A DNA stretch of 64,000 nucleotides from Parvularcula sp. BBD 1991-13 (GTDB taxonomy: Bacteria > Pseudomonadota > Alphaproteobacteria > Caulobacterales > Parvularculaceae), in NCBI GenBank assembly GCA_001657385.1, contig LYSZ01000005.1, forward strand, positions 186,001-250,000. Direction: 5' to 3'. A model generated the notes under the pieces. It was not told the DNA's origin, did not search any database, and saw nothing but the letters and a program-made list of their open reading frames with translations. The translations under genes and the position numbers were made by a program. Of this stretch, positions 1 through 64,000 are shown piece after piece; position 1 is the first letter of the stretch; each line of letters starts with the position of its first letter.

Positions 1-1
1 C

Positions 2-1789
2 GCGTCCCGCCAGCCATGGGAGCGCGATTCCTACGCCTCGACCGCGATCGTGGAGCTTATGGACCGCGCCATCCATGCGGGTCTTGGCCGCCTCACCGCG
101 GGCTTGTCGCCAAGCGCGCTGGCGGCGGCGTATCTCGACTGGGCCGCGCATCTTGCGTTTTCGCCGGGCAAGCAGGCGCAACTTGTCCAGAAGGCGCAAA
201 AGAAAGCGGCGCGTTACGCCAATTACGCGCTGCGCTGCGCGCCGTATGGCGTCTCCAGCGACGGCGACTGCATCGCGCCTCTGCCCCAGGACAAGCGGTT
301 TCGCCATGAAGGCTGGCGCGAATGGCCGTTCAACCTGATGTCGCAGGGCTTCCTGCTGACCCAGCAATGGTGGCACAACGCGACGACGGGGGTTCGCGGC
401 GTCACGCCGCAACATGAGCGCGTCATGGAGTTCGCTGCGCGCCAGATGCTCGATGTGTTGTCGCCGTCGAACGGCGTCTTCACCAATCCGGAAATACTCC
501 GCAAAACGCTGGAGGAAGGCGGCGCCAATCTCATGCGGGGATGGCGGAACTGGCTTGAGGACGTCGAGCGGACGGCCAGCGGCAAACCGCCGGCGGGCGC
601 AGAAGCGTTCCGGGTTGGCGAAACCGTCGCCGTCACGCCGGGGACGGTCGTCTATCGCAATGCGCTGATCGAGCTTATCCAATACGCCCCTGCGACGCAG
701 AACGTCCACGCGGAGCCGGTGCTGATCGTTCCCGCCTGGATCATGAAATACTACATTCTCGATCTGTCTCCGGAAAATTCCCTTGTGAAGTATCTCGTGG
801 AACAGGGGCATACGGTTTTTATGATTTCGTGGAAAAATCCGGGACCGGAGGACCGCGACCTTGGCATGGATGATTACCGCCGTCTCGGCGTGGTGGCCGC
901 GCTTGATGCGGTTTGCGAACTGACTGAGGACGCCCGCGTCCACGGCGTCGGCTACTGTTTGGGCGGCACGCTGCTCGGTCTGACGGCGGCGGCGATGGCG
1001 GGGCTCGGCGACGGCCGTTTCGCGACCCTGTCGTTTTTCGCGGCCCAGTTCGATTTCGAGGAGGCGGGCGAGCTGACCTTGTTCGTCAATGAAAGCCAGG
1101 TGACGTTTCTGGAAGACGTGATGTGGGAGCAGGGCTACCTGGATTCCATGCAGATGGCTGGGGCCTTTCAGCTGTTGCGTTCGAACGACCTTGTCTGGTC
1201 GCGCATGCAGCGTGATTACCTCATGGGCGAGCGCCGGGCGATGTTCGATCTGATGGCGTGGAACGCGGATGCGACTCGAATGCCGTACAGGATGCATTCG
1301 GAATATCTGCGCTGGTTTTTTCTCAATAACGACCTTGCCGAGGGACGGTTTCGGGTCAATGGTCGCCCGGTTGCCATCTCCGATATTCGCGCGCCGATTT
1401 TTTCCGTCGGCGCGACGGGCGACCACGTGGCGCCGTGGCGTTCCGCCTTCAAGATCCACCTGCTCGCCGATACCGCCGTCACCTTCGTCCTGACGAACGG
1501 CGGACATAATGCGGGCATTCTCAGCGAACCCGGTCACGCGGGACGTGAATATCGTGTGCTGACGGTCGATCCGGACGATCTCTACATGGACCCGGAATCA
1601 TGGCTCGGCGAAACCGCCGTCGAGACCGGGTCATGGTGGCCCGTCTGGAGCGACTGGCTCGCACGGCGCTCCGGCGCGGAGCGCGTCGCGCCGCCGGCGC
1701 CGCGCTGGGTCGAGCTTGATGCTTACGGCGGTCCGGTCCAGGGCGCCAAATTGGCGCCGGCGCCAGGGACCTATATACTGACCCCGTAA
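2..1789 (+). CDS. phaC: Poly(3-hydroxyalkanoate) synthase, 5'-truncated by window edge
   Basis: PHA synthases polymerise hydroxyacyl-CoA into storage polyester at the granule surface. The reading frame is open back to the first bases of the window, and the residues before the first possible GTG (position 50) look like normal synthase N-terminus, so the true start lies upstream. Counting from the GTG, the lipase-like box GYCLGG carries the nucleophile Cys303. The other triad members are visible as Asp458 in GDHVAPW and His486 in GGHNAGI. The protein has an N-terminal PhaC_N region followed by an alpha/beta-hydrolase core and is near the usual 580-600 residues of class I enzymes. The next gene begins 43 bp downstream on the same strand. 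The family is certain; substrate chain length cannot be read from the sequence. Confidence 0.93.
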   Translation, partial: ASRQPWERDSYASTAIVELMDRAIHAGLGRLTAGLSPSALAAAYLDWAAHLAFSPGKQAQLVQKAQKKAARYANYALRCAPYGVSSDGDCIAPLPQDKRFRHEGWREWPFNLMSQGFLLTQQWWHNATTGVRGVTPQHERVMEFAARQMLDVLSPSNGVFTNPEILRKTLEEGGANLMRGWRNWLEDVERTASGKPPAGAEAFRVGETVAVTPGTVVYRNALIELIQYAPATQNVHAEPVLIVPAWIMKYYILDLSPENSLVKYLVEQGHTVFMISWKNPGPEDRDLGMDDYRRLGVVAALDAVCELTEDARVHGVGYCLGGTLLGLTAAAMAGLGDGRFATLSFFAAQFDFEEAGELTLFVNESQVTFLEDVMWEQGYLDSMQMAGAFQLLRSNDLVWSRMQRDYLMGERRAMFDLMAWNADATRMPYRMHSEYLRWFFLNNDLAEGRFRVNGRPVAISDIRAPIFSVGATGDHVAPWRSAFKIHLLADTAVTFVLTNGGHNAGILSEPGHAGREYRVLTVDPDDLYMDPESWLGETAVETGSWWPVWSDWLARRSGAERVAPPAPRWVELDAYGGPVQGAKLAPAPGTYILTP

Positions 1790-1832
1790 GCGACGCCCCA
1801 TTCAACCATCGATCCAGCAAGGCGATTGACGC

Positions 1833-4649
1833 ATGGCGGATGACCTCGACACGGCCGCGTCTTCCGGTCACGATCGGAAACCGTCCGCGCCGGCGGACGA
1901 GGCGAAGAGGCGGGGAGAGGCGCGGGAGGCGGCGCCGCACGCCGCGGCGCCCGACGCCGTGGCCGCGGTCCTGTCGAGCGATGCGCGGCAGGGCCTTTCG
2001 CGGACGGAGGCCGAGGCGAGGCGCGCCCAATACGGCCCCAACCAGCTTGAATCCGCCGGCGGCGCCGGCCCGCTTACAATCCTTGTACGGCAGTTCGTCA
2101 ACGCCCTGGTTGTCATCCTCGCGGCCGCCGCCGCGCTTTCCGTCATGATGGGGCATTGGGGCGACGCGGCGACGATCGGAGCGATCCTGGTCTTGAACGC
2201 GGGCCTTGGCTTCGCGCAGGAATGGCGCGCTGAGCGCGCCCTTGAGGCCCTGCAGCGGATGCTGTCGCTTGAATGCACGGTTATTCGCGGCGGCGAGAAA
2301 TTGGTGATTGATGCGAAGGAGCTGACGCCGGGCGATCTCGTAGTGCTGAAGATCGGCGATCGCACGCCCGCCGACCTGCGCCTTGTGGAAACGGTTAATC
2401 TGAAAACCGACGAGTCGGTGCTGACCGGCGAGACCGGTTCCGTCTCCAAGACGGTCGAGGCGGCGCCGGCGGACGCCGCCCTCGCCGAACGCCGGTCCAT
2501 GGCCTTCATGGGCACGACCGTCGTCAACGGTTACGGGCTGGGGCTGGTGACGGCGATCGGCATGGACACGGAATTCGGCCGCATCGCCGAACTGACCGAG
2601 GAAATCGACCGCGAGCCGTCGCCGTTGCAGAAAAAACTCGGCGTTCTCGGACGCCAGCTCGGTTTTGCGGCGATTTTCATTTCCGCACTGATCGCCCTGG
2701 CGGGATTCCTGTCCGGCCGTCCGTTGGGGGAAATGCTGATGACCGGGGTCTCCCTCGCCGTCGCGGTGGTGCCTGAGGGGCTGCCGGCCGTCGTCACGAT
2801 TACGCTTGCGCTGGGCGTGCGCGCCATGGTGCGCCGGCGCGCGCTCTTGCGGCGATTGCAGGCGGCGGAGACGCTTGGCGGCGCGTCGATCATCTGCACG
2901 GACAAGACCGGCACGCTGACTGAGAACGAAATGACGGTGGCGGCGGTCTGGATGCGCCATCGGCAGGCGTCGGTCACGGGCGTCGGCTATGCGCCGGAGG
3001 GCCGGTTCGAGGCTGACGGCGCCGTCATCGATCCGCAGGCGGATCCTGTACTGACGGCTTTGCTGAAAACGGGGCTCTTGTGCAATCACGCCGAGCTTGC
3101 TTTCCGCGACGGCCAGTGGACGAAGCTCGGTGAGGCGACGGAGGCCGCGCTGATCGTCGCCGCCGCCAAGGCGGGGCTTTACAGGGACGGCTCTTGCGAA
3201 GACGGGGGCGGCAAAACTGCAAGCGAGTTTTCGTTCAGTTCCTCGCGCAAGCGCATGACCGTGATTGAGCGCGGCAGCGAGGGCGCGATCGCGCGCGTCA
3301 AGGGCGCGCCGGAAGTCCTGCTGGAACGCGCCGGCGCCATCGAGACGGAGGCCGGGCCGGCGCCGCTGGACGCGGACGACCGGGAGGCGTTCCGCAACGC
3401 CTACACGCAGATGGCCGAAGACGGGCTGCGCACATTGGCGCTGGCCTATCGCCGCCTGCCGGCAAATGCGCCCTTTGATGCGGACGCCGTGGAGCGCGAT
3501 CTTGTCCTGCTTGGCGTCGTCGGCATTATTGATCCGCCCCGGCCGGAAGCGCGCGCGGCGATCGAGGCGGCCGAAGCAGCCGGCGTCAGGACGATCATGA
3601 TCACCGGCGACGCCGCGCCGACCGCGATGGCGATTGCGAAACGGATCGGCATGAACGCCGAAGCCGCGGTCAGCGGCGCCGACCTCGCCGATTTGGACGA
3701 CGAGGCCCTGCGCGCGCTGATTGAAAAGCGCGTTGTCTTCGCGCGCACCGCGCCTGAAGATAAATTACGCATCGTCGATCTGTTGCAGGACGGCGGCGCG
3801 GTCGTTGCGATGACCGGCGACGGGGTCAACGATGCGCCCGCCCTGAAACGGGCCGATATCGGCATCGCCATGGGCGTGCGCGGCACGGATGTCGCCAAGA
3901 CCGCCGCCGACATGGTGCTTACGGATGATAATTACGCGTCCATTGTCAGCGCCGTGGAGGAGGGGCGGCGGCAATATGAGAACATCAAGAAATTCGTCCG
4001 CTACTTGCTCACGTCCAACACAGGAGAGATCGTTGCGATCGTCGCCAACATTCTGGCGGGCGGCCCGCTGATCCTGTTGCCGGTGCAGATCCTGTGGATG
4101 AATCTGGTGACGGACGGGCTGTCGGCGCTGGCGCTGGGCGTGGAGCCCGCCGAGCGCGACGTCATGAAGCGGCCGCCGCGCGACCCGGACGAAAAGCTGC
4201 TTGACCGGGCGGGCCTCGCCCTCGTTGCCGGACTGGGGCTTTACATCGGATTGTCCGCCTATGGATTATATGATTATTATCTCACGTCCGATGATCCCGG
4301 CGCGGCGATGCGGGCGCAGACAATCGCCTTCACCGCAATCATCGTCCTTGAAAAGTTCAACGTGTTCAATTTCAAAACCCTGCGCGAGCCGGTCTGGCGC
4401 AGCGGTCTGTTCGGCAATCCGTGGTTGCTCATCGCCGTCGCCGGCACGGCCGCGCTGCATCTCGCCGCGCTTTACTCGCCGCTTGGGCAAGCCATGCTGC
4501 ACGTGGTTCCGCTTCATGCGGCCGACTGGCTGATCATCCTTGCGCTCGCCGCGCCCCTGGTCTTCGTTGTCGAAGCCGCGAAAACGGTTCTTTGGTTGAA
4601 GGCGAGGGGTGACGGCGCAACGCCAGTCGCCAGGCGGTTGAGGTCATGA
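1833..4649 (+). CDS. P-type cation-transporting ATPase (P2A, Ca2+-ATPase-like)
   Basis: This is a 938-residue P-type ATPase, the usual length for SERCA/PMA1-like bacterial pumps, which export Ca2+ or a related cation across the inner membrane using ATP. Seen in order: N-terminal cation-ATPase domain, actuator motif TGE (Thr198-Glu200), M4 motif PEGLP (Pro314), phosphorylation motif DKTGTLT (Asp357), hinge TGDGVNDAP (from Thr661), and a C-terminal cation-ATPase domain with the motif WMNLVTDG. The PEGLP motif argues for the P2A class rather than heavy-metal P1B pumps, which carry CPC; no CPC or heavy-metal-binding N-domain is present. The first 45 residues are a charged, Ala-rich tail. The ion is inferred, not shown. 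Confidence 0.93.
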   Translation: MADDLDTAASSGHDRKPSAPADEAKRRGEAREAAPHAAAPDAVAAVLSSDARQGLSRTEAEARRAQYGPNQLESAGGAGPLTILVRQFVNALVVILAAAAALSVMMGHWGDAATIGAILVLNAGLGFAQEWRAERALEALQRMLSLECTVIRGGEKLVIDAKELTPGDLVVLKIGDRTPADLRLVETVNLKTDESVLTGETGSVSKTVEAAPADAALAERRSMAFMGTTVVNGYGLGLVTAIGMDTEFGRIAELTEEIDREPSPLQKKLGVLGRQLGFAAIFISALIALAGFLSGRPLGEMLMTGVSLAVAVVPEGLPAVVTITLALGVRAMVRRRALLRRLQAAETLGGASIICTDKTGTLTENEMTVAAVWMRHRQASVTGVGYAPEGRFEADGAVIDPQADPVLTALLKTGLLCNHAELAFRDGQWTKLGEATEAALIVAAAKAGLYRDGSCEDGGGKTASEFSFSSSRKRMTVIERGSEGAIARVKGAPEVLLERAGAIETEAGPAPLDADDREAFRNAYTQMAEDGLRTLALAYRRLPANAPFDADAVERDLVLLGVVGIIDPPRPEARAAIEAAEAAGVRTIMITGDAAPTAMAIAKRIGMNAEAAVSGADLADLDDEALRALIEKRVVFARTAPEDKLRIVDLLQDGGAVVAMTGDGVNDAPALKRADIGIAMGVRGTDVAKTAADMVLTDDNYASIVSAVEEGRRQYENIKKFVRYLLTSNTGEIVAIVANILAGGPLILLPVQILWMNLVTDGLSALALGVEPAERDVMKRPPRDPDEKLLDRAGLALVAGLGLYIGLSAYGLYDYYLTSDDPGAAMRAQTIAFTAIIVLEKFNVFNFKTLREPVWRSGLFGNPWLLIAVAGTAALHLAALYSPLGQAMLHVVPLHAADWLIILALAAPLVFVVEAAKTVLWLKARGDGATPVARRLRS

Positions 4650-4788
4650 TGGTTCGATTGAGGCGAGCCCGAAAGGATCAGGTCCGCATCTCCCGGGACG
4701 TCGTTGCGCCGCGGTCCGTCGGGCGTCTGCCTCGGAGGGCGTTACAAGACCATTCACTGTCTGAGACGATTGACCGCGCGGCAGTAAA

Positions 4789-4864
4789 TGGTGAGCCCTG
4801 ATGGATTCGAACCATCGACCTACTGATTAAAAGTCAGTTGCTCTACCAGCTGAGCTAAGGGCCC
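4789..4864 (-). tRNA. tRNA-Lys (anticodon TTT)
   Basis: Read on the minus strand, a 76-nt cloverleaf with a 7-bp acceptor stem (GGGCCCT with AGGGCTC, one G-U pair), TAGCTC D-arm start, anticodon loop CTTTTAA, and T-arm GGTTCGAATCC. The CCA end is encoded. The anticodon TTT occupies positions 4829-4831. Confidence 0.97.
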
Positions 4865-5033
4865 CACAGTGTCGCGCGTCGCGGATGCGGATGTGCAGGA
4901 TGCGCGCGCCGGTTCCCAAAAACAACGCCGCCCCGGCGAGGTCGAAGCGGCGCATGCGCGTTTCAGGAGCGCGGACCATAATCGCCCCGCCCAGTGCGGT
5001 CAACCGGCTTGGCGATGTCAATCCGTCGCTTTT

Positions 5034-6161
5034 TCAAACCACGCTTTCCCCGGTTTCGGCCTTGAAATCGGCGATGAAGCGGCCGAGCCTGCCCTCGCGG
5101 ACGGCGCCGCGCAGGCTGGCCATAAGGTCCTGATAATACTGGAGATTGTGCCATGTCAGCAACATCGGTCCGAGATATTCCCCGGCGCGGAACAGGTGAT
5201 GCAGATAGGCCTTGGCGTAGTCCCGGCTCGCCGGGCAGGCGCTGTCGGGGTCCAGCGGTTCCGGGTCGTCGGCGTAGCGGGCGTTCTTGATGTTGACCGG
5301 CCCCTGCCGGGTCCAGGCCTGGCCGTGGCGGCCGGAGCGGGTGGGCGCGACACAGTCGAACATGTCGATCCCCCGGGCGACGGCGCCGACGATGTCGGCG
5401 GGCTTGCCGACGCCCATCAGGTAGCGGGGCTTGCCCGCCGGCATGTGGGGACAGGTGAATTCCAGAACGCGAAACATCTCCTCGCGCCCCTCGCCGACCG
5501 CGAGCCCGCCGACCGCGTAGCCGGGAAAGCCGATCTCCATCAGCCGGTCCAGGCTCTCGCGGCGCAGGGCCTCGTAGTTCGCACCCTGAACGATCCCGAA
5601 AAGAGCTTGTCCGGAGGCGGATTTCTCCTCGAAGGCCCGCTTGGAGCGTTCCGCCCAGCGCGCGGAAAGCAGCATGGACGAGCGCGCGTCATCCTCGGCA
5701 ATCGGGATCGCGGGACATTCGTCGAGCTGCATCTGAATGTCCGAGCCGAGCAGACACTGGATCTCGACGGACCGTTCCGGCGTCAGCATGTGCCGGGAGC
5801 CGTCGATATGCGACTGAAAGGCGACGCCGTCTTCCGTCAGCTTGCGAAGCTTGGACAGCGACATCACCTGGAAGCCGCCGGAATCGGTCAGGATCGGCCG
5901 CGGCCAGTTCATGAAGGCGTGCAGTCCGCCAAGCGCCGCCACGCGCTCGGCCGTCGGCCGCAGCATAAGGTGATAGGTGTTGCCGAGGACGATGTCTGCG
6001 CCGGTCTCGCGCACATGGCTCATGAGCATGGCCTTCACCGTGCCGGCCGTGCCGACCGGCATGAAGGCGGGGGTGCGGATGTCTCCCCGCGGCGTCGAGA
6101 CCAGGCCGGTGCGCGCCGCACCGTCGCTCGCCTCCAGCGCGAAGGAAAAACCCGCCGTCAT
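5034..6161 (-). CDS. tgt: Queuine/preQ1 tRNA-ribosyltransferase with two zinc-ligand substitutions
   Basis: Tgt swaps the anticodon wobble guanine of GUN tRNAs for preQ1, the committed step of queuosine insertion. The 375-residue protein has the catalytic LTDSGGFQ motif (Asp93), the GG(L)AVGEG substrate pocket (from Gly218), and the nucleophile motif DMFDC (266-270). In the zinc site, which normally reads CxCxxC plus a distal His, only Cys309 and His338 (TWHNLQYY) are kept; the first and third cysteines are Ser307 and Ser312, both encoded AGC. The ATG overlaps the queA stop by four bases, so the two are translationally coupled. The substitution could be a lineage trait, or zinc could be bound differently. 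Confidence 0.95.
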
Positions 6162-7264
6162 CGCCCGCCGCCTTCGCGCTTTCGCTCCAGCAGGCAGGCG
6201 TCGCCATAGGAGTAGAACCGGTATTCGTTCTCGACGGCGTGAGCGTAGGCGGCTTTCATTTCATCCGTACCCGAAAAGGCGCAGACCAGCATGAACAGGG
6301 TCGATCGCGGCAGGTGAAAATTCGTCATCAGCAGGTCGACCGCGCGAAAGCGGTAGCCGGGGGTGATGAAGATATCGGTTTCCTTGCAGAAAGGGCGGAT
6401 GATCCCGTCTTCGCCGGCGGCGCTCTCAAGGAGCCGCATGGAAGTGGTCCCGATGCTGAGGATGCGCCCGCCTTTCGCCCGCGCCGCGTTAAGGGCGTCG
6501 GCCTGTTCCGCGGTGACCTCGCCCCATTCGGCGTGCATTTTGTGGTCCCGGGTTTCTTCCGCCGTCACCGGCAGAAACGTGCCCGCCCCCACATGCAGGG
6601 TGACGGCGATGCGCGCGACGCCGGCGGCCTCGACGGCCGATAACAACCGCTCGGTGAAGTGCAGGCCGGCGGTTGGCGCGGCGACGGAGCCGTCTTTGTC
6701 GGCGTAGACGGTCTGGTAACGCGCGCGGTCCGCGTCGCAAACGGCGCGTTTGCGCGCTATGTACGGGGGCAGGGGCGTTGCTCCGGCGCGGGCGAGCGCG
6801 GCGTCGAAGGCCGCGCCGGCGCGGTTGAAGACCAGCGTCGCCTCGGCCTCGTCGCGGTCTTCCACGACGGCGCTGAGCCCGGCGCCGAAGTCGATGGCGT
6901 CGCCGGCTTTCAGCCGCTTGGCCGGACGCATGAAAGCGCGCCAGCGCGCGCCGCCGCCCCTGTCCTCCCGTCGGTCGTCGAGACGCTTGTGCAGGGTCGC
7001 TTCGACCGCGACCGGGCCGCCGCCGCCGGTCTCGCGCGCGGGCCGGGTTCCGGCGAGTTGCGCCGGGATGACGCGGGTGTCGTTCACCACCATGACGTCG
7101 CCGGGCCGCAGCAGCCCGGGCAGGTCCCGCACCATGCGGTCGTGAAGGCCGGCGTCGCCGCCGTTCCGCGTCACATGAAGGAGCCGCGCCGCGTCGCGCG
7201 GCGTGACGGGCTCCAGGGCGATCCGCTCTTGCGGCAGGTCGAAATCGAAATGGTCCACGCGCAT
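6158..7264 (-). CDS. queA: S-adenosylmethionine:tRNA ribosyltransferase-isomerase
   Basis: QueA transfers and isomerises the ribosyl group of SAM onto preQ1-tRNA to make epoxyqueuosine. The ATG at 7264 is preferred because the protein then begins [11 protein letters not shown], the conserved family start; an ATG six codons upstream is possible. The family blocks for the substrate and SAM sites are present, for example AGLHFTE and [16 protein letters not shown]. Length (368 residues) is slightly above the usual 340-350 because of an insert rich in Arg and Gly around residues 78-105. It is the first gene of a two-gene unit with tgt, overlapping by four bases. Confidence 0.95.
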
Positions 7265-7370
7265 AGGCGCGGGGTAAAGCACAAAGCCGCCTTTGTGAAG
7301 CGCCGGGCGCTGTTGCCGTTGCGCGTTGGGGCTGCGGGTTTTCCTGTCAGCCTTCCCCAGCCTCCGCCCG

Positions 7371-7853
7371 TCAGCCGCCTACCGCCTTATAGATCTGGGT
7401 GCGGAGTTCCGCCGGCGGCGTCTTGCCCGGATCGTCCACGTAGATCTCCCAGACCGGCATGGCGTCCGGCATGCCTTGCGCCTTCATATGGTCCCACATG
7501 GCCTTGTGCGTCTCGTTCAGGGTGTCATAGGGGCCGATATGGGTCGTGGTGAGGGCGTCGCCCGCAGGGATGACGCCTGCCTTGATTTCTCCTTCGCCCG
7601 CTTGCGCAGCGGACCGGGCGTCGTCGGCGCCGACAAGGACGCCGGCGCGGAACCTCATTGTCCCGCCGGCGGGCATTTCCATGTAAACGGCCATCGGCAT
7701 GGCGAGGGGCCTGATCCCTTTTTCTTCCACATAGCCGAAGACCGCGCCGAAGCCGGAGGCCATCGCGTCCGCGATCTCGGTCCCCGCGAATGAAGCCTCG
7801 CGGTCGACATAAAGGTAGTGCTGCTCGGGCAGCGTTTTGCGCTCGAATGTCAT
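7371..7853 (-). CDS. GyrI-like small-molecule-binding domain protein
   Basis: A 160-residue protein with the GyrI/AraC effector-binding fold: the N-terminal strand pattern [16 protein letters not shown], a central PMAVYMEMP segment, and the C-terminal block [19 protein letters not shown] followed by a WEIYVDDP strand. These domains bind hydrophobic or cationic small molecules, and stand-alone versions can act as hydrolases or gyrase-inhibitor-like proteins. The start at 7853 is chosen because GGGGAGGAG sits eight bases before it; an in-frame ATG 24 codons upstream lacks such a site. It lies about 105 bp upstream of queA on the same strand, with no evident functional link. The ligand is unknown. 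Confidence 0.8.
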
Positions 7854-7952
7854 GTGACGGCTCCTCCCCTTGACGGTCGGGGCCAGTCTATACCGGTTTT
7901 GAGCGAAAGGGGACCGCCTTTTCATCGCAAGGCCCGGCGGGCGCGGGGCGCT

Positions 7953-8792
7953 TTAGATCTCGATGATCCTCGCCCCTTGTCCGCGCAGGAACGCTTCGCT
8001 GCGTTCAAACACCTCTTCGTGTTTGTAGAAGGGCACGCGCGGATACATGTGATGAATGATGTGATAGTTCTGGAACAGGTGCAGCCAGTTCAGCACAGGC
8101 CGGCGCCAGCCCTTGCGGGCGCGAAAGGTCCGCGTGCCGCCGAACAGGCTGCGGTCGTCATGGGGGTGGTGCACGATCCAGTCAAAGCACACGCCCAGAA
8201 TGGCGACGCTGACGATATAGGACAGGACCCATGAGAACAGCGCGACCTGCCAGTGGCCGGCCGCGATCAGGAGCGCCAGCGCGAGGACCGGCGGCGTCCA
8301 CTCCAGATAGGCGCGGCGAAAGAACCGCCTTGCTCCCGGCTCCCCGGCGCGTCTGCGGACCATGAAAGCGATATAGTGGCCGATCAGCGACATCCCGCGC
8401 CCGGCGACCCGCCAGACCGTGTTCCCGGACATCCAGGCGTCGGGGTCGAGATCGGGATCGTTCGTATGCGCATGGTGCGTCAGGTGGATATAGGCGTGCA
8501 CGACGTAGGGATAGAAGAAGATGGCGCCGAGCGCGGTCCCCAGCACCGGATTGAGCCAGGCGCAGCCCTCCCGGTTTCCATGCAGGTTGCCGTGGACCGT
8601 CTCGTGAAAGCCCGTATAGGCGACGAAGAAACAGGGGATGTTGAGAAGGCCCGCCGCCCAGGCCGGCAGGATGCCGGCGACCGCCGCGCCGGTGACGGCG
8701 AGGAAACCGGCCAGCGACAGAACCGACAAGGCGATGGTCGGCCATGCGATCCCGCCGATTGCACTCCTGGCGCAGTCGCGAAAAGAGCGCAT
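7953..8792 (-). CDS. Membrane di-iron fatty-acid desaturase / carotenoid hydroxylase family
   Basis: An integral membrane oxygenase of about 279 residues. Histidine boxes are seen at HETVHGNLH (from His63), HLTHHAH (103-109) followed by TNDPDLDPD, VHHPHDD (from His208) and HIIHH (244-248). This set is shared by fatty-acid desaturases and the CrtR-type beta-carotene hydroxylases, so lipid or carotenoid hydroxylation/desaturation is inferred, not assigned. Hydrophobic helices lie near residues 15-60, 85-100 and 165-205. The frame stays open upstream to a GTG at 9032, adding 80 Pro/Ala-rich residues. A likely promoter at 9038-9066 ends so close to that GTG that the ATG at 8792, just before the first helix, is preferred. 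The start is the least certain part of this call. Confidence 0.82.
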   Translation of the reverse strand: MRSFRDCARSAIGGIAWPTIALSVLSLAGFLAVTGAAVAGILPAWAAGLLNIPCFFVAYTGFHETVHGNLHGNREGCAWLNPVLGTALGAIFFYPYVVHAYIHLTHHAHTNDPDLDPDAWMSGNTVWRVAGRGMSLIGHYIAFMVRRRAGEPGARRFFRRAYLEWTPPVLALALLIAAGHWQVALFSWVLSYIVSVAILGVCFDWIVHHPHDDRSLFGGTRTFRARKGWRRPVLNWLHLFQNYHIIHHMYPRVPFYKHEEVFERSEAFLRGQGARIIEI

Positions 8793-9315
8793 ATCCGTGA
8801 CCGCCGGCGGGCCGCCGCCCGGTATCGCGCCTGATGCGGCTTCCGGTGTGGGGATTGGGCTGGCGTCTGGCGCGCGCGCCGGTTCCCCCCTCGTTACCGT
8901 CGCCGTCGCCGCATAGGCCCGTCGCCTGAGGGCTTTCTCCCCTTGCTCGCGCACGGGGGGCGGGCAAGCCCTGCTCGGTGCGGCGGCGTTTTCAGACACG
9001 GCGGCAGTCTTTCTCAGGCGTTGAAAATTCACTTTACGATTTAGTGACGAAGAAACAATGTGTCAAAGAAGCTCCCGTTTTTGGAGAAATGTATGTTCAA
9101 ATAAAACTTTGACGCGGTCTTTCGCGCAGCAGCGCAGCCGGGCGGCCCGGCCTGGTTCGTAAAGCCCGGGGCGTTCAATACGGTTCGTTCAGCCCAACTG
9201 CGTGAAGCCGCGATTGCGTTCGTCGCCGATAATGTGAGCCTGGCGGTCCGGCTTGGACTGCGCCGCCGCGGGCCCCGCAGCAGGTCCCGGCGGCAGATTT
9301 TGGCGGCGGGACAGC
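8793..9315. other. Gene-poor stretch between desaturase and cysE
   Basis: This holds the open but low-complexity upstream extension of the desaturase frame (to 9032), an AT-rich promoter-like segment (9038-9110), and about 200 GC-rich bases after the cysE stop. On the minus strand a frame without a start codon runs to a stop near 9198 and ends HIIGDERNRGFTQLG; it has no ATG or ribosome-binding site, so no gene is called. Confidence 0.5.
9038..9066 (-). promoter_or_regulatory. Candidate sigma70-type promoter for the desaturase
   Basis: On the minus strand there is a perfect -35 box TTGACA (complement of 9061-9066), a 17-nt spacer and a weak -10 box TAAATC (complement of 9038-9043). Transcription would start near 9031, giving about 240 nt of leader to the ATG at 8792, or essentially none to the GTG at 9032. 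Confidence 0.45.
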
Positions 9316-10152
9316 CTAGATCGAATAGGTCTCGTAGTTGAAGCCCTGATCCATGCTTTCGGAGGGCGTCGCTTCCTTGCAGGCCCCGACGGGTTTCGCT
9401 GGAACCCCCGCGACCGTGCAGTGGGCGGGCACGTCCGCCAGCACTACGCTGCCGGCGGCGACCTTGGCGTTTTCGCCGACTTCGATGTTGCCAAGCACCT
9501 TGGCGCCGACGCTCACCAGGGCGCCCCGGCGGATCTTCGGATGGCGGTCGCCGCTCTCCTTGCCAGTGCCGCCGAGCGTGACGTTCTGCAGGATCGACAC
9601 GTCGTCCTCGATCACTGCCGTTTCGCCGATGACGATGCCGGTGGCGTGGTCCATGAACACGCCCTTGCCGATTTTCGTCGCCGGATGAATGTCCACGGCG
9701 AACAACTCTGAAATCCGGCTCTGCAGATAGAGGGCGAGCGCCGAGCGGTCCTGACGCCACAGCCAGTTGGAAACCCGCTGCGCCTGGAGCGCGAGATACC
9801 CTTTGAAGTACAAAAAGGGCTGCATGAAATCCTGACAGGCCGGATCGCGGGTGTACACGGCGCGAATGTCGTGCAGCGCGGCTTCGACCATGGAATCTTC
9901 TTCCGCATACGCCTCATCGCAGACTTCGCGCCATTGCATGGCGTTCATCTCCGCATCCGACATTTTCTGCGCCAGCCGGTAGGACAGCGCCACCTTGTAG
10001 CTCTCGTGGTTGAGAATGGTCGCGTGCAGGAAGCTCGCCAGCGCCGGTTCCTGCGCGGCGGCGGTGGCGGCCTCGACCCGCATGCGCGGCCAGGTCTGGT
10101 CGGTCGAAAGATCGACGACGTTGGAGGGGTCTGCGGGCTGCGAATGGCTCAT
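9316..10152 (-). CDS. cysE: Serine O-acetyltransferase
   Basis: CysE acetylates L-serine with acetyl-CoA, the entry step of cysteine synthesis. The 278-residue protein has the N-terminal helical serine-acetyltransferase domain (about residues 20-150) and then the left-handed beta-helix of hexapeptide repeats, with the active-site stretch FMDHATGIVIGETA and the hairpin TLGGTGKESGDRHPKI. The C-terminal tail ends YETYSI, and a C-terminal Ile is the residue that docks CysK in the cysteine synthase complex. It starts 17 bp after the NUDIX gene and is the last member of the queF-cyclophilin-NUDIX-cysE run. Confidence 0.96.
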   Translation of the reverse strand: MSHSQPADPSNVVDLSTDQTWPRMRVEAATAAAQEPALASFLHATILNHESYKVALSYRLAQKMSDAEMNAMQWREVCDEAYAEEDSMVEAALHDIRAVYTRDPACQDFMQPFLYFKGYLALQAQRVSNWLWRQDRSALALYLQSRISELFAVDIHPATKIGKGVFMDHATGIVIGETAVIEDDVSILQNVTLGGTGKESGDRHPKIRRGALVSVGAKVLGNIEVGENAKVAAGSVVLADVPAHCTVAGVPAKPVGACKEATPSESMDQGFNYETYSI

Positions 10153-10169
10153 GAGGCTTTATCCCTTAT

Positions 10170-10793
10170 TCAGCCGCACGCTTCAAGAATGAGCTTGCAA
10201 ATAGGCGCCGGCGCCGCTGCGCGCAAGGCCTTGATATAGGCTGTCTGCGTCATCACGATCGTGAGACTGTCGGTAATCTCTCCTGACATCACCATTTCTA
10301 ACAAAGCCTTAAAAGAAACTGTTTTCAGGCGTAACGCCTCGGACGGTTCCGGCGCCGCCTCGCCCGGCGTCAGGTCCCAGGCGAGATAGCAAATCGCGAT
10401 TTCGTCCGTAACGGAATTGGAGACGTCGAAGCGGCCGAGTTCGAGCCAGGACCGGGCGGTGAATCCGGTTTCCTCCGCCAGCTCCCGTTTGGCGGCGGCG
10501 AGCGGCTCCTCGCTGCGCGGGGCGCCGCCCTCGGGCAGCTCCCAGCTGTAACGGTCGAGGGGAAAGCGATGCTGTCCGACGAGGGGCACGGTTCCGTCCG
10601 CGGCGACGGGGAGAACGCCGACGGCGACGTTCTTGAACCGCACGACCCCGTACTCGCCCGGCGATCCGTCGGGATGGATGACGCGGTGGTCGGTAAGATT
10701 GATCCACGGATTATCGAACGCGGCGCGCTCGGACGTGACCCGCCATGGGCCGACCTTCCTGATGAATTTGCCGCCGGCGCCGTCGGACGTCAT
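10170..10793 (-). CDS. NUDIX hydrolase
   Basis: A 207-residue pyrophosphohydrolase of the NUDIX superfamily. The full box GX5EX7REUXEEXGU is visible as the segment beginning GGAPRSEEP and ending RELAEETGF. The layout (an N-terminal segment DNPWINLTDHRVIHPDG, then box, then DEIAICYLAWDLTPGEA) resembles ADP-ribose/nucleoside-diphosphate-sugar pyrophosphatases; the exact substrate is not evident. The start at 10793 overlaps the stop of the cyclophilin gene as ATGA, which indicates coupled translation and fixes the start. Longer frames reading further upstream run through the cyclophilin gene and are not used. Confidence 0.9.
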   Translation of the reverse strand: MTSDGAGGKFIRKVGPWRVTSERAAFDNPWINLTDHRVIHPDGSPGEYGVVRFKNVAVGVLPVAADGTVPLVGQHRFPLDRYSWELPEGGAPRSEEPLAAAKRELAEETGFTARSWLELGRFDVSNSVTDEIAICYLAWDLTPGEAAPEPSEALRLKTVSFKALLEMVMSGEITDSLTIVMTQTAYIKALRAAAPAPICKLILEACG

Positions 10794-11749
10794 CGTTGGG
10801 TTTCCGGCGTCGCCCTTGCCGGCCGCACGGGGACCGGGATCTGGCATATGTCGATATAGTCGGGACGGTGAACGAAGAACGCCTCCGCGCGGTTGCGTCT
10901 CGCCTCTATGTAGTCGGCGAAGGTCTGCGTTCCCGACGCCAGCACCTCCAGCGGTTTGCGCTCCGCTTGCGGAAGGTCTGAGGCGATGCGCATCGAGACG
11001 ATGGTCTCGCCGAGGTCTCCCTCCGGGCCGCTCGCGGGTTCGACCCGGCGCAGCGCCTGAAGATGTTCCATGCCGTCGATGACGCGCCCCGCCACCGTCA
11101 GGTTCCGGTCGAGATACCGCTGCGGCTGGAGCGTGACGTAAAACTCCGTGCTTGCTGTATCGGCCGCGGTTTCCCTGCCGAACGCGAAAGCGCCGGCGCA
11201 GTGAAGCAGCCATGCGCGCTTTCCGTCGGCGTCCGATCCGACCGGCATGCTGTCGACAAAGCCGATCCGCGCCGCATACCCGTCGGCGTCCCGCAGCGGG
11301 GAGAAGCCCATGGCGTCGAGAAGGGGCCGGTCGAATTCCGGCGGCAGGGTCTCGGCGGCCGCGCCCCTGTCGCGGTTTTCGATGAGGTCGCCCGCTTGCG
11401 CGACGAACCCGTCGATCACGCGGTAAAAACTGAGGCCCTCATAATATCCCTGGCGGGCGAGCGTCCTGATCTGCGCCTTATGAGCCGGGGCGAAATGGGC
11501 GGAAAGCTCGACGATCACCCGTCCGCGGTCGAGATCGATGTAAAGGAGACTTTCCGGATCGGGCGCGCGCCAGTCGGACGCTGCCGAGGCGGCGAGGATC
11601 TCGGCCGAACTGCGTTGGCCCTCCAGCGGCGCGGCGCCCGCCGGCGCCAGCCGCATGCCGGGCGCCAGGCCGTCGCCGAGCGCAAGCAGGGCCGCTCCGG
11701 CGATGACGACGACGCGGCCGGGGCGCGGATCATTCGGCTGGACGGGCAT
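10790..11749 (-). CDS. Cyclophilin-type peptidyl-prolyl cis-trans isomerase
   Basis: A 319-residue cyclophilin with the signature around FYRVIDGFVAQAGD (Phe-Arg of the active site) in a domain that starts near YIDLDRGRVIVELSAHFAP. An N-terminal hydrophobic stretch (residues 12-30) suggests export to the periplasm. The C-terminal half after the catalytic core is extended relative to minimal cyclophilins of about 160 residues, and contains the family core GVAQ-like blocks FAFGRETAADTASTEFYVTLQP. AAAGGA lies six bases before the ATG. It follows queF by 15 bp. Cyclophilins beside queuosine genes are common in Alphaproteobacteria; a mechanistic link is not known. Confidence 0.92.
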   Translation of the reverse strand: MPVQPNDPRPGRVVVIAGAALLALGDGLAPGMRLAPAGAAPLEGQRSSAEILAASAASDWRAPDPESLLYIDLDRGRVIVELSAHFAPAHKAQIRTLARQGYYEGLSFYRVIDGFVAQAGDLIENRDRGAAAETLPPEFDRPLLDAMGFSPLRDADGYAARIGFVDSMPVGSDADGKRAWLLHCAGAFAFGRETAADTASTEFYVTLQPQRYLDRNLTVAGRVIDGMEHLQALRRVEPASGPEGDLGETIVSMRIASDLPQAERKPLEVLASGTQTFADYIEARRNRAEAFFVHRPDYIDICQIPVPVRPARATPETQR

Positions 11750-11764
11750 GCGCGTTCCTTTCGC

Positions 11765-12283
11765 CTAGCCGCGGCCGCGATAGGCCGGCACGTTCTGGTC
11801 CGGCAGCCACAGTCCTTCGGGGGGCGCGCCGGTCTGATAGAAAACGTCGATCGGAATGCCGCCGCGCGGATACCAATAGCCGCCGATGCGCAGCCATTGC
11901 GGCGCCGCCGCCTCGACCAGACGCCTGGCGATCGCAATGGTGCAGTCTTCGTGGAAGGCGCCATGGTTTCGGAACGAGGATAGAAACAGCTTGAAGGATT
12001 TCGACTCGACGATCCGCGCCGCCGGGACGTAATCGATGACGAGATGAGCGAAATCCGGCTGGCCGGTCACCGGGCACAGGGACGTGAACTCCGGCGCGGT
12101 GAACCGCGCGAGATAGAGCGCGCCGGCATGAGGATTGGGCGCCGTTTCCAGCACCGCCGCCTCGGGCGAGGCGGGAATGGACGTCGCCGCCCCAAGCTGG
12201 CGCAGCGTGTCGGCGCCCTCTTGCCGGTCGTCGGCGCGAGGGCTCTGCGGGGAAGGGGCTTGGGTGTCTGCTGGCGCCGTCAT
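11765..12283 (-). CDS. queF: NADPH-dependent 7-cyano-7-deazaguanine (preQ0) reductase
   Basis: QueF reduces preQ0 to preQ1, the base that Tgt inserts into tRNA. The 172-residue, single-domain (YkvM-like) form is seen. The nucleophile is Cys70 in [13 protein letters not shown], with Asp77 as the general acid, and the QueF motif is [21 protein letters not shown]. The first 40 residues are a Pro/Asp-rich tail not needed for the fold. The start at 12283 is the first ATG of the frame outside the Arg/Lys-rich upstream shadow. With tgt and queA 5 kb away, the window carries three of the queuosine steps in two separate units. Confidence 0.95.
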
Positions 12284-12513
12284 AAGGGGGCTCTTGCTTG
12301 GCCGGGCTTGGTGCTGGGCGGTTGATGGAGGAATGCGGCGATGACCGGGCTTTGGCGTTTCGCCGCTCGCGGTCCTTTTACGCCGAGCGGCGCGCCCTTG
12401 TAAAACGCGATGGAAAAAGCCGCCTGAGAATGCGTTTTCCGCCATGGACAAGGGGCGTTCTTCTGGCCTATAAGCCGCTTTCCCGCTTGCGCGCGTTCTC
12501 GCTCGCCGGCGCC

Positions 12514-12589
<76 letters not shown>

Positions 12590-12899
12590 TTTAGCATTTT
12601 CTGCTGCAATTTCCCCATCTCTAGCCGGCTCAAAAAACTAATTGAAACAATAAGTTATCGGCTCAATTGGTTTCCCGCGATCTCTTCCGATCTCTCGCCA
12701 GCGTTGGTCTTCGTTGGTCGATCTGATGGCGTAGACCAACAAAATTTCGGTCATTACCAACATCGGTTCCGGACCCGTGAACCGAACCCGCGCCGCGTTG
12801 GCAAAACGCGTCTGTCGCCGACATTCGCCCAACACATCAGCCAACCGACGCGCGCAAAAACCGCCTCGCTCGAAGCCCGTTCAAACTGAGGAGCCCACT
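12590..12899. other. Leader of the integrase relic
   Basis: No gene is supported here. The segment holds the short repeats listed at 12703-12740 and, just before the integrase ATG, the ribosome-binding-like GAGGAG. Base composition drops relative to the upstream core genes, consistent with imported DNA. Confidence 0.5.
12703..12740 (+). repeat. GTTGGTC repeats, candidate integrase arm-type sites
   Basis: GTTGGTC occurs at 12703-12709 and 12713-12719 (10-bp period, within CGTTGGTC) and in inverted form, GACCAAC, at 12734-12740. Repeats at about one helical turn between attL and the integrase gene are typical of arm-type binding sites; function is inferred. Confidence 0.35.
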
Positions 12900-14119
12900 A
12901 TGGAAATGAAACTAACGACCAAGGCCTGCGACGCCGCCATCACGACCAACAAACTCAGGAAACTGAGCGATGGAGGCGGCCTGCAACTGTGGGTGACGCC
13001 CCCGAACAAAGACGGACGATGCGGCAAGTCATGGCGGTACGCTTACCGCTTTGACGGTAAACAGAAATGCATAACCATCGGACCCTATCCGCTGTTCTCG
13101 CTGAAGGAAGCGCGCGAAGCGATGGCGGTCGCCAAGAAACAGGTGATCCAGGGCATCGATCCTTCAGCGTTGAAAAAAGAACGCAAGCGCCAGCAACGGA
13201 TCGAGGAAGCGACGTTCAAATACATCGCCGAAGAGTATCTCGAAAAGCTCCGCCGCGAAGGCCGCGCTGAGGCGACGCTAAAGAAAAACGAATGGATGCT
13301 GGGTCTCGCTTATCCCGATCTCGGCGACCGTGAAATCGCCGGCATCAAGCCCGCTGAAATCCTGACCTGCCTCCGCCGCGTGGAAGCGAAAGGCAATTAC
13401 GAAACGGCGCGCAGACTGCGCTCCACGATCGGTTCCGTCTGCCGCTATGCGATTGCAACCGCGCGCCTCGATGCCGATCCGACATATGCGCTTCAGGGCG
13501 CGCTCATCACGCCGTAAGTAACGCCCCGTGCGGCGATCACGGATCCTGAAAAACTCGGCAATTTGCTGCGCGTCGTCGAGGATTATACCGGCCACATTAC
13601 GACGCGTACGGCCATCATTCTGATGGCGCATCTCTTCCCGCGCCCCGGCGAATTGCGGCAATCCGAATGGGCCGATATTGATTTCGAAAACCGCGTCTGG
13701 ACGATCCCGGCCGAGCGCACAAAAATGCGACGACCGCATAAAGTTCCCTTGTCTCAGCCGGTCCTGAAAATCCTCCGCGATCTCCACGTTGTGACGGGTT
13801 TCGGCCGCTACCTCTTCACAGCGTCCGCTCAACCAAACGGCCCCTCTCCGAGCCCGCGATGAACGCTGCGTTGCGTACGATGGGCTTCACCAAAGACGAA
13901 GTTACTGCTCACGGCTTCCGCGCAACCGCGTCAACGCTTCTGAACGAATCCGGTAAATGGAACCCCGACGCCATCGAACGCCAGCTCGCCCACGTCGAAG
14001 GCAACGACGTCCGCCGCGCCTACGCCCGTGGCGAACACTGGGACGAACGCGTCCGCATGATGGAATGGTGGTCGGAGTATCTGGAGGAGTTGAAGGCGCA
14101 GACCGGTTTCAGATCATAA
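12900..14119 (+). pseudogene. P4-type tyrosine integrase, disrupted by a stop codon and a frameshift
   Basis: The first 205 residues (from ATG 12900, preceded by GAGGAG) carry the DUF4102 arm-DNA-binding domain and the SAM-like core-binding domain. The frame then meets TAA at 13515, continues in the same frame into the catalytic domain (FPRPGELRQSEW, with the first catalytic Arg), and loses one base near 13820 so that the rest is read in another frame from about 13822. That last part has HGFRATASTLLNE and the tyrosine motif VRRAYAR and ends at 14119. Read through, the product would be about 405 residues, normal for the family. All catalytic residues survive but are split, so the element is probably immobile on its own. 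Confidence 0.9.
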
Positions 14120-16183
14120 AAATGCGTCAAGAAATTCTGAAACGGGCCGTACTCCTGTTACGCACAGGTGTTCTCGCGCGCGTGTGCACGCGACATACAA
14201 GAGATGCCGTTCCGTCGCGTAGACTTCATCGAGTTCTGCATCATCGGTTACGTCTTCTATCCGCGCTTGCAGCGGCAACGCTTCATCGTCGCAAGCCATA
14301 ACGGCGACCGCGCGGTATTCTAGCCCCTTCGCAAGGTGCATTGTCCCGAGTGCGATACGTTCGGACAAATGCTCTTCGGCGCCGCTCAAGGTTTCTCCTT
14401 CTTGGCCAAGGGTCGCTAGCATTGCGCGCGCACGTGGCAAGTAGCTTCTATCTCGAACAAAAACGCCAATTTCGTTGGGGGGAATACCCTTATCAAGAAG
14501 ATCTTCTATCCATACAGCTACAGTCGTTTGCTCTTCTTCCGCTGTTTTAAGTTTATACACTTCCGGAGCGGGGCCATTAAACAGTGAAATTGTGCCTACG
14601 CGGCGGTCTTCGTTCCCGTCCATATCCCGGATAATGCGCGGCAAGAGACTGTCAGCGGCTTCTCGGATTTGATGGCTCGTTCGGTAATTTACGGTCAGGG
14701 TTGACGAACGGCCACGGACATCGACCCCGAGTGATTTCCAGGAAAAGGGATGCTGAAAAATCCGCTGACCTAGATCTCCGGTGAAGAATAGCCCGTCTGT
14801 TCCACTTCCGGATAAGGCGGCGAGAAACCGCAGCTCGCCCGGCCCTAAGTCCTGTGCTTCATCTACGACGATATGCGTGTACGGTTTTTCATGTCGATCG
14901 GCGAAATAGTCGCCCATTTCGCTGAACAGAGCAGATGCGGTTAACATCCCTTTTCGTGTGAGCGCATCACGCGTTCGTTCAAATACCGGCCACAGCGCTT
15001 CTCGTTGCTTACGGCCAACACGGCTGCGTTTGCCTTTCCTCGTGACATCAACGTAGTCGTCCAGTGTGTTAATTTGCCAATTGTCGACAACATCACGCCA
15101 TTCGGCCCAGACAAAGCGCTCCGTAAATCCATCAAGGACCGCCGCTTCGCGCTGAAGAATTACGCGCACGTCTCTCTCTTTCGCGATATACGGTTCGCGG
15201 CCATGCGCAAGTGTATAGAGTTCAGAGGCGGCGTCTTCAAAAGACGCTATATTAATCGACGGTACGATACGCTTCTCACCACCGGTCAGGATGGTCAGTT
15301 TTCGGCGCAGAGATGATGCAAGGGGACGTGAGAAAGTCGTTAGCAACACTTTGGCGCCGGGAAGGTCGGACAATCGTTTTGCGCGGTGCAGAGCGACAAC
15401 CGTTTTGCCGGTGCCGGCCGAGCCGCCAACACGAGCAGGTCCGTTGAACTCCTTGTCAACGAGAACCTGCTGGCTCGGATGTAGAAAAACTGTCCATTGA
15501 TCCCAGGGGTAATCAAGTGCTGCTTCGAGCGCTTCACGCCCTTCAACAACCCTGAAGCGCCGCTGCGCGTCAGGGTGAAGCGCAGAGTCCGAAATCGCTT
15601 GCTCGAACACTTGCGGGATTGGCGTCTCACCGACCGCGAGTGCAAGCACGGCTTCTTGCGCCTCCTGCGGAAGGTGCGTGACGAGATCAAGCAATTCATC
15701 TGTGTCTGCTTGACGTAGCCGGTCCAACCACTGCGTCGGCACGCCATAGATCAAAAGCTCGTCATCGCTGCAAGCCGCTAAAGGCCTAGATATCGGCGCA
15801 GATACAGGCGCTGGTTCGGTTGGTGCTGACGGCGCTGGCTTGCGCGTCTCAACAGTCTCTTCAATTTCAACGATTTGCAAAGCTTGCGTGTGCGGATGGA
15901 CTTCAAAAATGCGCCGCGTCGCCCATGCGTATGCATCGTCGTGGTGGTCAACATAGCAAAGCACCACCCGCTCGCCCGTTTTGTGGACAATCAAGCGTAT
16001 GTCGCGGTTCGCGCGCACGGACCAAAAATTTTTGTCCTTCGCGCCGTCAATGCGATGAAATGACTTGCCCTTGCCCGTTGGGTCCATCTGCAAGTCAAAC
16101 GCCGCCATTTTCGCAGCCTTCTGCGACTGATTGTCGAGCTTGGCGAGCGCGGATTGGAATGTATCGGCGATAAGGAATTTCAT
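14114..16183 (-). CDS. RelE-like domain fused to UvrD/REP-type helicase
   Basis: A 689-residue fusion. Residues 1-91 resemble RelE/ParE toxins (segment FWSVRANRDIRLIVH, then VVLCYVDHHDDAYAWA). A Pro-rich linker (about 115-135) leads to a superfamily 1 helicase with Walker A GGSAGTGKT (253-261), Walker B DEAQD (441-445), motif VNYRTSHQIREAA and a C-terminal motif TMHLAKGLEYRAV with YVACTRAREHL. The helicase lacks an obvious RecB-type nuclease. It starts one base after the stop of the GIY-YIG gene (TAG-t-ATG), so it is the last gene of the restriction operon, and it overlaps the integrase relic end by six bases. The RelE-like part could cut mRNA, or could only be a fold that binds ribosome or DNA; this is undetermined. 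Confidence 0.88.
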   Translation of the reverse strand: MKFLIADTFQSALAKLDNQSQKAAKMAAFDLQMDPTGKGKSFHRIDGAKDKNFWSVRANRDIRLIVHKTGERVVLCYVDHHDDAYAWATRRIFEVHPHTQALQIVEIEETVETRKPAPSAPTEPAPVSAPISRPLAACSDDELLIYGVPTQWLDRLRQADTDELLDLVTHLPQEAQEAVLALAVGETPIPQVFEQAISDSALHPDAQRRFRVVEGREALEAALDYPWDQWTVFLHPSQQVLVDKEFNGPARVGGSAGTGKTVVALHRAKRLSDLPGAKVLLTTFSRPLASSLRRKLTILTGGEKRIVPSINIASFEDAASELYTLAHGREPYIAKERDVRVILQREAAVLDGFTERFVWAEWRDVVDNWQINTLDDYVDVTRKGKRSRVGRKQREALWPVFERTRDALTRKGMLTASALFSEMGDYFADRHEKPYTHIVVDEAQDLGPGELRFLAALSGSGTDGLFFTGDLGQRIFQHPFSWKSLGVDVRGRSSTLTVNYRTSHQIREAADSLLPRIIRDMDGNEDRRVGTISLFNGPAPEVYKLKTAEEEQTTVAVWIEDLLDKGIPPNEIGVFVRDRSYLPRARAMLATLGQEGETLSGAEEHLSERIALGTMHLAKGLEYRAVAVMACDDEALPLQARIEDVTDDAELDEVYATERHLLYVACTRAREHLCVTGVRPVSEFLDAFL

Positions 16184-16184
16184 A

Positions 16185-16718
16185 CTAGCGTTGGTTTTCG
16201 ACTTGAATTTTGTATAATTCTTCTATCATTTCACGCTGCTTTAGGCCTAAATTGTCATCATCGCGATATTGCAAATATTGTTGCACCTTCGCACCAAAGC
16301 GGCCGCCTTGGCGATTCTGTGGCGGTTCGGTGACCGCTAGTAAGATTGCTTCGATATGATTCAGCACTTCCGAGCGCGTGCTATGAGCACCGGTTTTTTC
16401 TTTTTGAAGTTTCCCCGACTTTAATACAGACCGCACCCCAAACCACGAAAATCTTTCCCATCGGTCCGCTAATGAATCGTCGCGATGCTGCCCCAGTCGT
16501 CCAATAAGTGTTTGATTTTTTCCGGCTCCTACTTGCCCCGCGTACACGATGCGAAACAGGTCATCATACAGAACATACACTCCTTGCTGTTCTTTAAAAT
16601 CAATTGGTTCTGAACGCTTTTTGCCGACAATTTTGCCTTTAAGATGCCCGGCAATTGGGCCACGCCCCCAAAAGACATTCTCTCGCCGCCAAAAAAGTCC
16701 GTAATTCTTAAAGAGCAT
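16185..16718 (-). CDS. GIY-YIG-type nuclease domain protein
   Basis: A 177-residue protein with a GIY-YIG-like core: GVYVLY (46-51), VYAGQ (58-62), then LIGRLGQHR containing Arg74 and His78, as in homing and repair nucleases of this fold that cut DNA at a metal site. An acidic C-terminal residue expected for metal binding is plausibly the Glu in NHIEAIL. The start at 16718 has AGGAGAGG two bases upstream; reading further upstream would run into the Mod gene. It sits 8 bp after mod and 1 bp before the helicase, so it is cotranslated with both. It is probably a DNA-cleaving or end-processing partner of the restriction system; the target is unknown. Confidence 0.8.
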   Translation of the reverse strand: MLFKNYGLFWRRENVFWGRGPIAGHLKGKIVGKKRSEPIDFKEQQGVYVLYDDLFRIVYAGQVGAGKNQTLIGRLGQHRDDSLADRWERFSWFGVRSVLKSGKLQKEKTGAHSTRSEVLNHIEAILLAVTEPPQNRQGGRFGAKVQQYLQYRDDDNLGLKQREMIEELYKIQVENQR

Positions 16719-16726
16719 TTCCTCTC

Positions 16727-19690
16727 CTAGACCGAAAAAACTTTCATCACTTCGTCGCCATAGTGGTTGATCACCTTCACCGCGATACGGCCTGACGACG
16801 GGCGCGGGAATGGGCGCGACGCAGCTCGGTAAAGCGTTCGCCACGCGTCTTCATCTATTTCGGCGCGGAGCGAGGTTTTGAGAGACTTGTACGGATCGCC
16901 AGCGCCGAGGAAATAGGCGTGGCGAACGAAGAAGCTTTCCTCGTCATAATCGGTGTCGATAAACCAGGCCATTATGTCATCGGTGTCGCCATGGCGGATT
17001 TCACCGGTGGCGGGCACAAAAACATCCATGCCGCGAATCGTGACCGTCAGGTCTTCGCCTTGTTCCGTGATCGTCACGTCCGGCTCGCCGATCACCATGA
17101 AGAGGTTCGCGTTCTTATCGCGTCGCAAATCCTCCGCCATGTGAAGGTCGGGATTCATCTTCGCCTTGACGATCCGCAACGGCCCAAGCTTCGTCACCTC
17201 GCTGGCGTGGGCGTCATAACCGAAAGCGAGCGCAATCAGGATATCGAAGCGCGCCTCGGTCGCCTCGCGCGCGGCGGCCATGAGGTCGGTGCGATGGAGC
17301 GTGCCGTATTCCGGACCGATCATGATGGCGGCGCGTCGCTCGATTGCCTTGGCGCCTTCACCTTCGACAAAGTGACCCTCAGCGCAAACCATATCGCCCG
17401 CCCAAGGCGTGATATGGTTGAAGGTGATGCGGTCTTCCTTCGCGCCCTGCTGCACGCCGGCGATGCGCAAGTTTTCGAGGATCACCTGAACGAAATCGAC
17501 CTCGTTGGAGAGGCCGCTTTTGCGCTTCTTCTTTTTCTGTTTTTTCGCTTTTTGGGGCTCATCGAGCAGCTCCTCGTCATCCATGGCGACGACGCGATGG
17601 GGCGATAAGCTTTCAACCGTGAACGGCCCGGCGACGCGTACACGGGCGTTGTCGACATAGGGACGGTCATAGAGATATTCGACGTCCGCCGCGCGGGCGA
17701 TGGAGGCGTCTATCTTCTGCTGACGCTCAATGCGGTTCTCCCACCATTTCGCGTGGGCGTCTTTGGCTTTCTTCGACCAGGTGTCATCAGCTTCGCGCGG
17801 GATTTCCCATTCTTCCCATGTTTCGCCGACGGCGTTGTTCAGCGCGGCGCGCAAAGGCTCCAGCTTCTCTTGGTATTGCTCCCAGATGACGTCGATCTCG
17901 GCGTTGTTGGCGATGGATTTCAGCGTGATGTGCGGCGCGCGCTCATAGACGAACCCTTCTCGTATGTCGTCGCGGGGCCGTCCGTTTACCTCATCGTTTT
18001 GGGGCGGTTTGCCGGTGACTTCCGCTTCTTTCATTCGTCCGTCAGCGGAGTCTTTAAGGTAGTAATAGGGATAACGTGCGCTCATCAGCCGCTGGCGGGC
18101 GAGCGCCAGCGCCACGCGGGAAGTGTCGATCGTGATCCAACGCCGTCCCCATTGTTCAGCGACCGTCGCTGTTGTGCCGGACCCGCAGGTGGGGTCGAGA
18201 ACAAGATCGCCGGGGTCTGTAGCCATGAGGAGACAGCGCTCAATCGTCTTACTACCTGTTTGAACTACATAAACCTTTTCATCAGTAAAATTTCCTGTTC
18301 CAGTGTCCGTCCAAATATTCGAGAATGGCATAACATCGAAGTCGGTGTGAAAGCGTTTGTAGCGAAAACTGCTTTCCGCGACGTGCACACGATCAGCATA
18401 AATTAGACGTTGGGTTCCAACCGGATGTGACGGTTTCCAATGCGAATTGGCTTTGTAAGGATCGACCTTCACGCTTCGATACGACAAGAGCTGCGGCTCG
18501 GAGGCGCGGCCTTGGGAAATCATATTGTCCGGATTGTATGGTGATGCTCCATCAGGAATGAGTACTTCACCGCGTTTCTCCGCAGCGCTAACCCCTCGAC
18601 AACTAAAGTCTTCCAACTGCAGCCAAGTCGCATTACCGGTACCAAGCTCATAGGGTTTTTTCGCAAAGACCGGCCTTGTCTTAACGGCCGTTCGATCCTT
18701 GGCGTACCAGACGATGTAATCTAGTACATTCGAAACAACGGCAGATGAAAACCCGTAAGTTTTTTGAACGGAAATTTCGCTGAGGAAATTCTCCTCCCCA
18801 AACACCTCATCCATCACGGCGCGAACGCGATGCACATTTTCATCGCCGATCTGTACAAAGATCGATCCGGACTCCGTCAGTAGATCGCGCATCACCGTCA
18901 GCCGGTCACGCAGATAGGTGAGGTAGGAGTGGATGCCGTCTTTCCAGGTGTCGCGAAACGCCTTCACCTGTTCCGGCTCGCGGGTCAGGCTTTCGAGCTT
19001 GCCGTCCTTCACATCGCGCGAACGAGTTGAGACCTGCCAGTTGGAATTGAACTTGATGCCATAGGGCGGGTCGAAATAGATCGCCTGTACCTTGCCGCGT
19101 AACTTCTCGCGCTCTGCCAGAGACGCCATCACTTGTAGTGAATCGCCGAGGATCATCCGGTTCGACCAGTGCTGTTCGTGCTCGTAGAACTCCGTCTTCG
19201 CCTCCGGGTCGAGACCGTTGAACTCCGCAAAGAGGTCCGGTGCGTGGTCGCCGTTCTTTTCTTTCGACATTTTGACGAGATAGTCGATCAGCGCCTTGGG
19301 GTGGATCTTTTCCTGCACATAAATGGGCGGCACATTGACGACGAGGTCCGTCCAGTCCTGCCGGTCCTTGCCGCGCCAGACGAGCTGTGCGTCGCCTAAT
19401 TCTATTTGACCTGTCTCGGTGAGCTGTTCGCGCTGCTCCTTCGTCAGCGTGATCTTGATCCCGTTCCAGATGATCTGCGGATCAAGGTCTTCATCGCGTT
19501 CGCGAACCTCTCCCTTCGGCAAGGGGCGTGCGCGCTTATACTTCGTCGGCGGCCGAGGCGTAATCTCTTCGAGCCGCTCGTTGATCGACTGTAATTCCGC
19601 TGTCGGAATATTCCGCCGGCGCGCCTCTTCATGCGTCAGCGTTTCGACCTGCTTTTTCTTCTTTGTTCTCTTTGTCGCTTTTCTGGCCAT
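16727..19690 (-). CDS. Type III-like DNA adenine methyltransferase (Mod), long form
   Basis: The modification subunit, which would methylate adenine in the recognition sequence to protect host DNA. The catalytic motif DPPY is at 207-210, and the SAM-binding motif DPTCGSGTT follows at 499-507, the beta-class order of type III Mod enzymes. The N-terminus is Lys/Arg-rich (KATKRTKKKKQ). At 987 residues it is much longer than classical Mod proteins (about 650): roughly 470 residues follow the SAM site, with a basic stretch near 685-700 (KAKKQKKKKRK). Start spacing to res is 12 bp, with a purine-rich GAAAAGAGA site. The whole belongs to the long Mod/BPTD_3080-type Res pairs. Recognition sequence is not readable. 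Confidence 0.93.
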   Translation of the reverse strand: MARKATKRTKKKKQVETLTHEEARRRNIPTAELQSINERLEEITPRPPTKYKRARPLPKGEVRERDEDLDPQIIWNGIKITLTKEQREQLTETGQIELGDAQLVWRGKDRQDWTDLVVNVPPIYVQEKIHPKALIDYLVKMSKEKNGDHAPDLFAEFNGLDPEAKTEFYEHEQHWSNRMILGDSLQVMASLAEREKLRGKVQAIYFDPPYGIKFNSNWQVSTRSRDVKDGKLESLTREPEQVKAFRDTWKDGIHSYLTYLRDRLTVMRDLLTESGSIFVQIGDENVHRVRAVMDEVFGEENFLSEISVQKTYGFSSAVVSNVLDYIVWYAKDRTAVKTRPVFAKKPYELGTGNATWLQLEDFSCRGVSAAEKRGEVLIPDGASPYNPDNMISQGRASEPQLLSYRSVKVDPYKANSHWKPSHPVGTQRLIYADRVHVAESSFRYKRFHTDFDVMPFSNIWTDTGTGNFTDEKVYVVQTGSKTIERCLLMATDPGDLVLDPTCGSGTTATVAEQWGRRWITIDTSRVALALARQRLMSARYPYYYLKDSADGRMKEAEVTGKPPQNDEVNGRPRDDIREGFVYERAPHITLKSIANNAEIDVIWEQYQEKLEPLRAALNNAVGETWEEWEIPREADDTWSKKAKDAHAKWWENRIERQQKIDASIARAADVEYLYDRPYVDNARVRVAGPFTVESLSPHRVVAMDDEELLDEPQKAKKQKKKKRKSGLSNEVDFVQVILENLRIAGVQQGAKEDRITFNHITPWAGDMVCAEGHFVEGEGAKAIERRAAIMIGPEYGTLHRTDLMAAAREATEARFDILIALAFGYDAHASEVTKLGPLRIVKAKMNPDLHMAEDLRRDKNANLFMVIGEPDVTITEQGEDLTVTIRGMDVFVPATGEIRHGDTDDIMAWFIDTDYDEESFFVRHAYFLGAGDPYKSLKTSLRAEIDEDAWRTLYRAASRPFPRPSSGRIAVKVINHYGDEVMKVFSV

Positions 19691-19702
19691 ATCTCTTTTC
19701 GA

Positions 19703-22700
19703 TTATTCCGCCGCTTTGGCGCTATCCATCACAAATTTATCGATCAGTTCCTTGAAGGCGTTTTCCATGCCGAAGACTTCGATGAACTCCGCAAACGCCC
19801 ATCGCCCGAAACGGCCAAGATTGTTGACGCCCGGAACCCAAAGCTCCTTCATCGTCTGCGCCTTCATTTTCGCGTCGTCGTTGCGATAGCCCTTGACCTC
19901 CAGCACCAGATTAAGCGGGTCCGCCTCTCCATGTCCGTCATTAAGGCGTACAATGAAGTCCGGCACGTAACGCCGCGTGACCGGACCATTGCGATAGGGA
20001 ACCTCAAAGCCAAGCCCCTGATTCTTTACATAGGCGAGAACGCGCGGGTGTTCCTCGCAAACGCGCGCCATCTCCGCCTCCCAGTTCGAATCTTCGACCA
20101 CATGTGAGACGTGACATTTCTTGGGATCGGTCACGAAACAGGGCTTTGACGTCGTGAAGTTGACAAAGCGCGTATCGCCCTCCGGGTTAAAGGAGTCGAT
20201 GACCGCTGTAACACGGGAGGCGCCATCGTCGAAGCGTTGGCACGCGAGGAAAATGCGCTCGGCGGCTTTTTCGATGACGCCCGGCCACGCCGCCATGGCT
20301 GGAAAGGTTCCTTCCGACTCGCAGACCAGATAGCCCTCGTCCAGCCAGCGCATGACAATGCGTTTGACTTGCGGGAACAGCGCCATGTTCATGCCGCCTT
20401 CGTCCTGAAACTTTGTCATTAGAAGGTGTTTGGTGATGACATAAGCGATGGAGTTTGGGCGCGCATATTCATCGAGCCGATCTTCGGGCGACATGATTTC
20501 CTGTTCGCCGACAACGCCCGACATGTGGGTTCTGGTCGCGCCGACAAGTTCGGGTGTGATTCGCAACCGCGAATCCTCATTGAACTGTGCCGTGATCGTC
20601 TCATCGGGAAGCGCCGTGCGGTAGCCGGCGACGCGCGGAAAGCGGATGGCGAGATGTGCCCGGTCGCGCTTGGCATGCACGCGTGTGACAGGCTTCGGCG
20701 CAGACGGCGGCGCGACGGTCGGCTTCGCGGTGAAATCAAACGGAATGCCCATGATGTCGGCATATTCGACATCAAAATGTCCGTCGCTATTCAACTCATA
20801 GCTCTTTCTACGAAGGGCGCGACCGACCACCTGCTCGCATAAAAGCTGGGTGCCGAAGGCTCGCACGCCGATGATATGCGTGACGGTGTTGGCGTCCCAC
20901 CCTTCCGTCAGCATAGAGACCGACACCACACATCGGATCGATTCGCCGAGACGCCCCTTCTCCCCTACAGTGTTCATCACTTCGCGCAGCAAGTCTTCGT
21001 CCGTAATTTTTACATCGCCGCCCGCGCCTTCGCGCTGTGCTTTCTCGCGCCGGAACTGCTCAATCTCCGGCGCCATGGCATTATGGAATATTTTGTCGAG
21101 TCCTTCGCCAGAGTCGATTTGGACCGAGTCGATCAAGAGAGTGTTAGGTTTTGCGAGGCGCTGTCCGTGCTCGTCAAAATTTCTGAACATTTCGAGCTGA
21201 CCGGGCATGTATGTTTCGCCGTGCTCGTCCGTTTCCGGAGTGATATAACCGGCGATCCAATCATAGATGATTTGCGACGTCGTTGTGTTATTGCAGACAA
21301 CAATGAACACCGGGGGGACATCGTGACCTCTCGCGCGCCATTCCTCATCAGTTTTGACGTAATGCGCATAAAGCGAACGCAGCGCCGTGATAAGCGGCGT
21401 GACTTCAGCGAGCGCGTCTGGATTTCCGCCGCCGCTTTTCGAGCGGCCCTTTTTCGGCATCTTCTTGCCAATATGGTCCCAAAGATTGCGATAGATTGGC
21501 TTGCCGTCCGCCATCGGCATATTATCGAGGATTGGCACTCGGGGCAGTTTCACGATGCCGCATTCGATGGCATCCATCAGTGAAAAGTCGGAGACGGTCC
21601 AGGGAAAAAGCGTGCCCTCGCGATAACCGGAACCGCGCAAAAAGAATGGCGTCGCTGAAAGGTCGTAGACGGCGCGGGCGCCCACCTTGCGTTTCACCGC
21701 CGCAATGCCGTTGATCCACAGTCTTGCGGCTTCGTTATTCTCTTTAGCCTCTTTTTTGTCGTCGCCTTTCGATTTTTGAACATCGTCGCTGCCCGGCTTT
21801 TCCCGATAACAATGATGCGCCTCGTCATTGATGACGACAATATTTTTCATGTTGAAAAGATCGCCGATGGCGCGACGCAACATCTCGCCCTCGGATTCTA
21901 CAGTAACAATCTTCTCTTCCCGCCAGCCTTCTATTGCGCCGCGCGTACCTTTCGCGACTTTGGTTTTCTCGCGCTGCTGAAACGCGTGATAGTTTGTTAC
22001 GACAACTTTTGCCGCGGCGACATCATCCATCATGTCTGATGGAACAAGCTCGCGCCTTTCGTAGTAGCTGTCAGGATCGGTCGGGTCGAGTACGCGCAAG
22101 CGATCGCGGATTGTGATGCCTGGCGCGATGATAAGAAATCCTTTGGCGTAATTCTTTGACGATGGCATCCGCACCGCGTTGACCGTTTGCCACGCGATTA
22201 GCATCGCCATGACGGTCGTCTTGCCGGCGCCTGTCGCCATTTTCATGGCCAGCCGATAGAGGTCCGGATTTGCTTCGTCGTTGCCGCCCTTAATGTGGTC
22301 GAAAATATGCTTGTAACGCTTCTGACCTCTGGCGACTTCAGTTAGCCAAATGATGGTTTCGACCGCTTCGCGCTGACAGAAAAATGGTCGAACTGAGATC
22401 CATTGTTCTTGGGGGCGTCGCCAATGTTCCAGCAAACGCATGGTGGCAGGCGTGACTCCCCAATCCTTTGGATTCGGCAAATTGCGCCAGCTGCGAATGT
22501 GCTGGCGAATCTCATTGATGATCGGCGTCGGATTATATTGCCACTCCTCATCTTCCAGGAGGTCGCGCTGAGCGTCTCCTCTTCTCGCCCGCTTTGCTTT
22601 CGGGACTGGGGTGTAAAGGTCTGATCTGCGCCGCTCGTTCGTTGGCGGTTGATTGGTTGGCTGGCCGTCCTCGAGGATGTGATGTTGTCTGGGCTCCTCG

Positions 22701-22747
22701 TAGGGTGAATTCAGAATTGGATATTTAAAGAAGTCATGCTCTGACAT
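19703..22747 (-). CDS. Type III-like restriction endonuclease subunit (BPTD_3080-type Res)
   Basis: A 1014-residue superfamily 2 translocase-nuclease. Walker A is ATGAGKTT (171-178), and motif II is DEAH (308-311) in IVVINDEAHHCY. A later helicase motif is CVVSVSMLTEGWDANTV, with QVVGRALRR as motif VI. The C-terminal PD-(D/E)xK nuclease is visible as VPDFIV (Asp near 930) and LEVKGYR (Glu950, Lys952). All expected motifs are intact, so the enzyme should be active, cutting unmodified DNA with its Mod partner. It is the promoter-proximal gene of the four-gene minus-strand operon, the reverse of the usual mod-res order. GC content is lower than in the flanking core genes. Confidence 0.93.
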   Translation of the reverse strand: MSEHDFFKYPILNSPYEEPRQHHILEDGQPTNQPPTNERRRSDLYTPVPKAKRARRGDAQRDLLEDEEWQYNPTPIINEIRQHIRSWRNLPNPKDWGVTPATMRLLEHWRRPQEQWISVRPFFCQREAVETIIWLTEVARGQKRYKHIFDHIKGGNDEANPDLYRLAMKMATGAGKTTVMAMLIAWQTVNAVRMPSSKNYAKGFLIIAPGITIRDRLRVLDPTDPDSYYERRELVPSDMMDDVAAAKVVVTNYHAFQQREKTKVAKGTRGAIEGWREEKIVTVESEGEMLRRAIGDLFNMKNIVVINDEAHHCYREKPGSDDVQKSKGDDKKEAKENNEAARLWINGIAAVKRKVGARAVYDLSATPFFLRGSGYREGTLFPWTVSDFSLMDAIECGIVKLPRVPILDNMPMADGKPIYRNLWDHIGKKMPKKGRSKSGGGNPDALAEVTPLITALRSLYAHYVKTDEEWRARGHDVPPVFIVVCNNTTTSQIIYDWIAGYITPETDEHGETYMPGQLEMFRNFDEHGQRLAKPNTLLIDSVQIDSGEGLDKIFHNAMAPEIEQFRREKAQREGAGGDVKITDEDLLREVMNTVGEKGRLGESIRCVVSVSMLTEGWDANTVTHIIGVRAFGTQLLCEQVVGRALRRKSYELNSDGHFDVEYADIMGIPFDFTAKPTVAPPSAPKPVTRVHAKRDRAHLAIRFPRVAGYRTALPDETITAQFNEDSRLRITPELVGATRTHMSGVVGEQEIMSPEDRLDEYARPNSIAYVITKHLLMTKFQDEGGMNMALFPQVKRIVMRWLDEGYLVCESEGTFPAMAAWPGVIEKAAERIFLACQRFDDGASRVTAVIDSFNPEGDTRFVNFTTSKPCFVTDPKKCHVSHVVEDSNWEAEMARVCEEHPRVLAYVKNQGLGFEVPYRNGPVTRRYVPDFIVRLNDGHGEADPLNLVLEVKGYRNDDAKMKAQTMKELWVPGVNNLGRFGRWAFAEFIEVFGMENAFKELIDKFVMDSAKAAE

Positions 22748-22894
22748 ATGGCGCTCTACTTGGGTGGTAATATAGTTGACGCGATTTGCTCAAATAATTG
22801 AAGCGAATAAGTGTTTTTCGCACCCAATGAGCTGTATGACACTTTCTGGACGGTACGATTGAGAACGGCAAGAGGCAGCATAGATTCGTTTTCA

Positions 22895-22922
22895 TATACC
22901 ACAAATTATATTTTGTGGTATA
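22895..22922. promoter_or_regulatory. Perfect 11-bp inverted repeat (operator/promoter)
   Basis: TATACCACAAA (22895-22905) and its exact complement TTTGTGGTATA (22912-22922) flank a 6-nt centre, ending 10 bp before the nucleotidyltransferase ATG. The right arm contains an extended -10-like TGTGGTATAGT, so the palindrome overlaps the probable promoter and could be bound by a repressor. Confidence 0.6.
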
Positions 22923-22932
22923 GTCACTTCTT

Positions 22933-23949
22933 ATGAAGCCGATTCCGCTGATATTGCAGACCTTATATCAGGACCTTATGCAGGCGCATCTCGACCGTGC
23001 GCCCGCGGAAATGGCCGGCTCGCCGCATCTTCGGGAGACCGGCGGCAAGGCGTTCTGGTACGTCACTGTCCGGGCGCCTGGGGGCGCGCACAAGCAGCAT
23101 TTCATCGGGCCTGACGACGACAAGACCCGCGCCCGGATCGAGCGCTGGAAGGCCGCGCGCGACGACGCTCGCGCGTTTCGCGCCAACGCTTCGGAAAAGG
23201 CTGCGGCGCTTCGGGCTGCGCGTCTTCCCGCTCTCGACATGACGACCGGAAAAGTGTTGCGCGCTCTGGCGCAGGCGGGCGCGTTTCGTCTCGGTGGAGT
23301 TCTTGTCGGTACTCATGCTTACAGGCTTTACGATTTGGAACTCGGCGCGCGCTTCTCCTCAAAAACGACCGCCATCACCGCCGATGTCGATCTGGCGTCA
23401 TTTGAAAAACTGTCGCTGGCGCTCGACGACCACGCCGAGCCCGAATTGCCGGAAGTCTTGAGCGCGCTCGGCCTGTCCCCTGTCAGCTCTCTTGATCGCA
23501 ACAAACCGACGCGCTGGCGCATGACGGACAGCGATTTTGTCGTCGATTTTCTCAGCCCGTCTTTTGACGAAAAAGAGGGCGCGCAAAAGCTCGAAGCGCT
23601 CGGTGTCTGGTCGCAAGGTCTGCACTTCCTGAACTTCCTTATCCGTGATCCGATTCCCGCCGTCGCGCTCTATCGGGAGGGCGTGCTCGTACAAATTCCG
23701 AGGCCGGAGCGATTTGCAATTCACAAGCTGATTGTGGCGTCGCGTCGGCGCGGTCCGGGGCGCGCCAAAGCCGAAAAGGACCTTGAACAGGCGCGCTCGC
23801 TGGCGCTGGCGCTCGCGGATGCGCGTCCCCATGAACTCGGCGCCGCCTTCAGCGAAGCGCTGGAACATGGCGTGGCCTGGCGCAAGGCGATCGAGGCGTC
23901 GTTTAAACGCGCCCCGGATATCCGCGAGACCGTCGAGAATACCATCTGA
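22933..23949 (+). CDS. GSU2403-family nucleotidyltransferase-fold protein
   Basis: A 338-residue protein matching the NTP_transf_8 (GSU2403) family layout: an N-terminal helical segment, then the nucleotidyltransferase core with GGVLVGTHAY (121-130) and a DVD acid pair (151-153), and a later DFVVDFL strand that can supply the third acid. Such proteins are often carried on islands and are related in fold to AbiEii/MNT toxins, but no cognate antitoxin is evident beside it. It is divergent from the restriction operon, separated by 185 bp. The start has no good ribosome-binding site and lies about 10 bp from the promoter-like palindrome, so a leaderless mRNA is likely. The reaction is unknown. 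Confidence 0.8.
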   Translation: MKPIPLILQTLYQDLMQAHLDRAPAEMAGSPHLRETGGKAFWYVTVRAPGGAHKQHFIGPDDDKTRARIERWKAARDDARAFRANASEKAAALRAARLPALDMTTGKVLRALAQAGAFRLGGVLVGTHAYRLYDLELGARFSSKTTAITADVDLASFEKLSLALDDHAEPELPEVLSALGLSPVSSLDRNKPTRWRMTDSDFVVDFLSPSFDEKEGAQKLEALGVWSQGLHFLNFLIRDPIPAVALYREGVLVQIPRPERFAIHKLIVASRRRGPGRAKAEKDLEQARSLALALADARPHELGAAFSEALEHGVAWRKAIEASFKRAPDIRETVENTI

Positions 23950-23989
23950 GACGCGAAATACGCGCGCCAAACGCGTTGAACACGCATGC

Positions 23990-24346
23990 TTATAATCTCG
24001 CGCGGTTGTCCGCTTGCCGCTGCACCCAGGCTTCTATTTCGCTCCAAACCCAGAGTGACGACTTGCCGATTTTTATCGGCGCGGGGAACGGATTGTCCTT
24101 TTGTTTCATCAGGCGGTATATCGTCGCCCGGCTGATGCTGAGCCGCTTGCAAATTTCGTCGACCTTGATGAGAGGCTGGTCAAGAATCGGCTTCGATTTA
24201 CGCAGCTTCACGTCCTCATTTCCGTCTACGAGGGCGCGATTCTGAAGCGCGACTTGCGCCTTGCTGTCGCCCTTCAGGTCGCGATCCAGCAACGTCAATT
24301 GCGCGCCGCCAGAAACCTCTACGCATTCATTTTCACGATGTCTCAT
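23990..24346 (-). CDS. AlpA-family phage/island transcriptional regulator
   Basis: A 118-residue protein with a C-terminal AlpA/MerR-like helix-turn-helix: IKVDEICKRLSISRATIYRLM then FPAPIKIG and the WVWSEIEAWVQR tail, the classical AlpA signature. The first 55 residues are a variable extension. AlpA proteins activate integrase or excision genes on P4-like islands, which fits the P4-type integrase relic. AAGGAG is four bases before the ATG. The GTATAC repeat cluster lies about 210 bp upstream of the start and is a candidate control region. Confidence 0.88.
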   Translation of the reverse strand: MRHRENECVEVSGGAQLTLLDRDLKGDSKAQVALQNRALVDGNEDVKLRKSKPILDQPLIKVDEICKRLSISRATIYRLMKQKDNPFPAPIKIGKSSLWVWSEIEAWVQRQADNRARL

Positions 24347-24711
24347 CTTTCTCCTTCTCCATTTAAACGCTTGTTCATCGGCGCCAACAGAACGGCAGTC
24401 CTGCCGTTTCTTGGCGAAGTATTCACGCCTTCGACAGTATTGCGCTCTCTTCGAGCTGAGATTTCAAGCACTAAATTATTCCAGTAGCTTTGCTGACCTC
24501 ATGCGGCGGGGCCCGAATTTATCTACCGAAAAATCGCTCATGACCTGTAGACAATGTATACATAGTAAATTCAACCGCTTAGGGATTGTCTGTATACACT
24601 GTATACGCCGCAGAGGTCGCGTATACAGCGTATACGGCTGAGACCCACCCAATAACACCTTGTTAAACAACATCTTTTCTTTGCGTGTGGGGACCACGTC
24701 AGGTGTGTTAC
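24347..24711. other. Gene-free stretch with GTATAC cluster
   Basis: No gene is supported on either strand. The notable content is the GTATAC repeat cluster at 24556-24635, annotated separately, and a generally AT-rich promoter-like sequence upstream of the AlpA gene. Confidence 0.55.
24556..24635. repeat. Five GTATAC palindromes, two pairs at 9-bp spacing
   Basis: GTATAC begins at 24556, 24592, 24601, 24621 and 24630. Copies two-three and four-five are each nine bases apart (GTATACactGTATAC and GTATACagcGTATAC); the first lies within a longer palindrome, ATGTATACAT. This density of a 6-bp palindrome is not expected by chance and suggests cooperative protein binding, such as an operator or a partition/replication site. 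Confidence 0.7.
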
Positions 24712-25095
24712 TCAATCTTTTCGCGCGCGGCCCCGCCGCGGCGCGTTCGATGCGACAGTGTGAGACGATTGACGGGGCGTTTCCGCATCGCTTTTTGACA
24801 CTTCGTCGATATCCGCTTCGATGCCGAGGTCGTTCATGTCTTCCTCGATGCTCGCGATATGGCGGAGATTGGTCGTTGAAATCACCACGGCGAATGCTCC
24901 AAACAGCACGCCGAACAGCCAGGGCGTCGGCGCCTGAAACGCCGATACCGCGAAGAAACAAAAGACAGCGCTGGCGCCGCCGGCGACAAGCAAGACGCGA
25001 TGAATTTGACGGCCGGTTTTGAGTGCGCGACGCGTCATCCGCGCGCCGAGCATCGCGAGCTTTTCGGACTCGCTGGGGGTTCCATTGTCGAGCAT
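24712..25095 (-). CDS. Small two-helix membrane protein of unknown function
   Basis: A 127-residue protein with two adjacent hydrophobic segments, about residues 33-54 and 58-74 (RVLLVAGGASAVFCFF and LFGVLFGAFAVVIST), so probably a helical hairpin in the inner membrane. The C-terminal 45 residues are acidic then Arg-rich and would be cytoplasmic if both ends are inside. AAAGGA precedes the ATG, and the gene follows the 115-residue gene by 12 bp. I do not recognise a family. Its position on the island, downstream of two other unknown genes, suggests a co-expressed cassette. Confidence 0.62.
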   Translation of the reverse strand: MLDNGTPSESEKLAMLGARMTRRALKTGRQIHRVLLVAGGASAVFCFFAVSAFQAPTPWLFGVLFGAFAVVISTTNLRHIASIEEDMNDLGIEADIDEVSKSDAETPRQSSHTVASNAPRRGRARKD

Positions 25096-25107
25096 GACGC
25101 AGTCCTT

Positions 25108-25455
25108 TCACGCAGCGATAAGCCACTTGTCGGCGAAGTTGCGGATCGTGCGATAGGCAATCTCCGGGCTTCGGCCGTGCGCCATAAGATCGAAGCGCAG
25201 CTTCTGAATGGCGTCGGGCAGCGACGAGATTTCGCGGTCGCATATGCGGCGGAAAATCTCGTTGATCGCTTCGTCGAGACGGGCCGATTGATCGTCAAGC
25301 GCGCGCTTCGCCGCCGGCGTCAGCGCATCGTAATACGCAGCGTGAACGCCGCATCCGTCGACGGTATGCATCGCGCCCAGGAGGCCGACATAGATCTCGA
25401 TCAGGTCGGCGAGCGTGGGCTGCGGTTCGTAGTTCGGTCTGGAGGGTGCGGTCAT
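25108..25455 (-). CDS. Island protein of unknown function, helical
   Basis: A 115-residue, soluble, mostly helical protein with no recognised motif. It contains the segments LADLIEIYVGLLGAMH and LDEAINEIFRRICDREISSLPDAIQKL, and no transmembrane stretch. Its ATG overlaps the stop of a 28-codon upstream frame by four bases (ATGA), and it precedes the small membrane protein by 12 bp, so three short frames form one transcription unit. This structure supports real translation. Confidence 0.6.
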   Translation of the reverse strand: MTAPSRPNYEPQPTLADLIEIYVGLLGAMHTVDGCGVHAAYYDALTPAAKRALDDQSARLDEAINEIFRRICDREISSLPDAIQKLRFDLMAHGRSPEIAYRTIRNFADKWLIAA

Positions 25456-25538
25456 GACGCCCTCCCTCGCCCGGCGGGGCGATCAGCGGCGCAAATGGTG
25501 CGTTGGGAATAACTCGTGATAAAGCTGCGGGTAGCCAT
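25452..25538 (-). CDS. 28-residue small ORF upstream of the unknown island gene
   Basis: A 28-residue frame beginning MATRSFITSY and ending RAS. AAGGAG lies eight bases before its ATG, a stronger site than most genes here have, and its stop overlaps the next ATG as ATGA. It is either a small protein or a translational leader that couples expression of the next gene. It is unrecognised. Confidence 0.45.
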   Translation of the reverse strand: MATRSFITSYSQRTICAADRPAGRGRAS

Positions 25539-25621
25539 AATCCTGACTCCTTGTTAGTCGGGGTTGTGGTCAGGCGCGGAAGGGTGTTGCTGCACCCTTT
25601 CGCGCTGCTTGCGACTCATGT

Positions 25622-25640
25622 GTCATACACTTTGTCTGAC
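25622..25640. promoter_or_regulatory. Operator-like palindrome 1 before the XRE gene
   Basis: GTCATACACTTTGTCTGAC is a 19-bp imperfect inverted repeat (7 of 8 arm bases pair). A second copy of the pattern GTCANACA-TTGTNTGAC is centred 49 bp downstream. Autoregulation by the XRE protein is inferred. Confidence 0.6.
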
Positions 25641-25670
25641 GCGCCTACTTAGCCTGATCAAAGCCAATAC

Positions 25671-25689
25671 GTCAAACAATTTGTATGAC
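25671..25689. promoter_or_regulatory. Operator-like palindrome 2, overlapping the XRE start codon
   Basis: GTCAAACAATTTGTATGAC has the same half-sites as the upstream palindrome and contains the ATG at 25685. Binding here would block transcription or initiation, as expected of a self-repressing XRE regulator. Confidence 0.6.
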
Positions 25690-25927
25690 CAAAAAGATGA
25701 CGATATCTCCGAAACAATGCCGCGCTGCACGCGCTCTTACTGATTTGTCTCAATCGGACCTCGCGGACACTGCCGGTGTAGGGCGTTCGACAGTTGCAGA
25801 TTTCGAACGTGGCGCGCGAATACCGACACCAGAAAACCTCGATGCTATCCGGAACACTCTTGAAGCTGCCGGCATCGAGTTCATCGATGAGAATGGCGGA
25901 GGCGTCGGCGTACGCTTGCGGAAGTAA
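25685..25927 (+). CDS. XRE-family helix-turn-helix regulator
   Basis: An 80-residue Cro/C1-type protein with HTH around residues 10-65: CRAARALTDLSQSDLADTAGV then RSTVADFERGARIPTPENL, followed by the common tail GIEFIDENGGGVGVRLRK. An in-frame ATG four codons on (25697) is an alternative start. Two matching palindromes bracket its promoter, so it probably represses itself, and the divergent three-gene unit, whose first start is 84 bp beyond palindrome 1, may share control. Small XRE proteins of this type often serve as antitoxins or lysogeny-like switches; no partner toxin follows it. Confidence 0.88.
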   Translation: MTKKMTISPKQCRAARALTDLSQSDLADTAGVGRSTVADFERGARIPTPENLDAIRNTLEAAGIEFIDENGGGVGVRLRK

Positions 25928-26720
25928 CGAAAAGGCGTGTCACGATAAGAGACGCAATAGAAGACCTCAAACGTGCTTGACGCTATCTGACATCAACGGC
26001 GATACGTCGCCTTTACAGGAGAAAAACTGACGGCAAAGCATGTACGCTCTTGAAATTCATCCGTACTCGTTTTATCGTTTTTCTAAAGCTCTCAGCGTAT
26101 CGCCAACAGTCACTTTTAGCTTGATTTCGGCAGCAAACTGCGTTTAAATATAAACGCTATGGACGATACGTTGGCATACAGATTTTCACAAATTCCGATT
26201 CAAAAATCATATCAAACGTGTGCGGAGTTTGTATTAAGCCGCCCCTGGCGCCACTCCTTATCCGCATCGTTTTGCGCCGCATGATGCGACGCGGTTCGGG
26301 TCAGGGCGACTGTGCGAGAATTTCGCGAAAAATAAAGCGTTTGCGACAATGCCGCCCATGTCTTCTCGGCGCGCTTGCGGGGGCGTTGTGCTTGCGGAGG
26401 AGAGATTGCCGGCAAGGTGAGCTGGCGGCGCTTCCCGGGCCCTGTGCGCAAGAGGGCGAAGCGCTGTCGTTCCGGCGGAGTAAGGACCTCCGCTTGGCCG
26501 GACGCCGCAAGAGCGCCAGTTCAACCGGCATCGTGACGCATGGCCCCGCTGGGATCGCCCGCATACCGCCGTCGCGGCGTCAGCGTTCCCATCCGTCCTG
26601 TTCCGTCATGCTCGCCGATCGGGAACGAACGGCAATGTGAGATGTTTCAATGGGTGCAATAGCCGATGCGCGCATGGAATGACCCGTGACGAAGCGCTGC
26701 CGGCGCAATGGAGACAGTCC
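25928..26720. other. Gene-free stretch spanning the probable right island boundary
   Basis: About 300 AT-rich bases follow the XRE gene, then the sequence turns sharply GC-rich near 26240. Short open frames on both strands between 26212 and 26640 have no ribosome-binding site, recognisable motif or plausible residue composition and are not called. The composition switch coincides with the partial tRNA-Phe copy at 26239. Confidence 0.55.
26239..26253 (+). other. Candidate degenerate attR (tRNA-Phe 3' end copy)
   Basis: CCGCCCCTGGCGCCA resembles the tRNA-Phe end CCGCCCCTGGGCACCA: ten exact bases, then one base missing and one changed. It lies at the point where base composition returns to host level, 13.7 kb from the tRNA. 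A ten-base match can occur by chance in GC-rich DNA, so this is tentative. Confidence 0.3.
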
Positions 26721-27399
26721 ATGAAAATACTCATGATTTTAACATCACATGACCGGTTGGGCGATACGGGAAAGAAGACGGGATTTTGGCTTGAGGAGTT
26801 CGCGGCGCCTTATTACGTCTTCAAGGATGCGGGCGCGGACGTTGTGCTGGCCTCTCCCAGGGGCGGTCAGCCGCCGCTTGACCCGTCCAGCGATTCTGAA
26901 GACGGCCAAACCGAGGCGAGCGAACGATTTAAATCCGACGAACACGCCCGGGCAGAGTTGGCGAACACCGCGATTCTGTCCACCGTCTCCGCGGACGGCT
27001 TCGACGCGGTTTTTTATCCCGGTGGGCATGGTCCGCTCTGGGATCTTGCGACAGACGCGGACAGCAATTTCCCTCGTCGAAACCTTTGCGTCGACCGATC
27101 GTCCGATCGGTGCGGTATGTCATGCGCCCGCGGTTTTCGCGCATGCGAAAAATGATGGCGGTCAATCGCTGGTACACGGCAAGTCCGTGACCGGCGTCGC
27201 CAACACCGAGGAGGGCGCGGTCGGCCTCGCTGACGTCGTGCCGTTCCTGGTTGAAGGCATGCTGAAGGCAAACGGCGGAAACTACCAAAAAGGCGATGAC
27301 TGGGCGCCGTTCGTACTGACCGACGGCAAGCTTGTCACGGGACAGAACCCGGCCTCGTCGAAGGACGCGGCGGAGCGCATCCTCGCTCTCTTGCAATAG
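26721..27399 (+). pseudogene. DJ-1/PfpI family protein (type 1 glutamine amidotransferase-like), frameshifted
   Basis: Starting MKILMILTSHDRLGDTGKKTG, the frame carries the first half of a roughly 225-residue DJ-1/PfpI protein (FWLEEFAAPYYVFKDAGADV, then FYPGGHGPLWDLATD). Near 27068-27073 one extra T shifts the frame. The continuation, in the next frame, carries the nucleophile motif AVCHAPAVF and ends with KDAAERILALLQ at 27399. Intact relatives act as glyoxalase/chaperone-type enzymes against reactive carbonyls. The lesion separates the cysteine from the N-terminal Glu, so no active product is expected unless it is a sequencing error. Confidence 0.85.
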
Positions 27400-27539
27400 G
27401 TTGAGCGGCGCTCCCCCAGAGAGAACGGGTGAGGGCGGGCTCACTTTTCCAGCGGCAACGGGTCTTGCGGCAATGAGGGGCGCGATGGTCGCGGGCGCAG
27501 CCAAAGGCGAGGTATTAAAACGTACAACGATCATTTATT

Positions 27540-28363
27540 ATGACGCATATCATCACCGTTAATCCGACGACCGATTAGCCAATTGCGGCCTACGCGTTGA
27601 TGAGCGAAGACATCGCTTTCGCGATACTCCGAGCATCCCATGACGCCTTCAAGGAATGGCGCCGCAAAAGCCATGACGTGCGCGCGCCATACCTGCGAGC
27701 CATCGCCGCAAAGCTGCGGACAAATGCGGATGTCATCGCCGATCTCATGACCCGGGAAACGGGCAAATTGCTGCGGGACGGCAAGATGGAAGTGGAGCTT
27801 TGCGCGCAGATCTTCGACTATACCGCCGAGAACGGTCCCGCGGAACTCGCCGATGAAGCGCGCGTTCATAGCGGCGGCGAAAAAAGCGGGATCGTAACCT
27901 ATTCGCCGATCGGCGTGATCTACAGCATCCAACCCTGGAATTTTCCCTTTTACCAGCCGGTCCGCGTTCTCGCGGCCAATTTGATGGCCGGCAACACTGT
28001 CATCCTCAAACATGCCGCGATTTGCACCGGCAGCGGCCTGCTGTTGCGCGATCTCTGCCTTGAGGCCGGACTGCCGGCTGGAGTGTTCGATGTCCTGGTC
28101 ATCGATCATGAGACGTCGACGCGATGCGGATCGCCAATGACAGCCGCTACGGTCTCGGCGGCGGCGTCTTCTGCAAAGACGTGGACAGGGCCGTTTCTCT
28201 GGCCTGCGACCATTTCGACACCGGCATGGTTCGCATCAACTCCTTCGGCGCGGCGGACGTCAACATGCCTTTCGGCGGGATGAAAGACTCCGGGTACGGA
28301 CGCGAACATGGCGGTTTCGGCATGAAGGAATTCGTCAACGCCAAGGCCGTTTACCTGCCCTAA
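27540..28363 (+). pseudogene. Aldehyde dehydrogenase (succinate-semialdehyde type), stop codon plus internal deletion
   Basis: From ATG 27540 the frame begins MTHIITVNPTTD, then meets TAG at 27576 where relatives have Glu, and continues PIAAYALMSEDIAFAIL. The substrate/cofactor region is normal up to about codon 190 (WNFPFYQPVRVLAANLMAGN). Then, near 28110-28125, it jumps into the C-terminal block (RIANDSRYGLGGGVFCKD and MPFGGMKDSGYGREHG) in a different frame. About 200 residues, including the catalytic Cys and Glu, are missing compared with the roughly 455-residue family. It cannot be functional. Confidence 0.9.
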
Positions 28364-28410
28364 TGGCGCATCGCTTTCGCCCTCAGCAGCATCAACCTAC
28401 TGGAACTGAA

Positions 28411-29022
28411 ATGAAAATACTTGTCGCAGGCGCCACTGGCAAAACCGGCTTACGGTTGGTCGGCGAACTGAAGTCTCGCGGGCGCGAACCGATCGCCATG
28501 GTGAGGGAAAGCTCCGATACCGGGCCCTTGCCGAACGGTGTCGAAACCCGCATTGGCGATTTAACCGACCTGCCGGACGACATTTGCCGCGGTTGCGACG
28601 CCGTCGTCTTCGCTGCTGGATCAGGCGCGGGCACGAGTTCGGAAATGACTGATAAAGTCGACCGCGACGGCGCCATGCGGCTGATAGATATTGCAAGAAA
28701 GGCCCACATATCGCGTTTTGTCATGCTCAGCACCGTCGGGGCCGAGGCCCCCGATCCGGACAGCGACCTTGCCCATTATCTCCAAGCCAAGCATAAGGCC
28801 GACGAACATTTGAAAATGTCCGGGTTGGCGTTCGCCATCGTGCGGCCGGTCAGGCTGACGGATGATGACGGCGCTGGTAACATACGCCTCGGCGACGATG
28901 TCGACAGCGGCGGCGAGGCGGCGCGCGGCGACGTCGCATCAGTGCTGGCGGACGCCGTCGACGATGCAGGCTGGGCAAACAAGATTGCACTGATGCAGTC
29001 GGTCGGCGGCGGACAATCCTGA
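28411..29022 (+). CDS. NAD(P)-binding atypical SDR (NmrA/YwnB-like)
   Basis: A 203-residue Rossmann protein with the dinucleotide motif VAGATGKTG near the N-terminus, the DLTDLPDDICRGCDAVVFAAGSG segment, and FVMLSTVGA. The active Tyr-Lys pair of classical SDRs is replaced by the pattern HYLQAKHKADEHL, as in NAD(P)H-binding atypical SDRs involved in quinone or flavin reduction or redox sensing. It begins 48 bp after the aldehyde dehydrogenase relic and, unlike its two upstream neighbours, is intact. The start is fixed by conserved KILVAGATG. The substrate is unknown. Confidence 0.88.
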   Translation: MKILVAGATGKTGLRLVGELKSRGREPIAMVRESSDTGPLPNGVETRIGDLTDLPDDICRGCDAVVFAAGSGAGTSSEMTDKVDRDGAMRLIDIARKAHISRFVMLSTVGAEAPDPDSDLAHYLQAKHKADEHLKMSGLAFAIVRPVRLTDDDGAGNIRLGDDVDSGGEAARGDVASVLADAVDDAGWANKIALMQSVGGGQS

Positions 29023-29494
29023 GCCATCCATTCGGCTGGAACCGGTCGTTTCGTCCGAAATGCCCGGCGCCGCCCGTCTGAACAGGTCTTGCCCGGCCTC
29101 ATTGCCGGCGCGCGACGAACTTTCAGGCGCGTTACCGTCTCGTCGTCCTCCTGCAAGGCTCCCTGTAAGGCGCCGCTGTTGCCGACGGTGCGATGCAATG
29201 ACGTCGTCAGCAACAAAATCGTAAAATCAGTATTGAGACTATCGCCCGGCGGCGCGGCGCCGGCGTCGTGCGCCGCCGGCGTTGTCATAAAAACCAGACG
29301 CCCTGACCGCCGCCCGTGCGCCGACGGAAGCGCCGCGCCCCTGCGGAACATCAACTGAAGAACATCAATTGCAGAGCGCCGATTTTCGTATTTACCGGCG
29401 GCGGAACAAGAAAAAAGAAAATATTCTTTATATTAAGATAAAAAAGAAATATAGATATAGTAAAATAGAATTTGCATTGCGAGGGGGGAGGGCC
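29023..29494. other. Gene-free stretch upstream of P450
   Basis: No gene is supported. It contains a tandem repeat (29346-29373), then about 100 strongly AT-rich bases (29380-29480) unlike the surroundings, with TATAGTAAAAT-like -10 sequences, and ends in GAGGGGGGAGGG just before the P450 ATG. Confidence 0.6.
29346..29373 (+). repeat. Tandem 14-bp repeat before the P450 gene
   Basis: GAACATCAACTGAA is followed directly by GAACATCAATTGCA; 12 of 14 bases agree. It lies about 120 bp upstream of the P450 start, at the edge of the AT-rich promoter segment, and could be an activator site. Confidence 0.5.
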
Positions 29495-30733
29495 ATGGTT
29501 GCGGTGACGCCGACGCAGGAATTTCTTGCCCTCGACGAGGCGCGCAAGCTTGAAAAGATAACCACGCCCGCCGGCGGCGGCGGTTTCCTCGCCGCGATCG
29601 CCCGGGGAAGGGCCGTGCCAGGCCTCGCTGCGCGCGCGGCGGCGAAACTCGCCGGCGGCCGCAGGCCATTCCGCCTGGGCGACGCCGTCATCGTCGTGCG
29701 CCACGAGCATGTCAGAGAAGCCCTGGCGCGGGATCTCGACTTCCTGATCGGCCCCGTCAACCGGAACAAGATTGAGGAGGTCAGCGGCCCGTTTATCCTG
29801 GGCATGGACCGTTCGCCCGCTCACGCCGCCCAGCGGCGGGCGCTCTACAAGGCGCTGCGCGATGCGCCGCTCGACGCGATCATGACAGACTCAACGACTT
29901 ATGCGGAGACTTTGCTCGACCGGTCGGGCGGCGCCGTCGACGCCGTCGGCGGCTACGCCCGCAAGGTCGCCGCGCACACGGCGCGCGCCCTGTTCGGTAT
30001 CGGCGGCCCGGAGGACCCGCTCTTTCTTGAAGCGTCACGGTCGATTTTCGGCCACACCTTCCTGAACCTCGGAAACAACGATGCGATCCGCGAGCGGGCC
30101 GTTCTCGCAGGACGCCTGGTCCGGCACTGGTTCGAGGAAGAGCTGGCCCGCCGGCCCCCTCCCTATGGCCGCCCCGATCTGATGGACGCGCTCCTGCGCG
30201 GCGGCGCCGGTCCGCAGGAGGCGCGGTTGATTCTCGCCGGCATGCTGGTGGGCGCGATCGACACCACGGCGTCGGCGGTCGCGAAAATCCTCTGCGTCCT
30301 CGATACGGACACGGACATCCGCGCCGAATTCGAGCGCGCCGCCACGCCGTTCGAGCGATACGGGCTCTGCCTGGAAGCCCTGCGCCGCTGGCCGCACAAC
30401 CCGATCGTCATCCGTGAAGCGGCGGCGGATACAACGCTCGGCAAGCGCAAAATCAGGAAGGGCATGCGGATTTTTCTCTTCACCCATGCGGCGATGGTCG
30501 ATGCCTCCGCCTTTCCCGACCCCAAAGCCGCGCGCGCCGACCGCGACCGCCGCGCCTATTTCCACTTCGGCGGCGGCCTTCATCCTTGCGCCGGCGCCGG
30601 GGTCAACGCGCTTCAGATCCCGATGCTCGTCAGCCTGCTCGTCGAGCGGCGTTATCGCGTCAACGGCGCGATGCGTTGGGCCGGGCCTTTTCCCCATCAG
30701 TTGCCGATTGGTTTTTCAAGGACGCCGTCATGA
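29495..30733 (+). CDS. Cytochrome P450
   Basis: A 412-residue soluble P450. The heme-ligand motif is FHFGGGLHPCAGAGV with Cys365; the ExxR motif is Glu294 to Arg297 in LEALRR; the I-helix is AGMLVGAIDTTASAV. Sequence before residue 60 is variable. A Shine-Dalgarno run, GAGGGGGGAGGG, precedes the ATG; reading further upstream would give a Lys/Tyr-rich tail encoded by the AT-rich promoter and is rejected. Its stop overlaps the next gene's ATG (ATGA), so the P450 and the DyP protein are made together. No ferredoxin or reductase gene lies beside it; the ferredoxin reductase at 56.4 kb could serve. The substrate is unknown. Confidence 0.9.
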   Translation: MVAVTPTQEFLALDEARKLEKITTPAGGGGFLAAIARGRAVPGLAARAAAKLAGGRRPFRLGDAVIVVRHEHVREALARDLDFLIGPVNRNKIEEVSGPFILGMDRSPAHAAQRRALYKALRDAPLDAIMTDSTTYAETLLDRSGGAVDAVGGYARKVAAHTARALFGIGGPEDPLFLEASRSIFGHTFLNLGNNDAIRERAVLAGRLVRHWFEEELARRPPPYGRPDLMDALLRGGAGPQEARLILAGMLVGAIDTTASAVAKILCVLDTDTDIRAEFERAATPFERYGLCLEALRRWPHNPIVIREAAADTTLGKRKIRKGMRIFLFTHAAMVDASAFPDPKAARADRDRRAYFHFGGGLHPCAGAGVNALQIPMLVSLLVERRYRVNGAMRWAGPFPHQLPIGFSRTPS

Positions 30734-33700
30734 CCGCGCATTGCCTTCTGACCGTTATCGCTCCGCTCGCCGCAGACAAGGTGGACGCCGTCAACGCGCG
30801 CATCGAAGCCCTGCTCGGCAACCCCGCCAGACCTGAAATCCGCGATGCGCTCGCCGCGCAGGGCCGGTTCTGTCATTTCATGAGCCTTTTCGCCGCGCGC
30901 TCCACCTATCGCGACGCGGGATTTCTCATCCTGGAAATATCCGCGGACGGCGCGCCCGCCGACGCGCTCGCCAGGGTGGACGGCGCCATCGGCAAGACGC
31001 TTGAGGCCATATTCGAGTCGGCGGACGACTATCTGCCGCCCTTCGCATATTATCTCGGCAAGCATCGGGTCGACATCGGCTACGGCCTGATGTCGACGCC
31101 GGGCCTTACCCATGTCGGCAATCCCGGCATGTCCGTCGAGCGCATACTCGGCGAAGCGAGGCTTGCCGCGCGCGTGCGCCCGCTCGTGGGCGGACAGCCG
31201 AAGGATTTGCGTCCGCTCGAACGGTTGATCCGGGTGCGGCGCGTCATTGAGAATGACGACAGCCTCGCCCCTCTCGTTACGCAGACCCCGCCGCCGCCCA
31301 TTGTGGACAACCGGGACGATCCGGGCCCGCTCTTGATCGCCTGGCGCCTGTTGCCGTCCGCGCTGGGCGTTTTTCTCTGGCCGCTCGTCGCCCTCGCCCT
31401 TTTGCTGACCGCGTTCCTGGTCATGGCGATGCCGCTGGAGGGAAACTGGTTCGAGCATCTCGCGGGCGTTTTCGGCAGGTTCGTTTTCGCCTTCCTCGTC
31501 GCCGTGGCCGCGCCGCTCCTGGCATTGTATCTCGCTCTTCGCCGCCAGGAAAAAACCGACTGGACCGACGAACGAACCATCGATCCCTCCGTCCTCGACG
31601 CGATCATGCAGCGCGAAAACCACACCGGCTTTGCGCAAAACCACATGGTTTCGGTCACGCGCATGAAGCCGGGGCTGGTGCGCCGGCTGACCATCCGCGT
31701 CGCCTTCTGGGCGATCGCGAAGGTCGGGGCGCAGACTTTCAAGCCCGGCCATCTCGGCGATATCGGCGCCATTCACTTCGCGCGCTGGGTGACCGTGCCG
31801 GGGACCCGCGATTTCGTCTTCATGTCGAATTACGGCGGCAGCTGGGAGTCCTATCTCGAAGATTTCATCACCAAGGCGCATAACGGCCTGACCGGCGTGT
31901 GGTCGAACACGCAAGGATTTCCCCGGTCGAACAACCTGTTTTTCGACGGCGCCACCGACGGCGAGCGGTTCAAACGCTACGCCCGCCGTTCCATGACGCC
32001 GACATATTTCTGGTACAGCGCCTATCCCGATCTGTCTACGGATAATATCCGCGCCAACGCCGCGATCCGCCGCGGCCTCGCCGCCGCCATGACGGATGAG
32101 GAGGCGCAGGTCTGGCTGAGCCTGTTCGGCGGCGCGCGCCGTCCTGACTCGAAGCTTGAAACCAGCGAGATCCAGTCGCTCGTCTTCGGCGGCCTCGGCT
32201 TCAAACCCGACGGCTCTTTACTGCGCATCGCGCTTTCGCCGGATCCGGCCGAGGCGCGCCGGTTCGTCGCCGCGTTGACGCCGCTGATCGCGTTCGGCGA
32301 CGGGCGCTACACCAGGGGAAGCGCCGCCGTGACATGCGCGCTTGGCCCGTCGGGTCTGCGCAAGCTCGGTCTCGACGAAACGGCGATCGGGGCTTTTCCC
32401 GCCGCTTTCCGCGACGGCATGACGATGCAAGCGCGCTCGCGCGTTCTCGGCGATCTGGGGGACGAGGAACCGAGGACCTGGGCGTGGGGCGAGACGACGG
32501 ACGACCTCGTGCTGCTTGTCTATGGCGAGACGCCCGCCGCCGCCGAGGCGGCGGTCGCCGACATCGAGCGCAAGGCGTCGGACGGAAACTGCGCCGTCGC
32601 CGGCCGGATCGTGCTGACCCATGTTCCCGAGGCGAAGCACGAACGCAAGGAGCCGTTCGGTTTTCTGGACGGCGTTTCGCAACCGGCCATGCGCGGAACC
32701 TACCGGGGCTTGCGCAATCCCGATTCCATTCACCTCGTCGCCCCCGGCGAGTTTCTCCTCGGCTATCGCGACGACCGCGGAAACTTTCCGCCGGGCCCGA
32801 CGCTCGACGCCGCGCACGACCCGGAGCACGTGTTGCCGATTGCGATGGATAACGCCGACGGACGGGCGGCGGCGGATTTGCCGCGCGATATCGGGCGAAA
32901 CGGCTCGTTCCTGGTTATCCGCCAGCTTCATCAGTATGTGGACGCTTTCCGGGAGTATTGCGAGGCGGAAGCTGAAAGGCTCGCCGACCGCCTGCCGCCG
33001 CCTTACGAGATGACGGCTGAGTTTATCGCTGCACGGATGATCGGCCGCTGGCAAGACGGATCGTCAATCGTCCGATATCCATATATTTCCGCGACGGAGA
33101 TGGCCAGGCGCGCCGCCCGCGGCGAAAGCCCCGGCGCAGGGGAAACGCTGCGGCCGAAAACGGTCCCGCTTGAAGCGGGCGGGAGCGCGATCGAAAAACC
33201 TCCGGCGCCGCTTCAGCCATCGGTCGTGGGCGTTGACGGGCAGGACCGGCGCGACGGACCGGCGCCCATTCGTCCCGATAACGACTTTCTCTTCGGCGTC
33301 GAGGACCCTGAGGGCGTGCGCTGCCCTTTCGGATCGCATGTGCGCCGTGCCAATCCGCGCGACAGTCTGAGCCCCGGAAGCCAGGACCAGATCGACATCT
33401 CCAACCGGCACCGCATTCTTCGCGTCGGCCGCGGATATGGCGGCGACGGTTCGGTCGAGGCGATGGAGGGGCTGATGTTCATGTGTCTGAACGCGGACAT
33501 CGAACGCCAGTTTGAGTTCATTCAGCAGACATGGATGGTGAATACGCGCTTTCATGGGCTTACGGATGAAACTGACCCGATCGTTGTCGATGGCGGCGAG
33601 AAGGGGAACGGGTTCACCGTTCCGACGCGCGACGGGCCGGTCGCCTTGCGGAAACTGCCGCGCTTCACCCGCATGCGCGGCGGCGGCTATTTCTTCCTGC

Positions 33701-33759
33701 CGAGCCGTCGCCTGTTGGCGTATCTGAGCGATTCCGCCGGGAGCCGCGCGGCGCTTTGA
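30730..33759 (+). CDS. Membrane-linked multidomain DyP-type peroxidase
   Basis: A 1009-residue protein; ordinary DyP peroxidases are 300-450. The C-terminal part has the DyP hallmarks: GFLDG with catalytic Asp647 and the proximal heme His870 in CPFGSHVRRANPR. Before it lie about 640 residues: an N-terminal alpha/beta domain, two strong membrane helices near 203-271, and a middle region with IHFARWVTVPGTRDFVFMSNYGG that I cannot assign beyond a probable ferredoxin-like fold. No signal peptide is seen, so the first part is likely cytoplasmic. It overlaps the P450 gene by four bases. A role with the P450 in oxidising a lipid or aromatic compound is inference. Confidence 0.85.
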   Translation: MTAHCLLTVIAPLAADKVDAVNARIEALLGNPARPEIRDALAAQGRFCHFMSLFAARSTYRDAGFLILEISADGAPADALARVDGAIGKTLEAIFESADDYLPPFAYYLGKHRVDIGYGLMSTPGLTHVGNPGMSVERILGEARLAARVRPLVGGQPKDLRPLERLIRVRRVIENDDSLAPLVTQTPPPPIVDNRDDPGPLLIAWRLLPSALGVFLWPLVALALLLTAFLVMAMPLEGNWFEHLAGVFGRFVFAFLVAVAAPLLALYLALRRQEKTDWTDERTIDPSVLDAIMQRENHTGFAQNHMVSVTRMKPGLVRRLTIRVAFWAIAKVGAQTFKPGHLGDIGAIHFARWVTVPGTRDFVFMSNYGGSWESYLEDFITKAHNGLTGVWSNTQGFPRSNNLFFDGATDGERFKRYARRSMTPTYFWYSAYPDLSTDNIRANAAIRRGLAAAMTDEEAQVWLSLFGGARRPDSKLETSEIQSLVFGGLGFKPDGSLLRIALSPDPAEARRFVAALTPLIAFGDGRYTRGSAAVTCALGPSGLRKLGLDETAIGAFPAAFRDGMTMQARSRVLGDLGDEEPRTWAWGETTDDLVLLVYGETPAAAEAAVADIERKASDGNCAVAGRIVLTHVPEAKHERKEPFGFLDGVSQPAMRGTYRGLRNPDSIHLVAPGEFLLGYRDDRGNFPPGPTLDAAHDPEHVLPIAMDNADGRAAADLPRDIGRNGSFLVIRQLHQYVDAFREYCEAEAERLADRLPPPYEMTAEFIAARMIGRWQDGSSIVRYPYISATEMARRAARGESPGAGETLRPKTVPLEAGGSAIEKPPAPLQPSVVGVDGQDRRDGPAPIRPDNDFLFGVEDPEGVRCPFGSHVRRANPRDSLSPGSQDQIDISNRHRILRVGRGYGGDGSVEAMEGLMFMCLNADIERQFEFIQQTWMVNTRFHGLTDETDPIVVDGGEKGNGFTVPTRDGPVALRKLPRFTRMRGGGYFFLPSRRLLAYLSDSAGSRAAL

Positions 33760-33837
33760 AACCGGCCCCGTGGGGGAGCAGGACGCGCGCTTGAGAAAAG
33801 GCGGGCGGCCTGAGGATTGCCTGCATCCGGGGAGTTT

Positions 33838-33850
33838 GTTATAAAATAAC
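33838..33850. promoter_or_regulatory. Candidate Zur box
   Basis: GTTATAAAATAAC is a perfect palindrome (5-bp arms, 3-bp centre) and matches 12 of 13 bases of the core GTTATANTATAAC of proteobacterial Zur sites. It lies 68 bp before the DUF2796 start, the first gene of a ZrgA-type cluster known in other bacteria to be Zur-controlled. Confidence 0.65.
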
Positions 33851-33918
33851 GCTTTTATTTGCGCCGCTGAAGCCGGCGCCGGCTCAGGCCATGAGGTTCC
33901 GCTGGAGTGGTGTCGGCG

Positions 33919-34608
33919 ATGACAAAACCTGCGATGAAAGGAATGCTGGCGGCAGGCGGCGCGGCGGCGTGCTTTTTTGCCGCGAGCTTCGGCGCTGTCG
34001 CCCAGACGCATGAACACGCTCCGCTGGGGCCGCATGTTCACGGCGCCGCAGAGCTCAGCCTGGCCGTCGAGGACGACGTTCTTTACGCAGAGTTGAACAC
34101 GCCGCTGGTCAATATCGCGGGGTTCGAGCACGCGCCCCGATCCCCGGCCGAGAATACCGCCTATCGCGCGGCGATCGATGTGTTGCAGGCGGGCGACTTC
34201 CTGTCCTTTGACGGCGCGCGGTGCAGGCTTGACGACGTCGCTCTGACGGAGCCCGCATGGGGCGCCGACGCGCGCGCCCCGCAAGCCCGTCATGGTTTCG
34301 AGGCCCGTCACGAACACCGCAACGGCCAGCTCCATGACCAGCCCCATGAGCGAGATCAGGACCGGCGCGGTGAAGAGGGCGGCGGCGGTGGGGGCGGCGA
34401 AGAAAGCTCCAACCGGGGCGCGGTTGGTCACGCGGAGATCATCGCCAGTTACATGTATTCCTGCGACGGGCTGGATCGGTTGCGCGGCCTCGAAACCCGT
34501 CTTTTCGACTTGTTCGACGGGATCGAGGCGATTACCGTCGTCTACCTCGGCGAGACCGCGATCACGGGCGCGCTGACGCCGCAGCGACCGAAACTGGAGC
34601 TTGAGTAA
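33919..34608 (+). CDS. DUF2796 (ZrgA-type) periplasmic zinc-binding protein
   Basis: A 229-residue exported protein: signal peptide of about 29 residues ending AVA, then the His-rich segment HEHAPLGPHVHGAAEL typical of ZrgA/DUF2796 proteins. A low-complexity linker (about residues 118-160) combines His (HGFEARHEHRNGQLH) with an Arg/Glu/Gly run before the C-terminal domain with IIASYMYSC. The His clusters fit zinc capture in the periplasm. ATG 33919 is preferred over the GTG codons at 33907/33910 because the signal peptide then starts normally. It is the first gene behind the Zur-like site and is followed by DUF3299, ABC ATPase and permease genes, in one tight operon. Confidence 0.88.
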   Translation: MTKPAMKGMLAAGGAAACFFAASFGAVAQTHEHAPLGPHVHGAAELSLAVEDDVLYAELNTPLVNIAGFEHAPRSPAENTAYRAAIDVLQAGDFLSFDGARCRLDDVALTEPAWGADARAPQARHGFEARHEHRNGQLHDQPHERDQDRRGEEGGGGGGGEESSNRGAVGHAEIIASYMYSCDGLDRLRGLETRLFDLFDGIEAITVVYLGETAITGALTPQRPKLELE

Positions 34609-34612
34609 AAGT

Positions 34613-35224
34613 ATGGGTCTTGTCTCACGCTTCTCCGCGCCGCTTGCTTATCCGGCCGCTTTCCTGTGTCTCGTCGCATGCGCCCTCGGGTTCCTGGCGG
34701 CGCCGGCGCGCGCTGCGGAGCCGATGGCGCTTTCCTGGGCCGATCTGATGCCGGAAGGCGAGGAGGAGCGGCTGGAAGAGCTGTACACGGCGTTCATGAC
34801 GGCCCTGCAGGAGGAGATGAGCGCCGGCGGCGGCTCTACCTTCATGGGCGCTGATCCCGGCATGATCGGCGAGGGCAGTCCCCTGGACCAGATGACGCAA
34901 ATCGGCACCTTCAACACCGTTTCCGATCTCGACGGCGCCGAGATCCGCATTCCCGGCTATGTCGTGCCATTCGATTTCAGCGCTGAGGGTTTGTATACGG
35001 AATTTTTGCTGGTCCCGTATTTCGGCGCCTGCATCCATTCGCCGCCGCCGCCGCCGAACCAGATTATCTATGTGACAGCCGACGAGCCCGTCGAGATCGG
35101 GGATATCTGGTCGCCGATCTTCGCCGAGGGCGAACTCGCCGCCAGGCGCCACCTCAACGACACCGGCAACGCCGCATACACGTTGTCTCTCGGCAAGATC
35201 GAGCCCTACGACTACCCTCAGTGA
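34613..35224 (+). CDS. DUF3299 periplasmic protein
   Basis: A 203-residue exported protein with a signal peptide ending ARA before AEPMALSW. The DUF3299 core is seen as IRIPGYVVPFDF, FLLVPYFGACIHSPPPPPNQI and YTLSLGKIEPYDYP. The conserved Cys-His pair in ACIHSPPP could bind metal. A TTG four codons upstream is a weaker start. It begins five bases after the DUF2796 stop and its own stop overlaps the GTG of the ABC gene. DUF3299 proteins travel with ZrgA-type zinc systems, which supports a role in zinc handling. Confidence 0.87.
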   Translation: MGLVSRFSAPLAYPAAFLCLVACALGFLAAPARAAEPMALSWADLMPEGEEERLEELYTAFMTALQEEMSAGGGSTFMGADPGMIGEGSPLDQMTQIGTFNTVSDLDGAEIRIPGYVVPFDFSAEGLYTEFLLVPYFGACIHSPPPPPNQIIYVTADEPVEIGDIWSPIFAEGELAARRHLNDTGNAAYTLSLGKIEPYDYPQ

Positions 35225-35997
35225 CCATTCCGCCAGGCCGTCCCGTCGTCGAGATTTCGCGTCTCAGTTTCGCCTGGCCGCGAGGGCCGGTCGTGCTCGC
35301 CCTGTCGGATTTTCAATTGCGCGCCGGCGAAAAGCTGTTCCTCAAGGGGCCGAGCGGCAGCGGCAAGTCCACCTTGCTTGGTCTGATCAGCGGCGTACTG
35401 AAACCGGGCGCCGGCGCACTCAATGTTCTCGGAAAAGATCTGACGGCGATGGGCGCGGCGCAGCGCGATGCGTTTCGCGCGGCGCATCTCGGCGTGATCT
35501 TCCAGATGTTCAATCTGTTGCCTTATCTTCCCGTCATGGAGAATGTGACCCTGCCGGCCGAGTTTTCCAAAGCCCGCGCTGCAAAGGCGGCCGCGCGCAG
35601 CGGCTCGCCGGCGAAGGAGGCGCGGCGGCTTCTCGGCCGTCTCGGCGTCGGCGACGCCTTTCACGACCGTCGCGCGAGCCAGTTGAGCGTCGGCCAGCAG
35701 CAGCGGGTCGCGGTCGCCCGCGCGCTCATGGGCGCGCCGGAACTGATCGTCGCGGACGAGCCGACCTCGGCCCTGGACGCCGAAGCGCGGGATGGATTTA
35801 TCGACCTCCTGATCGAGGAGTGCGCCCAAAGCGAAGCCAGCCTTTTGTTCGTCAGTCATGACGCCGCGCTGGCGCAGCATTTCGACCGCGCCGTCGACCT
35901 GCGCGCCATCAATGACGCGCCAGAACCTCTCCCAGAAAGCCCGCCTGGAAGTTTCCGGGACAGTCCGCGTGGCAATCGCCCGCGGGGGACAGCGTAA
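35221..35997 (+). CDS. ABC transporter ATP-binding protein (MacB/LolD type)
   Basis: A 258-residue ATPase with Walker A GPSGSGKST, signature LSVGQQQRVAVARAL, Walker B LIVADEPTSALD and the H-loop FVSHD. The class is that of ATPases that pair with FtsX/MacB-type permeases rather than with channel-forming importers. The GTG start at 35221 overlaps the DUF3299 stop by four bases, and its own stop overlaps the permease ATG by one base. The C-terminal 30 residues are Pro/Arg-rich. Confidence 0.93.
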   Translation: MTIPPGRPVVEISRLSFAWPRGPVVLALSDFQLRAGEKLFLKGPSGSGKSTLLGLISGVLKPGAGALNVLGKDLTAMGAAQRDAFRAAHLGVIFQMFNLLPYLPVMENVTLPAEFSKARAAKAAARSGSPAKEARRLLGRLGVGDAFHDRRASQLSVGQQQRVAVARALMGAPELIVADEPTSALDAEARDGFIDLLIEECAQSEASLLFVSHDAALAQHFDRAVDLRAINDAPEPLPESPPGSFRDSPRGNRPRGTA

Positions 35998-37271
35998 TGC
36001 GGATCGCCGGGCCGATTTTGAAGCTGGCCGCGCGCAGCCTGTGGAACCGGAAGCTGACAGGGTTCCTGACCGTCCTCGCCGTGGCGCTTAGCGTGATGCT
36101 GTATCTCGGCGTGGAAAAGGCGCGTCACGGGGCCCGAACGAGTTTCGAAAACACGATTTCGGGGACGGACCTGATCGTCGGGGCGCGCAGCGGCCCGGTC
36201 AATCTCATGCTCTATTCCGTTTTCCATATCGGGGCGCCGACGAACAACATCAGTTGGCGGAGCTATCTACGGATCGCCGAGCGTCCGGAGGTCGCGTGGG
36301 CGATCCCCATATCCCTAGGCGACTCCCATCGCGGGTTCCGGGTCGTCGGCACGGATCAAAGCTTTTTCGAGCACTATCAGTATGGAGACGGCCAGGCCGT
36401 GCGCATGGCGCGGGGCGATCCCTTCCAGGGCGTGTTCGAGGCCGTCATCGGCGCCGACGTGGCGAAGCGGCTGGGATACCGTGTGGGTGAAGAGATCGTT
36501 CTGAGCCATGGGCTCGGCGCGGTGAGTTTTTCCGACCACGCCGACAAGCCGTTTACCGTCGCCGGCATTCTCGCGCCCACGGGCACGCCGGTCGATCGCG
36601 CGGTGCTGGTCAGCCTGGAAGGCGTGCGCGCCATTCACATCGGCTGGCGCGGGGGCGGGCCGACGCCGATGGCGCGCATGGCGACCGCCGCCCGCGTTGA
36701 AGAGATGGACCTGACGCCGGATCAGGTGACCGCCGTCTATCTCGGCCTCGCGTCGAAGATCGCCGTCCTGCGGCTCCAGCGCGAGATCAATACATACCCG
36801 TCCGAACCGTTGCAGGCGGCCATTCCGGGCGTTGCGCTGAACCAGCTATGGAGCGTCGTCGGGGTCGTGGAAAGAGCGCTCGCCTCCATCTCCGGCTTTG
36901 TCATTTTCGTCGGTCTTCTGACCATTCTGATCAGCATCCTTACCAGCCTGAACGAACGCCGGCGCGAAATGGCGGTGCTGCGCTCGCTCGGGGCGCGGCC
37001 GCATCACGTCTTTACGCTTCTCGTTAGCGAGGCGGCGCTGCTGGCGTTGCTCGGTTGCGCACTGGCGCTGTTGCTGCTCTATGGCGCGCTTTACGCGCTG
37101 GCGCCGGTGATTGCCGCGCGCACGGGCGTCGCGCTCGCCGATATCGGACCGGGGGTGCAGGACCTCGCCCTGGCCGGCGCGGTGACGCTGGCCGCCGCCC
37201 TGCTCGGGGCGATCCCGGCCTGGCGGGCCTTCAAGAACTCGTTGGCGGACGGATTAACAATCCGCACCTGA
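35997..37271 (+). CDS. FtsX-like ABC transporter permease
   Basis: A 424-residue membrane protein of the MacB/FtsX class: first helix near residues 16-38, a large periplasmic domain (about 40-295), then three C-terminal helices (about 305-330, 350-380, 395-415) around the motif NERRREMAVLRSLGARPHHVF. Two such subunits would assemble with the ATPase. MacB-like complexes do mechanical work on periplasmic proteins rather than classic import, so a role in extracting or activating the DUF2796/DUF3299 proteins is possible. Its job in zinc supply is inferred from the operon. Confidence 0.92.
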   Translation: MRIAGPILKLAARSLWNRKLTGFLTVLAVALSVMLYLGVEKARHGARTSFENTISGTDLIVGARSGPVNLMLYSVFHIGAPTNNISWRSYLRIAERPEVAWAIPISLGDSHRGFRVVGTDQSFFEHYQYGDGQAVRMARGDPFQGVFEAVIGADVAKRLGYRVGEEIVLSHGLGAVSFSDHADKPFTVAGILAPTGTPVDRAVLVSLEGVRAIHIGWRGGGPTPMARMATAARVEEMDLTPDQVTAVYLGLASKIAVLRLQREINTYPSEPLQAAIPGVALNQLWSVVGVVERALASISGFVIFVGLLTILISILTSLNERRREMAVLRSLGARPHHVFTLLVSEAALLALLGCALALLLLYGALYALAPVIAARTGVALADIGPGVQDLALAGAVTLAAALLGAIPAWRAFKNSLADGLTIRT

Positions 37272-37305
37272 CGCGCGCGCGTGGGAGGCTTTCGCGCCCG
37301 TTGCA

Positions 37306-37335
37306 TAAAAAAGGGGCCGCCTCGGCGGGCGGCCC
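37306..37335 (-). terminator. Rho-independent terminator for the Asp-box gene
   Basis: On the minus strand, GGGGCCGCC and GGCGGCCCC (9-bp stem, 37312-37335) are followed by TTTTTT. The hairpin sits 29 bp after the stop at 37364 and may also slow transcription from the permease side. Confidence 0.8.
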
Positions 37336-37363
37336 CTTGCTCGGCGTCGCCGCTGCGGGCGTT

Positions 37364-40300
37364 TTATTCGGGGACCGACATGCCCGGGACCCACGGACCG
37401 TCGGCGGCGATGATCTGCGCTTCGAGGGCGGGGATGTCCTCGTCCGCAAGGGCGTTGAGCCGGTTGCGAATGTCCGCATACTCTTCCTCGGCGTACTGCA
37501 TCTGCTCCAGATGCGTCGGCGTCGGTCCGTAGGTGGAATAGCTCGTTCCCGTAAGGACGGCGTCGAGACGCGAGGTGACGGTCGCGGGCATGGTGACGCC
37601 CATTTCCTGTTGCGCCTGGTTGCCGTTGAGGAGCGCGTCGAGTTCCTGCATCTGCGTGCGCGCGGCGAGCCAGCCGTCGCGCAGTTCGGTGGGCGCGTCC
37701 CGGGTCTGGGCGATGGCTTTGCGCAGCGATTCCATCTTTTTCTCCAGTTCGCCGAGGCGTTCGTTGGCGCCGGTGACGCTGCGCTGCATCCGCGCGAGCC
37801 GGTCCCAGAACGCCGTCACTTCTTCAAGCGGGGCGCCCTGGAGCGCGCCGGTGCGCATCCGCTCCACGGTGAAGTCGTGAGGACCGGCAAGGTCCGTCGT
37901 CTCCCCGTCGACCCGTTGCGACAGGGTGACGGTGTAGGCGCCGGGCGCGGCCAGAAAGCCCTCATGGTCGTCATTGGGATAGCCGACCGCGGAGGTCAGC
38001 GCCTGCATGGCCGGGAACCGCAGGTCCCAGGCGACGCGGTGGAAACCCTTGGTCGTCGGTCCGGTAAGCCGGCGCACGACCTGGCCGTCCTGATCGCGCA
38101 CGGTCAGCCAGATTTCCGGTTCGGCCTCGCGCAATTCGTCCTGGATCGCGTCGAACCCGGCGAAGGGCGTATCCTCCCAGGTTTCCAGCGCGCCTTTTTC
38201 GCTTTCCTGGCGCTGTTGCGCCTTGGTCCGGAGATCCTCGGGCAGATAATAGGTGAACACCGCGCCGAAGTCGGGATTTTCCGCGCGGAAGAAACTGTTC
38301 CCCTGAGTGGCGCCTTCGCCGAAGCCCATCGGACGGCTCTGCATGTACCACCAGGCGCGCCGGCCGGGGTCCAGCATGGGCGTGTCCGCCAGCGCATCCT
38401 CGGCGACGTCCCGCAGGACGCCGTAATCGTCTAGGACGTAGATGCCGCGGCCGAACGAGGCGGCGACGAGGTCGTCTTCCCGGCGCTGGATCACCACGTC
38501 GCGGAACGAAATGGTCGGCACGTCGCCGGTCAGTTCGGTCCAGCGCGCGCCGCCGTCGATCGTGAAGAAAAGCCCGAACTCCGTCGCCGCGAACATCAGT
38601 TCCGGTTTCACATGGTCCTGGACCACGCGCCAGACGAGATGACGCTCGGGCAGGTCGCCGCCGATCGACGTCCAGGTGCGGCCGCGGTTTGCGCTCTTGT
38701 AGAGATAGGGCGCGAAATCGCCGTATTTGTGATTGTCGAAAGCGGCGTACACGGTGTTCGCATCGTGCATGTCCGCCTTGATGTCGTTGACGAAGGCGGT
38801 GTCGGGCAGGCCCGGCAGGCTGCCGACCTCGATCCGCCGCCAGGTCTCGCCGCCGTCCTCGGTAACCTGGATCAGGCCGTCGTCGGTGCCCACATAGATC
38901 AGGTCTTCATCGAGCGGCGATTCGCCGATCGACGTGATGGTGTTGTAGTCGGACATGGCGTAGAGGTCCCAGCCGGCCTCCCACGACCATTGCCGTCCCA
39001 TCACGGGCAGGCGCATGCGGTCTTCGTTGCGCGTCAAGTCGCCGGAAATGGCGGTCCAGGTGTCGCCCCGGTCGTCGGTGCGCCACAGGCGCTGGGATGC
39101 GAAATAGACCCGCGTCGGCTGATGGAAGCTGACTTCGATAGGCGCGTCCCAGTTGAACCGTTCGGCCGGTTCGCCGGGCGCCGGCTGCGGTTTGATATAG
39201 ACGAACTCCCCCGTGGTGCGGTCCACGCGGACGAGATTGCCCTGTTGCCATTCGGAATACATGATGTCCGGGTTGCCGGGCTCCGTCGCCGTGTCGTGGC
39301 CGTCGCCGAACAGCGTGATGAACCAGTCCGAATTGCGGATGCCGTGAATATTGTCCGTGCGCGACGGGGCGCCTTGGGAGTTGTTGTCCTGGGTGCCGCC
39401 ATAGACCTGGTAGAACGGCTCCCGGTCGTCCACCGACACCTTGTAGAACTGAGTCAGCGGCAGGTTGTTGATGAAGCGCCAGGACGCGCCGTTGTCATGG
39501 CTTTCGTAAAGCCCGCCGTCCGATCCCCAGAGGATGTAGTCCGGGTCGTCCTCGCGGAACGCGATCGCGTGATCGTCGCCGTGCTTGTATTTGTTGTTGA
39601 TGCTGGTCCAGGTCTCGCCGCCGTCTTCGGAGATCTGCGAGGTGTTGCTGACGAGATAAATCCGGTCGAACACGTGGGGGCTGGCGTAAAGCTCCTGATA
39701 ATAGTGCGGGCCGGTGCCGCCGGACACCTCGTCGGACATCTTGGTCCAGGACGCGCCGCGGTCTTCCGAGCGCCAGACGCCGCCTTTGCGCAGATCGAGT
39801 TCGATCGCCGCGTAAAGAACGTCCGGGCGCATGGGCGACTGTGCGAGGCCGATCTTGCCCATCTTGCCTTCAGGCAGGCCGTTGGTCAGCTCGCGCCATG
39901 TCTCGCCGCCGTCCTCGGACATGTGGACGCCGCTCTCCGGTCCGCCGCCGATATAGGCCGCGACCGTGCGGTGGCGCTGCCACGTGGCGGCGTAGATCCT
40001 GTCCGGATCGCGCGGGTCCATCATGATGTCGGTAACGCCGGTCCATTCCCCGGCGGACAGAATGTTATCCCATGTCTCGCCGCCGTCCGTCGTCTTGTAG
40101 AGGCCGCGCTCTCCGCCCTCGGACCAGAGCGGGCCCTGCGCCGCGACATAGACCGTGTCCGGATCTTCCGGATGGACAATGATTTTCGAGATGTGTTCGG
40201 ACGCTTCAAGGCCGCGTTTTTCCCAGCTGGCGCCGCCGTCGCGCGAACGGTAAAGCCCGTCGCCGAAGCCCAGATGGCGCCCGCCGTGGTTCTCCCCGGT

Positions 40301-40678
40301 GCCGACCCAGACCGTATTGGCGTTGGACGGGTCGAGCGTCACCGCGCCGATGGAGTAGCTGGCTTCGCCGTCGAAGATCGGGGTCCAGGTCGTGCCGGCG
40401 TTGACGGTTTTCCAGACGCCGCCAGAGCCGACGCCGACATACCAGGTGGAGGGATTGTCCTGATCGATGGCGATGTCGGAAATCCGCCCCGACATCAGCG
40501 CCGGCCCGAGCAGTCGCAGTTTCAGCCCGCTGAACGTCTCGCTGGACAGCAGCATCGTTTCTTCGCCAGCATCCTTCGCCTCGCCTTCAAGCTGGGCCCA
40601 GAGCGGTCCGCATGCGACAAGGACGAATGCCGCCACGACGGCTGTCGCCAGGAATGCGCCGCGTTCTTTCTTGATCAT
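37364..40678 (-). CDS. Exported Asp-box (BNR/sortilin-like) beta-propeller protein
   Basis: A 1104-residue secreted or lipid-anchored protein. The N-terminus has a hydrophobic signal ending LVACG, which fits a lipobox with a possible lipidated Cys, though cleavage after LWA is also plausible. Eleven Asp-box-like repeats of the form SxDGGxTW are seen between residues 85 and 690, for example LYRSRDGGASW and IQVTEDGGETW, indicating one or two beta-propellers. After them come an extended Fn3/glycosidase-like region and a coiled-coil-prone segment near 980-1040. Such proteins are common in marine Bacteroidetes and Alphaproteobacteria; catalytic activity is not known. A strong terminator follows. 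Confidence 0.85.
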   Translation of the reverse strand: MIKKERGAFLATAVVAAFVLVACGPLWAQLEGEAKDAGEETMLLSSETFSGLKLRLLGPALMSGRISDIAIDQDNPSTWYVGVGSGGVWKTVNAGTTWTPIFDGEASYSIGAVTLDPSNANTVWVGTGENHGGRHLGFGDGLYRSRDGGASWEKRGLEASEHISKIIVHPEDPDTVYVAAQGPLWSEGGERGLYKTTDGGETWDNILSAGEWTGVTDIMMDPRDPDRIYAATWQRHRTVAAYIGGGPESGVHMSEDGGETWRELTNGLPEGKMGKIGLAQSPMRPDVLYAAIELDLRKGGVWRSEDRGASWTKMSDEVSGGTGPHYYQELYASPHVFDRIYLVSNTSQISEDGGETWTSINNKYKHGDDHAIAFREDDPDYILWGSDGGLYESHDNGASWRFINNLPLTQFYKVSVDDREPFYQVYGGTQDNNSQGAPSRTDNIHGIRNSDWFITLFGDGHDTATEPGNPDIMYSEWQQGNLVRVDRTTGEFVYIKPQPAPGEPAERFNWDAPIEVSFHQPTRVYFASQRLWRTDDRGDTWTAISGDLTRNEDRMRLPVMGRQWSWEAGWDLYAMSDYNTITSIGESPLDEDLIYVGTDDGLIQVTEDGGETWRRIEVGSLPGLPDTAFVNDIKADMHDANTVYAAFDNHKYGDFAPYLYKSANRGRTWTSIGGDLPERHLVWRVVQDHVKPELMFAATEFGLFFTIDGGARWTELTGDVPTISFRDVVIQRREDDLVAASFGRGIYVLDDYGVLRDVAEDALADTPMLDPGRRAWWYMQSRPMGFGEGATQGNSFFRAENPDFGAVFTYYLPEDLRTKAQQRQESEKGALETWEDTPFAGFDAIQDELREAEPEIWLTVRDQDGQVVRRLTGPTTKGFHRVAWDLRFPAMQALTSAVGYPNDDHEGFLAAPGAYTVTLSQRVDGETTDLAGPHDFTVERMRTGALQGAPLEEVTAFWDRLARMQRSVTGANERLGELEKKMESLRKAIAQTRDAPTELRDGWLAARTQMQELDALLNGNQAQQEMGVTMPATVTSRLDAVLTGTSYSTYGPTPTHLEQMQYAEEEYADIRNRLNALADEDIPALEAQIIAADGPWVPGMSVPE

Positions 40679-40950
40679 TGTTTTCCCTCACCATCTTTCG
40701 GTTCCGCCCGCAGTATTGACGCAAATGCCGGCGGACGCAATTCTGCAGGTTAGAAGGTATTGCTTCTATTGGGAAAACTGGTCGCTCCGGTTGCGCGTGC
40801 GGCGATTCCGGCGGGGACCTTGCGCCGCGCCTGCGGGCCTATGGGCGAACCGTTAAACGGGCGGACCCTTCAACGCGCGAACCTGCGCACGCCTGAGCGC
40901 GCCGGCGCGCGCTTCGGGCGGGCGCGATACAGGTTGGGAGTAGGATTGGC

Positions 40951-43059
40951 GTGACCCTGCGCGTGGCCAGGGCTTTTTCCCGAACGGCGTCCGGTGCGGC
41001 GAAACGGCCCGGCGCGCTTTCGGCGTGCCTGCCGCCGCTTTTCCTGCTTTTCGGCGTTGCGTGCGGCGGGCCGGTCGGATCGGCGCAGGCCGCGATGGCG
41101 GCCGCGGGCGCCTACGACGCCGGCGCCGTTGAGACGCTGCTCGTCACCGCCGAACGCCCGGCGGGCGGCGGTCCCGTCACGGAGACCCATCACCGGCTGC
41201 GCCCCGTTGATTACGAACGCTTCCAGCCGCGAAGCGCCGCCGATTTGTTGCAGCGGCTGCCCGCGGCGCATCTGCCGACCAACTCCCGCGGCGAGACTCT
41301 GGTCTATCTGCGCGGCGCCGGCGAGCGCCAGTCCGCCGTTTTCTTTGACGGCGCGCTGCTGAACGCGCCCTGGGACAATCGCTACGACCTTGCGCTCCTG
41401 CCTGCCGCCGTGATCGGCCGCGCCGCCGCGGCAAGCGGCGCCTTGTCGCCGCAATACGGCGTCAACGCGCTTGGCGCGGTGGCGTTGTCCCCGCCGGCCC
41501 TGCCGCGCGAGGGGGGCGAGGCTGTTGTCGATCTTAGCGTCGGCGGGGCCGGCGAACGGCGCGGGCAGGCATTTGTCGCTGCGCGGGCCGGCCGCCTCGG
41601 CCTGCTTGCGGCGGGGGGCGCTTTTCGCCGCGACGGCGATGCGTTGCCGGCGGGCGCGTCCTTGCTTTTCCATCAGCAGGCTGAGGACATCAGGCTGAAC
41701 ACCGATCAGACCAGACAAAACGCGCTGTTGCGCGGCGAGGCGACGTTCGATAACGCCAGGCTCGCGGCGACTTTTCTTTATACGGATGGCGAAAAGGGCG
41801 TTGCGCCCGAAGGCGACCGCGCCGACGCGCGGTTCTGGCGCTATCCGCAAGCGCGCACCATCATGGGCGTTGTCAGCGGCGACGCCGCGATCGGCGGCGG
41901 GAGCGAGTTGACGGGCGCGGTGTGGGCGCAGGCTTTCAGCCAGACCATCGACAGCTATCCGAATGCGACCTATGCCGTGGCCGACGCCCGCCAGGAGGAT
42001 GACGATCTCACCATCGGCGCGCGCGGGATCGTCAATATCGGCCTCGGCGCGCTCGATCTCAGCTTGTCGGCGAACATACTTGTATCCGATCATGATCAAA
42101 CAGATACGGATTTTTCCGCCGATGATGCAGGCGCCGCCGAATTCGATGCGCTGGCGGCGGGGGATCAGGCGCGGCGGACATATCGCCAGCTTGCCGCCAG
42201 CATCGGCGCCGACGCCGAATACGCGCTGACGGACCGGCTGACCGTCGACGTTGGCGCGGGCGTGGACCGCGTCGATTACGTTGAGACCGGCGCTTTCCCC
42301 CCCGCTAGCGCCATCGCGAAGCCCGTCTTGCGCGCCGGCGCCGCCTACCGGATTGGCGAGGGCGTTCGCGTGCGCGCCGCCCTCGGGCGCAAGTCGCGCA
42401 TGCCCACCATGCGCGAGCTTTTCGGCGCGGCCCTGAACCGGTTTCTGGTCAATCCGGATCTCAGGCCGGAAACCGTCACGACGGCCGAACTGGCGCTGGA
42501 AACGACCGCCGGCGCCGCGGACCTGTCGCTGGTCGTGTTCGGACAGGACGTCGATAACACCATCGATCAGCGGCAGACGGACGGACTGCGCCAGCGCATC
42601 AATCTCGCCGGCTCGACCGTCGCGGGGGTTGAGGTCGCCGGCGCCGCGGCGTTTGGCGAGCGCTGGCGCCTCGCCGGCAATTTCACCGCGGCGCGCGTGC
42701 GGCGCAAGACCGGCGCGGATCTGACGGGTGCGGAGGAAGCGTCCGACCGGCTCGCCGAACGGCCGGGACTGCTCGGGCGGGCCGCGCTCGATTACGACGC
42801 GCCGGGGGGCTTCGCGGCGGGGGTGGAGGCGCTCTATACCGGGCGCGCCTTTTCCTTCGGTCCCGACGGCGATCTCGTTGCGCTCGACGGCGCGGCGAGG
42901 CTCAATGCGAGCGCAAGCTATGCGCTGGCGTCAGGCGCCGGCAGGGACGTGGAACTTTATCTGGCGGCGCGGAATTTGTTTGACGCCACGCTTTTCAACC
43001 AGGCCGGCCTGCCGGCGCCGGGGCGGTCCCTGATCGGCGGCGTCCGCATCAGGCTATGA
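40951..43059 (+). CDS. TonB-dependent outer-membrane receptor
   Basis: A 702-residue beta-barrel receptor. A signal peptide ends near AQAAMA, followed by the TonB box ETLLVTAE, a plug domain with LPTNSRGETLVYLRGAGERQSAVFFDG (about residues 107-135), a barrel, and a C-terminal strand ending RIRL. The start is a GTG. Compared with typical siderophore receptors the plug is short. It converges on a PepSY protein gene and overlaps its end by six bases; PepSY/TonB-receptor neighbours often take part in iron-chelate uptake and reduction, so an iron or heme ligand is the likeliest, unproven guess. Confidence 0.9.
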   Translation: MTLRVARAFSRTASGAAKRPGALSACLPPLFLLFGVACGGPVGSAQAAMAAAGAYDAGAVETLLVTAERPAGGGPVTETHHRLRPVDYERFQPRSAADLLQRLPAAHLPTNSRGETLVYLRGAGERQSAVFFDGALLNAPWDNRYDLALLPAAVIGRAAAASGALSPQYGVNALGAVALSPPALPREGGEAVVDLSVGGAGERRGQAFVAARAGRLGLLAAGGAFRRDGDALPAGASLLFHQQAEDIRLNTDQTRQNALLRGEATFDNARLAATFLYTDGEKGVAPEGDRADARFWRYPQARTIMGVVSGDAAIGGGSELTGAVWAQAFSQTIDSYPNATYAVADARQEDDDLTIGARGIVNIGLGALDLSLSANILVSDHDQTDTDFSADDAGAAEFDALAAGDQARRTYRQLAASIGADAEYALTDRLTVDVGAGVDRVDYVETGAFPPASAIAKPVLRAGAAYRIGEGVRVRAALGRKSRMPTMRELFGAALNRFLVNPDLRPETVTTAELALETTAGAADLSLVVFGQDVDNTIDQRQTDGLRQRINLAGSTVAGVEVAGAAAFGERWRLAGNFTAARVRRKTGADLTGAEEASDRLAERPGLLGRAALDYDAPGGFAAGVEALYTGRAFSFGPDGDLVALDGAARLNASASYALASGAGRDVELYLAARNLFDATLFNQAGLPAPGRSLIGGVRIRL

Positions 43060-43623
43060 CCGGCGCAATCGGCGCCCGTCGTCCGGCGGGGCGTTCCGCC
43101 GCGCGCGCTTGCGGGCCGCGCGTCGGGCGCGCGCCACATGCGGCAGGAAGAACAGGTAGATCCCGGTTCCCCACAAGATCAGCAGGATGACGCCGGAAGG
43201 CAGGAAGACGTAAAGCTTCACCCAATCGGCGAAAAACGACCCGTCGTGCAGCGCTTCGATAATGTCGGAACGCCGGTAGGCCACCTGCAACACCTCGCCG
43301 GTGGCGGTGTCGATCTGCGCTTCCCAGTTGTTGGCGGCTACAAACTTCACGACGCCCTTGCCGGGTTTGACGTCGACGCGCTCAAGGTTGCGCCAGTCCG
43401 CGAGTTCGAGTTCCGGCGCGCCCTGCGCCGCAGCGAAGAGATCGGCGAATGTCTGCGCCGGCACGGCGTCGGGCGCGGCGCCGTTCAGGGTGGCCGGCTG
43501 AATCCAGTCGATCTCTTTTTTCAGCAGCAACAGAACGCCCGCGCCGATCACCAGACCCATTTGCAGCATGATCAGAAGCGACCCCCAGTGGTGGATCTTT
43601 CGCAGCAGAACCTGGGTTTTCAT
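43054..43623 (-). CDS. PepSY-domain membrane protein
   Basis: A 189-residue inner-membrane protein: helix one at residues 12-35 (HHWGSLLIMLQMGLVIGAGVLL), a periplasmic PepSY domain (about 60-135) with WEAQIDTATGEVLQVAYR, helix two at about 145-170, and an Arg-rich cytoplasmic tail. PepSY-TM proteins often act in iron reduction at the membrane beside siderophore receptors. The start at 43623 is chosen over an upstream ATG because the first helix then follows directly. It is 63 bp downstream of the GH15 gene, and could be the last member of the osmoprotectant transcript or separate. Confidence 0.88.
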   Translation of the reverse strand: MKTQVLLRKIHHWGSLLIMLQMGLVIGAGVLLLLKKEIDWIQPATLNGAAPDAVPAQTFADLFAAAQGAPELELADWRNLERVDVKPGKGVVKFVAANNWEAQIDTATGEVLQVAYRRSDIIEALHDGSFFADWVKLYVFLPSGVILLILWGTGIYLFFLPHVARARRAARKRARRNAPPDDGRRLRRS

Positions 43624-43686
43624 CAATCGGCGCCTCTCGAACAACGGACCGGGCACTCTATCGCTCTTTTTCGGCGCCGCAACCGC

Positions 43687-45453
43687 CTAGACCACGCTGT
43701 CCCAGGGCTGGCTGAGCCGGGCTGCGGCGTTGATGACGCCGACCATGGAATAGGTCTGCGGCAGGTTGCCCCAAAGCTCCCCGGTCCGCGTGTCGATATC
43801 CTCAGACAACAGACCAAGGCGCGTGCGGTGTTTCAGGACATCCTCGAACATGGCGCGGGCGTCCGCGGCGCGTCCGATGCGGGCGAGCGCGTCGATATGC
43901 CAGAAGGTGCAGGCGGTGAAGGCCGTCTGCGGCGCGCCGAAATCGTCGGCGCGCTTGTAGCGGTACACGTGATAGCCGTCGCGAAGCTCCTCGTTGACGC
44001 GGTCGACCGTGGCCACGAAACGCGGGTCTTTCGGATCGATGAACCCGATCTCCGCCATCAGCAGCACCGATGCGTCAAGGGCTTCGTCGCCGACGGCGCC
44101 GGTGAAGGCCCGCCGCCGCTCGTTCCACGCCTCGCTCAGGACATGCGCCCTGATTTCGTCTGCGCGCGTTCGCCAGTACCGCGCGCGGTCAGGCTTGTTG
44201 AGGACGCCCGCGATCCGCGCGAGGCGGTCGCACGCCGCCCAGCACATGATCGCGGAGGAGGTGTGCACCTGGGCGCGCCCGCGATACTCCCATATTCCCG
44301 CATCGGGGGTGTTGTAGACCTGATAGGCGCGCTCGCCCACCTTTTCGAAATGGGCGAACTCGATCGGCCCGGCGTTGGCGTAAAGGCGTCGGTCGAAGAA
44401 AGTCTGCGACGCGCCGAGGATCACGTGGCCGTAAACATCGTGCTGGATATGCTCCGCAGCTTGATTGCCGAAGCGCACAGGCCCCATGCCGCGATAGCCC
44501 GGCAGGCTGTCGGCGATTTCCTCTTTCAGATCTGCTTCAAGCGCCACGCCGTAGACCGGCTGGATATGTCCGCCGTCCGTATGCGCAACGATGTTGCGCA
44601 AATAGGAAAGATAACGCTCCAGCGTGCCCACGGCGGACAGCCGGTTCAGGGCCGTCACCGTGAAATAGGCGTCGCGCAGCCAGCAGAAACGGTAATCCCA
44701 GTTGCGCCCCGAATCGGCGTGCTCGGGAATGCTTGTCGTCAACGCGGCGACAATGCCGCCTGTTTCTTCGTACACGCATAGTTTTAGCGTGATCGCGGCG
44801 CGGATCACCGCGTCCTGCCACTCCGGCGGCGTCGCCAGGCGGCGCGACCATATCTGCCACGCGGATTTCGTGCGGTCCTGCCAGTCAAGGGCGATGGCGC
44901 GGACATCGTCGGACAGCGTCTCGTCCGGCCCGAGCACGAAATTGATCTCGCGGTCGAGAACGAAGGGCCGTTGTTCCAGGATGTAGGAGGCCGGCGCGTC
45001 CGTGGTGACGCGGAACCGGCAATCCTCGTCCAGAAACCGGATATGGGAAACGCCGCGCTCCACCCGCATCGGCCGGGCGCCGCGGTTCGCCTCGGCGGCG
45101 AGGCGAATTGTGATCTGCGGCAGGCCGCGCAGAGGCGTCAGGCGGCGCACGATCGAGGCGGGCCGGAACATGCGTCCGTGAGCGGAGAATCGCGGCGCGA
45201 AGTCGGTCACCCGCACCGCGGAGCCGTCTTCCGCCTCGAGAACGGTCTCGATGATCGCGGTGTTGCGGACATAGGACTGCGTCGTCCGGACGCAGCCGTT
45301 GAGATCGACCGCAAATCGCCCGCCGCCGCCCAGCAGGGCGTTGAACACCGGCTCTCCGTCGAGACGCGGCAGGCACAGCCAGGAGATTTCCGCCGCCTCG
45401 TTGACGAGCGCGGCCACGGTTCCGTTGCCGATAATGCCGAGTTCAAGGGTCAT
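43687..45453 (-). CDS. Glycoside hydrolase family 15 protein (trehalase/glucoamylase-like)
   Basis: A 588-residue GH15 enzyme with an N-terminal beta-sandwich and a C-terminal alpha/alpha barrel. Family motifs seen: WDYRFCWLRDAY, PGYRGMGPVRFGNQAAEHIQHDVYG and the RYKRADDFG segment. GH15 includes glucoamylases and trehalases. Its ATG overlaps the otsB stop (ATGA), and trehalose synthesis genes precede it directly, so trehalose breakdown (turnover after osmotic downshock) is the favoured role. An alternative would be an alpha-glucan substrate. It has no signal peptide, so it is cytoplasmic. Confidence 0.9.
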   Translation of the reverse strand: MTLELGIIGNGTVAALVNEAAEISWLCLPRLDGEPVFNALLGGGGRFAVDLNGCVRTTQSYVRNTAIIETVLEAEDGSAVRVTDFAPRFSAHGRMFRPASIVRRLTPLRGLPQITIRLAAEANRGARPMRVERGVSHIRFLDEDCRFRVTTDAPASYILEQRPFVLDREINFVLGPDETLSDDVRAIALDWQDRTKSAWQIWSRRLATPPEWQDAVIRAAITLKLCVYEETGGIVAALTTSIPEHADSGRNWDYRFCWLRDAYFTVTALNRLSAVGTLERYLSYLRNIVAHTDGGHIQPVYGVALEADLKEEIADSLPGYRGMGPVRFGNQAAEHIQHDVYGHVILGASQTFFDRRLYANAGPIEFAHFEKVGERAYQVYNTPDAGIWEYRGRAQVHTSSAIMCWAACDRLARIAGVLNKPDRARYWRTRADEIRAHVLSEAWNERRRAFTGAVGDEALDASVLLMAEIGFIDPKDPRFVATVDRVNEELRDGYHVYRYKRADDFGAPQTAFTACTFWHIDALARIGRAADARAMFEDVLKHRTRLGLLSEDIDTRTGELWGNLPQTYSMVGVINAAARLSQPWDSVV

Positions 45454-46178
45454 AGGTTCCTCGCATGATGACGCAACCAGGTCCAGACCGCGGCCGGGTC
45501 CGGCATTCGAAAGGCGGCGGCCGTCTCGCCCGGTCCCACCTTGACGCCGTCGCCGCCAAGCCGCCGCGCGGCGCGCATGGCGTCCTCGTCCGTGGCGTCG
45601 TCGCCGACCATCAGGGGCGCGCGGCTGCGGAAGGCGGGCTCGTCCATCTGCCGGGTCAGGGCCGCGCCCTTGTCGGCGCGCCGCGGCTTGACCTCGATCA
45701 CGCATTTGCCAGCCTGAACCACATAATCCGGATACGCTGCAATGGACGCGGTCGCCGCCCGCAGCAGATCCGCCTCGGCGCGCGGCGCCGCGCGGTAGTG
45801 CAGGGCCAGGGCCTCGCCCTTGGCCTCGATCCATGCGCCCGGATGGTTCGCCGACGCTTCCTGCAACGCGGCCGCCAGCGCGGCCGGCGCGGGCGCCGGC
45901 GCTGGCGTCGGCGCCTCCCCCGGCGCGCATCGTTCAAGGCCGTGGCCGCCGATGCGCCAGACGCCCTGCGGCGTGCGCCGGCTGAGATCGCGCAGATCGC
46001 GTCCGCTGATCAGCGCGAGCGCGCCGTGCAGGCGGTCGTTCAGCTCTTCAAGCACGGCCGCGCCGTCGCGGGGCAGGCGCACGGTTTGCGGATCGTCCTG
46101 AAGCGGCGCCAGCGTCCCGTCGAAATCGAGGAACAGCGCGCTGTCGGGATCAAGGGGCGGGACGGTCGTCATGGACAT
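45450..46178 (-). CDS. otsB: Trehalose-6-phosphate phosphatase
   Basis: OtsB removes phosphate from trehalose-6-phosphate. The 242-residue HAD phosphatase has DFDGTLAP (motif I, with the nucleophile Asp), ALISGRDL (motif II), a cap domain, and GDDATDEDAM (motif IV). The first residues are variable; the ATG at 46178 or the one at 46172 are both possible starts. The stop overlaps the GH15 start by four bases, and otsA lies 46 bp upstream on the same strand. Confidence 0.95.
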   Translation of the reverse strand: MSMTTVPPLDPDSALFLDFDGTLAPLQDDPQTVRLPRDGAAVLEELNDRLHGALALISGRDLRDLSRRTPQGVWRIGGHGLERCAPGEAPTPAPAPAPAALAAALQEASANHPGAWIEAKGEALALHYRAAPRAEADLLRAATASIAAYPDYVVQAGKCVIEVKPRRADKGAALTRQMDEPAFRSRAPLMVGDDATDEDAMRAARRLGGDGVKVGPGETAAAFRMPDPAAVWTWLRHHARNL

Positions 46179-46224
46179 GGGTGAAAACGGAACCGGCGGA
46201 ACGCAGCAGATCGGGCGGCGGCCG

Positions 46225-47601
46225 TCAGGCCGGATGGGGCGGGTTCAGATCGTCGAGAAAACGCCGCCGCCACCATGATATGTCATGGCTCGAGATATTG
46301 TCCCAGAGCGCGCGCCACAGCTCGATTCGTCGCTCCCGCGGCATCTGCAGCGCGTGGTAGATCGCGTCGGCCACCTGTCCGTAATCATGCGGATTGACCA
46401 GGATGGCGTCCTTGAGCTGTTCGGCCGCGCCCGCGAACTCGGACAGGATGAGAACGCCCGGATCTTCCGGGTTCTGAGCGGCTACAAACTCCTTGGCGAC
46501 AAGGTTCATGCCGTCGCGCAGCGGGGTCACCAGACCGACGCGGGCGATCCGAAACAGCCCGGCGAGTTCGTCGCGGCCATACGCCCGCGCCAGATAGCGG
46601 ATCGGGATCCAGTCGAGGTCGCCGTAGTCGCCGTTAATGCGTCCGGCGAGCCCGTCAAGCTCCGTACGCAGAACCTGATACTCCTCCACTTTCGAGCGGG
46701 AAGGCGGCGTGATCTGCGTATAGGAGACGGCGCCATGAACATCCTTGTACTGATCGAAAAGCTGGCCGACGGCCTCGAACCGTTCCGGCAGGCCCTTGGA
46801 GTAATCCATGCGGTCGACGCCGATGATAAGGTGGCGTTTCTCGCCGAGAAAACGGCCGATCCGTTTCGCCGCATGGGTGGCCGGTTCCGACTCCGCCGCC
46901 GCGCTGAACGCCTCGGGATCGATCCCGATCGGATAGGCGCGGGCCGTCAGGGTGCGTCCGAAGACCGAGATCGCGCCGTCCTCGCCGAGCGTCGCGTCGC
47001 AGTCGTCTTCCATGTAATGCCGGAAATTCCAAAGGTCGCGCTCGGTCTGGAAACCGACCACGTCATATTGCGCCATGGCCCGCGCAAGCCATTGATGCTG
47101 CGGCAGGGCGCGAAAAATCTCCGGCGAGGGAAACGGGATATGCAGGAAAAAGCCGACGCGTCCGTTCCACCCCCGCTGGCGCAGCGATTCCGCCGCCATC
47201 AGGAAGTGGTAGTCGTGCACCCAGATGACGTCTCCGTCGCGCGCTTGCGTCAGGGCGAGGTCGGCGAACCGTTGGTTTACGGATTTGTATGTGTCGAACT
47301 CGTCCTGTCCGAACTGGGCGAGGTCGACGCGGTAATGGAAGACCGGCCAGATCATCCGGTTGGCGTAATGAAGGTAGTAGCCGTCGAATTCGCGCTGGCT
47401 GAGATCGGAAAGAACGTAATCGACCCCGTCCGAATTGATGAACGACACCCCGCGGGGCGCGTTTTCGGAGACGGTTCCGCTCCAGCCCAGCCAGACGCCG
47501 TTCGAGCTTTTCAGCGCATCGAAGACCGCGACGGCAAGCCCGCCGGCGCGCAGCCCCGTGTCCGCCGCCGTCCGGTTGGAGAGCACGATCATCTTTGTCA
47601 T
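46225..47601 (-). CDS. otsA: Trehalose-6-phosphate synthase
   Basis: OtsA joins UDP-glucose and glucose-6-phosphate to trehalose-6-phosphate in the cytoplasm. The 458-residue GT20 enzyme shows the N-terminal GLRAGGLAVAV loop, WSGTVSE, VIWVHDYH, RMDYSKGLPERF and GMNLVAKEF blocks of the family, and length is normal. It is preceded by a 157-bp gap after SDMT, in which no clear promoter or terminator is visible, so it may have its own promoter or be read through from the betaine genes. Confidence 0.96.
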   Translation of the reverse strand: MTKMIVLSNRTAADTGLRAGGLAVAVFDALKSSNGVWLGWSGTVSENAPRGVSFINSDGVDYVLSDLSQREFDGYYLHYANRMIWPVFHYRVDLAQFGQDEFDTYKSVNQRFADLALTQARDGDVIWVHDYHFLMAAESLRQRGWNGRVGFFLHIPFPSPEIFRALPQHQWLARAMAQYDVVGFQTERDLWNFRHYMEDDCDATLGEDGAISVFGRTLTARAYPIGIDPEAFSAAAESEPATHAAKRIGRFLGEKRHLIIGVDRMDYSKGLPERFEAVGQLFDQYKDVHGAVSYTQITPPSRSKVEEYQVLRTELDGLAGRINGDYGDLDWIPIRYLARAYGRDELAGLFRIARVGLVTPLRDGMNLVAKEFVAAQNPEDPGVLILSEFAGAAEQLKDAILVNPHDYGQVADAIYHALQMPRERRIELWRALWDNISSHDISWWRRRFLDDLNPPHPA

Positions 47602-47758
47602 ATGAGGCAGTCTACCCAGAAAAGTTTACAAACTGAAACACTTTTCGGTTGTGGGAAGCCGGGCGCGATCACCCGACGGGTTTCGCGCCGCATACCGAGA
47701 CGCCCTGGCCGGCGTCGCCGCCCGAGCGCGTGCCCGCCCCGGCGTCGTTTTTAAAACG

Positions 47759-48655
47759 TCAGCGTTTTTTGAAATGGAGGATGCCCCAGGAGAGGCGGCG
47801 CTCTTTCGCGCCCACGACCCAGTGGTTGAGGCCGGTCAGCATGCGATCGATGTAGTCCTTGCTGATCGTCGATTCCAGGTCGCCGCGCCGCGCCTTCAAC
47901 TCCTCTGCGATCCGGGCGTAATGCACCGCCATCTGATCGGTCATGTCCTCGACGCCGACCTCGTCGAACCCCAGCGCCGCCAGCGTCTCCCGGTAAAAGC
48001 CGAACGAGCCGAGATCGCGCAGGTGGAGCCGGTCGTAGATCGGTTGCAGCGCGCCCGCATCGTCGAGGTCGTCCGCCTGCATCGGGTCGGTGAAGATGAG
48101 CTCGCCGCCAGAGCGCAGCACGCGCGCGGTTTCGCTCAGGACCCGCCGCCGGTCGCCCGAATGCAGCATCGCGTCCTGCGACCAGGCGATGTCCACGCTG
48201 GCGTCGTCAAGCGGTATGCTTTCAAAGGCGCCGTCGATCACCTCGATCCGGTCCGACAGTCCCGCTTTCTCGGTCAGTTCGCGGTTACGCCGGTTTTCGA
48301 CGGTGGAAAGGTTGAGGCAGGTTACATGCGCGCCGTAATCGGCGGCGAGCGCGCGCGCCGCGCCGCCATAACCGGCGCCGAGATCGAGAACGCGCGCGCC
48401 CGGCTTGAGACCCGCGAGACGTTCGGCCATGGCGCGGACCGTCTTGCGGCTCGCATCGGAAATTGCGTCCCCCGGCTCGTAAAGGCCGATGTGAATGTCC
48501 TCGCCGCCCCACACCGTCTGGTAGAAATGGTCGGCGTCGGCGCTGTTGTAATAGTCTTCCGCCACCTTTGCGGCGGCGTTGCCCGCATTTTTCGCCACGA
48601 TTTGCGTCACGCTTCCGGTTCCGTTCTCCGTCCCGCCCGGGGCGGCGTTATTCAT
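47759..48655 (-). CDS. Sarcosine/dimethylglycine N-methyltransferase
   Basis: SDMT carries out the second and third methylations (sarcosine to dimethylglycine to betaine) with SAM as donor. The 298-residue class I methyltransferase shows the SDMT start block YYNSADADHFYQTVWGGEDIH, the SAM motif VLDLGAGYGGAAR, and the segment WSQDAMLHSGDRRRVLSE. The first 18 residues are a variable Gly/Thr-rich tail. Its start overlaps the stop of GSMT by eight bases. Extreme halophiles and halotolerant cyanobacteria carry the same pair, which is why the organism is thought to live in salt. Confidence 0.95.
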   Translation of the reverse strand: MNNAAPGGTENGTGSVTQIVAKNAGNAAAKVAEDYYNSADADHFYQTVWGGEDIHIGLYEPGDAISDASRKTVRAMAERLAGLKPGARVLDLGAGYGGAARALAADYGAHVTCLNLSTVENRRNRELTEKAGLSDRIEVIDGAFESIPLDDASVDIAWSQDAMLHSGDRRRVLSETARVLRSGGELIFTDPMQADDLDDAGALQPIYDRLHLRDLGSFGFYRETLAALGFDEVGVEDMTDQMAVHYARIAEELKARRGDLESTISKDYIDRMLTGLNHWVVGAKERRLSWGILHFKKR

Positions 48656-49481
48656 TGTAGGATTTTTCGGCGACGTGGATCAGGAAGTCGGGATCGTGTT
48701 CGCCATAGGCCTCCTGGAAGTCGCCATAGGTCTTGACGCGCTGGAAACCCACCTGCTGCATCAGGTCGGTCATGTACTTCTTCCGCAAGGGGAACATATT
48801 GAGGTGATAGACGGCGCCGTCGTCGAAGACGTATTTGAACCGCGCCAGCCCCTCGTCGACATGTTCCGGCTCCGCCGTCACGCGGTCGCCGCAATAATAA
48901 TACTTGTGCTTGCTGTCGAAGCCGACATCCAGAATCGCGTCGTAATTGCGGTGGTCGAGAATGAGGATGCCGTCATGGTTGAGCGCGGCGTAGAACTCCG
49001 CGAGCGCCCGGCGCCGGTCGCGCTGGTTATGCAGGTGCGTGAAAGAATTGCCCAGGCAGACGATGGCGTCGTATTTGCCCGTCAGATCCTTGTTGAGCCA
49101 GCGCCAGTCGGCATGCACGGTTTTGAGCACATGGCCGCGCTGGCGGGCGTTTTCAAACGCCTTGGTCAGCATTTCCGCAGAGCCGTCGGCCGAGGCGACG
49201 TCAAACCCGGCCTCGATCAGCTGGACCGAGTGGAAGCCCGTGCCCGTCGCCACGTCGAGCACCGTTTTTTTGCCGCGCGAACGCAGGATGTCGATGAAAA
49301 ACTGGCCCTCGCTTTTGGCGCGCGCGTCCCAGTCGATCAGGGCGTCCCACTTTTCCACGAACCCGTGGACATATTCCTTGACGTAGTGGTCCGTCTCGCG
49401 GACCTGCAACGGGTCGTCCCCATATTCCTGTTTGCGCCCGGCTTCGGGCGATTCCTGAATTCTGGTCATACTGCCTTGCAT
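48648..49481 (-). CDS. Glycine/sarcosine N-methyltransferase
   Basis: GSMT performs the first methylation(s) of glycine. The 277-residue class I methyltransferase shows YVKEYVHGFVEKWDALIDWDARA near the start, the SAM motif VLDVATGTGFHSVQ, and the GSMT-type segments CLGNSFTHLHN and ILILDHRNYDAIL. Two ATGs are close (49481 and 49469); either is possible. A consensus TATAAT -10 box lies about 60 bp upstream, making this the first gene of a betaine (and possibly trehalose) operon. Betaine would accumulate as compatible solute. Confidence 0.95.
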   Translation of the reverse strand: MQGSMTRIQESPEAGRKQEYGDDPLQVRETDHYVKEYVHGFVEKWDALIDWDARAKSEGQFFIDILRSRGKKTVLDVATGTGFHSVQLIEAGFDVASADGSAEMLTKAFENARQRGHVLKTVHADWRWLNKDLTGKYDAIVCLGNSFTHLHNQRDRRRALAEFYAALNHDGILILDHRNYDAILDVGFDSKHKYYYCGDRVTAEPEHVDEGLARFKYVFDDGAVYHLNMFPLRKKYMTDLMQQVGFQRVKTYGDFQEAYGEHDPDFLIHVAEKSYNE

Positions 49482-49803
49482 TCCATGCCCGGATGATCGG
49501 GAGTGGATAATGTGATGAGATATTTCGAAAAACGAATTTCATTATAGCAGCCAATGCCGGCGCTACAATGCTCAAACCATAAAAACAAAATTTCGGCATT
49601 GTATGCTTGAGATAAGGCGCGCGAAAAAGCTTAGAAAAACGAAATTTTTCGCCTGGCGGCGCTGTTACCGGGGTGTCGCCGGAGGCGGGCGCGCATTCAG
49701 TGCGGTCGTGCGCCGTGGCGTCGGCCGGCAAGCGGTTCGGCCGGGCGGTCAGCCCGTCCCATCGGAGACACAAGCGAAGCGAGTTGTCGTGAGATATGTA
49801 AAA
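49482..49803. other. Regulatory region between tRNA-Arg and the betaine genes
   Basis: No gene is supported. An AT-rich region holds the promoter at 49541-49568, an inverted repeat GCGAAAAA (49621-49628)/TTTTTCGC (49645-49652), and TTTCGAAAAACGAAT near 49523-49537, the last overlapping the expected transcription start. These symmetric, phased A/T elements could be regulatory. Confidence 0.45.
49541..49568 (-). promoter_or_regulatory. Candidate promoter of the GSMT-SDMT operon
   Basis: A perfect -10 box TATAAT (complement of 49541-49546) and a weak -35 TTGTAG (complement of 49563-49568) with a 16-nt spacer, about 60 bp upstream of the GSMT ATG. The weak -35 suggests use of an activator or an alternative sigma factor. 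Confidence 0.55.
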
Positions 49804-49880
49804 TGGCGGTCCCGGCAGGACTCGAACCTGCGACCTCCAGATTCGGAATCTGGCATTCTATCCAGCTGAACTACGGGACC
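49804..49880 (-). tRNA. tRNA-Arg (anticodon CCG)
   Basis: A 77-nt cloverleaf on the minus strand: acceptor GGTCCCG/CGGGACC, anticodon stem CCAGA/TCTGG with loop TTCCGAA, T-arm GGTTCGAGTCC, encoded CCA (complement of 49804-49806). Confidence 0.96.
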
Positions 49881-49962
49881 GTGAGAACGGTCTTGTGCCC
49901 GAAGCAACGGTGAATGTCCAAGGGTTTTTCGGCCCGTCAGAGGCCGGCGCGCCGTTCGCCGG

Positions 49963-52900
49963 TCAGCGCGCCGGGTAGGGCGAGCCCGCCTCGGCGGCCC
50001 CTTTGCCGCCGAGGCGGGCGGCGAGGGCGCGCGCGACGACGTAGAAGACCGGCGTGAAGACGAGGCCGAACAGCGTCACCCCGAGCATGCCGAAAAATAC
50101 CGCCGTGCCGAGGGACTGCCGCATTTCGTAGCCCGCGCCGGAGCCGAGCATCAACGGCACGACGCCGAGAATGAAAGCGAACGAGGTCATCACGATCGGC
50201 CGCAGGCGAAGCCGCGCCGCCTCCGCGGCCGCCTCCAGCCGCGAGGCGCCGCGCTCCTCGGCCTGTTTGGCGAACTCGACGATAAGGATCGCGTTCTTGG
50301 CGGCGAGCCCGATCAGTACGACGAAACCGATCTGTACAAGGATGTTCATGTCGAAGCCGCGCAGAAGGACGCCGGTGATCGACGCGAGCAGCGTCATCGG
50401 AACGATCAGGATCACCGAAAGCGGCAGAGCGAGGCTTTCATACTGCGCCGCGAGGAGAAGAAAGACGAAGACCACGGCAAGGGTGAAGGCGATGGCGGCG
50501 GTGCCGCCGGCGAGCCGCTCCTGAAGGGCGAGTTCGGTCCATTCGAAGCCGAAGCCGGGGGCGAGGTCCTGCGCGGCGGCCTCGACCGCGTCGAGCGCTT
50601 CGCCGGTCGAGGCGCCGACGGCGACGTCTCCCTGCACCGCCGCGGCGGGGTAAAGATTATAGCGCGCCACGCGGTTGGGGCCGGTGATGTTCTCGAACGT
50701 CGCGACCGATCCGAGGGGGACCATGTCGCCATTGGCGTTGCGCGCGCGCAGCCGGGCGATGTCTTCCGGCGTATCGCGAAAATCCGCCTCCGCCTGCGCG
50801 GTTACCCGGAAGGTGCGCCCGAAGGCGTTGAAGTCGTTCACATAGGCCGAGCCGAGATAGACTTCGAGCGTGGAGAACACGTCCTCGATGGCGACGCCGA
50901 GTTGTTCGGCCTTCACCCGGTCGATATCCGTGAAGAGTTGCGGCGTCTTGGTGTTGAACACGGTGAAGGCGGAGGTCGCCGCGTCCGAAGCGTTGGCCCC
51001 GCCGGCAAGCGCCCATGCCTGCCCTTCCAGCGCCGCATAGCCGAAGCCGGAGCGGTCCTGAACATAGCCCTTGAAGCCGCCCGCATTGCCGACGCCGCGC
51101 ACCGACGGCGGCGGGACGACAAGGATCAGCGCGTCCTGATAGGCGGAAAACTCGGCGCGCAGGTCGCCGATCACCCGGTCGCGGGTGAAGCCCTCGCCGA
51201 CGCGCTCGCCGATATCCGTCATGGTGAAGAAGATCGCCGCGGCGTTCGACGCGGTGGTGAACGTGGCCCCGTCGAGGCCGGCGAAGGCCGCCGCGTGCCG
51301 CACCTGCGGATGGGAAAGGCCGTCCTCGATGACGCGGTCCATCAACGCCTCGGTGCGGGCGAGCGACGCGCCCGGGGGCAACTGGACCACGGTGATGAGA
51401 TAGTTCTGGTCGACCGGCGGAATGAACCCGCGCGGGGCGCGGTCCATCTGGAACACCGTGAGCGCGATCAGGCCGCCGTAAACCGCCATCATCATCACGC
51501 TCATCCGCGTCAGCTTGCGAACAAGGCCGACATAGCGCGCGTTCACCGCGTCGAAGCCCCGGTCGAAACGGTTGAAAAACGCCGCCAGCGGGCGCTCCCA
51601 CGGTTTGAGCGTCTTTTCCGTCTTGTGCGGCTTCAAAAGAAGAGCGGCGAGCGCCGGGGAGAGGGTCAGCGACACGCTGACCGAGATCACCGTCGCGGCG
51701 GCGACCGTCACCGCGAACTGACGATAGAACTCCCCGGAGATCCCCTCCAGAAAAGCCGTCGGCGCGAACACCGCCGTCAGCACGAGCCCCATGGAAACGA
51801 GGGCCCCGCCGACCTCGTCCATGGTGGCGAAGGCCGCGTCCTTGGGGGCGAGGCCTTCGTTGATTTTCCGCTCGACATTCTCGACCACCACGATGGCGTC
51901 GTCGACGACGATGCCGATGGCGAGGACGAGGCCGAACAGCGACAGCGTGTTGAGGGAGAAACCGAGCGCCTGCATGACGATGAAGGCGCCGACCAGCGAG
52001 ATCGGGATGGCGATGATGGGGATGATCGCCGCGCGAATGCTCTGCAGAAAAACGAAAATGACCAGCGAGACGAGGATCACCGCCTCGATGATGGTCTTTT
52101 CGACCTCGTGAATCGATTCCGCCACGAATTCCGTCGGGTTCCAGATCACTTCGTAGTCGAGGCCGTCAGGAAAGGAGCGGGACATGTCCTCGACCGTCGT
52201 CAGGATCCGCTCGGCGGTTTCAAGGGCGTTGGAGCCCGGCTGCTGGTTGAACAACATGGCGAGGGCGGGCGCGCCGTCGAGCTTGGCGTTGGTGTTGTAG
52301 TCCCGCGCGCCGAGCTCCACCCGGGCGATGTCGCGCAGGCGCACCTGACGGCCGTCCTCGCCGCTCTTCACGATAACATTTTCGAACTGGCCCGGATCGG
52401 ACAGGCGGCCGAGGGTTTGCACGCTGACCTCAAAGGCGCCCTGATTGTCCGTCGGCGGCGCGTCGAGAACGCCCCCCGCCACCTGTACGTTCTGACCGCG
52501 CAGGGCCGCGACGATATCCGCGCCGGTAAGCTCGAACGCCGCGGCGCGCTCCGGGTCGATCCATATCCGCATGGAAAACTCGCGAAACCCGAAGCTCTGG
52601 ATCTGGCCGACGCCGTCCAGGCGCTGCAACTGGTCGCGCATCTGCAGGCGCGCGTAATTGGAAATGTACAGCTGGTCGCGGCTCCCGTCGGGGGAATAGA
52701 GGTGAACGACCAGGAGCGCGTCCGGGTTCGCCTTGACGGTCGAAACGCCGAGCCGGCGCACCGGTTCGGGCAGGCGCGGCTCGGCCAGCGCGACCCTGTT
52801 CTGCACCAGCACCTGCGCTGTGTCCAGATCCGTACCCGGATTGAACGTCACCGTGATCGTCGCCGCGCCGGCGGAGGTGGATTGCGAGGTGATGTAGAGC

Positions 52901-53130
52901 ATCCCCTCGACGCCGTTGATCTCCTCCTCGATCACCGCCGCCACCGTGTCGGCGATGACGTCTGCGGACGCCCCCGGATAGGCCGCGCTGACCTGGATCG
53001 TCGGCGGCGCGATGTCGGGATACTGCGCGACGGGCAGGGAGCGGTAGGCGATGGCGCCGACCATCACCACGATGATCCAGATCACGCTGGCGAAAATCGG
53101 CCGATCGATGAAAAAGTGTGAAAACCGCAT
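49963..53130 (-). CDS. RND efflux pump, inner-membrane permease (HAE1 family)
   Basis: A 1055-residue AcrB-like proton antiporter that pumps hydrophobic drugs out through an outer-membrane channel. The start MRFSHFFIDRPIFASVIWI and the AcrB-type first helix are typical; the two large periplasmic loops contain the family blocks PDIAPPTIQVSAAYPGASADV and FVNDFNAFG-like segments. The motif GIVVDDAIVVVEN lies in helix 4 with the coupling Asp residues. It is the second gene of a two-gene unit: the adaptor is 29 bp upstream on the same strand, and no outer-membrane factor gene follows, so a TolC-like partner must be elsewhere. Confidence 0.96.
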   Translation of the reverse strand: MRFSHFFIDRPIFASVIWIIVVMVGAIAYRSLPVAQYPDIAPPTIQVSAAYPGASADVIADTVAAVIEEEINGVEGMLYITSQSTSAGAATITVTFNPGTDLDTAQVLVQNRVALAEPRLPEPVRRLGVSTVKANPDALLVVHLYSPDGSRDQLYISNYARLQMRDQLQRLDGVGQIQSFGFREFSMRIWIDPERAAAFELTGADIVAALRGQNVQVAGGVLDAPPTDNQGAFEVSVQTLGRLSDPGQFENVIVKSGEDGRQVRLRDIARVELGARDYNTNAKLDGAPALAMLFNQQPGSNALETAERILTTVEDMSRSFPDGLDYEVIWNPTEFVAESIHEVEKTIIEAVILVSLVIFVFLQSIRAAIIPIIAIPISLVGAFIVMQALGFSLNTLSLFGLVLAIGIVVDDAIVVVENVERKINEGLAPKDAAFATMDEVGGALVSMGLVLTAVFAPTAFLEGISGEFYRQFAVTVAAATVISVSVSLTLSPALAALLLKPHKTEKTLKPWERPLAAFFNRFDRGFDAVNARYVGLVRKLTRMSVMMMAVYGGLIALTVFQMDRAPRGFIPPVDQNYLITVVQLPPGASLARTEALMDRVIEDGLSHPQVRHAAAFAGLDGATFTTASNAAAIFFTMTDIGERVGEGFTRDRVIGDLRAEFSAYQDALILVVPPPSVRGVGNAGGFKGYVQDRSGFGYAALEGQAWALAGGANASDAATSAFTVFNTKTPQLFTDIDRVKAEQLGVAIEDVFSTLEVYLGSAYVNDFNAFGRTFRVTAQAEADFRDTPEDIARLRARNANGDMVPLGSVATFENITGPNRVARYNLYPAAAVQGDVAVGASTGEALDAVEAAAQDLAPGFGFEWTELALQERLAGGTAAIAFTLAVVFVFLLLAAQYESLALPLSVILIVPMTLLASITGVLLRGFDMNILVQIGFVVLIGLAAKNAILIVEFAKQAEERGASRLEAAAEAARLRLRPIVMTSFAFILGVVPLMLGSGAGYEMRQSLGTAVFFGMLGVTLFGLVFTPVFYVVARALAARLGGKGAAEAGSPYPAR

Positions 53131-53159
53131 GCCTCTGGCTCCCTGGGCGCCCCTATCCG

Positions 53160-54449
53160 CTAACCGCGCTGTTGCTCCGCCAGGCGGTCCGTTTCCGCGG
53201 GCTGCGGCTGGATCGGTCCGTCGGGCTGAACGAACTGGGCGCCTGAAACGACGACGCTGGCGTCCGGCGACAAGCCTTCGCGGACGACGCGCAAGCCGTC
53301 GACAATCGGGCCGAGCGTCACCGTCTGGCGCTGGGCGCGGTTGTCGGCCGTGGCCAGCCAGACGAACTTTTCGGTCTGGTCGGTCTGCACCGCCGCGTCC
53401 GGGATCAGGACCGCTTCGTACTCGCCGGACCCCAGAAGCTGCAGGCGGCCGAACATGCCGGGGGCGAACACCCCGTCCGGGTTGGCCATGGTGGCGCGTC
53501 CGCGCATGGTGCCGGTGGAGCGGTCGAGCCGGTTGTCGACGAAGGAAAGCCGGCCCTCATGGGCGAAGGCGTTTTCATCCATCAGCTTGACGCGAACCGG
53601 ATGCTGCACCTCGCGGCCGCTTTCGCGCACGCCCTCGCTGGCGAGGCGGCGGTATTTCAGATAGTCCGCCTCGCTGGCGGTGAACTCGAAATAGATCGGG
53701 TCGATGGAGACGACGGTGGAAAGGAGGGTGCCGCCGGACGCGCCGCCGACGATCAGGTTGCCCTTGCTCACATATTCGTCGGAGATGCGCCCGCTGATCG
53801 GCGCGCGGATTTCCGTGAACTCAAGGTCCAGTTTCGCCCGTTGCATGGTCGCCGCGGCGGCGGCGCGGGCCGCCTCGGCCACGCGCAGGGCCTCGCGGCG
53901 CCGGTCCACGGTTTCCTGGCTGATCGCCTCGCGCTCGACCAGTCGCTCGCCGCGGACGTACTCCGCGCGCGCGTTCTGCAGGGCGGCGTCCGCGCCGGCG
54001 AGTTCGGCCTCGGCGACGGCGAGCGTCGCCTCGAACGGGCGCGGGTCGACGCGGAACAGAAGATCGCCTTTCTCCACGATCTCGCCGGGCGTGAAGGCGA
54101 TGTCCGTGAGATAGCCCGAGACGCGGGCGCGGATTTCCACGTTTTCGACGGCTTCGAAGCGTCCGGTGTACTCGTCCCATTCGACAATGCTGCGCACCGT
54201 CGGCGCGGCGACGGTGACGACGGGGCCGGCGGCGTTCTGGCCGTCGCCCTGCGCGGTGGCCGCTTCGGGCGAGAGCCGGGCGCCGACAATCGCCGCCACG
54301 GCGACGATCGCGGCGCCGGCGAGGGCGAGGGCGAGCGTCCGGATCGTCGCGCCGGACGCCAGCCGGTCGCTTTTGTTGCGACTGTCGCCGCCCGGGCTGT
54401 TGCGCGCGGCGCTGTTAGGCTCGGGACTCTCGGGGACGTTGCCGGTCAT
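53160..54449 (-). CDS. RND efflux pump, periplasmic adaptor (AcrA/MexA type)
   Basis: A 429-residue membrane-fusion protein with a 35-residue N-terminal cytoplasmic tail, a signal-anchor helix (about 36-58), the barrel-sandwich hybrid flanking a helical hairpin (residues about 125-230, FRVDPRPFEATLAVAEAELAGAD and the lysine-poor coiled coil) and the beta-barrel domain around FVDNRLDRSTGTMRGRATM. It bridges the permease and the outer-membrane channel. The permease gene starts 29 bp downstream. A Ser/Arg/Gly-rich tail before the anchor is unusual but not unique. Confidence 0.95.
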   Translation of the reverse strand: MTGNVPESPEPNSAARNSPGGDSRNKSDRLASGATIRTLALALAGAAIVAVAAIVGARLSPEAATAQGDGQNAAGPVVTVAAPTVRSIVEWDEYTGRFEAVENVEIRARVSGYLTDIAFTPGEIVEKGDLLFRVDPRPFEATLAVAEAELAGADAALQNARAEYVRGERLVEREAISQETVDRRREALRVAEAARAAAAATMQRAKLDLEFTEIRAPISGRISDEYVSKGNLIVGGASGGTLLSTVVSIDPIYFEFTASEADYLKYRRLASEGVRESGREVQHPVRVKLMDENAFAHEGRLSFVDNRLDRSTGTMRGRATMANPDGVFAPGMFGRLQLLGSGEYEAVLIPDAAVQTDQTEKFVWLATADNRAQRQTVTLGPIVDGLRVVREGLSPDASVVVSGAQFVQPDGPIQPQPAETDRLAEQQRG

Positions 54450-54944
54450 GAGGCGATCTCCATCGCGCGCCGCGCGGGGAGGCCCGTACGGCGCATCGTT
54501 GAAAGCGATGTCTTTTTTCGGTTTCGGGGGCTTGCGGCCGCCCTCTGTTTACGACCGCCTGCCTAGCACGGACCTCTGCGCTTGGTGAGGCCGCGCCGAT
54601 AGGTTTGCGGATAATGCTCGGATCTTGATTACGGAAGCCGGGATCTTGGAACCGGGCCTTTGCGTTTCAAGGGCTTGCGGATGCGCGCGCCCGCCTCGCC
54701 GCCGCGCCGGGCCAGCGAAACCGGGCGCTTGCGCGCGCAGCGCACGAAAAGGTGATCCGGACCTGGGGCCCTCCGGGCGACGATCCGCGCCGTGAGCGAC
54801 GGCGCCCGCAGGAACGGGTTCGCATGTCGGCGCAACGCGGCTAGGGTGTGCGACTGTTCGGGGGAGCGCCGGTGGAAAACGCTGCGCACCCTCCCGGCAG
54901 GCATGAATTCGGGAAGCATGGAGCATGAAGCGCGAGGATGACTC
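54450..54944. other. Gene-free stretch between adaptor and D-amino acid dehydrogenase
   Basis: Upstream promoter regions of two divergent genes. Short Arg/Pro-rich frames on the minus strand (for example 54629-54946) have no ribosome-binding site or family motif and are not called. A small inverted pair, GCCGGGATCTTGGAACCGGGC near 54638-54658, is present with no assigned role. Confidence 0.5.
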
Positions 54945-56213
54945 ATGACCGGGGGTGACCGGACTATTGTCGTCGGCGGCGGCCTGGCCGGCGTCGCGGC
55001 GTTTTACGAACTTGTCCGGCGCGGGCGTGAGGCGGTGCTGATCGAGGCGCGGTCGAGCCTTGCGGGCGGCGCGAGCTTCGCCAATGGCGGCATGCTGACG
55101 CCGTCGCTGCCGGCGCCCTGGAACAGCCCCGGCGTCGGCGGCCACCTTTTCCAGTCGCTGTTTTCCGCCAGCGCGTCGATCAGGCTGCGTCCGCATGCGA
55201 TCCCGGCGCTGTCGCGCTGGGGGCTTCAGTTCATTCGCAACGCCGTACCCGCACGGTTTCGCCGGGCGACGCAGGCCAACTACATGCTGGCCAGCTATTC
55301 CGTCGCGCAGACCGAGCGCGTTCTGTGCGAAGACGATATCCGCTTCAGCCTGAACGGGGGCGGTACGCTGAAGGTTTTCAGAACGCCGGCGGCTTTCGAG
55401 GCGCAAAAACGTCTTGCGGCGCAGCTTGAACCCCTCGGCCTGCGCTACGACGTGCTCGATCGCGAGGCGGTGGCGGCGAAGGAGCCGCAACTGAACGATG
55501 TCAGCGGCAATTATCTCGACGGCCTTTACTTCCCGGACGACCGCGCCGGGGACGCCTGCGCGTTCACGCGCGCGCTCGGCGAGCGCGCCCGGGCGCTCGG
55601 CGGCGCGTTGCGCCTCGATGAAAAAATCCTGCGCATCAATGTCGAGAACGGCCGGGTCGCCGGGGTCGACACGGATCGCGGCCGCATTGAGGCCAGGCGC
55701 GTGGTCGTCGCGGCGGGTGCGGCGACCCCGCGCCTTGCAAGGCGGGCCGGCGTGCGGGTTCCCATCGCCCCGGCGAAAGGCTATTCCCTGACCATCGACA
55801 TGGCCGGCTGGAACGCCAGGCCCGCGACGACGGTGGTCGACGAGGCGGCGCGGTTTTGCGCCACGCCCCTCGGTGACAGGCTGCGCTGCGTGGCGATCGC
55901 CGAGTTTACGGGCGAAGACGAACGCGTCGATCCGGCCCGGACCGCTTATCTCTACGACCATCTCGACCGTCTTTACCCGGCGCTGGCGGCCTCGCTGGAC
56001 CGCGACAAGGTTCTCGAATGGGCCGGGTTGCGTCCCATGAGCGCGGACGGCGTTCCGTTCATCGGCGCCGCCGGGCCGGAGGGCCTGTGGATCAACGCCG
56101 GGCACGGCCATCTCGGCTGGACGATGGCGATGGGCTCGGCGGTTCTGCTTGCGGACCTGATGACCGGCGCGGCGCCGGCGATCGATCCGCGTCCGTTTGA
56201 GGTCTTGCGATAG
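54945..56213 (+). CDS. D-amino acid dehydrogenase (FAD-dependent, DadA-like)
   Basis: A 422-residue DAO-family flavoprotein that would oxidise D-amino acids to oxo acids with electrons to the respiratory chain. The N-terminal Rossmann motif VVGGGLAGVAAFYEL and EARSSLAGGASFANGGML match DadA. The C-terminus has the FAD-binding INAGHGHLGWTMAMGS segment. The start at 54945 leaves the Rossmann motif at residue 8, as usual. No alanine racemase or dadX is beside it, so its substrate is inferred from family only. A weak GCGAGGAT site lies upstream. Confidence 0.9.
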   Translation: MTGGDRTIVVGGGLAGVAAFYELVRRGREAVLIEARSSLAGGASFANGGMLTPSLPAPWNSPGVGGHLFQSLFSASASIRLRPHAIPALSRWGLQFIRNAVPARFRRATQANYMLASYSVAQTERVLCEDDIRFSLNGGGTLKVFRTPAAFEAQKRLAAQLEPLGLRYDVLDREAVAAKEPQLNDVSGNYLDGLYFPDDRAGDACAFTRALGERARALGGALRLDEKILRINVENGRVAGVDTDRGRIEARRVVVAAGAATPRLARRAGVRVPIAPAKGYSLTIDMAGWNARPATTVVDEAARFCATPLGDRLRCVAIAEFTGEDERVDPARTAYLYDHLDRLYPALAASLDRDKVLEWAGLRPMSADGVPFIGAAGPEGLWINAGHGHLGWTMAMGSAVLLADLMTGAAPAIDPRPFEVLR

Positions 56214-56322
56214 GCTCCGGTTTTTCGGCGTGACAACTCGCCCGGATTGCCTTCCGGGATCGTTGAAGGTTATGGGAGGCGGAAATCCATCGCCGGAACG
56301 ATGAGAAGCGCTAACGCGCGGT

Positions 56323-56341
56323 GCAAGTAATTCTCACTTGC
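56323..56341. promoter_or_regulatory. Palindrome upstream of ferredoxin reductase
   Basis: GCAAGTAATTCTCACTTGC has 6-bp perfect arms with a 7-base centre and matches 11 of 19 positions of the Fur-box pattern. It is 110 bp before the fpr ATG. An iron- or redox-responsive repressor site is possible but weak. Confidence 0.4.
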
Positions 56342-56451
56342 TCGGGTGCTGGCGCATTACTAGGCTCGCGCCTATATCTGCCGGCGAACGGGCGGCAGGT
56401 TCTTGTCGCGCCCGGAACGAAGAATGTTGAACTGCAAAAAGGAGCGTCTCG

Positions 56452-57246
56452 ATGACGTCCATCGGATTAGACGTGCCAAAAAACGTCACCTGCGAACAGG
56501 TTCTTGACGTCCGCCACTGGACCGATGCGCTGTTTTCATTCCGGTTGAGCCGGCCGGCCAGCTTCCGGTTTCGCTCCGGCGAATTCGTCATGCTGGGCTT
56601 GATGGTCGACGGGCGCCCCTTGCTGAGGGCGTATTCGGTCGCCAGCCCCGCCTGGGACGACGGGCTTGATTTTTACTCCATCATCGCCCCAAACGGCCCG
56701 TTGACCTCCCGCTTGCAGCGAATCTCCCCGGGGGACGAGGTGCTGCTCGGCAAGAAACCGACCGGCACCCTGGTGCTTGACGCCCTGACGCCGGCGAAAC
56801 GCCTCTATCTCTTTTCCACCGGCACCGGCGTTGCGCCCTTCGCCAGCCTGCTGCGCGAGCCGGAAACCTATGAGAAATTCGACGAGGTGGTGCTGACGCA
56901 CACCTGCCGCGCGGTTGCGGACCTGGCCTACAGCGAGATGCTGGTTGACGGCTTGAAGGACGATCCCCTGGTCGGCGACACCGCCCCCGGGGCGGTGCGC
57001 TATTACGCCACCGTCACCCGTGAGGAATACGCGCGCACCGGACGCATCACGGACCTGATTGTCAATCGCAAGCTGTTCGACGATCTCGACCTGCCCGCCT
57101 TGGATCGCGAACATGACCGCGTGATGATCTGCGGGTCCGCCGCGATGCTGGCCGACACCAAGGCGCTGGTGGAGGCCGCGGGCCTTGTCGAAGGCTCCAA
57201 CGCCCAGCCGGGCGACTTCGTCATTGAGCGCGCCTTCGCGGGGTAG
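56452..57246 (+). CDS. fpr: Ferredoxin/flavodoxin-NADP+ reductase
   Basis: Fpr passes electrons between NADPH and ferredoxin/flavodoxin. The 264-residue flavoprotein has the FAD motif RAYSVAS (residues about 62-68), the NADP-binding GTGVAPFASLLREPETYEKF and the CGSAAM segment, and ends ...IERAFAG, a slight variant of the usual C-terminal aromatic ending. The start at 56452 follows a purine-rich AAGGAG eight bases upstream. It converges on the symporter gene with a 19-bp gap. It could serve the P450 in this window. Confidence 0.95.
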   Translation: MTSIGLDVPKNVTCEQVLDVRHWTDALFSFRLSRPASFRFRSGEFVMLGLMVDGRPLLRAYSVASPAWDDGLDFYSIIAPNGPLTSRLQRISPGDEVLLGKKPTGTLVLDALTPAKRLYLFSTGTGVAPFASLLREPETYEKFDEVVLTHTCRAVADLAYSEMLVDGLKDDPLVGDTAPGAVRYYATVTREEYARTGRITDLIVNRKLFDDLDLPALDREHDRVMICGSAAMLADTKALVEAAGLVEGSNAQPGDFVIERAFAG

Positions 57247-57265
57247 GCTCGCTTCCGTCCCGCCG

Positions 57266-58897
57266 TCAGCCGCCGAGGGTTTCGAGATAAACGAGGAACC
57301 CGACCGTCGCGGCGAAGAACACCGGCAGGCCCCAGCATATCGGGTCCACCTTGCCCGGCGCGACGAACCAGCCGTCTTTTTTCTCCGCCAGTCCCTGTTC
57401 GCGAAAGCGTTTCAACTGACCGGGCACCGTCTGCTCGTGCCACTCCTCCTGAAACCCGTCGAGGAGAACGCTCGCCCCCCAGGAGACAGCGATGTTCACC
57501 GCGCCGCCGATCACCACATACCATGGCCAGGCGACGGCGACCGGCGCCACCCCCGCAAAGGGAACGCCGTTGACGACGACGATCAGCGATGCGAAGCCGG
57601 CGACGACGCCGATCAGCAGTCCGCGTTCCGACGCATGCTTTGAAAAGAAGCCCAGGAAATACATCGCCAGCTTGGCGCCGACGAAATATGAGCTGACCTT
57701 GGTCAGTTGCTCAAGGATCGATCCGCCGCTGTTCACGAAGCCGAAGGCGATCGGGATCGCGGCCAATCCCCATACGACCGTGAAGGCCCGCGCCAGCAGA
57801 AGATAGTGCGCATCCGGCGCATCGCGTCTGAAGAACCGCTGGTAAAAGTCCGTGATCGACACCGTGGCGAGGGAGTTGAACGCGGATGACAGGCTGGACA
57901 TGGAGGCGGACAGGACCGCTGCGGCGAGAATGCCGAGCAGGCCGGGGATCGCCAGGCTTTCCGCGAAGACGAGAATGATGGCGTTCGGCTGGTCGAACGG
58001 CCGTCCTTCGAAATGTACATAGAGAAGGGCGCCGATGAAAAAGAACAGGAAATAGATGAAAAAAGCCGCATAGCCCATCATCAGATAGGATTTCTTCGCG
58101 TCGCCGATGGTTTTCGCCGCCAGCGCGCGCTGCACCATCATCTGATTTGCGCCGTATACGGTAATGTGGAAAAGCGTCATGGCGAATACGCCGGCCCAGA
58201 TAGTGGGCGCGACGGAGAGGTCGAGCGTTGTATTGATGGGGTTCAGCTTGCCGTCCTGTGCAAGGCTTTGCAGCGTCGATGAAAGCGGGGATGTCGCCTC
58301 CAGGGCGTTCCATGCGATGACGCCGGCGCCGAGGAAAAGAATGACCCCTTGCAGGACATCCGTCCAGATCACCGCGTTCATGCCCCCCAGCATGGTGTAG
58401 GCGAGGACCACGAGGGTCATCAGTATAATGCTGAAGCGCACATCCATGCCCGTGACGAACGTAATGACCACGGCGGTTGCCGTCAGGATGGAGGCCGACG
58501 CAATGGTCTGCGTCGTCAGAAAGAGCAGGGAGATCACCGAACGGGACGCAACGCCGAACCGGCGCTCCAGATAGTCGTAAATCGACGCGATGCCGCTATT
58601 GTAGAAAAAAGGCAGGAAAACGACCACCACCACGAAAATAACGAGAGGATAGTTGATGTGAATGGCGAGCGCCGCCATGCCCTCGCCATAGGCCCAGGCC
58701 GGGCCGCCGAGGAAGGACAGCGCGCTGACGTAAGTGGCGATCACCGAGATGCCGATCGCCCACCAGGGCGTCATCCGGGTGCCAAGTTCGAAGTCCTTAA
58801 CGGATTTGATCCGGCGACTGAGCAGAAAGCCCAGCGCCAGATTGCCGAGCAGGTAGCCGGCGACGATGCTCCAGTTCAGAGCGCCGAAACTTCCCAT
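57266..58897 (-). CDS. Sodium:solute symporter (SSS family)
   Basis: A 543-residue inner-membrane symporter with about 13 helices, coupling sodium influx to uptake of an organic solute. The family signature GGMNAVIWTDVLQG is clear, together with DFELGTRMTPWWAIGIS at helix 2. The start at 58897 is chosen because GGGAGG lies five bases before it. It lies 42 bp downstream of the SnoaL-like gene on the same strand, so they form one unit. The solute is unknown; the nearby TonB receptor, SDR and histidinol-dehydrogenase-like genes suggest a catabolic substrate. Confidence 0.92.
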   Translation of the reverse strand: MGSFGALNWSIVAGYLLGNLALGFLLSRRIKSVKDFELGTRMTPWWAIGISVIATYVSALSFLGGPAWAYGEGMAALAIHINYPLVIFVVVVVFLPFFYNSGIASIYDYLERRFGVASRSVISLLFLTTQTIASASILTATAVVITFVTGMDVRFSIILMTLVVLAYTMLGGMNAVIWTDVLQGVILFLGAGVIAWNALEATSPLSSTLQSLAQDGKLNPINTTLDLSVAPTIWAGVFAMTLFHITVYGANQMMVQRALAAKTIGDAKKSYLMMGYAAFFIYFLFFFIGALLYVHFEGRPFDQPNAIILVFAESLAIPGLLGILAAAVLSASMSSLSSAFNSLATVSITDFYQRFFRRDAPDAHYLLLARAFTVVWGLAAIPIAFGFVNSGGSILEQLTKVSSYFVGAKLAMYFLGFFSKHASERGLLIGVVAGFASLIVVVNGVPFAGVAPVAVAWPWYVVIGGAVNIAVSWGASVLLDGFQEEWHEQTVPGQLKRFREQGLAEKKDGWFVAPGKVDPICWGLPVFFAATVGFLVYLETLGG

Positions 58898-58939
58898 GAT
58901 TGCCTCCCGGTCGCGTTCGGCGGCCATTGTTGTATAGCG

Positions 58940-59935
58940 TCAAGACCCTCGCAGTCCTGCAAAAACGTCAACGCCGCACTGGCGAAATACATCCGGAATG
59001 TCGATCAGCACCCAGTTTTCGCTGAGCCGTCCGCCCTCGCGCCGCCAGAAGTCCATAACGCGCATGGAGATTTTTTCGCCTGCGGGCAGGGCGGTTGAAA
59101 TCCACGGCGCGCCGCTTGTGGTTGCGTATATGCTGGGCCAGCCGCCGGATGCGACATAGGGGCCGTCCGCGATGCGGGCGAAATGGTTTCCGCCGACCCG
59201 GTCGGGGACGAAGTCGAGAAACGGTCTCTGGTGATAGCGCTGGAACCCCCCCAGTCCCCTCGCCGTTCCGATGCCGGACGGTCCGTACCACATCATGTCA
59301 GGGCTCCAGAACCGGTGCTGCCCCATGCTGTCCAGCGACTCGCCGTCATAACGCAGCAGGCCGGCGGCCATGTCCTCGACCAGCGCCATGGACCGCGCCG
59401 TCTCTTCGGGCGGTCCCGCCTCGCGGCGCACGCCGTCCTGATCCCTCGGCGCGGGCGGAAGGATCTCCGCGCCGCGGCTCCGCGGGATCAGGTCCGTTCC
59501 CGCCTGACGCGCAAGGCCGACAAGGTCGAGCAGCAAAAAGCCGCGTTCTATTCTGTCGTCCGTGATCTCCAGAATTTCACCATATCGAATGAAGGCGGCT
59601 TGATCATTAGACGGAATGCCGAGCCAGTCTTTTTCGAAAGTGCCGACGAAATAACCGGTCGATGCGGCCCAGGCGCCGCCCCTGAAGACGCCGGCGAGCA
59701 TGATGTCGACGCGTCGCCCCAGGTCCGGGAACGACGCCAGCAACGGCGTCCAGAACGCCTCGATCAGCGCCGCGCGTCCCGCAACGGCGTCGATCGGGCA
59801 GGAAATGTTCCACGCGGCGTCGTCGGCGATGAAGTCCTTCAGCCCATCAACGAATGTTTCGCCTGGCCCGCTTTGCTGGCTCGATGCGTATTGGAGCGCG
59901 AGGGCTCGGGCGGTCTTGATGGCTGTTGCGGACAT
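58940..59935 (-). CDS. Two-domain SnoaL-like (NTF2-fold) protein
   Basis: A 331-residue protein that looks like two tandem NTF2/SnoaL folds: the first about residues 10-150 (motifs FIADDAAWNISCPIDAVAGRAALIEAFWTPLLASFPDL) and the second about residues 195-320 (FWSPDMMWYGPSGIGTARGLGGFQRYHQRPFLDFVPD). Such proteins are small-molecule isomerases, dehydratases or hydrolases, but I see no certain catalytic pair. A copy of the TGCATTCGAA element lies 53 bp upstream of the start. It precedes the symporter gene and diverges from the TonB receptor. Confidence 0.85.
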   Translation of the reverse strand: MSATAIKTARALALQYASSQQSGPGETFVDGLKDFIADDAAWNISCPIDAVAGRAALIEAFWTPLLASFPDLGRRVDIMLAGVFRGGAWAASTGYFVGTFEKDWLGIPSNDQAAFIRYGEILEITDDRIERGFLLLDLVGLARQAGTDLIPRSRGAEILPPAPRDQDGVRREAGPPEETARSMALVEDMAAGLLRYDGESLDSMGQHRFWSPDMMWYGPSGIGTARGLGGFQRYHQRPFLDFVPDRVGGNHFARIADGPYVASGGWPSIYATTSGAPWISTALPAGEKISMRVMDFWRREGGRLSENWVLIDIPDVFRQCGVDVFAGLRGS

Positions 59936-59987
59936 GATCGGCGAGGTCTCGGGGGTGTTGAGGATTCAGCGATGAAAACACGGGTTG

Positions 59988-60000
59988 TACTTCGAATGCA
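59988..60000 (-). promoter_or_regulatory. Operator element TGCATTCGAAGTA (copy 1, before SnoaL gene)
   Basis: The complement strand reads TGCATTCGAAGTA, identical to the copy at 60244-60256 but in the opposite orientation. It shares the 10-base core TGCATTCGAA with the perfect palindrome at 63689. It lies 53 bp before the SnoaL-like start. Confidence 0.55.
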
Positions 60001-60209
60001 ACAAGTTTGCCGCAGTCATGGCGTGTGTTGCTATGAAGCAACGGTTTGGCGCTAGTTTCATGCTCTGGCTACGTCGAAGACATCAAAAAATAGCGTATCC
60101 GTCTAGGTTGAGACCGGGCGTCATCCTCGGCTAATTGCATAATTTTGGTGGATAAAATTGCCCTCGGCCCGTATGGCGACAACCGCCTGAGACGCCCTTG
60201 CACCGGAAA

Positions 60210-60222
60210 TGCATGCGAAGTC
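60210..60222 (+). promoter_or_regulatory. Operator element, degenerate (copy 2)
   Basis: TGCATGCGAAGTC differs at two positions from the exact copy 34 bp downstream. The spacing of about three helical turns to that copy suggests cooperative binding upstream of the TonB receptor gene. Confidence 0.4.
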
Positions 60223-60243
60223 AAAATGATATTGCGATAAAGC

Positions 60244-60256
60244 TGCATTCGAAGTA
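60244..60256 (+). promoter_or_regulatory. Operator element TGCATTCGAAGTA (copy 3, before TonB receptor)
   Basis: Identical to the copy at 59988-60000 in reverse orientation; 54 bp upstream of the receptor ATG at 60310, a distance almost equal to that of the opposite copy from the SnoaL gene. This symmetric layout suggests one regulator controls both directions. Confidence 0.55.
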
Positions 60257-60309
60257 ACGATTCTATGACACGGTTTCAGCGACGCATCCGCCAACAAGGG
60301 AGGGGTACC

Positions 60310-62784
60310 ATGTATCGCAGCAATAAAAGGCTTTCCAGAATACTGAACAGCGGCGCGGGGCTGGGGGCGCTTTGCCTTGCTGCGCCGCCGGCGCTTGCGC
60401 AAGTCGATACGATCGTCGTGACGGCCGAGAAAAAAGAAGAAAACATTCAGGATGTCAGCCTGTCGATCCAGGCATTCGGCGAGGAGGGACTTGAAAGAGG
60501 CGGCGTTACCGACGTTTCCCGGCTGGAACTGCTCGTGTCCGGCGTCAACTTCGCTTTTGTCGGCAATGACGCCAAGTTCAACGTCCGCGGCGCGAACTCG
60601 ACCAATACGTTCGGCGACAACGCCTCGATCGTGGGCGCCTATGTCGACGGCGTTTACAAGTTGCGCGCCTCGCAGCAATCGCGCGCGTTCTTCGATGTCG
60701 AGCGGGTGGAATTCCTGAAGGGCCCGCAGGGCACGCTTTACGGCCGCAACACTTTCGCCGGCGCCCTCAACGTTTATACCAACGCGCCCGATTTCGAGCG
60801 CATGGCCGCGGGCTTCAACGCAAGCTACGAACGGTTCGACCGCGCGCGTTTCGACGGATATTTCAACCTGCCGCTTTCGGACACGTTCGCGCTGCGCTTT
60901 GCGGGATTCTTCGACAAGAGCGACGGCTATGTCGAGAACCTCGCCGGCCCCGATCTCGGCGCCCAGGACGACAAGGGCGTGCGCATCAGCGCCCTGTGGG
61001 AGCCGACCGACCGCATCAGCCTGCTGGCCCGGTACAGCGACGTTCAGGAGGACGGCCGTGAAGCGGGTCTGTTCGGCTACACTTTCATCTGCCGCAACAC
61101 GACGCCGTCCGGCCACACCGATCCGTTCGGCTCGCAGCAGGACTGCGCCAACCCTAATCCGGGAACCAGCGGCGCGCCGTCCGCCGACGACGTCGGTCCG
61201 TACACCGTGTCGCAGGATTTCGTTCCGGACGCTCAGGTTCGCGAACAGGTCTGGCAGCTTGAGGCCAATATCGATTTCGGCCCGGTGCTGATGAAATCGA
61301 TCTCCGCGTATACGGAGTTCGAGAACCTGCTTGGCTTCGATTTCGATTTCAGCCCCACCCAGTTCCAGGTTGGCGGCTTCAACGAAACGGCCGAGTATTT
61401 CACCCAGGAGATACAGTTCAGCTCCAACTATGACAGTCGCCTTCAGTGGACGACGGGCGCGTACTTCTCCAGCGACGAAACGGACTTCAACTTCTTCATC
61501 AACAATCTCCGCGAAGCCGCGCCGCGCGGCGGGGCCGTTCCCGTCCTGAACAACGCCGGCGAGCCGGTGCTGGACGAAGCGGGCGATCCGCTGCTGGTCG
61601 CGCTGCTGACCGGCACGCCGGTGGTCTCCAACGATCCCGTGCTTGGCGGGTTTTTCGCCGACGCGACCCCGCTTGAGACGACCTATTTCGGCGTTTACGG
61701 ACAGTTCGAATACTCGCTCTCCGACCGGCTTCGCCTGATCGGCGGCGTGCGCTACGACAACGAAGACAAGGAGCTTGTCGGCGGGGGCAGCAATTTCACG
61801 GGCGACACTGACGGCGACGGCCTTGCGGAGCCGCCGGTGGTCGCGGCGCTCCCGGGCGGGCCTTTCGACGGCGTCTTTTCCCTCGACATCGCGGACGTTT
61901 TCGGCGTTTTCGCAATCGATCCCGGTGCGGATGACGCGATCCGCGCCGACCCGGACGCCGCGACCAATGTTTCCTGGCGCGCGGGCGTTGAATACGACCT
62001 CGGCGACAATGCCCTCCTCTACGTGACGGCGAGCACGGGCTTCCTGTCCGGCGCGCTCAACAACAGCGGTTCCCAGACGGACGACCAACAGTCGCGCGTG
62101 ATCGAGGCCGGGGTGAAGAGCCAGCTTTTCAATAATACGCTCCTGTTCAACCTCGCCGGACATTACACGACCTATGATAACTTGCTCGGACAGTTCCAGG
62201 TTCAGCAGACGCTCGAGGACGGCTCCTCCATCGTCGTCACCCAGGCGATCAATGGCGGGGAAATCGAGGCGTATGGCGTGGAGCTTGAAACGATCTGGGC
62301 TCCCGTCGACGGTTTGCAGCTCGGCGCCAATCTCGCCTATCTGAGTTCCGAATTCGAGGCCTTCGGACAGACCAACCCGTATCAGCTCCTGAACGGACAG
62401 GTTCAGGGCTTCGTCGACCTGGCCGGCGAGACGACCCCCTGGTCGCCGGAGTTCACCGCCAGCCTGTTCGGGTCTTACGCGGTCGATATCGGCGAATACG
62501 GCACGCTGACCCCTTATGTGCAGTTCTACTACAGCGACGGCTATAACACCTCGAACCTCCTGTCGATCGATCCGCTGCAGCAGCAGGACAGCTTCACCAA
62601 GACGGACCTGCGGCTGATCTGGGACGCGCCGGAGACCTTCGGCGATTATTCGATCGAGGTCTTCGTCGAGAACATCGAGGACGAGGCGGTGCTCGCCCGC
62701 GGCAACAACAACAGCAGCGACATTGTCCAGACGAGTTATCTTTACCCGCGGAATTTCGGCTTGCGTTTCCGCGCCGATTTCTAG
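60310..62784 (+). CDS. TonB-dependent outer-membrane receptor (sphingomonad-type)
   Basis: An 824-residue receptor: signal peptide ending ALAQ, TonB box DTIVVTAEKK, plug domain with ISVRG-like FNVRGANSTNTFGDNASIVGAYVDGVYK (about residues 97-125), and a beta-barrel ending RFRADF, with terminal Phe as required for Bam insertion. The start at 60310 has AGGGAGGGG upstream. Receptors of this class take up many ligands (sugars, aromatics, metal chelates); no iron-specific signals are seen, so an organic substrate of the neighbouring catabolic genes is favoured. A strong terminator follows at 62816. Confidence 0.93.
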   Translation: MYRSNKRLSRILNSGAGLGALCLAAPPALAQVDTIVVTAEKKEENIQDVSLSIQAFGEEGLERGGVTDVSRLELLVSGVNFAFVGNDAKFNVRGANSTNTFGDNASIVGAYVDGVYKLRASQQSRAFFDVERVEFLKGPQGTLYGRNTFAGALNVYTNAPDFERMAAGFNASYERFDRARFDGYFNLPLSDTFALRFAGFFDKSDGYVENLAGPDLGAQDDKGVRISALWEPTDRISLLARYSDVQEDGREAGLFGYTFICRNTTPSGHTDPFGSQQDCANPNPGTSGAPSADDVGPYTVSQDFVPDAQVREQVWQLEANIDFGPVLMKSISAYTEFENLLGFDFDFSPTQFQVGGFNETAEYFTQEIQFSSNYDSRLQWTTGAYFSSDETDFNFFINNLREAAPRGGAVPVLNNAGEPVLDEAGDPLLVALLTGTPVVSNDPVLGGFFADATPLETTYFGVYGQFEYSLSDRLRLIGGVRYDNEDKELVGGGSNFTGDTDGDGLAEPPVVAALPGGPFDGVFSLDIADVFGVFAIDPGADDAIRADPDAATNVSWRAGVEYDLGDNALLYVTASTGFLSGALNNSGSQTDDQQSRVIEAGVKSQLFNNTLLFNLAGHYTTYDNLLGQFQVQQTLEDGSSIVVTQAINGGEIEAYGVELETIWAPVDGLQLGANLAYLSSEFEAFGQTNPYQLLNGQVQGFVDLAGETTPWSPEFTASLFGSYAVDIGEYGTLTPYVQFYYSDGYNTSNLLSIDPLQQQDSFTKTDLRLIWDAPETFGDYSIEVFVENIEDEAVLARGNNNSSDIVQTSYLYPRNFGLRFRADF

Positions 62785-62815
62785 GCGCACGTCCCCAATA
62801 TCGCCTTGAAAAGGG

Positions 62816-62848
62816 AAGGGACCGCCCGCGGCGGTCCCTTTTCTTTTT
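62816..62848 (+). terminator. Rho-independent terminator after TonB receptor
   Basis: AAGGGACCGCC (62816-62826), a CGC loop, and GGCGGTCCCTT (62830-62840) make an 11-bp perfect stem, followed by TTCTTTTT. It probably terminates the receptor and, being symmetrical, may also serve the converging SDR gene. Confidence 0.88.
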
Positions 62849-62911
62849 CCGAGTGCGGACGGATAAAGCCGCAAAAATTAAAGAGCCGTTTGTTTTTCAA
62901 GGATCAGCGCC

Positions 62912-63655
62912 TTATTGCGCCGTCCACCCGCCGTCGACGAGAAGGCTGTGGCCGGTGACCATCGCGGAGGCCGGCGAGGCGAGATAGAGAACGGCGTTGG
63001 CCACGTCTTCCGGCTTGCCGATTTTCTGCATCGGGATCATGCGGAAAACGAAGTCGCGGAACTCGGGCTTGTCCAGCATCGGCTTGGTCATCGGCGTTTC
63101 GATGAAGGTCGGGGCGACGCTGTTGACGCGGATATTCTTCGGCGCAAGCTCGACCGCCATGGCTTTGACGAGCCCCTCGATCGCGTGCTTGCTCATGCAG
63201 TAGACGGTGCGGTCGGGCGAGCCTACATGCCCCATTTGCGACGACATATGGACAATCGCGCCGCCTTCGGCGCCGCCTTTCAGCATGACGCGCGCCGCCG
63301 CCTGCGCCGTGCGAAACATGGATCGGATATTCAGATTGATGATGAAATCCAGATTCTCCGCCGATACGTCGATGAATGGCTCCGGCCGGTTGGCGCCGGC
63401 GTTGTTGACGAGGATGTCGAGACGGGGAAGCCCGGCGACCGCGTCGATGAATTCGTCGCTGGTCACGTCCTGCGCCCAGATGTCGACGCGCTCGCCCAGC
63501 GCCGCTCTGATCTCGTTGAGATCGGCTTCGGTCCGGGCTGCGGCGATCACCCTCGCGCCGGCGTCGTGGAGCTTTTCCACGATGGCCCGGCCGAGACCGC
63601 GGCCGGCCCCGGTCACAAGCGCGACTTTGTTCTCAAGGCGCTGATTATCAATCAT
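62912..63655 (-). CDS. Short-chain dehydrogenase/reductase
   Basis: A 247-residue classical SDR: cofactor motif TGAGRGLG (16-23), NNAG (84-87), catalytic Ser139, Tyr152 and Lys156 in YCMSK. The RTEADL segment after beta-2 begins with Arg41, which hints at NADP preference. The substrate is unknown. It converges with the TonB receptor and diverges from the histidinol-dehydrogenase-family gene; the perfect palindrome lies 34 bp upstream of its start. It probably belongs to the same pathway as the neighbouring genes. Confidence 0.92.
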   Translation of the reverse strand: MIDNQRLENKVALVTGAGRGLGRAIVEKLHDAGARVIAAARTEADLNEIRAALGERVDIWAQDVTSDEFIDAVAGLPRLDILVNNAGANRPEPFIDVSAENLDFIINLNIRSMFRTAQAAARVMLKGGAEGGAIVHMSSQMGHVGSPDRTVYCMSKHAIEGLVKAMAVELAPKNIRVNSVAPTFIETPMTKPMLDKPEFRDFVFRMIPMQKIGKPEDVANAVLYLASPASAMVTGHSLLVDGGWTAQ

Positions 63656-63688
63656 CTTTCTGTCTCCTGCGCGACGCGGAAAGTGGCT

Positions 63689-63706
63689 ATTGCATTCGAA
63701 TGCAAT
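63689..63706. promoter_or_regulatory. Perfect 18-bp palindrome, master operator of the right-hand cluster
   Basis: ATTGCATTCGAATGCAAT is exactly self-complementary. It lies between the SDR (start 63655) and the histidinol-dehydrogenase-like gene (start 63872), so it can control both. It shares its half-site with the TGCATTCGAA elements near 60.0-60.3 kb. A palindrome of this length is far beyond chance. Confidence 0.7.
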
Positions 63707-63871
63707 CTATGGGAATGATCCATTATTGCAAGAATTTGCGGCGCCGCGCCACTGATCGGACCCTTGCGCGCGTTGCGTTGTGCGCGCTGACGGCGCCTCG
63801 CTGACAAAGACGCGCGGCGAGAGCGGGCGAGGCGGGCCTCGCCCGGACGAGGAAACAGGGAGACAGGGAAG

Positions 63872-64000
63872 ATGATACGTTACCTGAAAGAAGGCGTTTC
63901 GGAAGAAAAAGCCGCGACCGACGACGCCAAGGTGAGAGCGACTGTCGAAGACATCCTCGCCGATATTGAAAAACGCGGCGATGCGGCCGTGCGCGCGCTC
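63872..64000 (+). CDS. Histidinol dehydrogenase family protein, 3'-truncated by window edge
   Basis: Only the first 43 residues are in the window: [13 protein letters not shown], then [25 protein letters not shown], which matches the N-terminal helix bundle of the HisD family. AGGGAAG precedes the ATG. In this neighbourhood it may be a HisD-like dehydrogenase of a catabolic alcohol rather than the histidine-pathway enzyme, since no his genes are near. Function cannot be settled from this fragment. Confidence 0.75.

Follow-up and report, generated by a model that had tools for sequence, protein, structure and literature searches.

Type III restriction is usually regarded as a closed two-gene system, and systems of the EcoP1I/EcoP15I kind supply the type III features with which the present operon is compared; in type III systems a complex of Mod and Res hydrolyses ATP and cleaves close to asymmetric sites that are unmethylated. 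In the ARMADA preprint (Bell et al. 2025, PMC12458937), the RelE-UvrD protein ArmD is encoded by the last gene of the type II operon and is essential, protection takes place with neither growth arrest nor viability loss, and a Walker B mutant of ArmD is only partly defective.

The window, i.e. the whole 64-kb stretch of DNA that was analysed, contains an operon whose core is probably a three-gene anti-phage system guided by methylation and made up of a type III-like Res, Mod and a RelE-UvrD protein of the ArmD type; its cargo slot is occupied here by a putative GIY-YIG nuclease. Four minus-strand ORFs follow one another in the order Res, Mod, GIY-YIG, RelE-UvrD from position 22747 down to 14114. 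The operon and its left flank comprise the following features:

Res, 19703..22747, minus strand, 1014 aa, NCBIfam NF046055 BPTD_3080 family, core gene 1
Mod, 16727..19690, minus strand, 987 aa, beta-class methyltransferase, core gene 2
putative GIY-YIG-type nuclease, 16185..16718, minus strand, 177 aa, in the Mod/RelE-UvrD slot, optional cargo
RelE-UvrD, 14114..16183, minus strand, 689 aa, ArmD homologue, core gene 3
tRNA-Phe, 12514..12589, plus strand, called by ARAGORN
tyrosine-integrase remnant, 12901..14120, plus strand, Pfam Phage_int_M and Arm-DNA-bind_3 matches on its open part

The gaps of 12, 8 and 1 bp given in the preliminary description are confirmed by reading them off the sequence, and their sizes would fit a coupled translation of the four genes. 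Its GC-poor island beside a tRNA is likewise borne out: the GC content of the operon is 0.549, compared with 0.653 for positions 1-12500 plus 30001-64000 of the window, and tRNA-Phe, probably the integration site of the island, is followed by the integrase remnant, which is interrupted by stops in all three frames read and extends to the stop codon of RelE-UvrD. The 3' end of tRNA-Phe does not recur in the 64-kb window as a potential attachment site when up to 3 mismatches are allowed, a repeat search of the window at 1 mismatch was also negative, and the right boundary of the island did not emerge from these searches within the window. A genome of the same genus (G633) matches the left flank piecewise as far as the tRNA, shows no match to positions 24000-34000, and partial matches resume at 34000-50000.

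Res has the domain organisation of an SF2 helicase with a C-terminal PD-(D/E)xK nuclease, and scores 1242.8 bits (cut-off 800) with NCBIfam NF046055 (BPTD_3080), a name that drew no match in the open-licence literature. Pfam ResIII matches it above its cut-off (39.1 bits) and RE_endonuc below (21.0 bits, cut-off 23.4), while the restriction-enzyme models of PADLOC score it poorly (30.7 bits at best). Mod matches Pfam N6_N4_Mtase and, over residues 5-986, the PADLOC model PDLC03632 (MTase_III; 1140 bits). The expected motifs, claimed earlier for both proteins, are in place in Res (GAGKT at 173, DEAH at 308, PDF...EVK from 929) and in Mod (DPPY at 207, LDPTCGSG at 498), the DPPY ahead of the SAM motif being that of the beta-class; we infer adenine as the target of Mod. 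The longest variable block of Mod in a conservation profile of 75 sequences, residues 301-475, is likely to be the target-recognition domain, and its last 187 residues (801-987) are conserved at 0.71-0.93 in the same profile. The C-terminal extension, previously taken as unusual, is thus a family feature: the span of the PDLC03632 match and the conservation of residues 801-987 rule it out as a peculiarity of the present genome. Nor is the Res-first order a reversal, as had been stated, since it is the usual one among close relatives.

RelE-UvrD consists of an N-terminal YoeB/RelE-fold domain (approximately residues 1-100), with structural matches to YoeB and YafQ, and an SF1 UvrD helicase recognised by Pfam, with the motifs GSAGTGKT at 254 and VDEAQD at 440. 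Arg63 and His81 of the RelE domain are invariant in 48 rows. The protein is homologous over its full length to that of an ARMADA-like operon of E. coli (L130), the three aligned segments being 36, 35 and 35% identical; Gly259 and Asp441 align to positions 265 and 454 of the latter, hence the Walker A Lys260 corresponds to its position 266. By sequence, RelE-UvrD is a homologue of ArmD with approximately 35% identity.

The linkage of Res, long Mod and RelE-UvrD spans many phyla. In 55 loci the available DNA extends far enough to judge; 53 of these have Mod upstream of RelE-UvrD and 50 have Res there. Starting from Res, RelE-UvrD was found in 14/17 testable close relatives in the phylum sample and in 11/14 close-Res genomes in the class sample, the own genome of the window counted. 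Exceptions are extant. Close Res and Mod occur without RelE-UvrD in G056 (locus L134, with an undivided Mod) and in G272 (locus L136, where Mod is split in two), therefore RelE-UvrD is not strictly required, and it is lacking in 5 of 5 genomes from a more remote Res clade (G015, G261, G130, G519, G395; 31-33% identity). RelE-UvrD stands alone, with neither Mod nor Res, in L072, and is convergent and outside the operon in G162/G260. Six of the 17 RelE-UvrD genomes have no Res above the cut-off: in G025, G070 and G288 the RelE-UvrD loci start at contig starts, in G190 Mod is present with no Res nearby, and identity is no more than 33% for G176 and G183.

G056, G272 and the remote Res clade, together with the clustering of unrelated systems in defence islands and the working of RelE-UvrD homologues in other operons, would suit a conventional type III restriction-modification system of two genes, beside which RelE-UvrD and GIY-YIG are independent, co-localised defence genes. 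We consider this unlikely, as the linkage is near-constant and its order mostly fixed across phyla, RelE-UvrD keeps its place even behind unrelated cargo, and in the tree the RelE-UvrD proteins of the window and of an 80-locus sample form one group, separate from those of ARMADA-like operons (95/97). What is conserved is a trio of Res (BPTD_3080 family), long Mod and RelE-UvrD, and the four genes with GIY-YIG are not equal parts.

Restriction systems are known to have guarded toxins beside them, for instance PrrC with EcoPrrI, and the YoeB/YafQ/RelE fold with its invariant Arg63 and His81 could suit a RelE-UvrD toxin that is silenced by the restriction complex and freed, leading to abortive infection, when a phage inhibits or degrades that complex. 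This reading is slightly more doubtful still than the two-gene one: conservation extends to the helicase half, for which a pure toxin would have no use, and ARMADA, with its essential ArmD, is reported to protect with no growth arrest or viability loss (PMC12458937).

The third gene of the operon encodes a protein of 177 aa as counted from an ATG, a longer frame started by GTG overlapping Mod. It gave no Pfam, NCBIfam or PADLOC match at E 0.1; its assignment is based on the spacing of the motif GVY...YAG at 46-61, on conservation in 51 rows (GVY...YxG, Arg74, His78, Glu131 and Asn135) and on a weak structural match of its AF2 model to the GIY-YIG domain of UvrC (E 0.14). It has 448 homologues. 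The family was found by tblastn and profile in none of the 68 loci of the 80-locus sample that have a delimited Mod/RelE-UvrD slot, on which ground a fixed four-gene system is rejected; the one relative in that sample (L008) is situated upstream of Mod. A copy of 56% identity follows DrmA-DrmB in a DISARM-type locus (L177), and further relatives sit away from the trio. Thus, of the composite four-gene system proposed in the preliminary description, the RelE-UvrD part stands and the GIY-YIG part does not, and the co-occurrence check set beforehand divides in the same way: RelE-UvrD is nearly always beside Res/Mod, while GIY-YIG is also found beside DrmA-DrmB and elsewhere. The GIY-YIG gene is optional, exchangeable cargo. 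That it is an integral fourth subunit, as was first proposed, is very improbable given the absence of its family from the 68 delimited slots of that sample, its relatives in L177 and elsewhere, and its GC content (0.464 versus 0.549 for the operon), even if the order Mod-GIY-RelE-UvrD recurs with identical position and short gaps in the window, L146, L162, L163 and L189, whose copies share 44-51% identity with that of the window, so that the four-gene form is old.

A same-strand ORF lies inside 52 of the 68 delimited slots, and elsewhere the contents are IetAS, Qat-type, HEC-01, schlafen-like, SNF2-like and unknown genes. Fourteen of 38 hand-picked cargo ORFs have no Pfam match at E 0.001, and when ten of these fourteen were compared with NCBIfam, nine had no match. 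The cargo slots are therefore a route to the discovery of new defence genes. The three-gene core with swap-in cargo is real and apparently undescribed; the matches listed from the open-licence literature include no recognised description of Res-Mod-RelE-UvrD, one elsewhere being possible.

We propose that Mod methylates adenine at a site chosen by its variable middle domain, by which self DNA would be marked, and that Res, directed by Mod, would translocate on and cut unmethylated incoming DNA. RelE-UvrD may then load onto the opened or cut DNA and unwind it as an SF1 helicase, while its YoeB-like domain would cut the mRNA transcribed from that DNA. A single recognition event could in this manner block both genome and transcripts and the cell would survive, as is reported for ARMADA. 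The putative GIY-YIG nuclease would be an additional effector with nicking or cutting activity on DNA, perhaps on the DNA exposed by the core helicases, and other defence modules could substitute for it. The direct basis of this proposal is gene content, motifs, co-occurrence, slot variability and ArmD homology, from which we infer the biochemical steps and any complex.

In a whole type III clade a third gene is thus near-constant; its homologue is essential in ARMADA (2025 preprint), and it can now be directly tested whether RelE-UvrD has the same role behind two different methylation readers. On balance it is an even question whether ArmD-type RelE-UvrD is a portable effector joined to at least two unrelated self/non-self readers (PglX/YprA of ARMADA, and type III Mod/Res), the type III version being an open platform in which the fixed slots Res|Mod and Mod|RelE-UvrD swap whole modules (IetAS, Qat, HEC-01, GmrSD, GIY-YIG and others) into one transcription unit, where they perhaps share a single trigger based on methylation.

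Among known systems, Gabija is related to the operon through one gene: RelE-UvrD resembles GajB (90.9 bits, PADLOC) but carries an N-terminal RelE domain. GajA is not among the matches listed for the four genes (the best 25 PADLOC families for Mod and RelE-UvrD), and membership in Gabija is rejected while the homology of that gene is kept. DISARM is also a methylation-linked multi-gene defence and is tied to the operon by the GIY-YIG copy of L177; neither DrmA nor DrmB is among the PADLOC matches listed for the four genes. ARMADA type II comprises a BrxHII-like helicase ArmA, a PglX-like methyltransferase ArmB, a YprA-like helicase ArmC and ArmD. Like it, the operon ends with a RelE-UvrD gene that comes after methyltransferase and large-helicase genes; however, its methylase is assigned as a type III Mod where ARMADA has the PglX-like ArmB, and it has Res instead of the ARMADA helicases, plus variable cargo slots. 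No YprA-like ArmC was found in the 64-kb window by tblastn with two helicases from ARMADA-like operons (L130 and L131; best E 0.18), for which membership in ARMADA is rejected and the homology of one gene retained; the ArmB-type comparison, whose query was a fixed-length stretch of one gene, gave a best E of 0.96. Type III restriction-modification of the EcoP1I/EcoP15I kind is matched by a beta-class Mod whose motifs flank a variable block and by a Res with an SF2 helicase and a PD-(D/E)xK end, whereas the operon of the window differs from it in the Res-Mod order, in the C-terminal part of Mod of approximately 450 residues, and in the addition of RelE-UvrD as a third gene and of the cargo slots.

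The anatomy of the operon is strongly supported. Its four genes and the two genes that lie beyond Res are as follows.

22747-19703, minus strand: Res, scoring 1242.8 bits to NCBIfam BPTD_3080 (cut-off 800)
19690-16727, minus strand: Mod, a whole-length match to PADLOC PDLC03632 (1140 bits)
16718-16185, minus strand: putative GIY-YIG nuclease, no family-model match at E 0.1 (Pfam, NCBIfam, PADLOC)
16183-14114, minus strand: RelE-UvrD, matching UvrD models, GajB and, weakly, a HigB-like toxin model
22933-23949, plus strand: PF12281 nucleotidyltransferase gene (209.7 bits), divergent from Res
23990-24346, minus strand: AlpA-like excisionase/regulator gene (family match)

The coordinates bear out the intergenic gaps of 12, 8 and 1 bp given in the preliminary description, and its placing of the operon on a GC-poor island by a tRNA also holds: GC is 0.549 against a background of 0.653, and both tRNA-Phe (12514-12589) and, beside it, an integrase frame with stops adjoin the operon. 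The AlpA-like gene is consistent with a mobile island. In the retrieved loci, the PF12281 gene has no relatives at E 1e-8 besides that of the window's own genome. Between its start and that of Res lies a 14-nt inverted repeat with touching arms (22895-22922, 93% complementary) that looks like an operator.

Res, Mod and RelE-UvrD form a trio that recurs well beyond this genome. In the class sample (289 genomes; Res at the family cut-off, RelE-UvrD at E 1e-20) each of Res and RelE-UvrD was found in 17 genomes. Three of the 17 Res genomes (G015, G261 and G130), in which RelE-UvrD is absent, belong to a distant clade of Res relatives at 31-33% identity. RelE-UvrD is on the same contig as Res in 11 of the 14 others (10 of 13 without the window's own genome); the hypergeometric p of 1.7e-13 for 11/14 assumes independent genomes and is optimistic because G162 and G260, in which the order is Mod-Res and RelE-UvrD is convergent, belong to one genus. 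RelE-UvrD is missing from G262, whose contig terminates within Mod, from G056, where Res and Mod are each in one piece and the next 7 kb, to the contig end, hold no RelE-UvrD, and from G272, where Mod is in two pieces and none follows in the 3.7 kb beyond. Six of the 17 RelE-UvrD genomes are without such a Res: the match is close to the contig start in G025, G070 and G288 (the Mod end being visible in the last), G190 has Mod from residue 116 onward and no Res in the stretch examined, and the matches of G176 and G183 reach 33% identity only.

The phylum sample (349 genomes, Res at E 1e-200) gave 26 genomes with Res, among them G159, already present in the class sample, and the window's own. RelE-UvrD was not found in two members of the distant clade (G519, G395), and six genomes whose DNA ends too soon (G302, G453, G390, G427, G457, G556) were set aside. 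In 14 of the remaining 17, window excluded, RelE-UvrD lies downstream of Res; in the other three (G397, G378, G343) Mod is interrupted or missing. G444 has a RelE-UvrD match split over two frames, and a stop codon interrupts its Res. Five retrieved loci (L148, L149, L150, L216, L218) carry distant BPTD_3080 relatives (31-33%) with Mod upstream of Res and RelE-UvrD absent.

A search baited with RelE-UvrD confirmed 291 genome loci, of which the 80 best were analysed; by record title these 80 span many phyla (Pseudomonadota, Acidobacteriota, Chloroflexota, Verrucomicrobiota, Kiritimatiellota, Nitrospinota and others). Among the 55 with at least 9 kb of upstream DNA, on which the Mod and Res counts rest, 53 have Mod upstream on the same strand and 50 have Res, whole or partial. 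L057, without Mod at threshold, carries a Mod stub of 28 residues together with a fragment of Res, L011 has a Mod C-terminus only, and L072 has neither Mod nor Res. A whole Res is not observable in L040, L044 and L065, all counted as without it, because the available DNA begins within Mod in the first two and at a Res stub in the third. Where less upstream DNA is available (25 loci), a Mod piece was found in 15; the remaining 10 have between 92 and 2055 bp there, and L052, which is among them, keeps the last 30 Mod residues. On viral-collection contigs found with RelE-UvrD (L167-L176), Mod is present in 10/10 and Res in 8/10, L170 and L172 being near copies; the trio is therefore also carried on contigs with a viral or proviral classification.

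The GIY-YIG gene occupies one of two slots, Res/Mod and Mod/RelE-UvrD, whose content varies. The 110 loci used for gap measurement comprise viral and plasmid loci as well as genomic ones, and some are near-duplicates (L001/L147, apparently the same contig, and L170/L172). The Mod/RelE-UvrD gap (n=92) is <100 bp in 19, 100-400 in 4, 400-2500 in 53 and >2500 in 16; the Res-Mod gap (n=75) is <200 bp in 27 and ≥400 bp in 45, with 3 loci between 200 and 400 bp. The Mod/RelE-UvrD slot is delimited in 68/80 genome loci and in 52 of these contains a same-strand ORF (≥110 aa), and the Res/Mod slot is delimited in 51/80 and filled in 25. Among ORFs ≥100 aa in the same 110 loci, those running with the operon outnumber those running against it 128 to 14 in one slot and 45 to 11 in the other, compared with 53 to 32 directly downstream; some slot ORFs are spurious, since length was the sole criterion of calling. 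The median distance from the end of the final cargo gene to the RelE-UvrD gene that follows it is 4 nt (n=52).

Cargo was analysed as 134 slot ORFs (plus strand, minimum length 110 aa) from 54 of the 80 loci (L057 and L072 omitted). Pfam at E 1e-5 gave 63 families, and in the 25 listed, whose members overlap, are AAA_21 (8), AAA_15 (8), GmrSD_N (6, mostly in the Res/Mod slot), schlafen AlbA_2 (5), ORF6N (4), DUF4276, Fic and PIN (3 each), KAP, subtilase, TIR_2 and QueC (2 each) and others. PADLOC at E 1e-20 gave 103 families, with HEC-01A, AriA, QatA and SoFic among the 25 listed. L017 carries IetA (251 bits) and IetS (107 bits), L038 HEC-01A (406 bits) and HEC-01B (245 bits), and L060 QatA (492 bits). 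L040 and L060 share a gene row opening with a KAP/QatA gene; read against the gene order of Qat systems, it suggests a Qat system in both, which fits the Pfam tallies (KAP 2, QueC 2, TatD 1, members unnamed). In L040 (205-9969) the final Mod codons and RelE-UvrD are separated by ~9.9 kb of cargo, which includes an AbiJ-type gene and probably the Qat-type genes. Other cargo comprises an SNF2-like gene (L140), an Mrr-like gene (L002) and a weak PLD-like match (L056); Pfam at E 0.001 left 14 of 38 cargo ORFs, picked by hand, without a match. The IetAS, HEC-01, Qat and other matches show that the slots carry unrelated defence-type genes, some as complete pairs. A short cargo ORF upstream of RelE-UvrD in L013 (5-400) reads '...IIYIGRG...' by eye and is possibly another, unrelated GIY-YIG gene; it does not match the profile of the window's GIY-YIG family.

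A profile of 75 Mod sequences, scored as the fraction with the commonest residue, shows a variable stretch at 301-475 (0.32-0.50) flanked by conserved blocks (0.88-0.95 at 176-300, 0.81-0.97 at 476-550). This pattern, with the variable stretch lying between the DPPY and SAM motifs, is what a target-recognition domain would be expected to give. Variation is also seen in the first 100 residues and at 701-725, and residues 801-987 are conserved (0.71-0.93). The putative specificity part thus changes while the C-terminal end is constant, and this constancy would fit a partner-binding role.

The GIY-YIG family also occurs outside the trio. In L177 (3816-9655) a DISARM-type DrmA-DrmB locus is followed, 8 bp away, by a GIY-YIG nuclease with 56% identity to the window's protein; among the best 12 of 17 literature matches we recognised no description of DISARM with GIY-YIG.

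Each enzymatic step of the proposed mechanism is predicted from family membership. RelE-UvrD is a homologue of ArmD, the last gene of ARMADA type II (PMC12458937). The operon is not classed as ARMADA because ArmC, the YprA-like helicase of that system, is absent from the 64-kb window. We file it as a type III restriction variant, novel within the literature searched, that is distinguished by cargo slots and a third gene of ArmD type.
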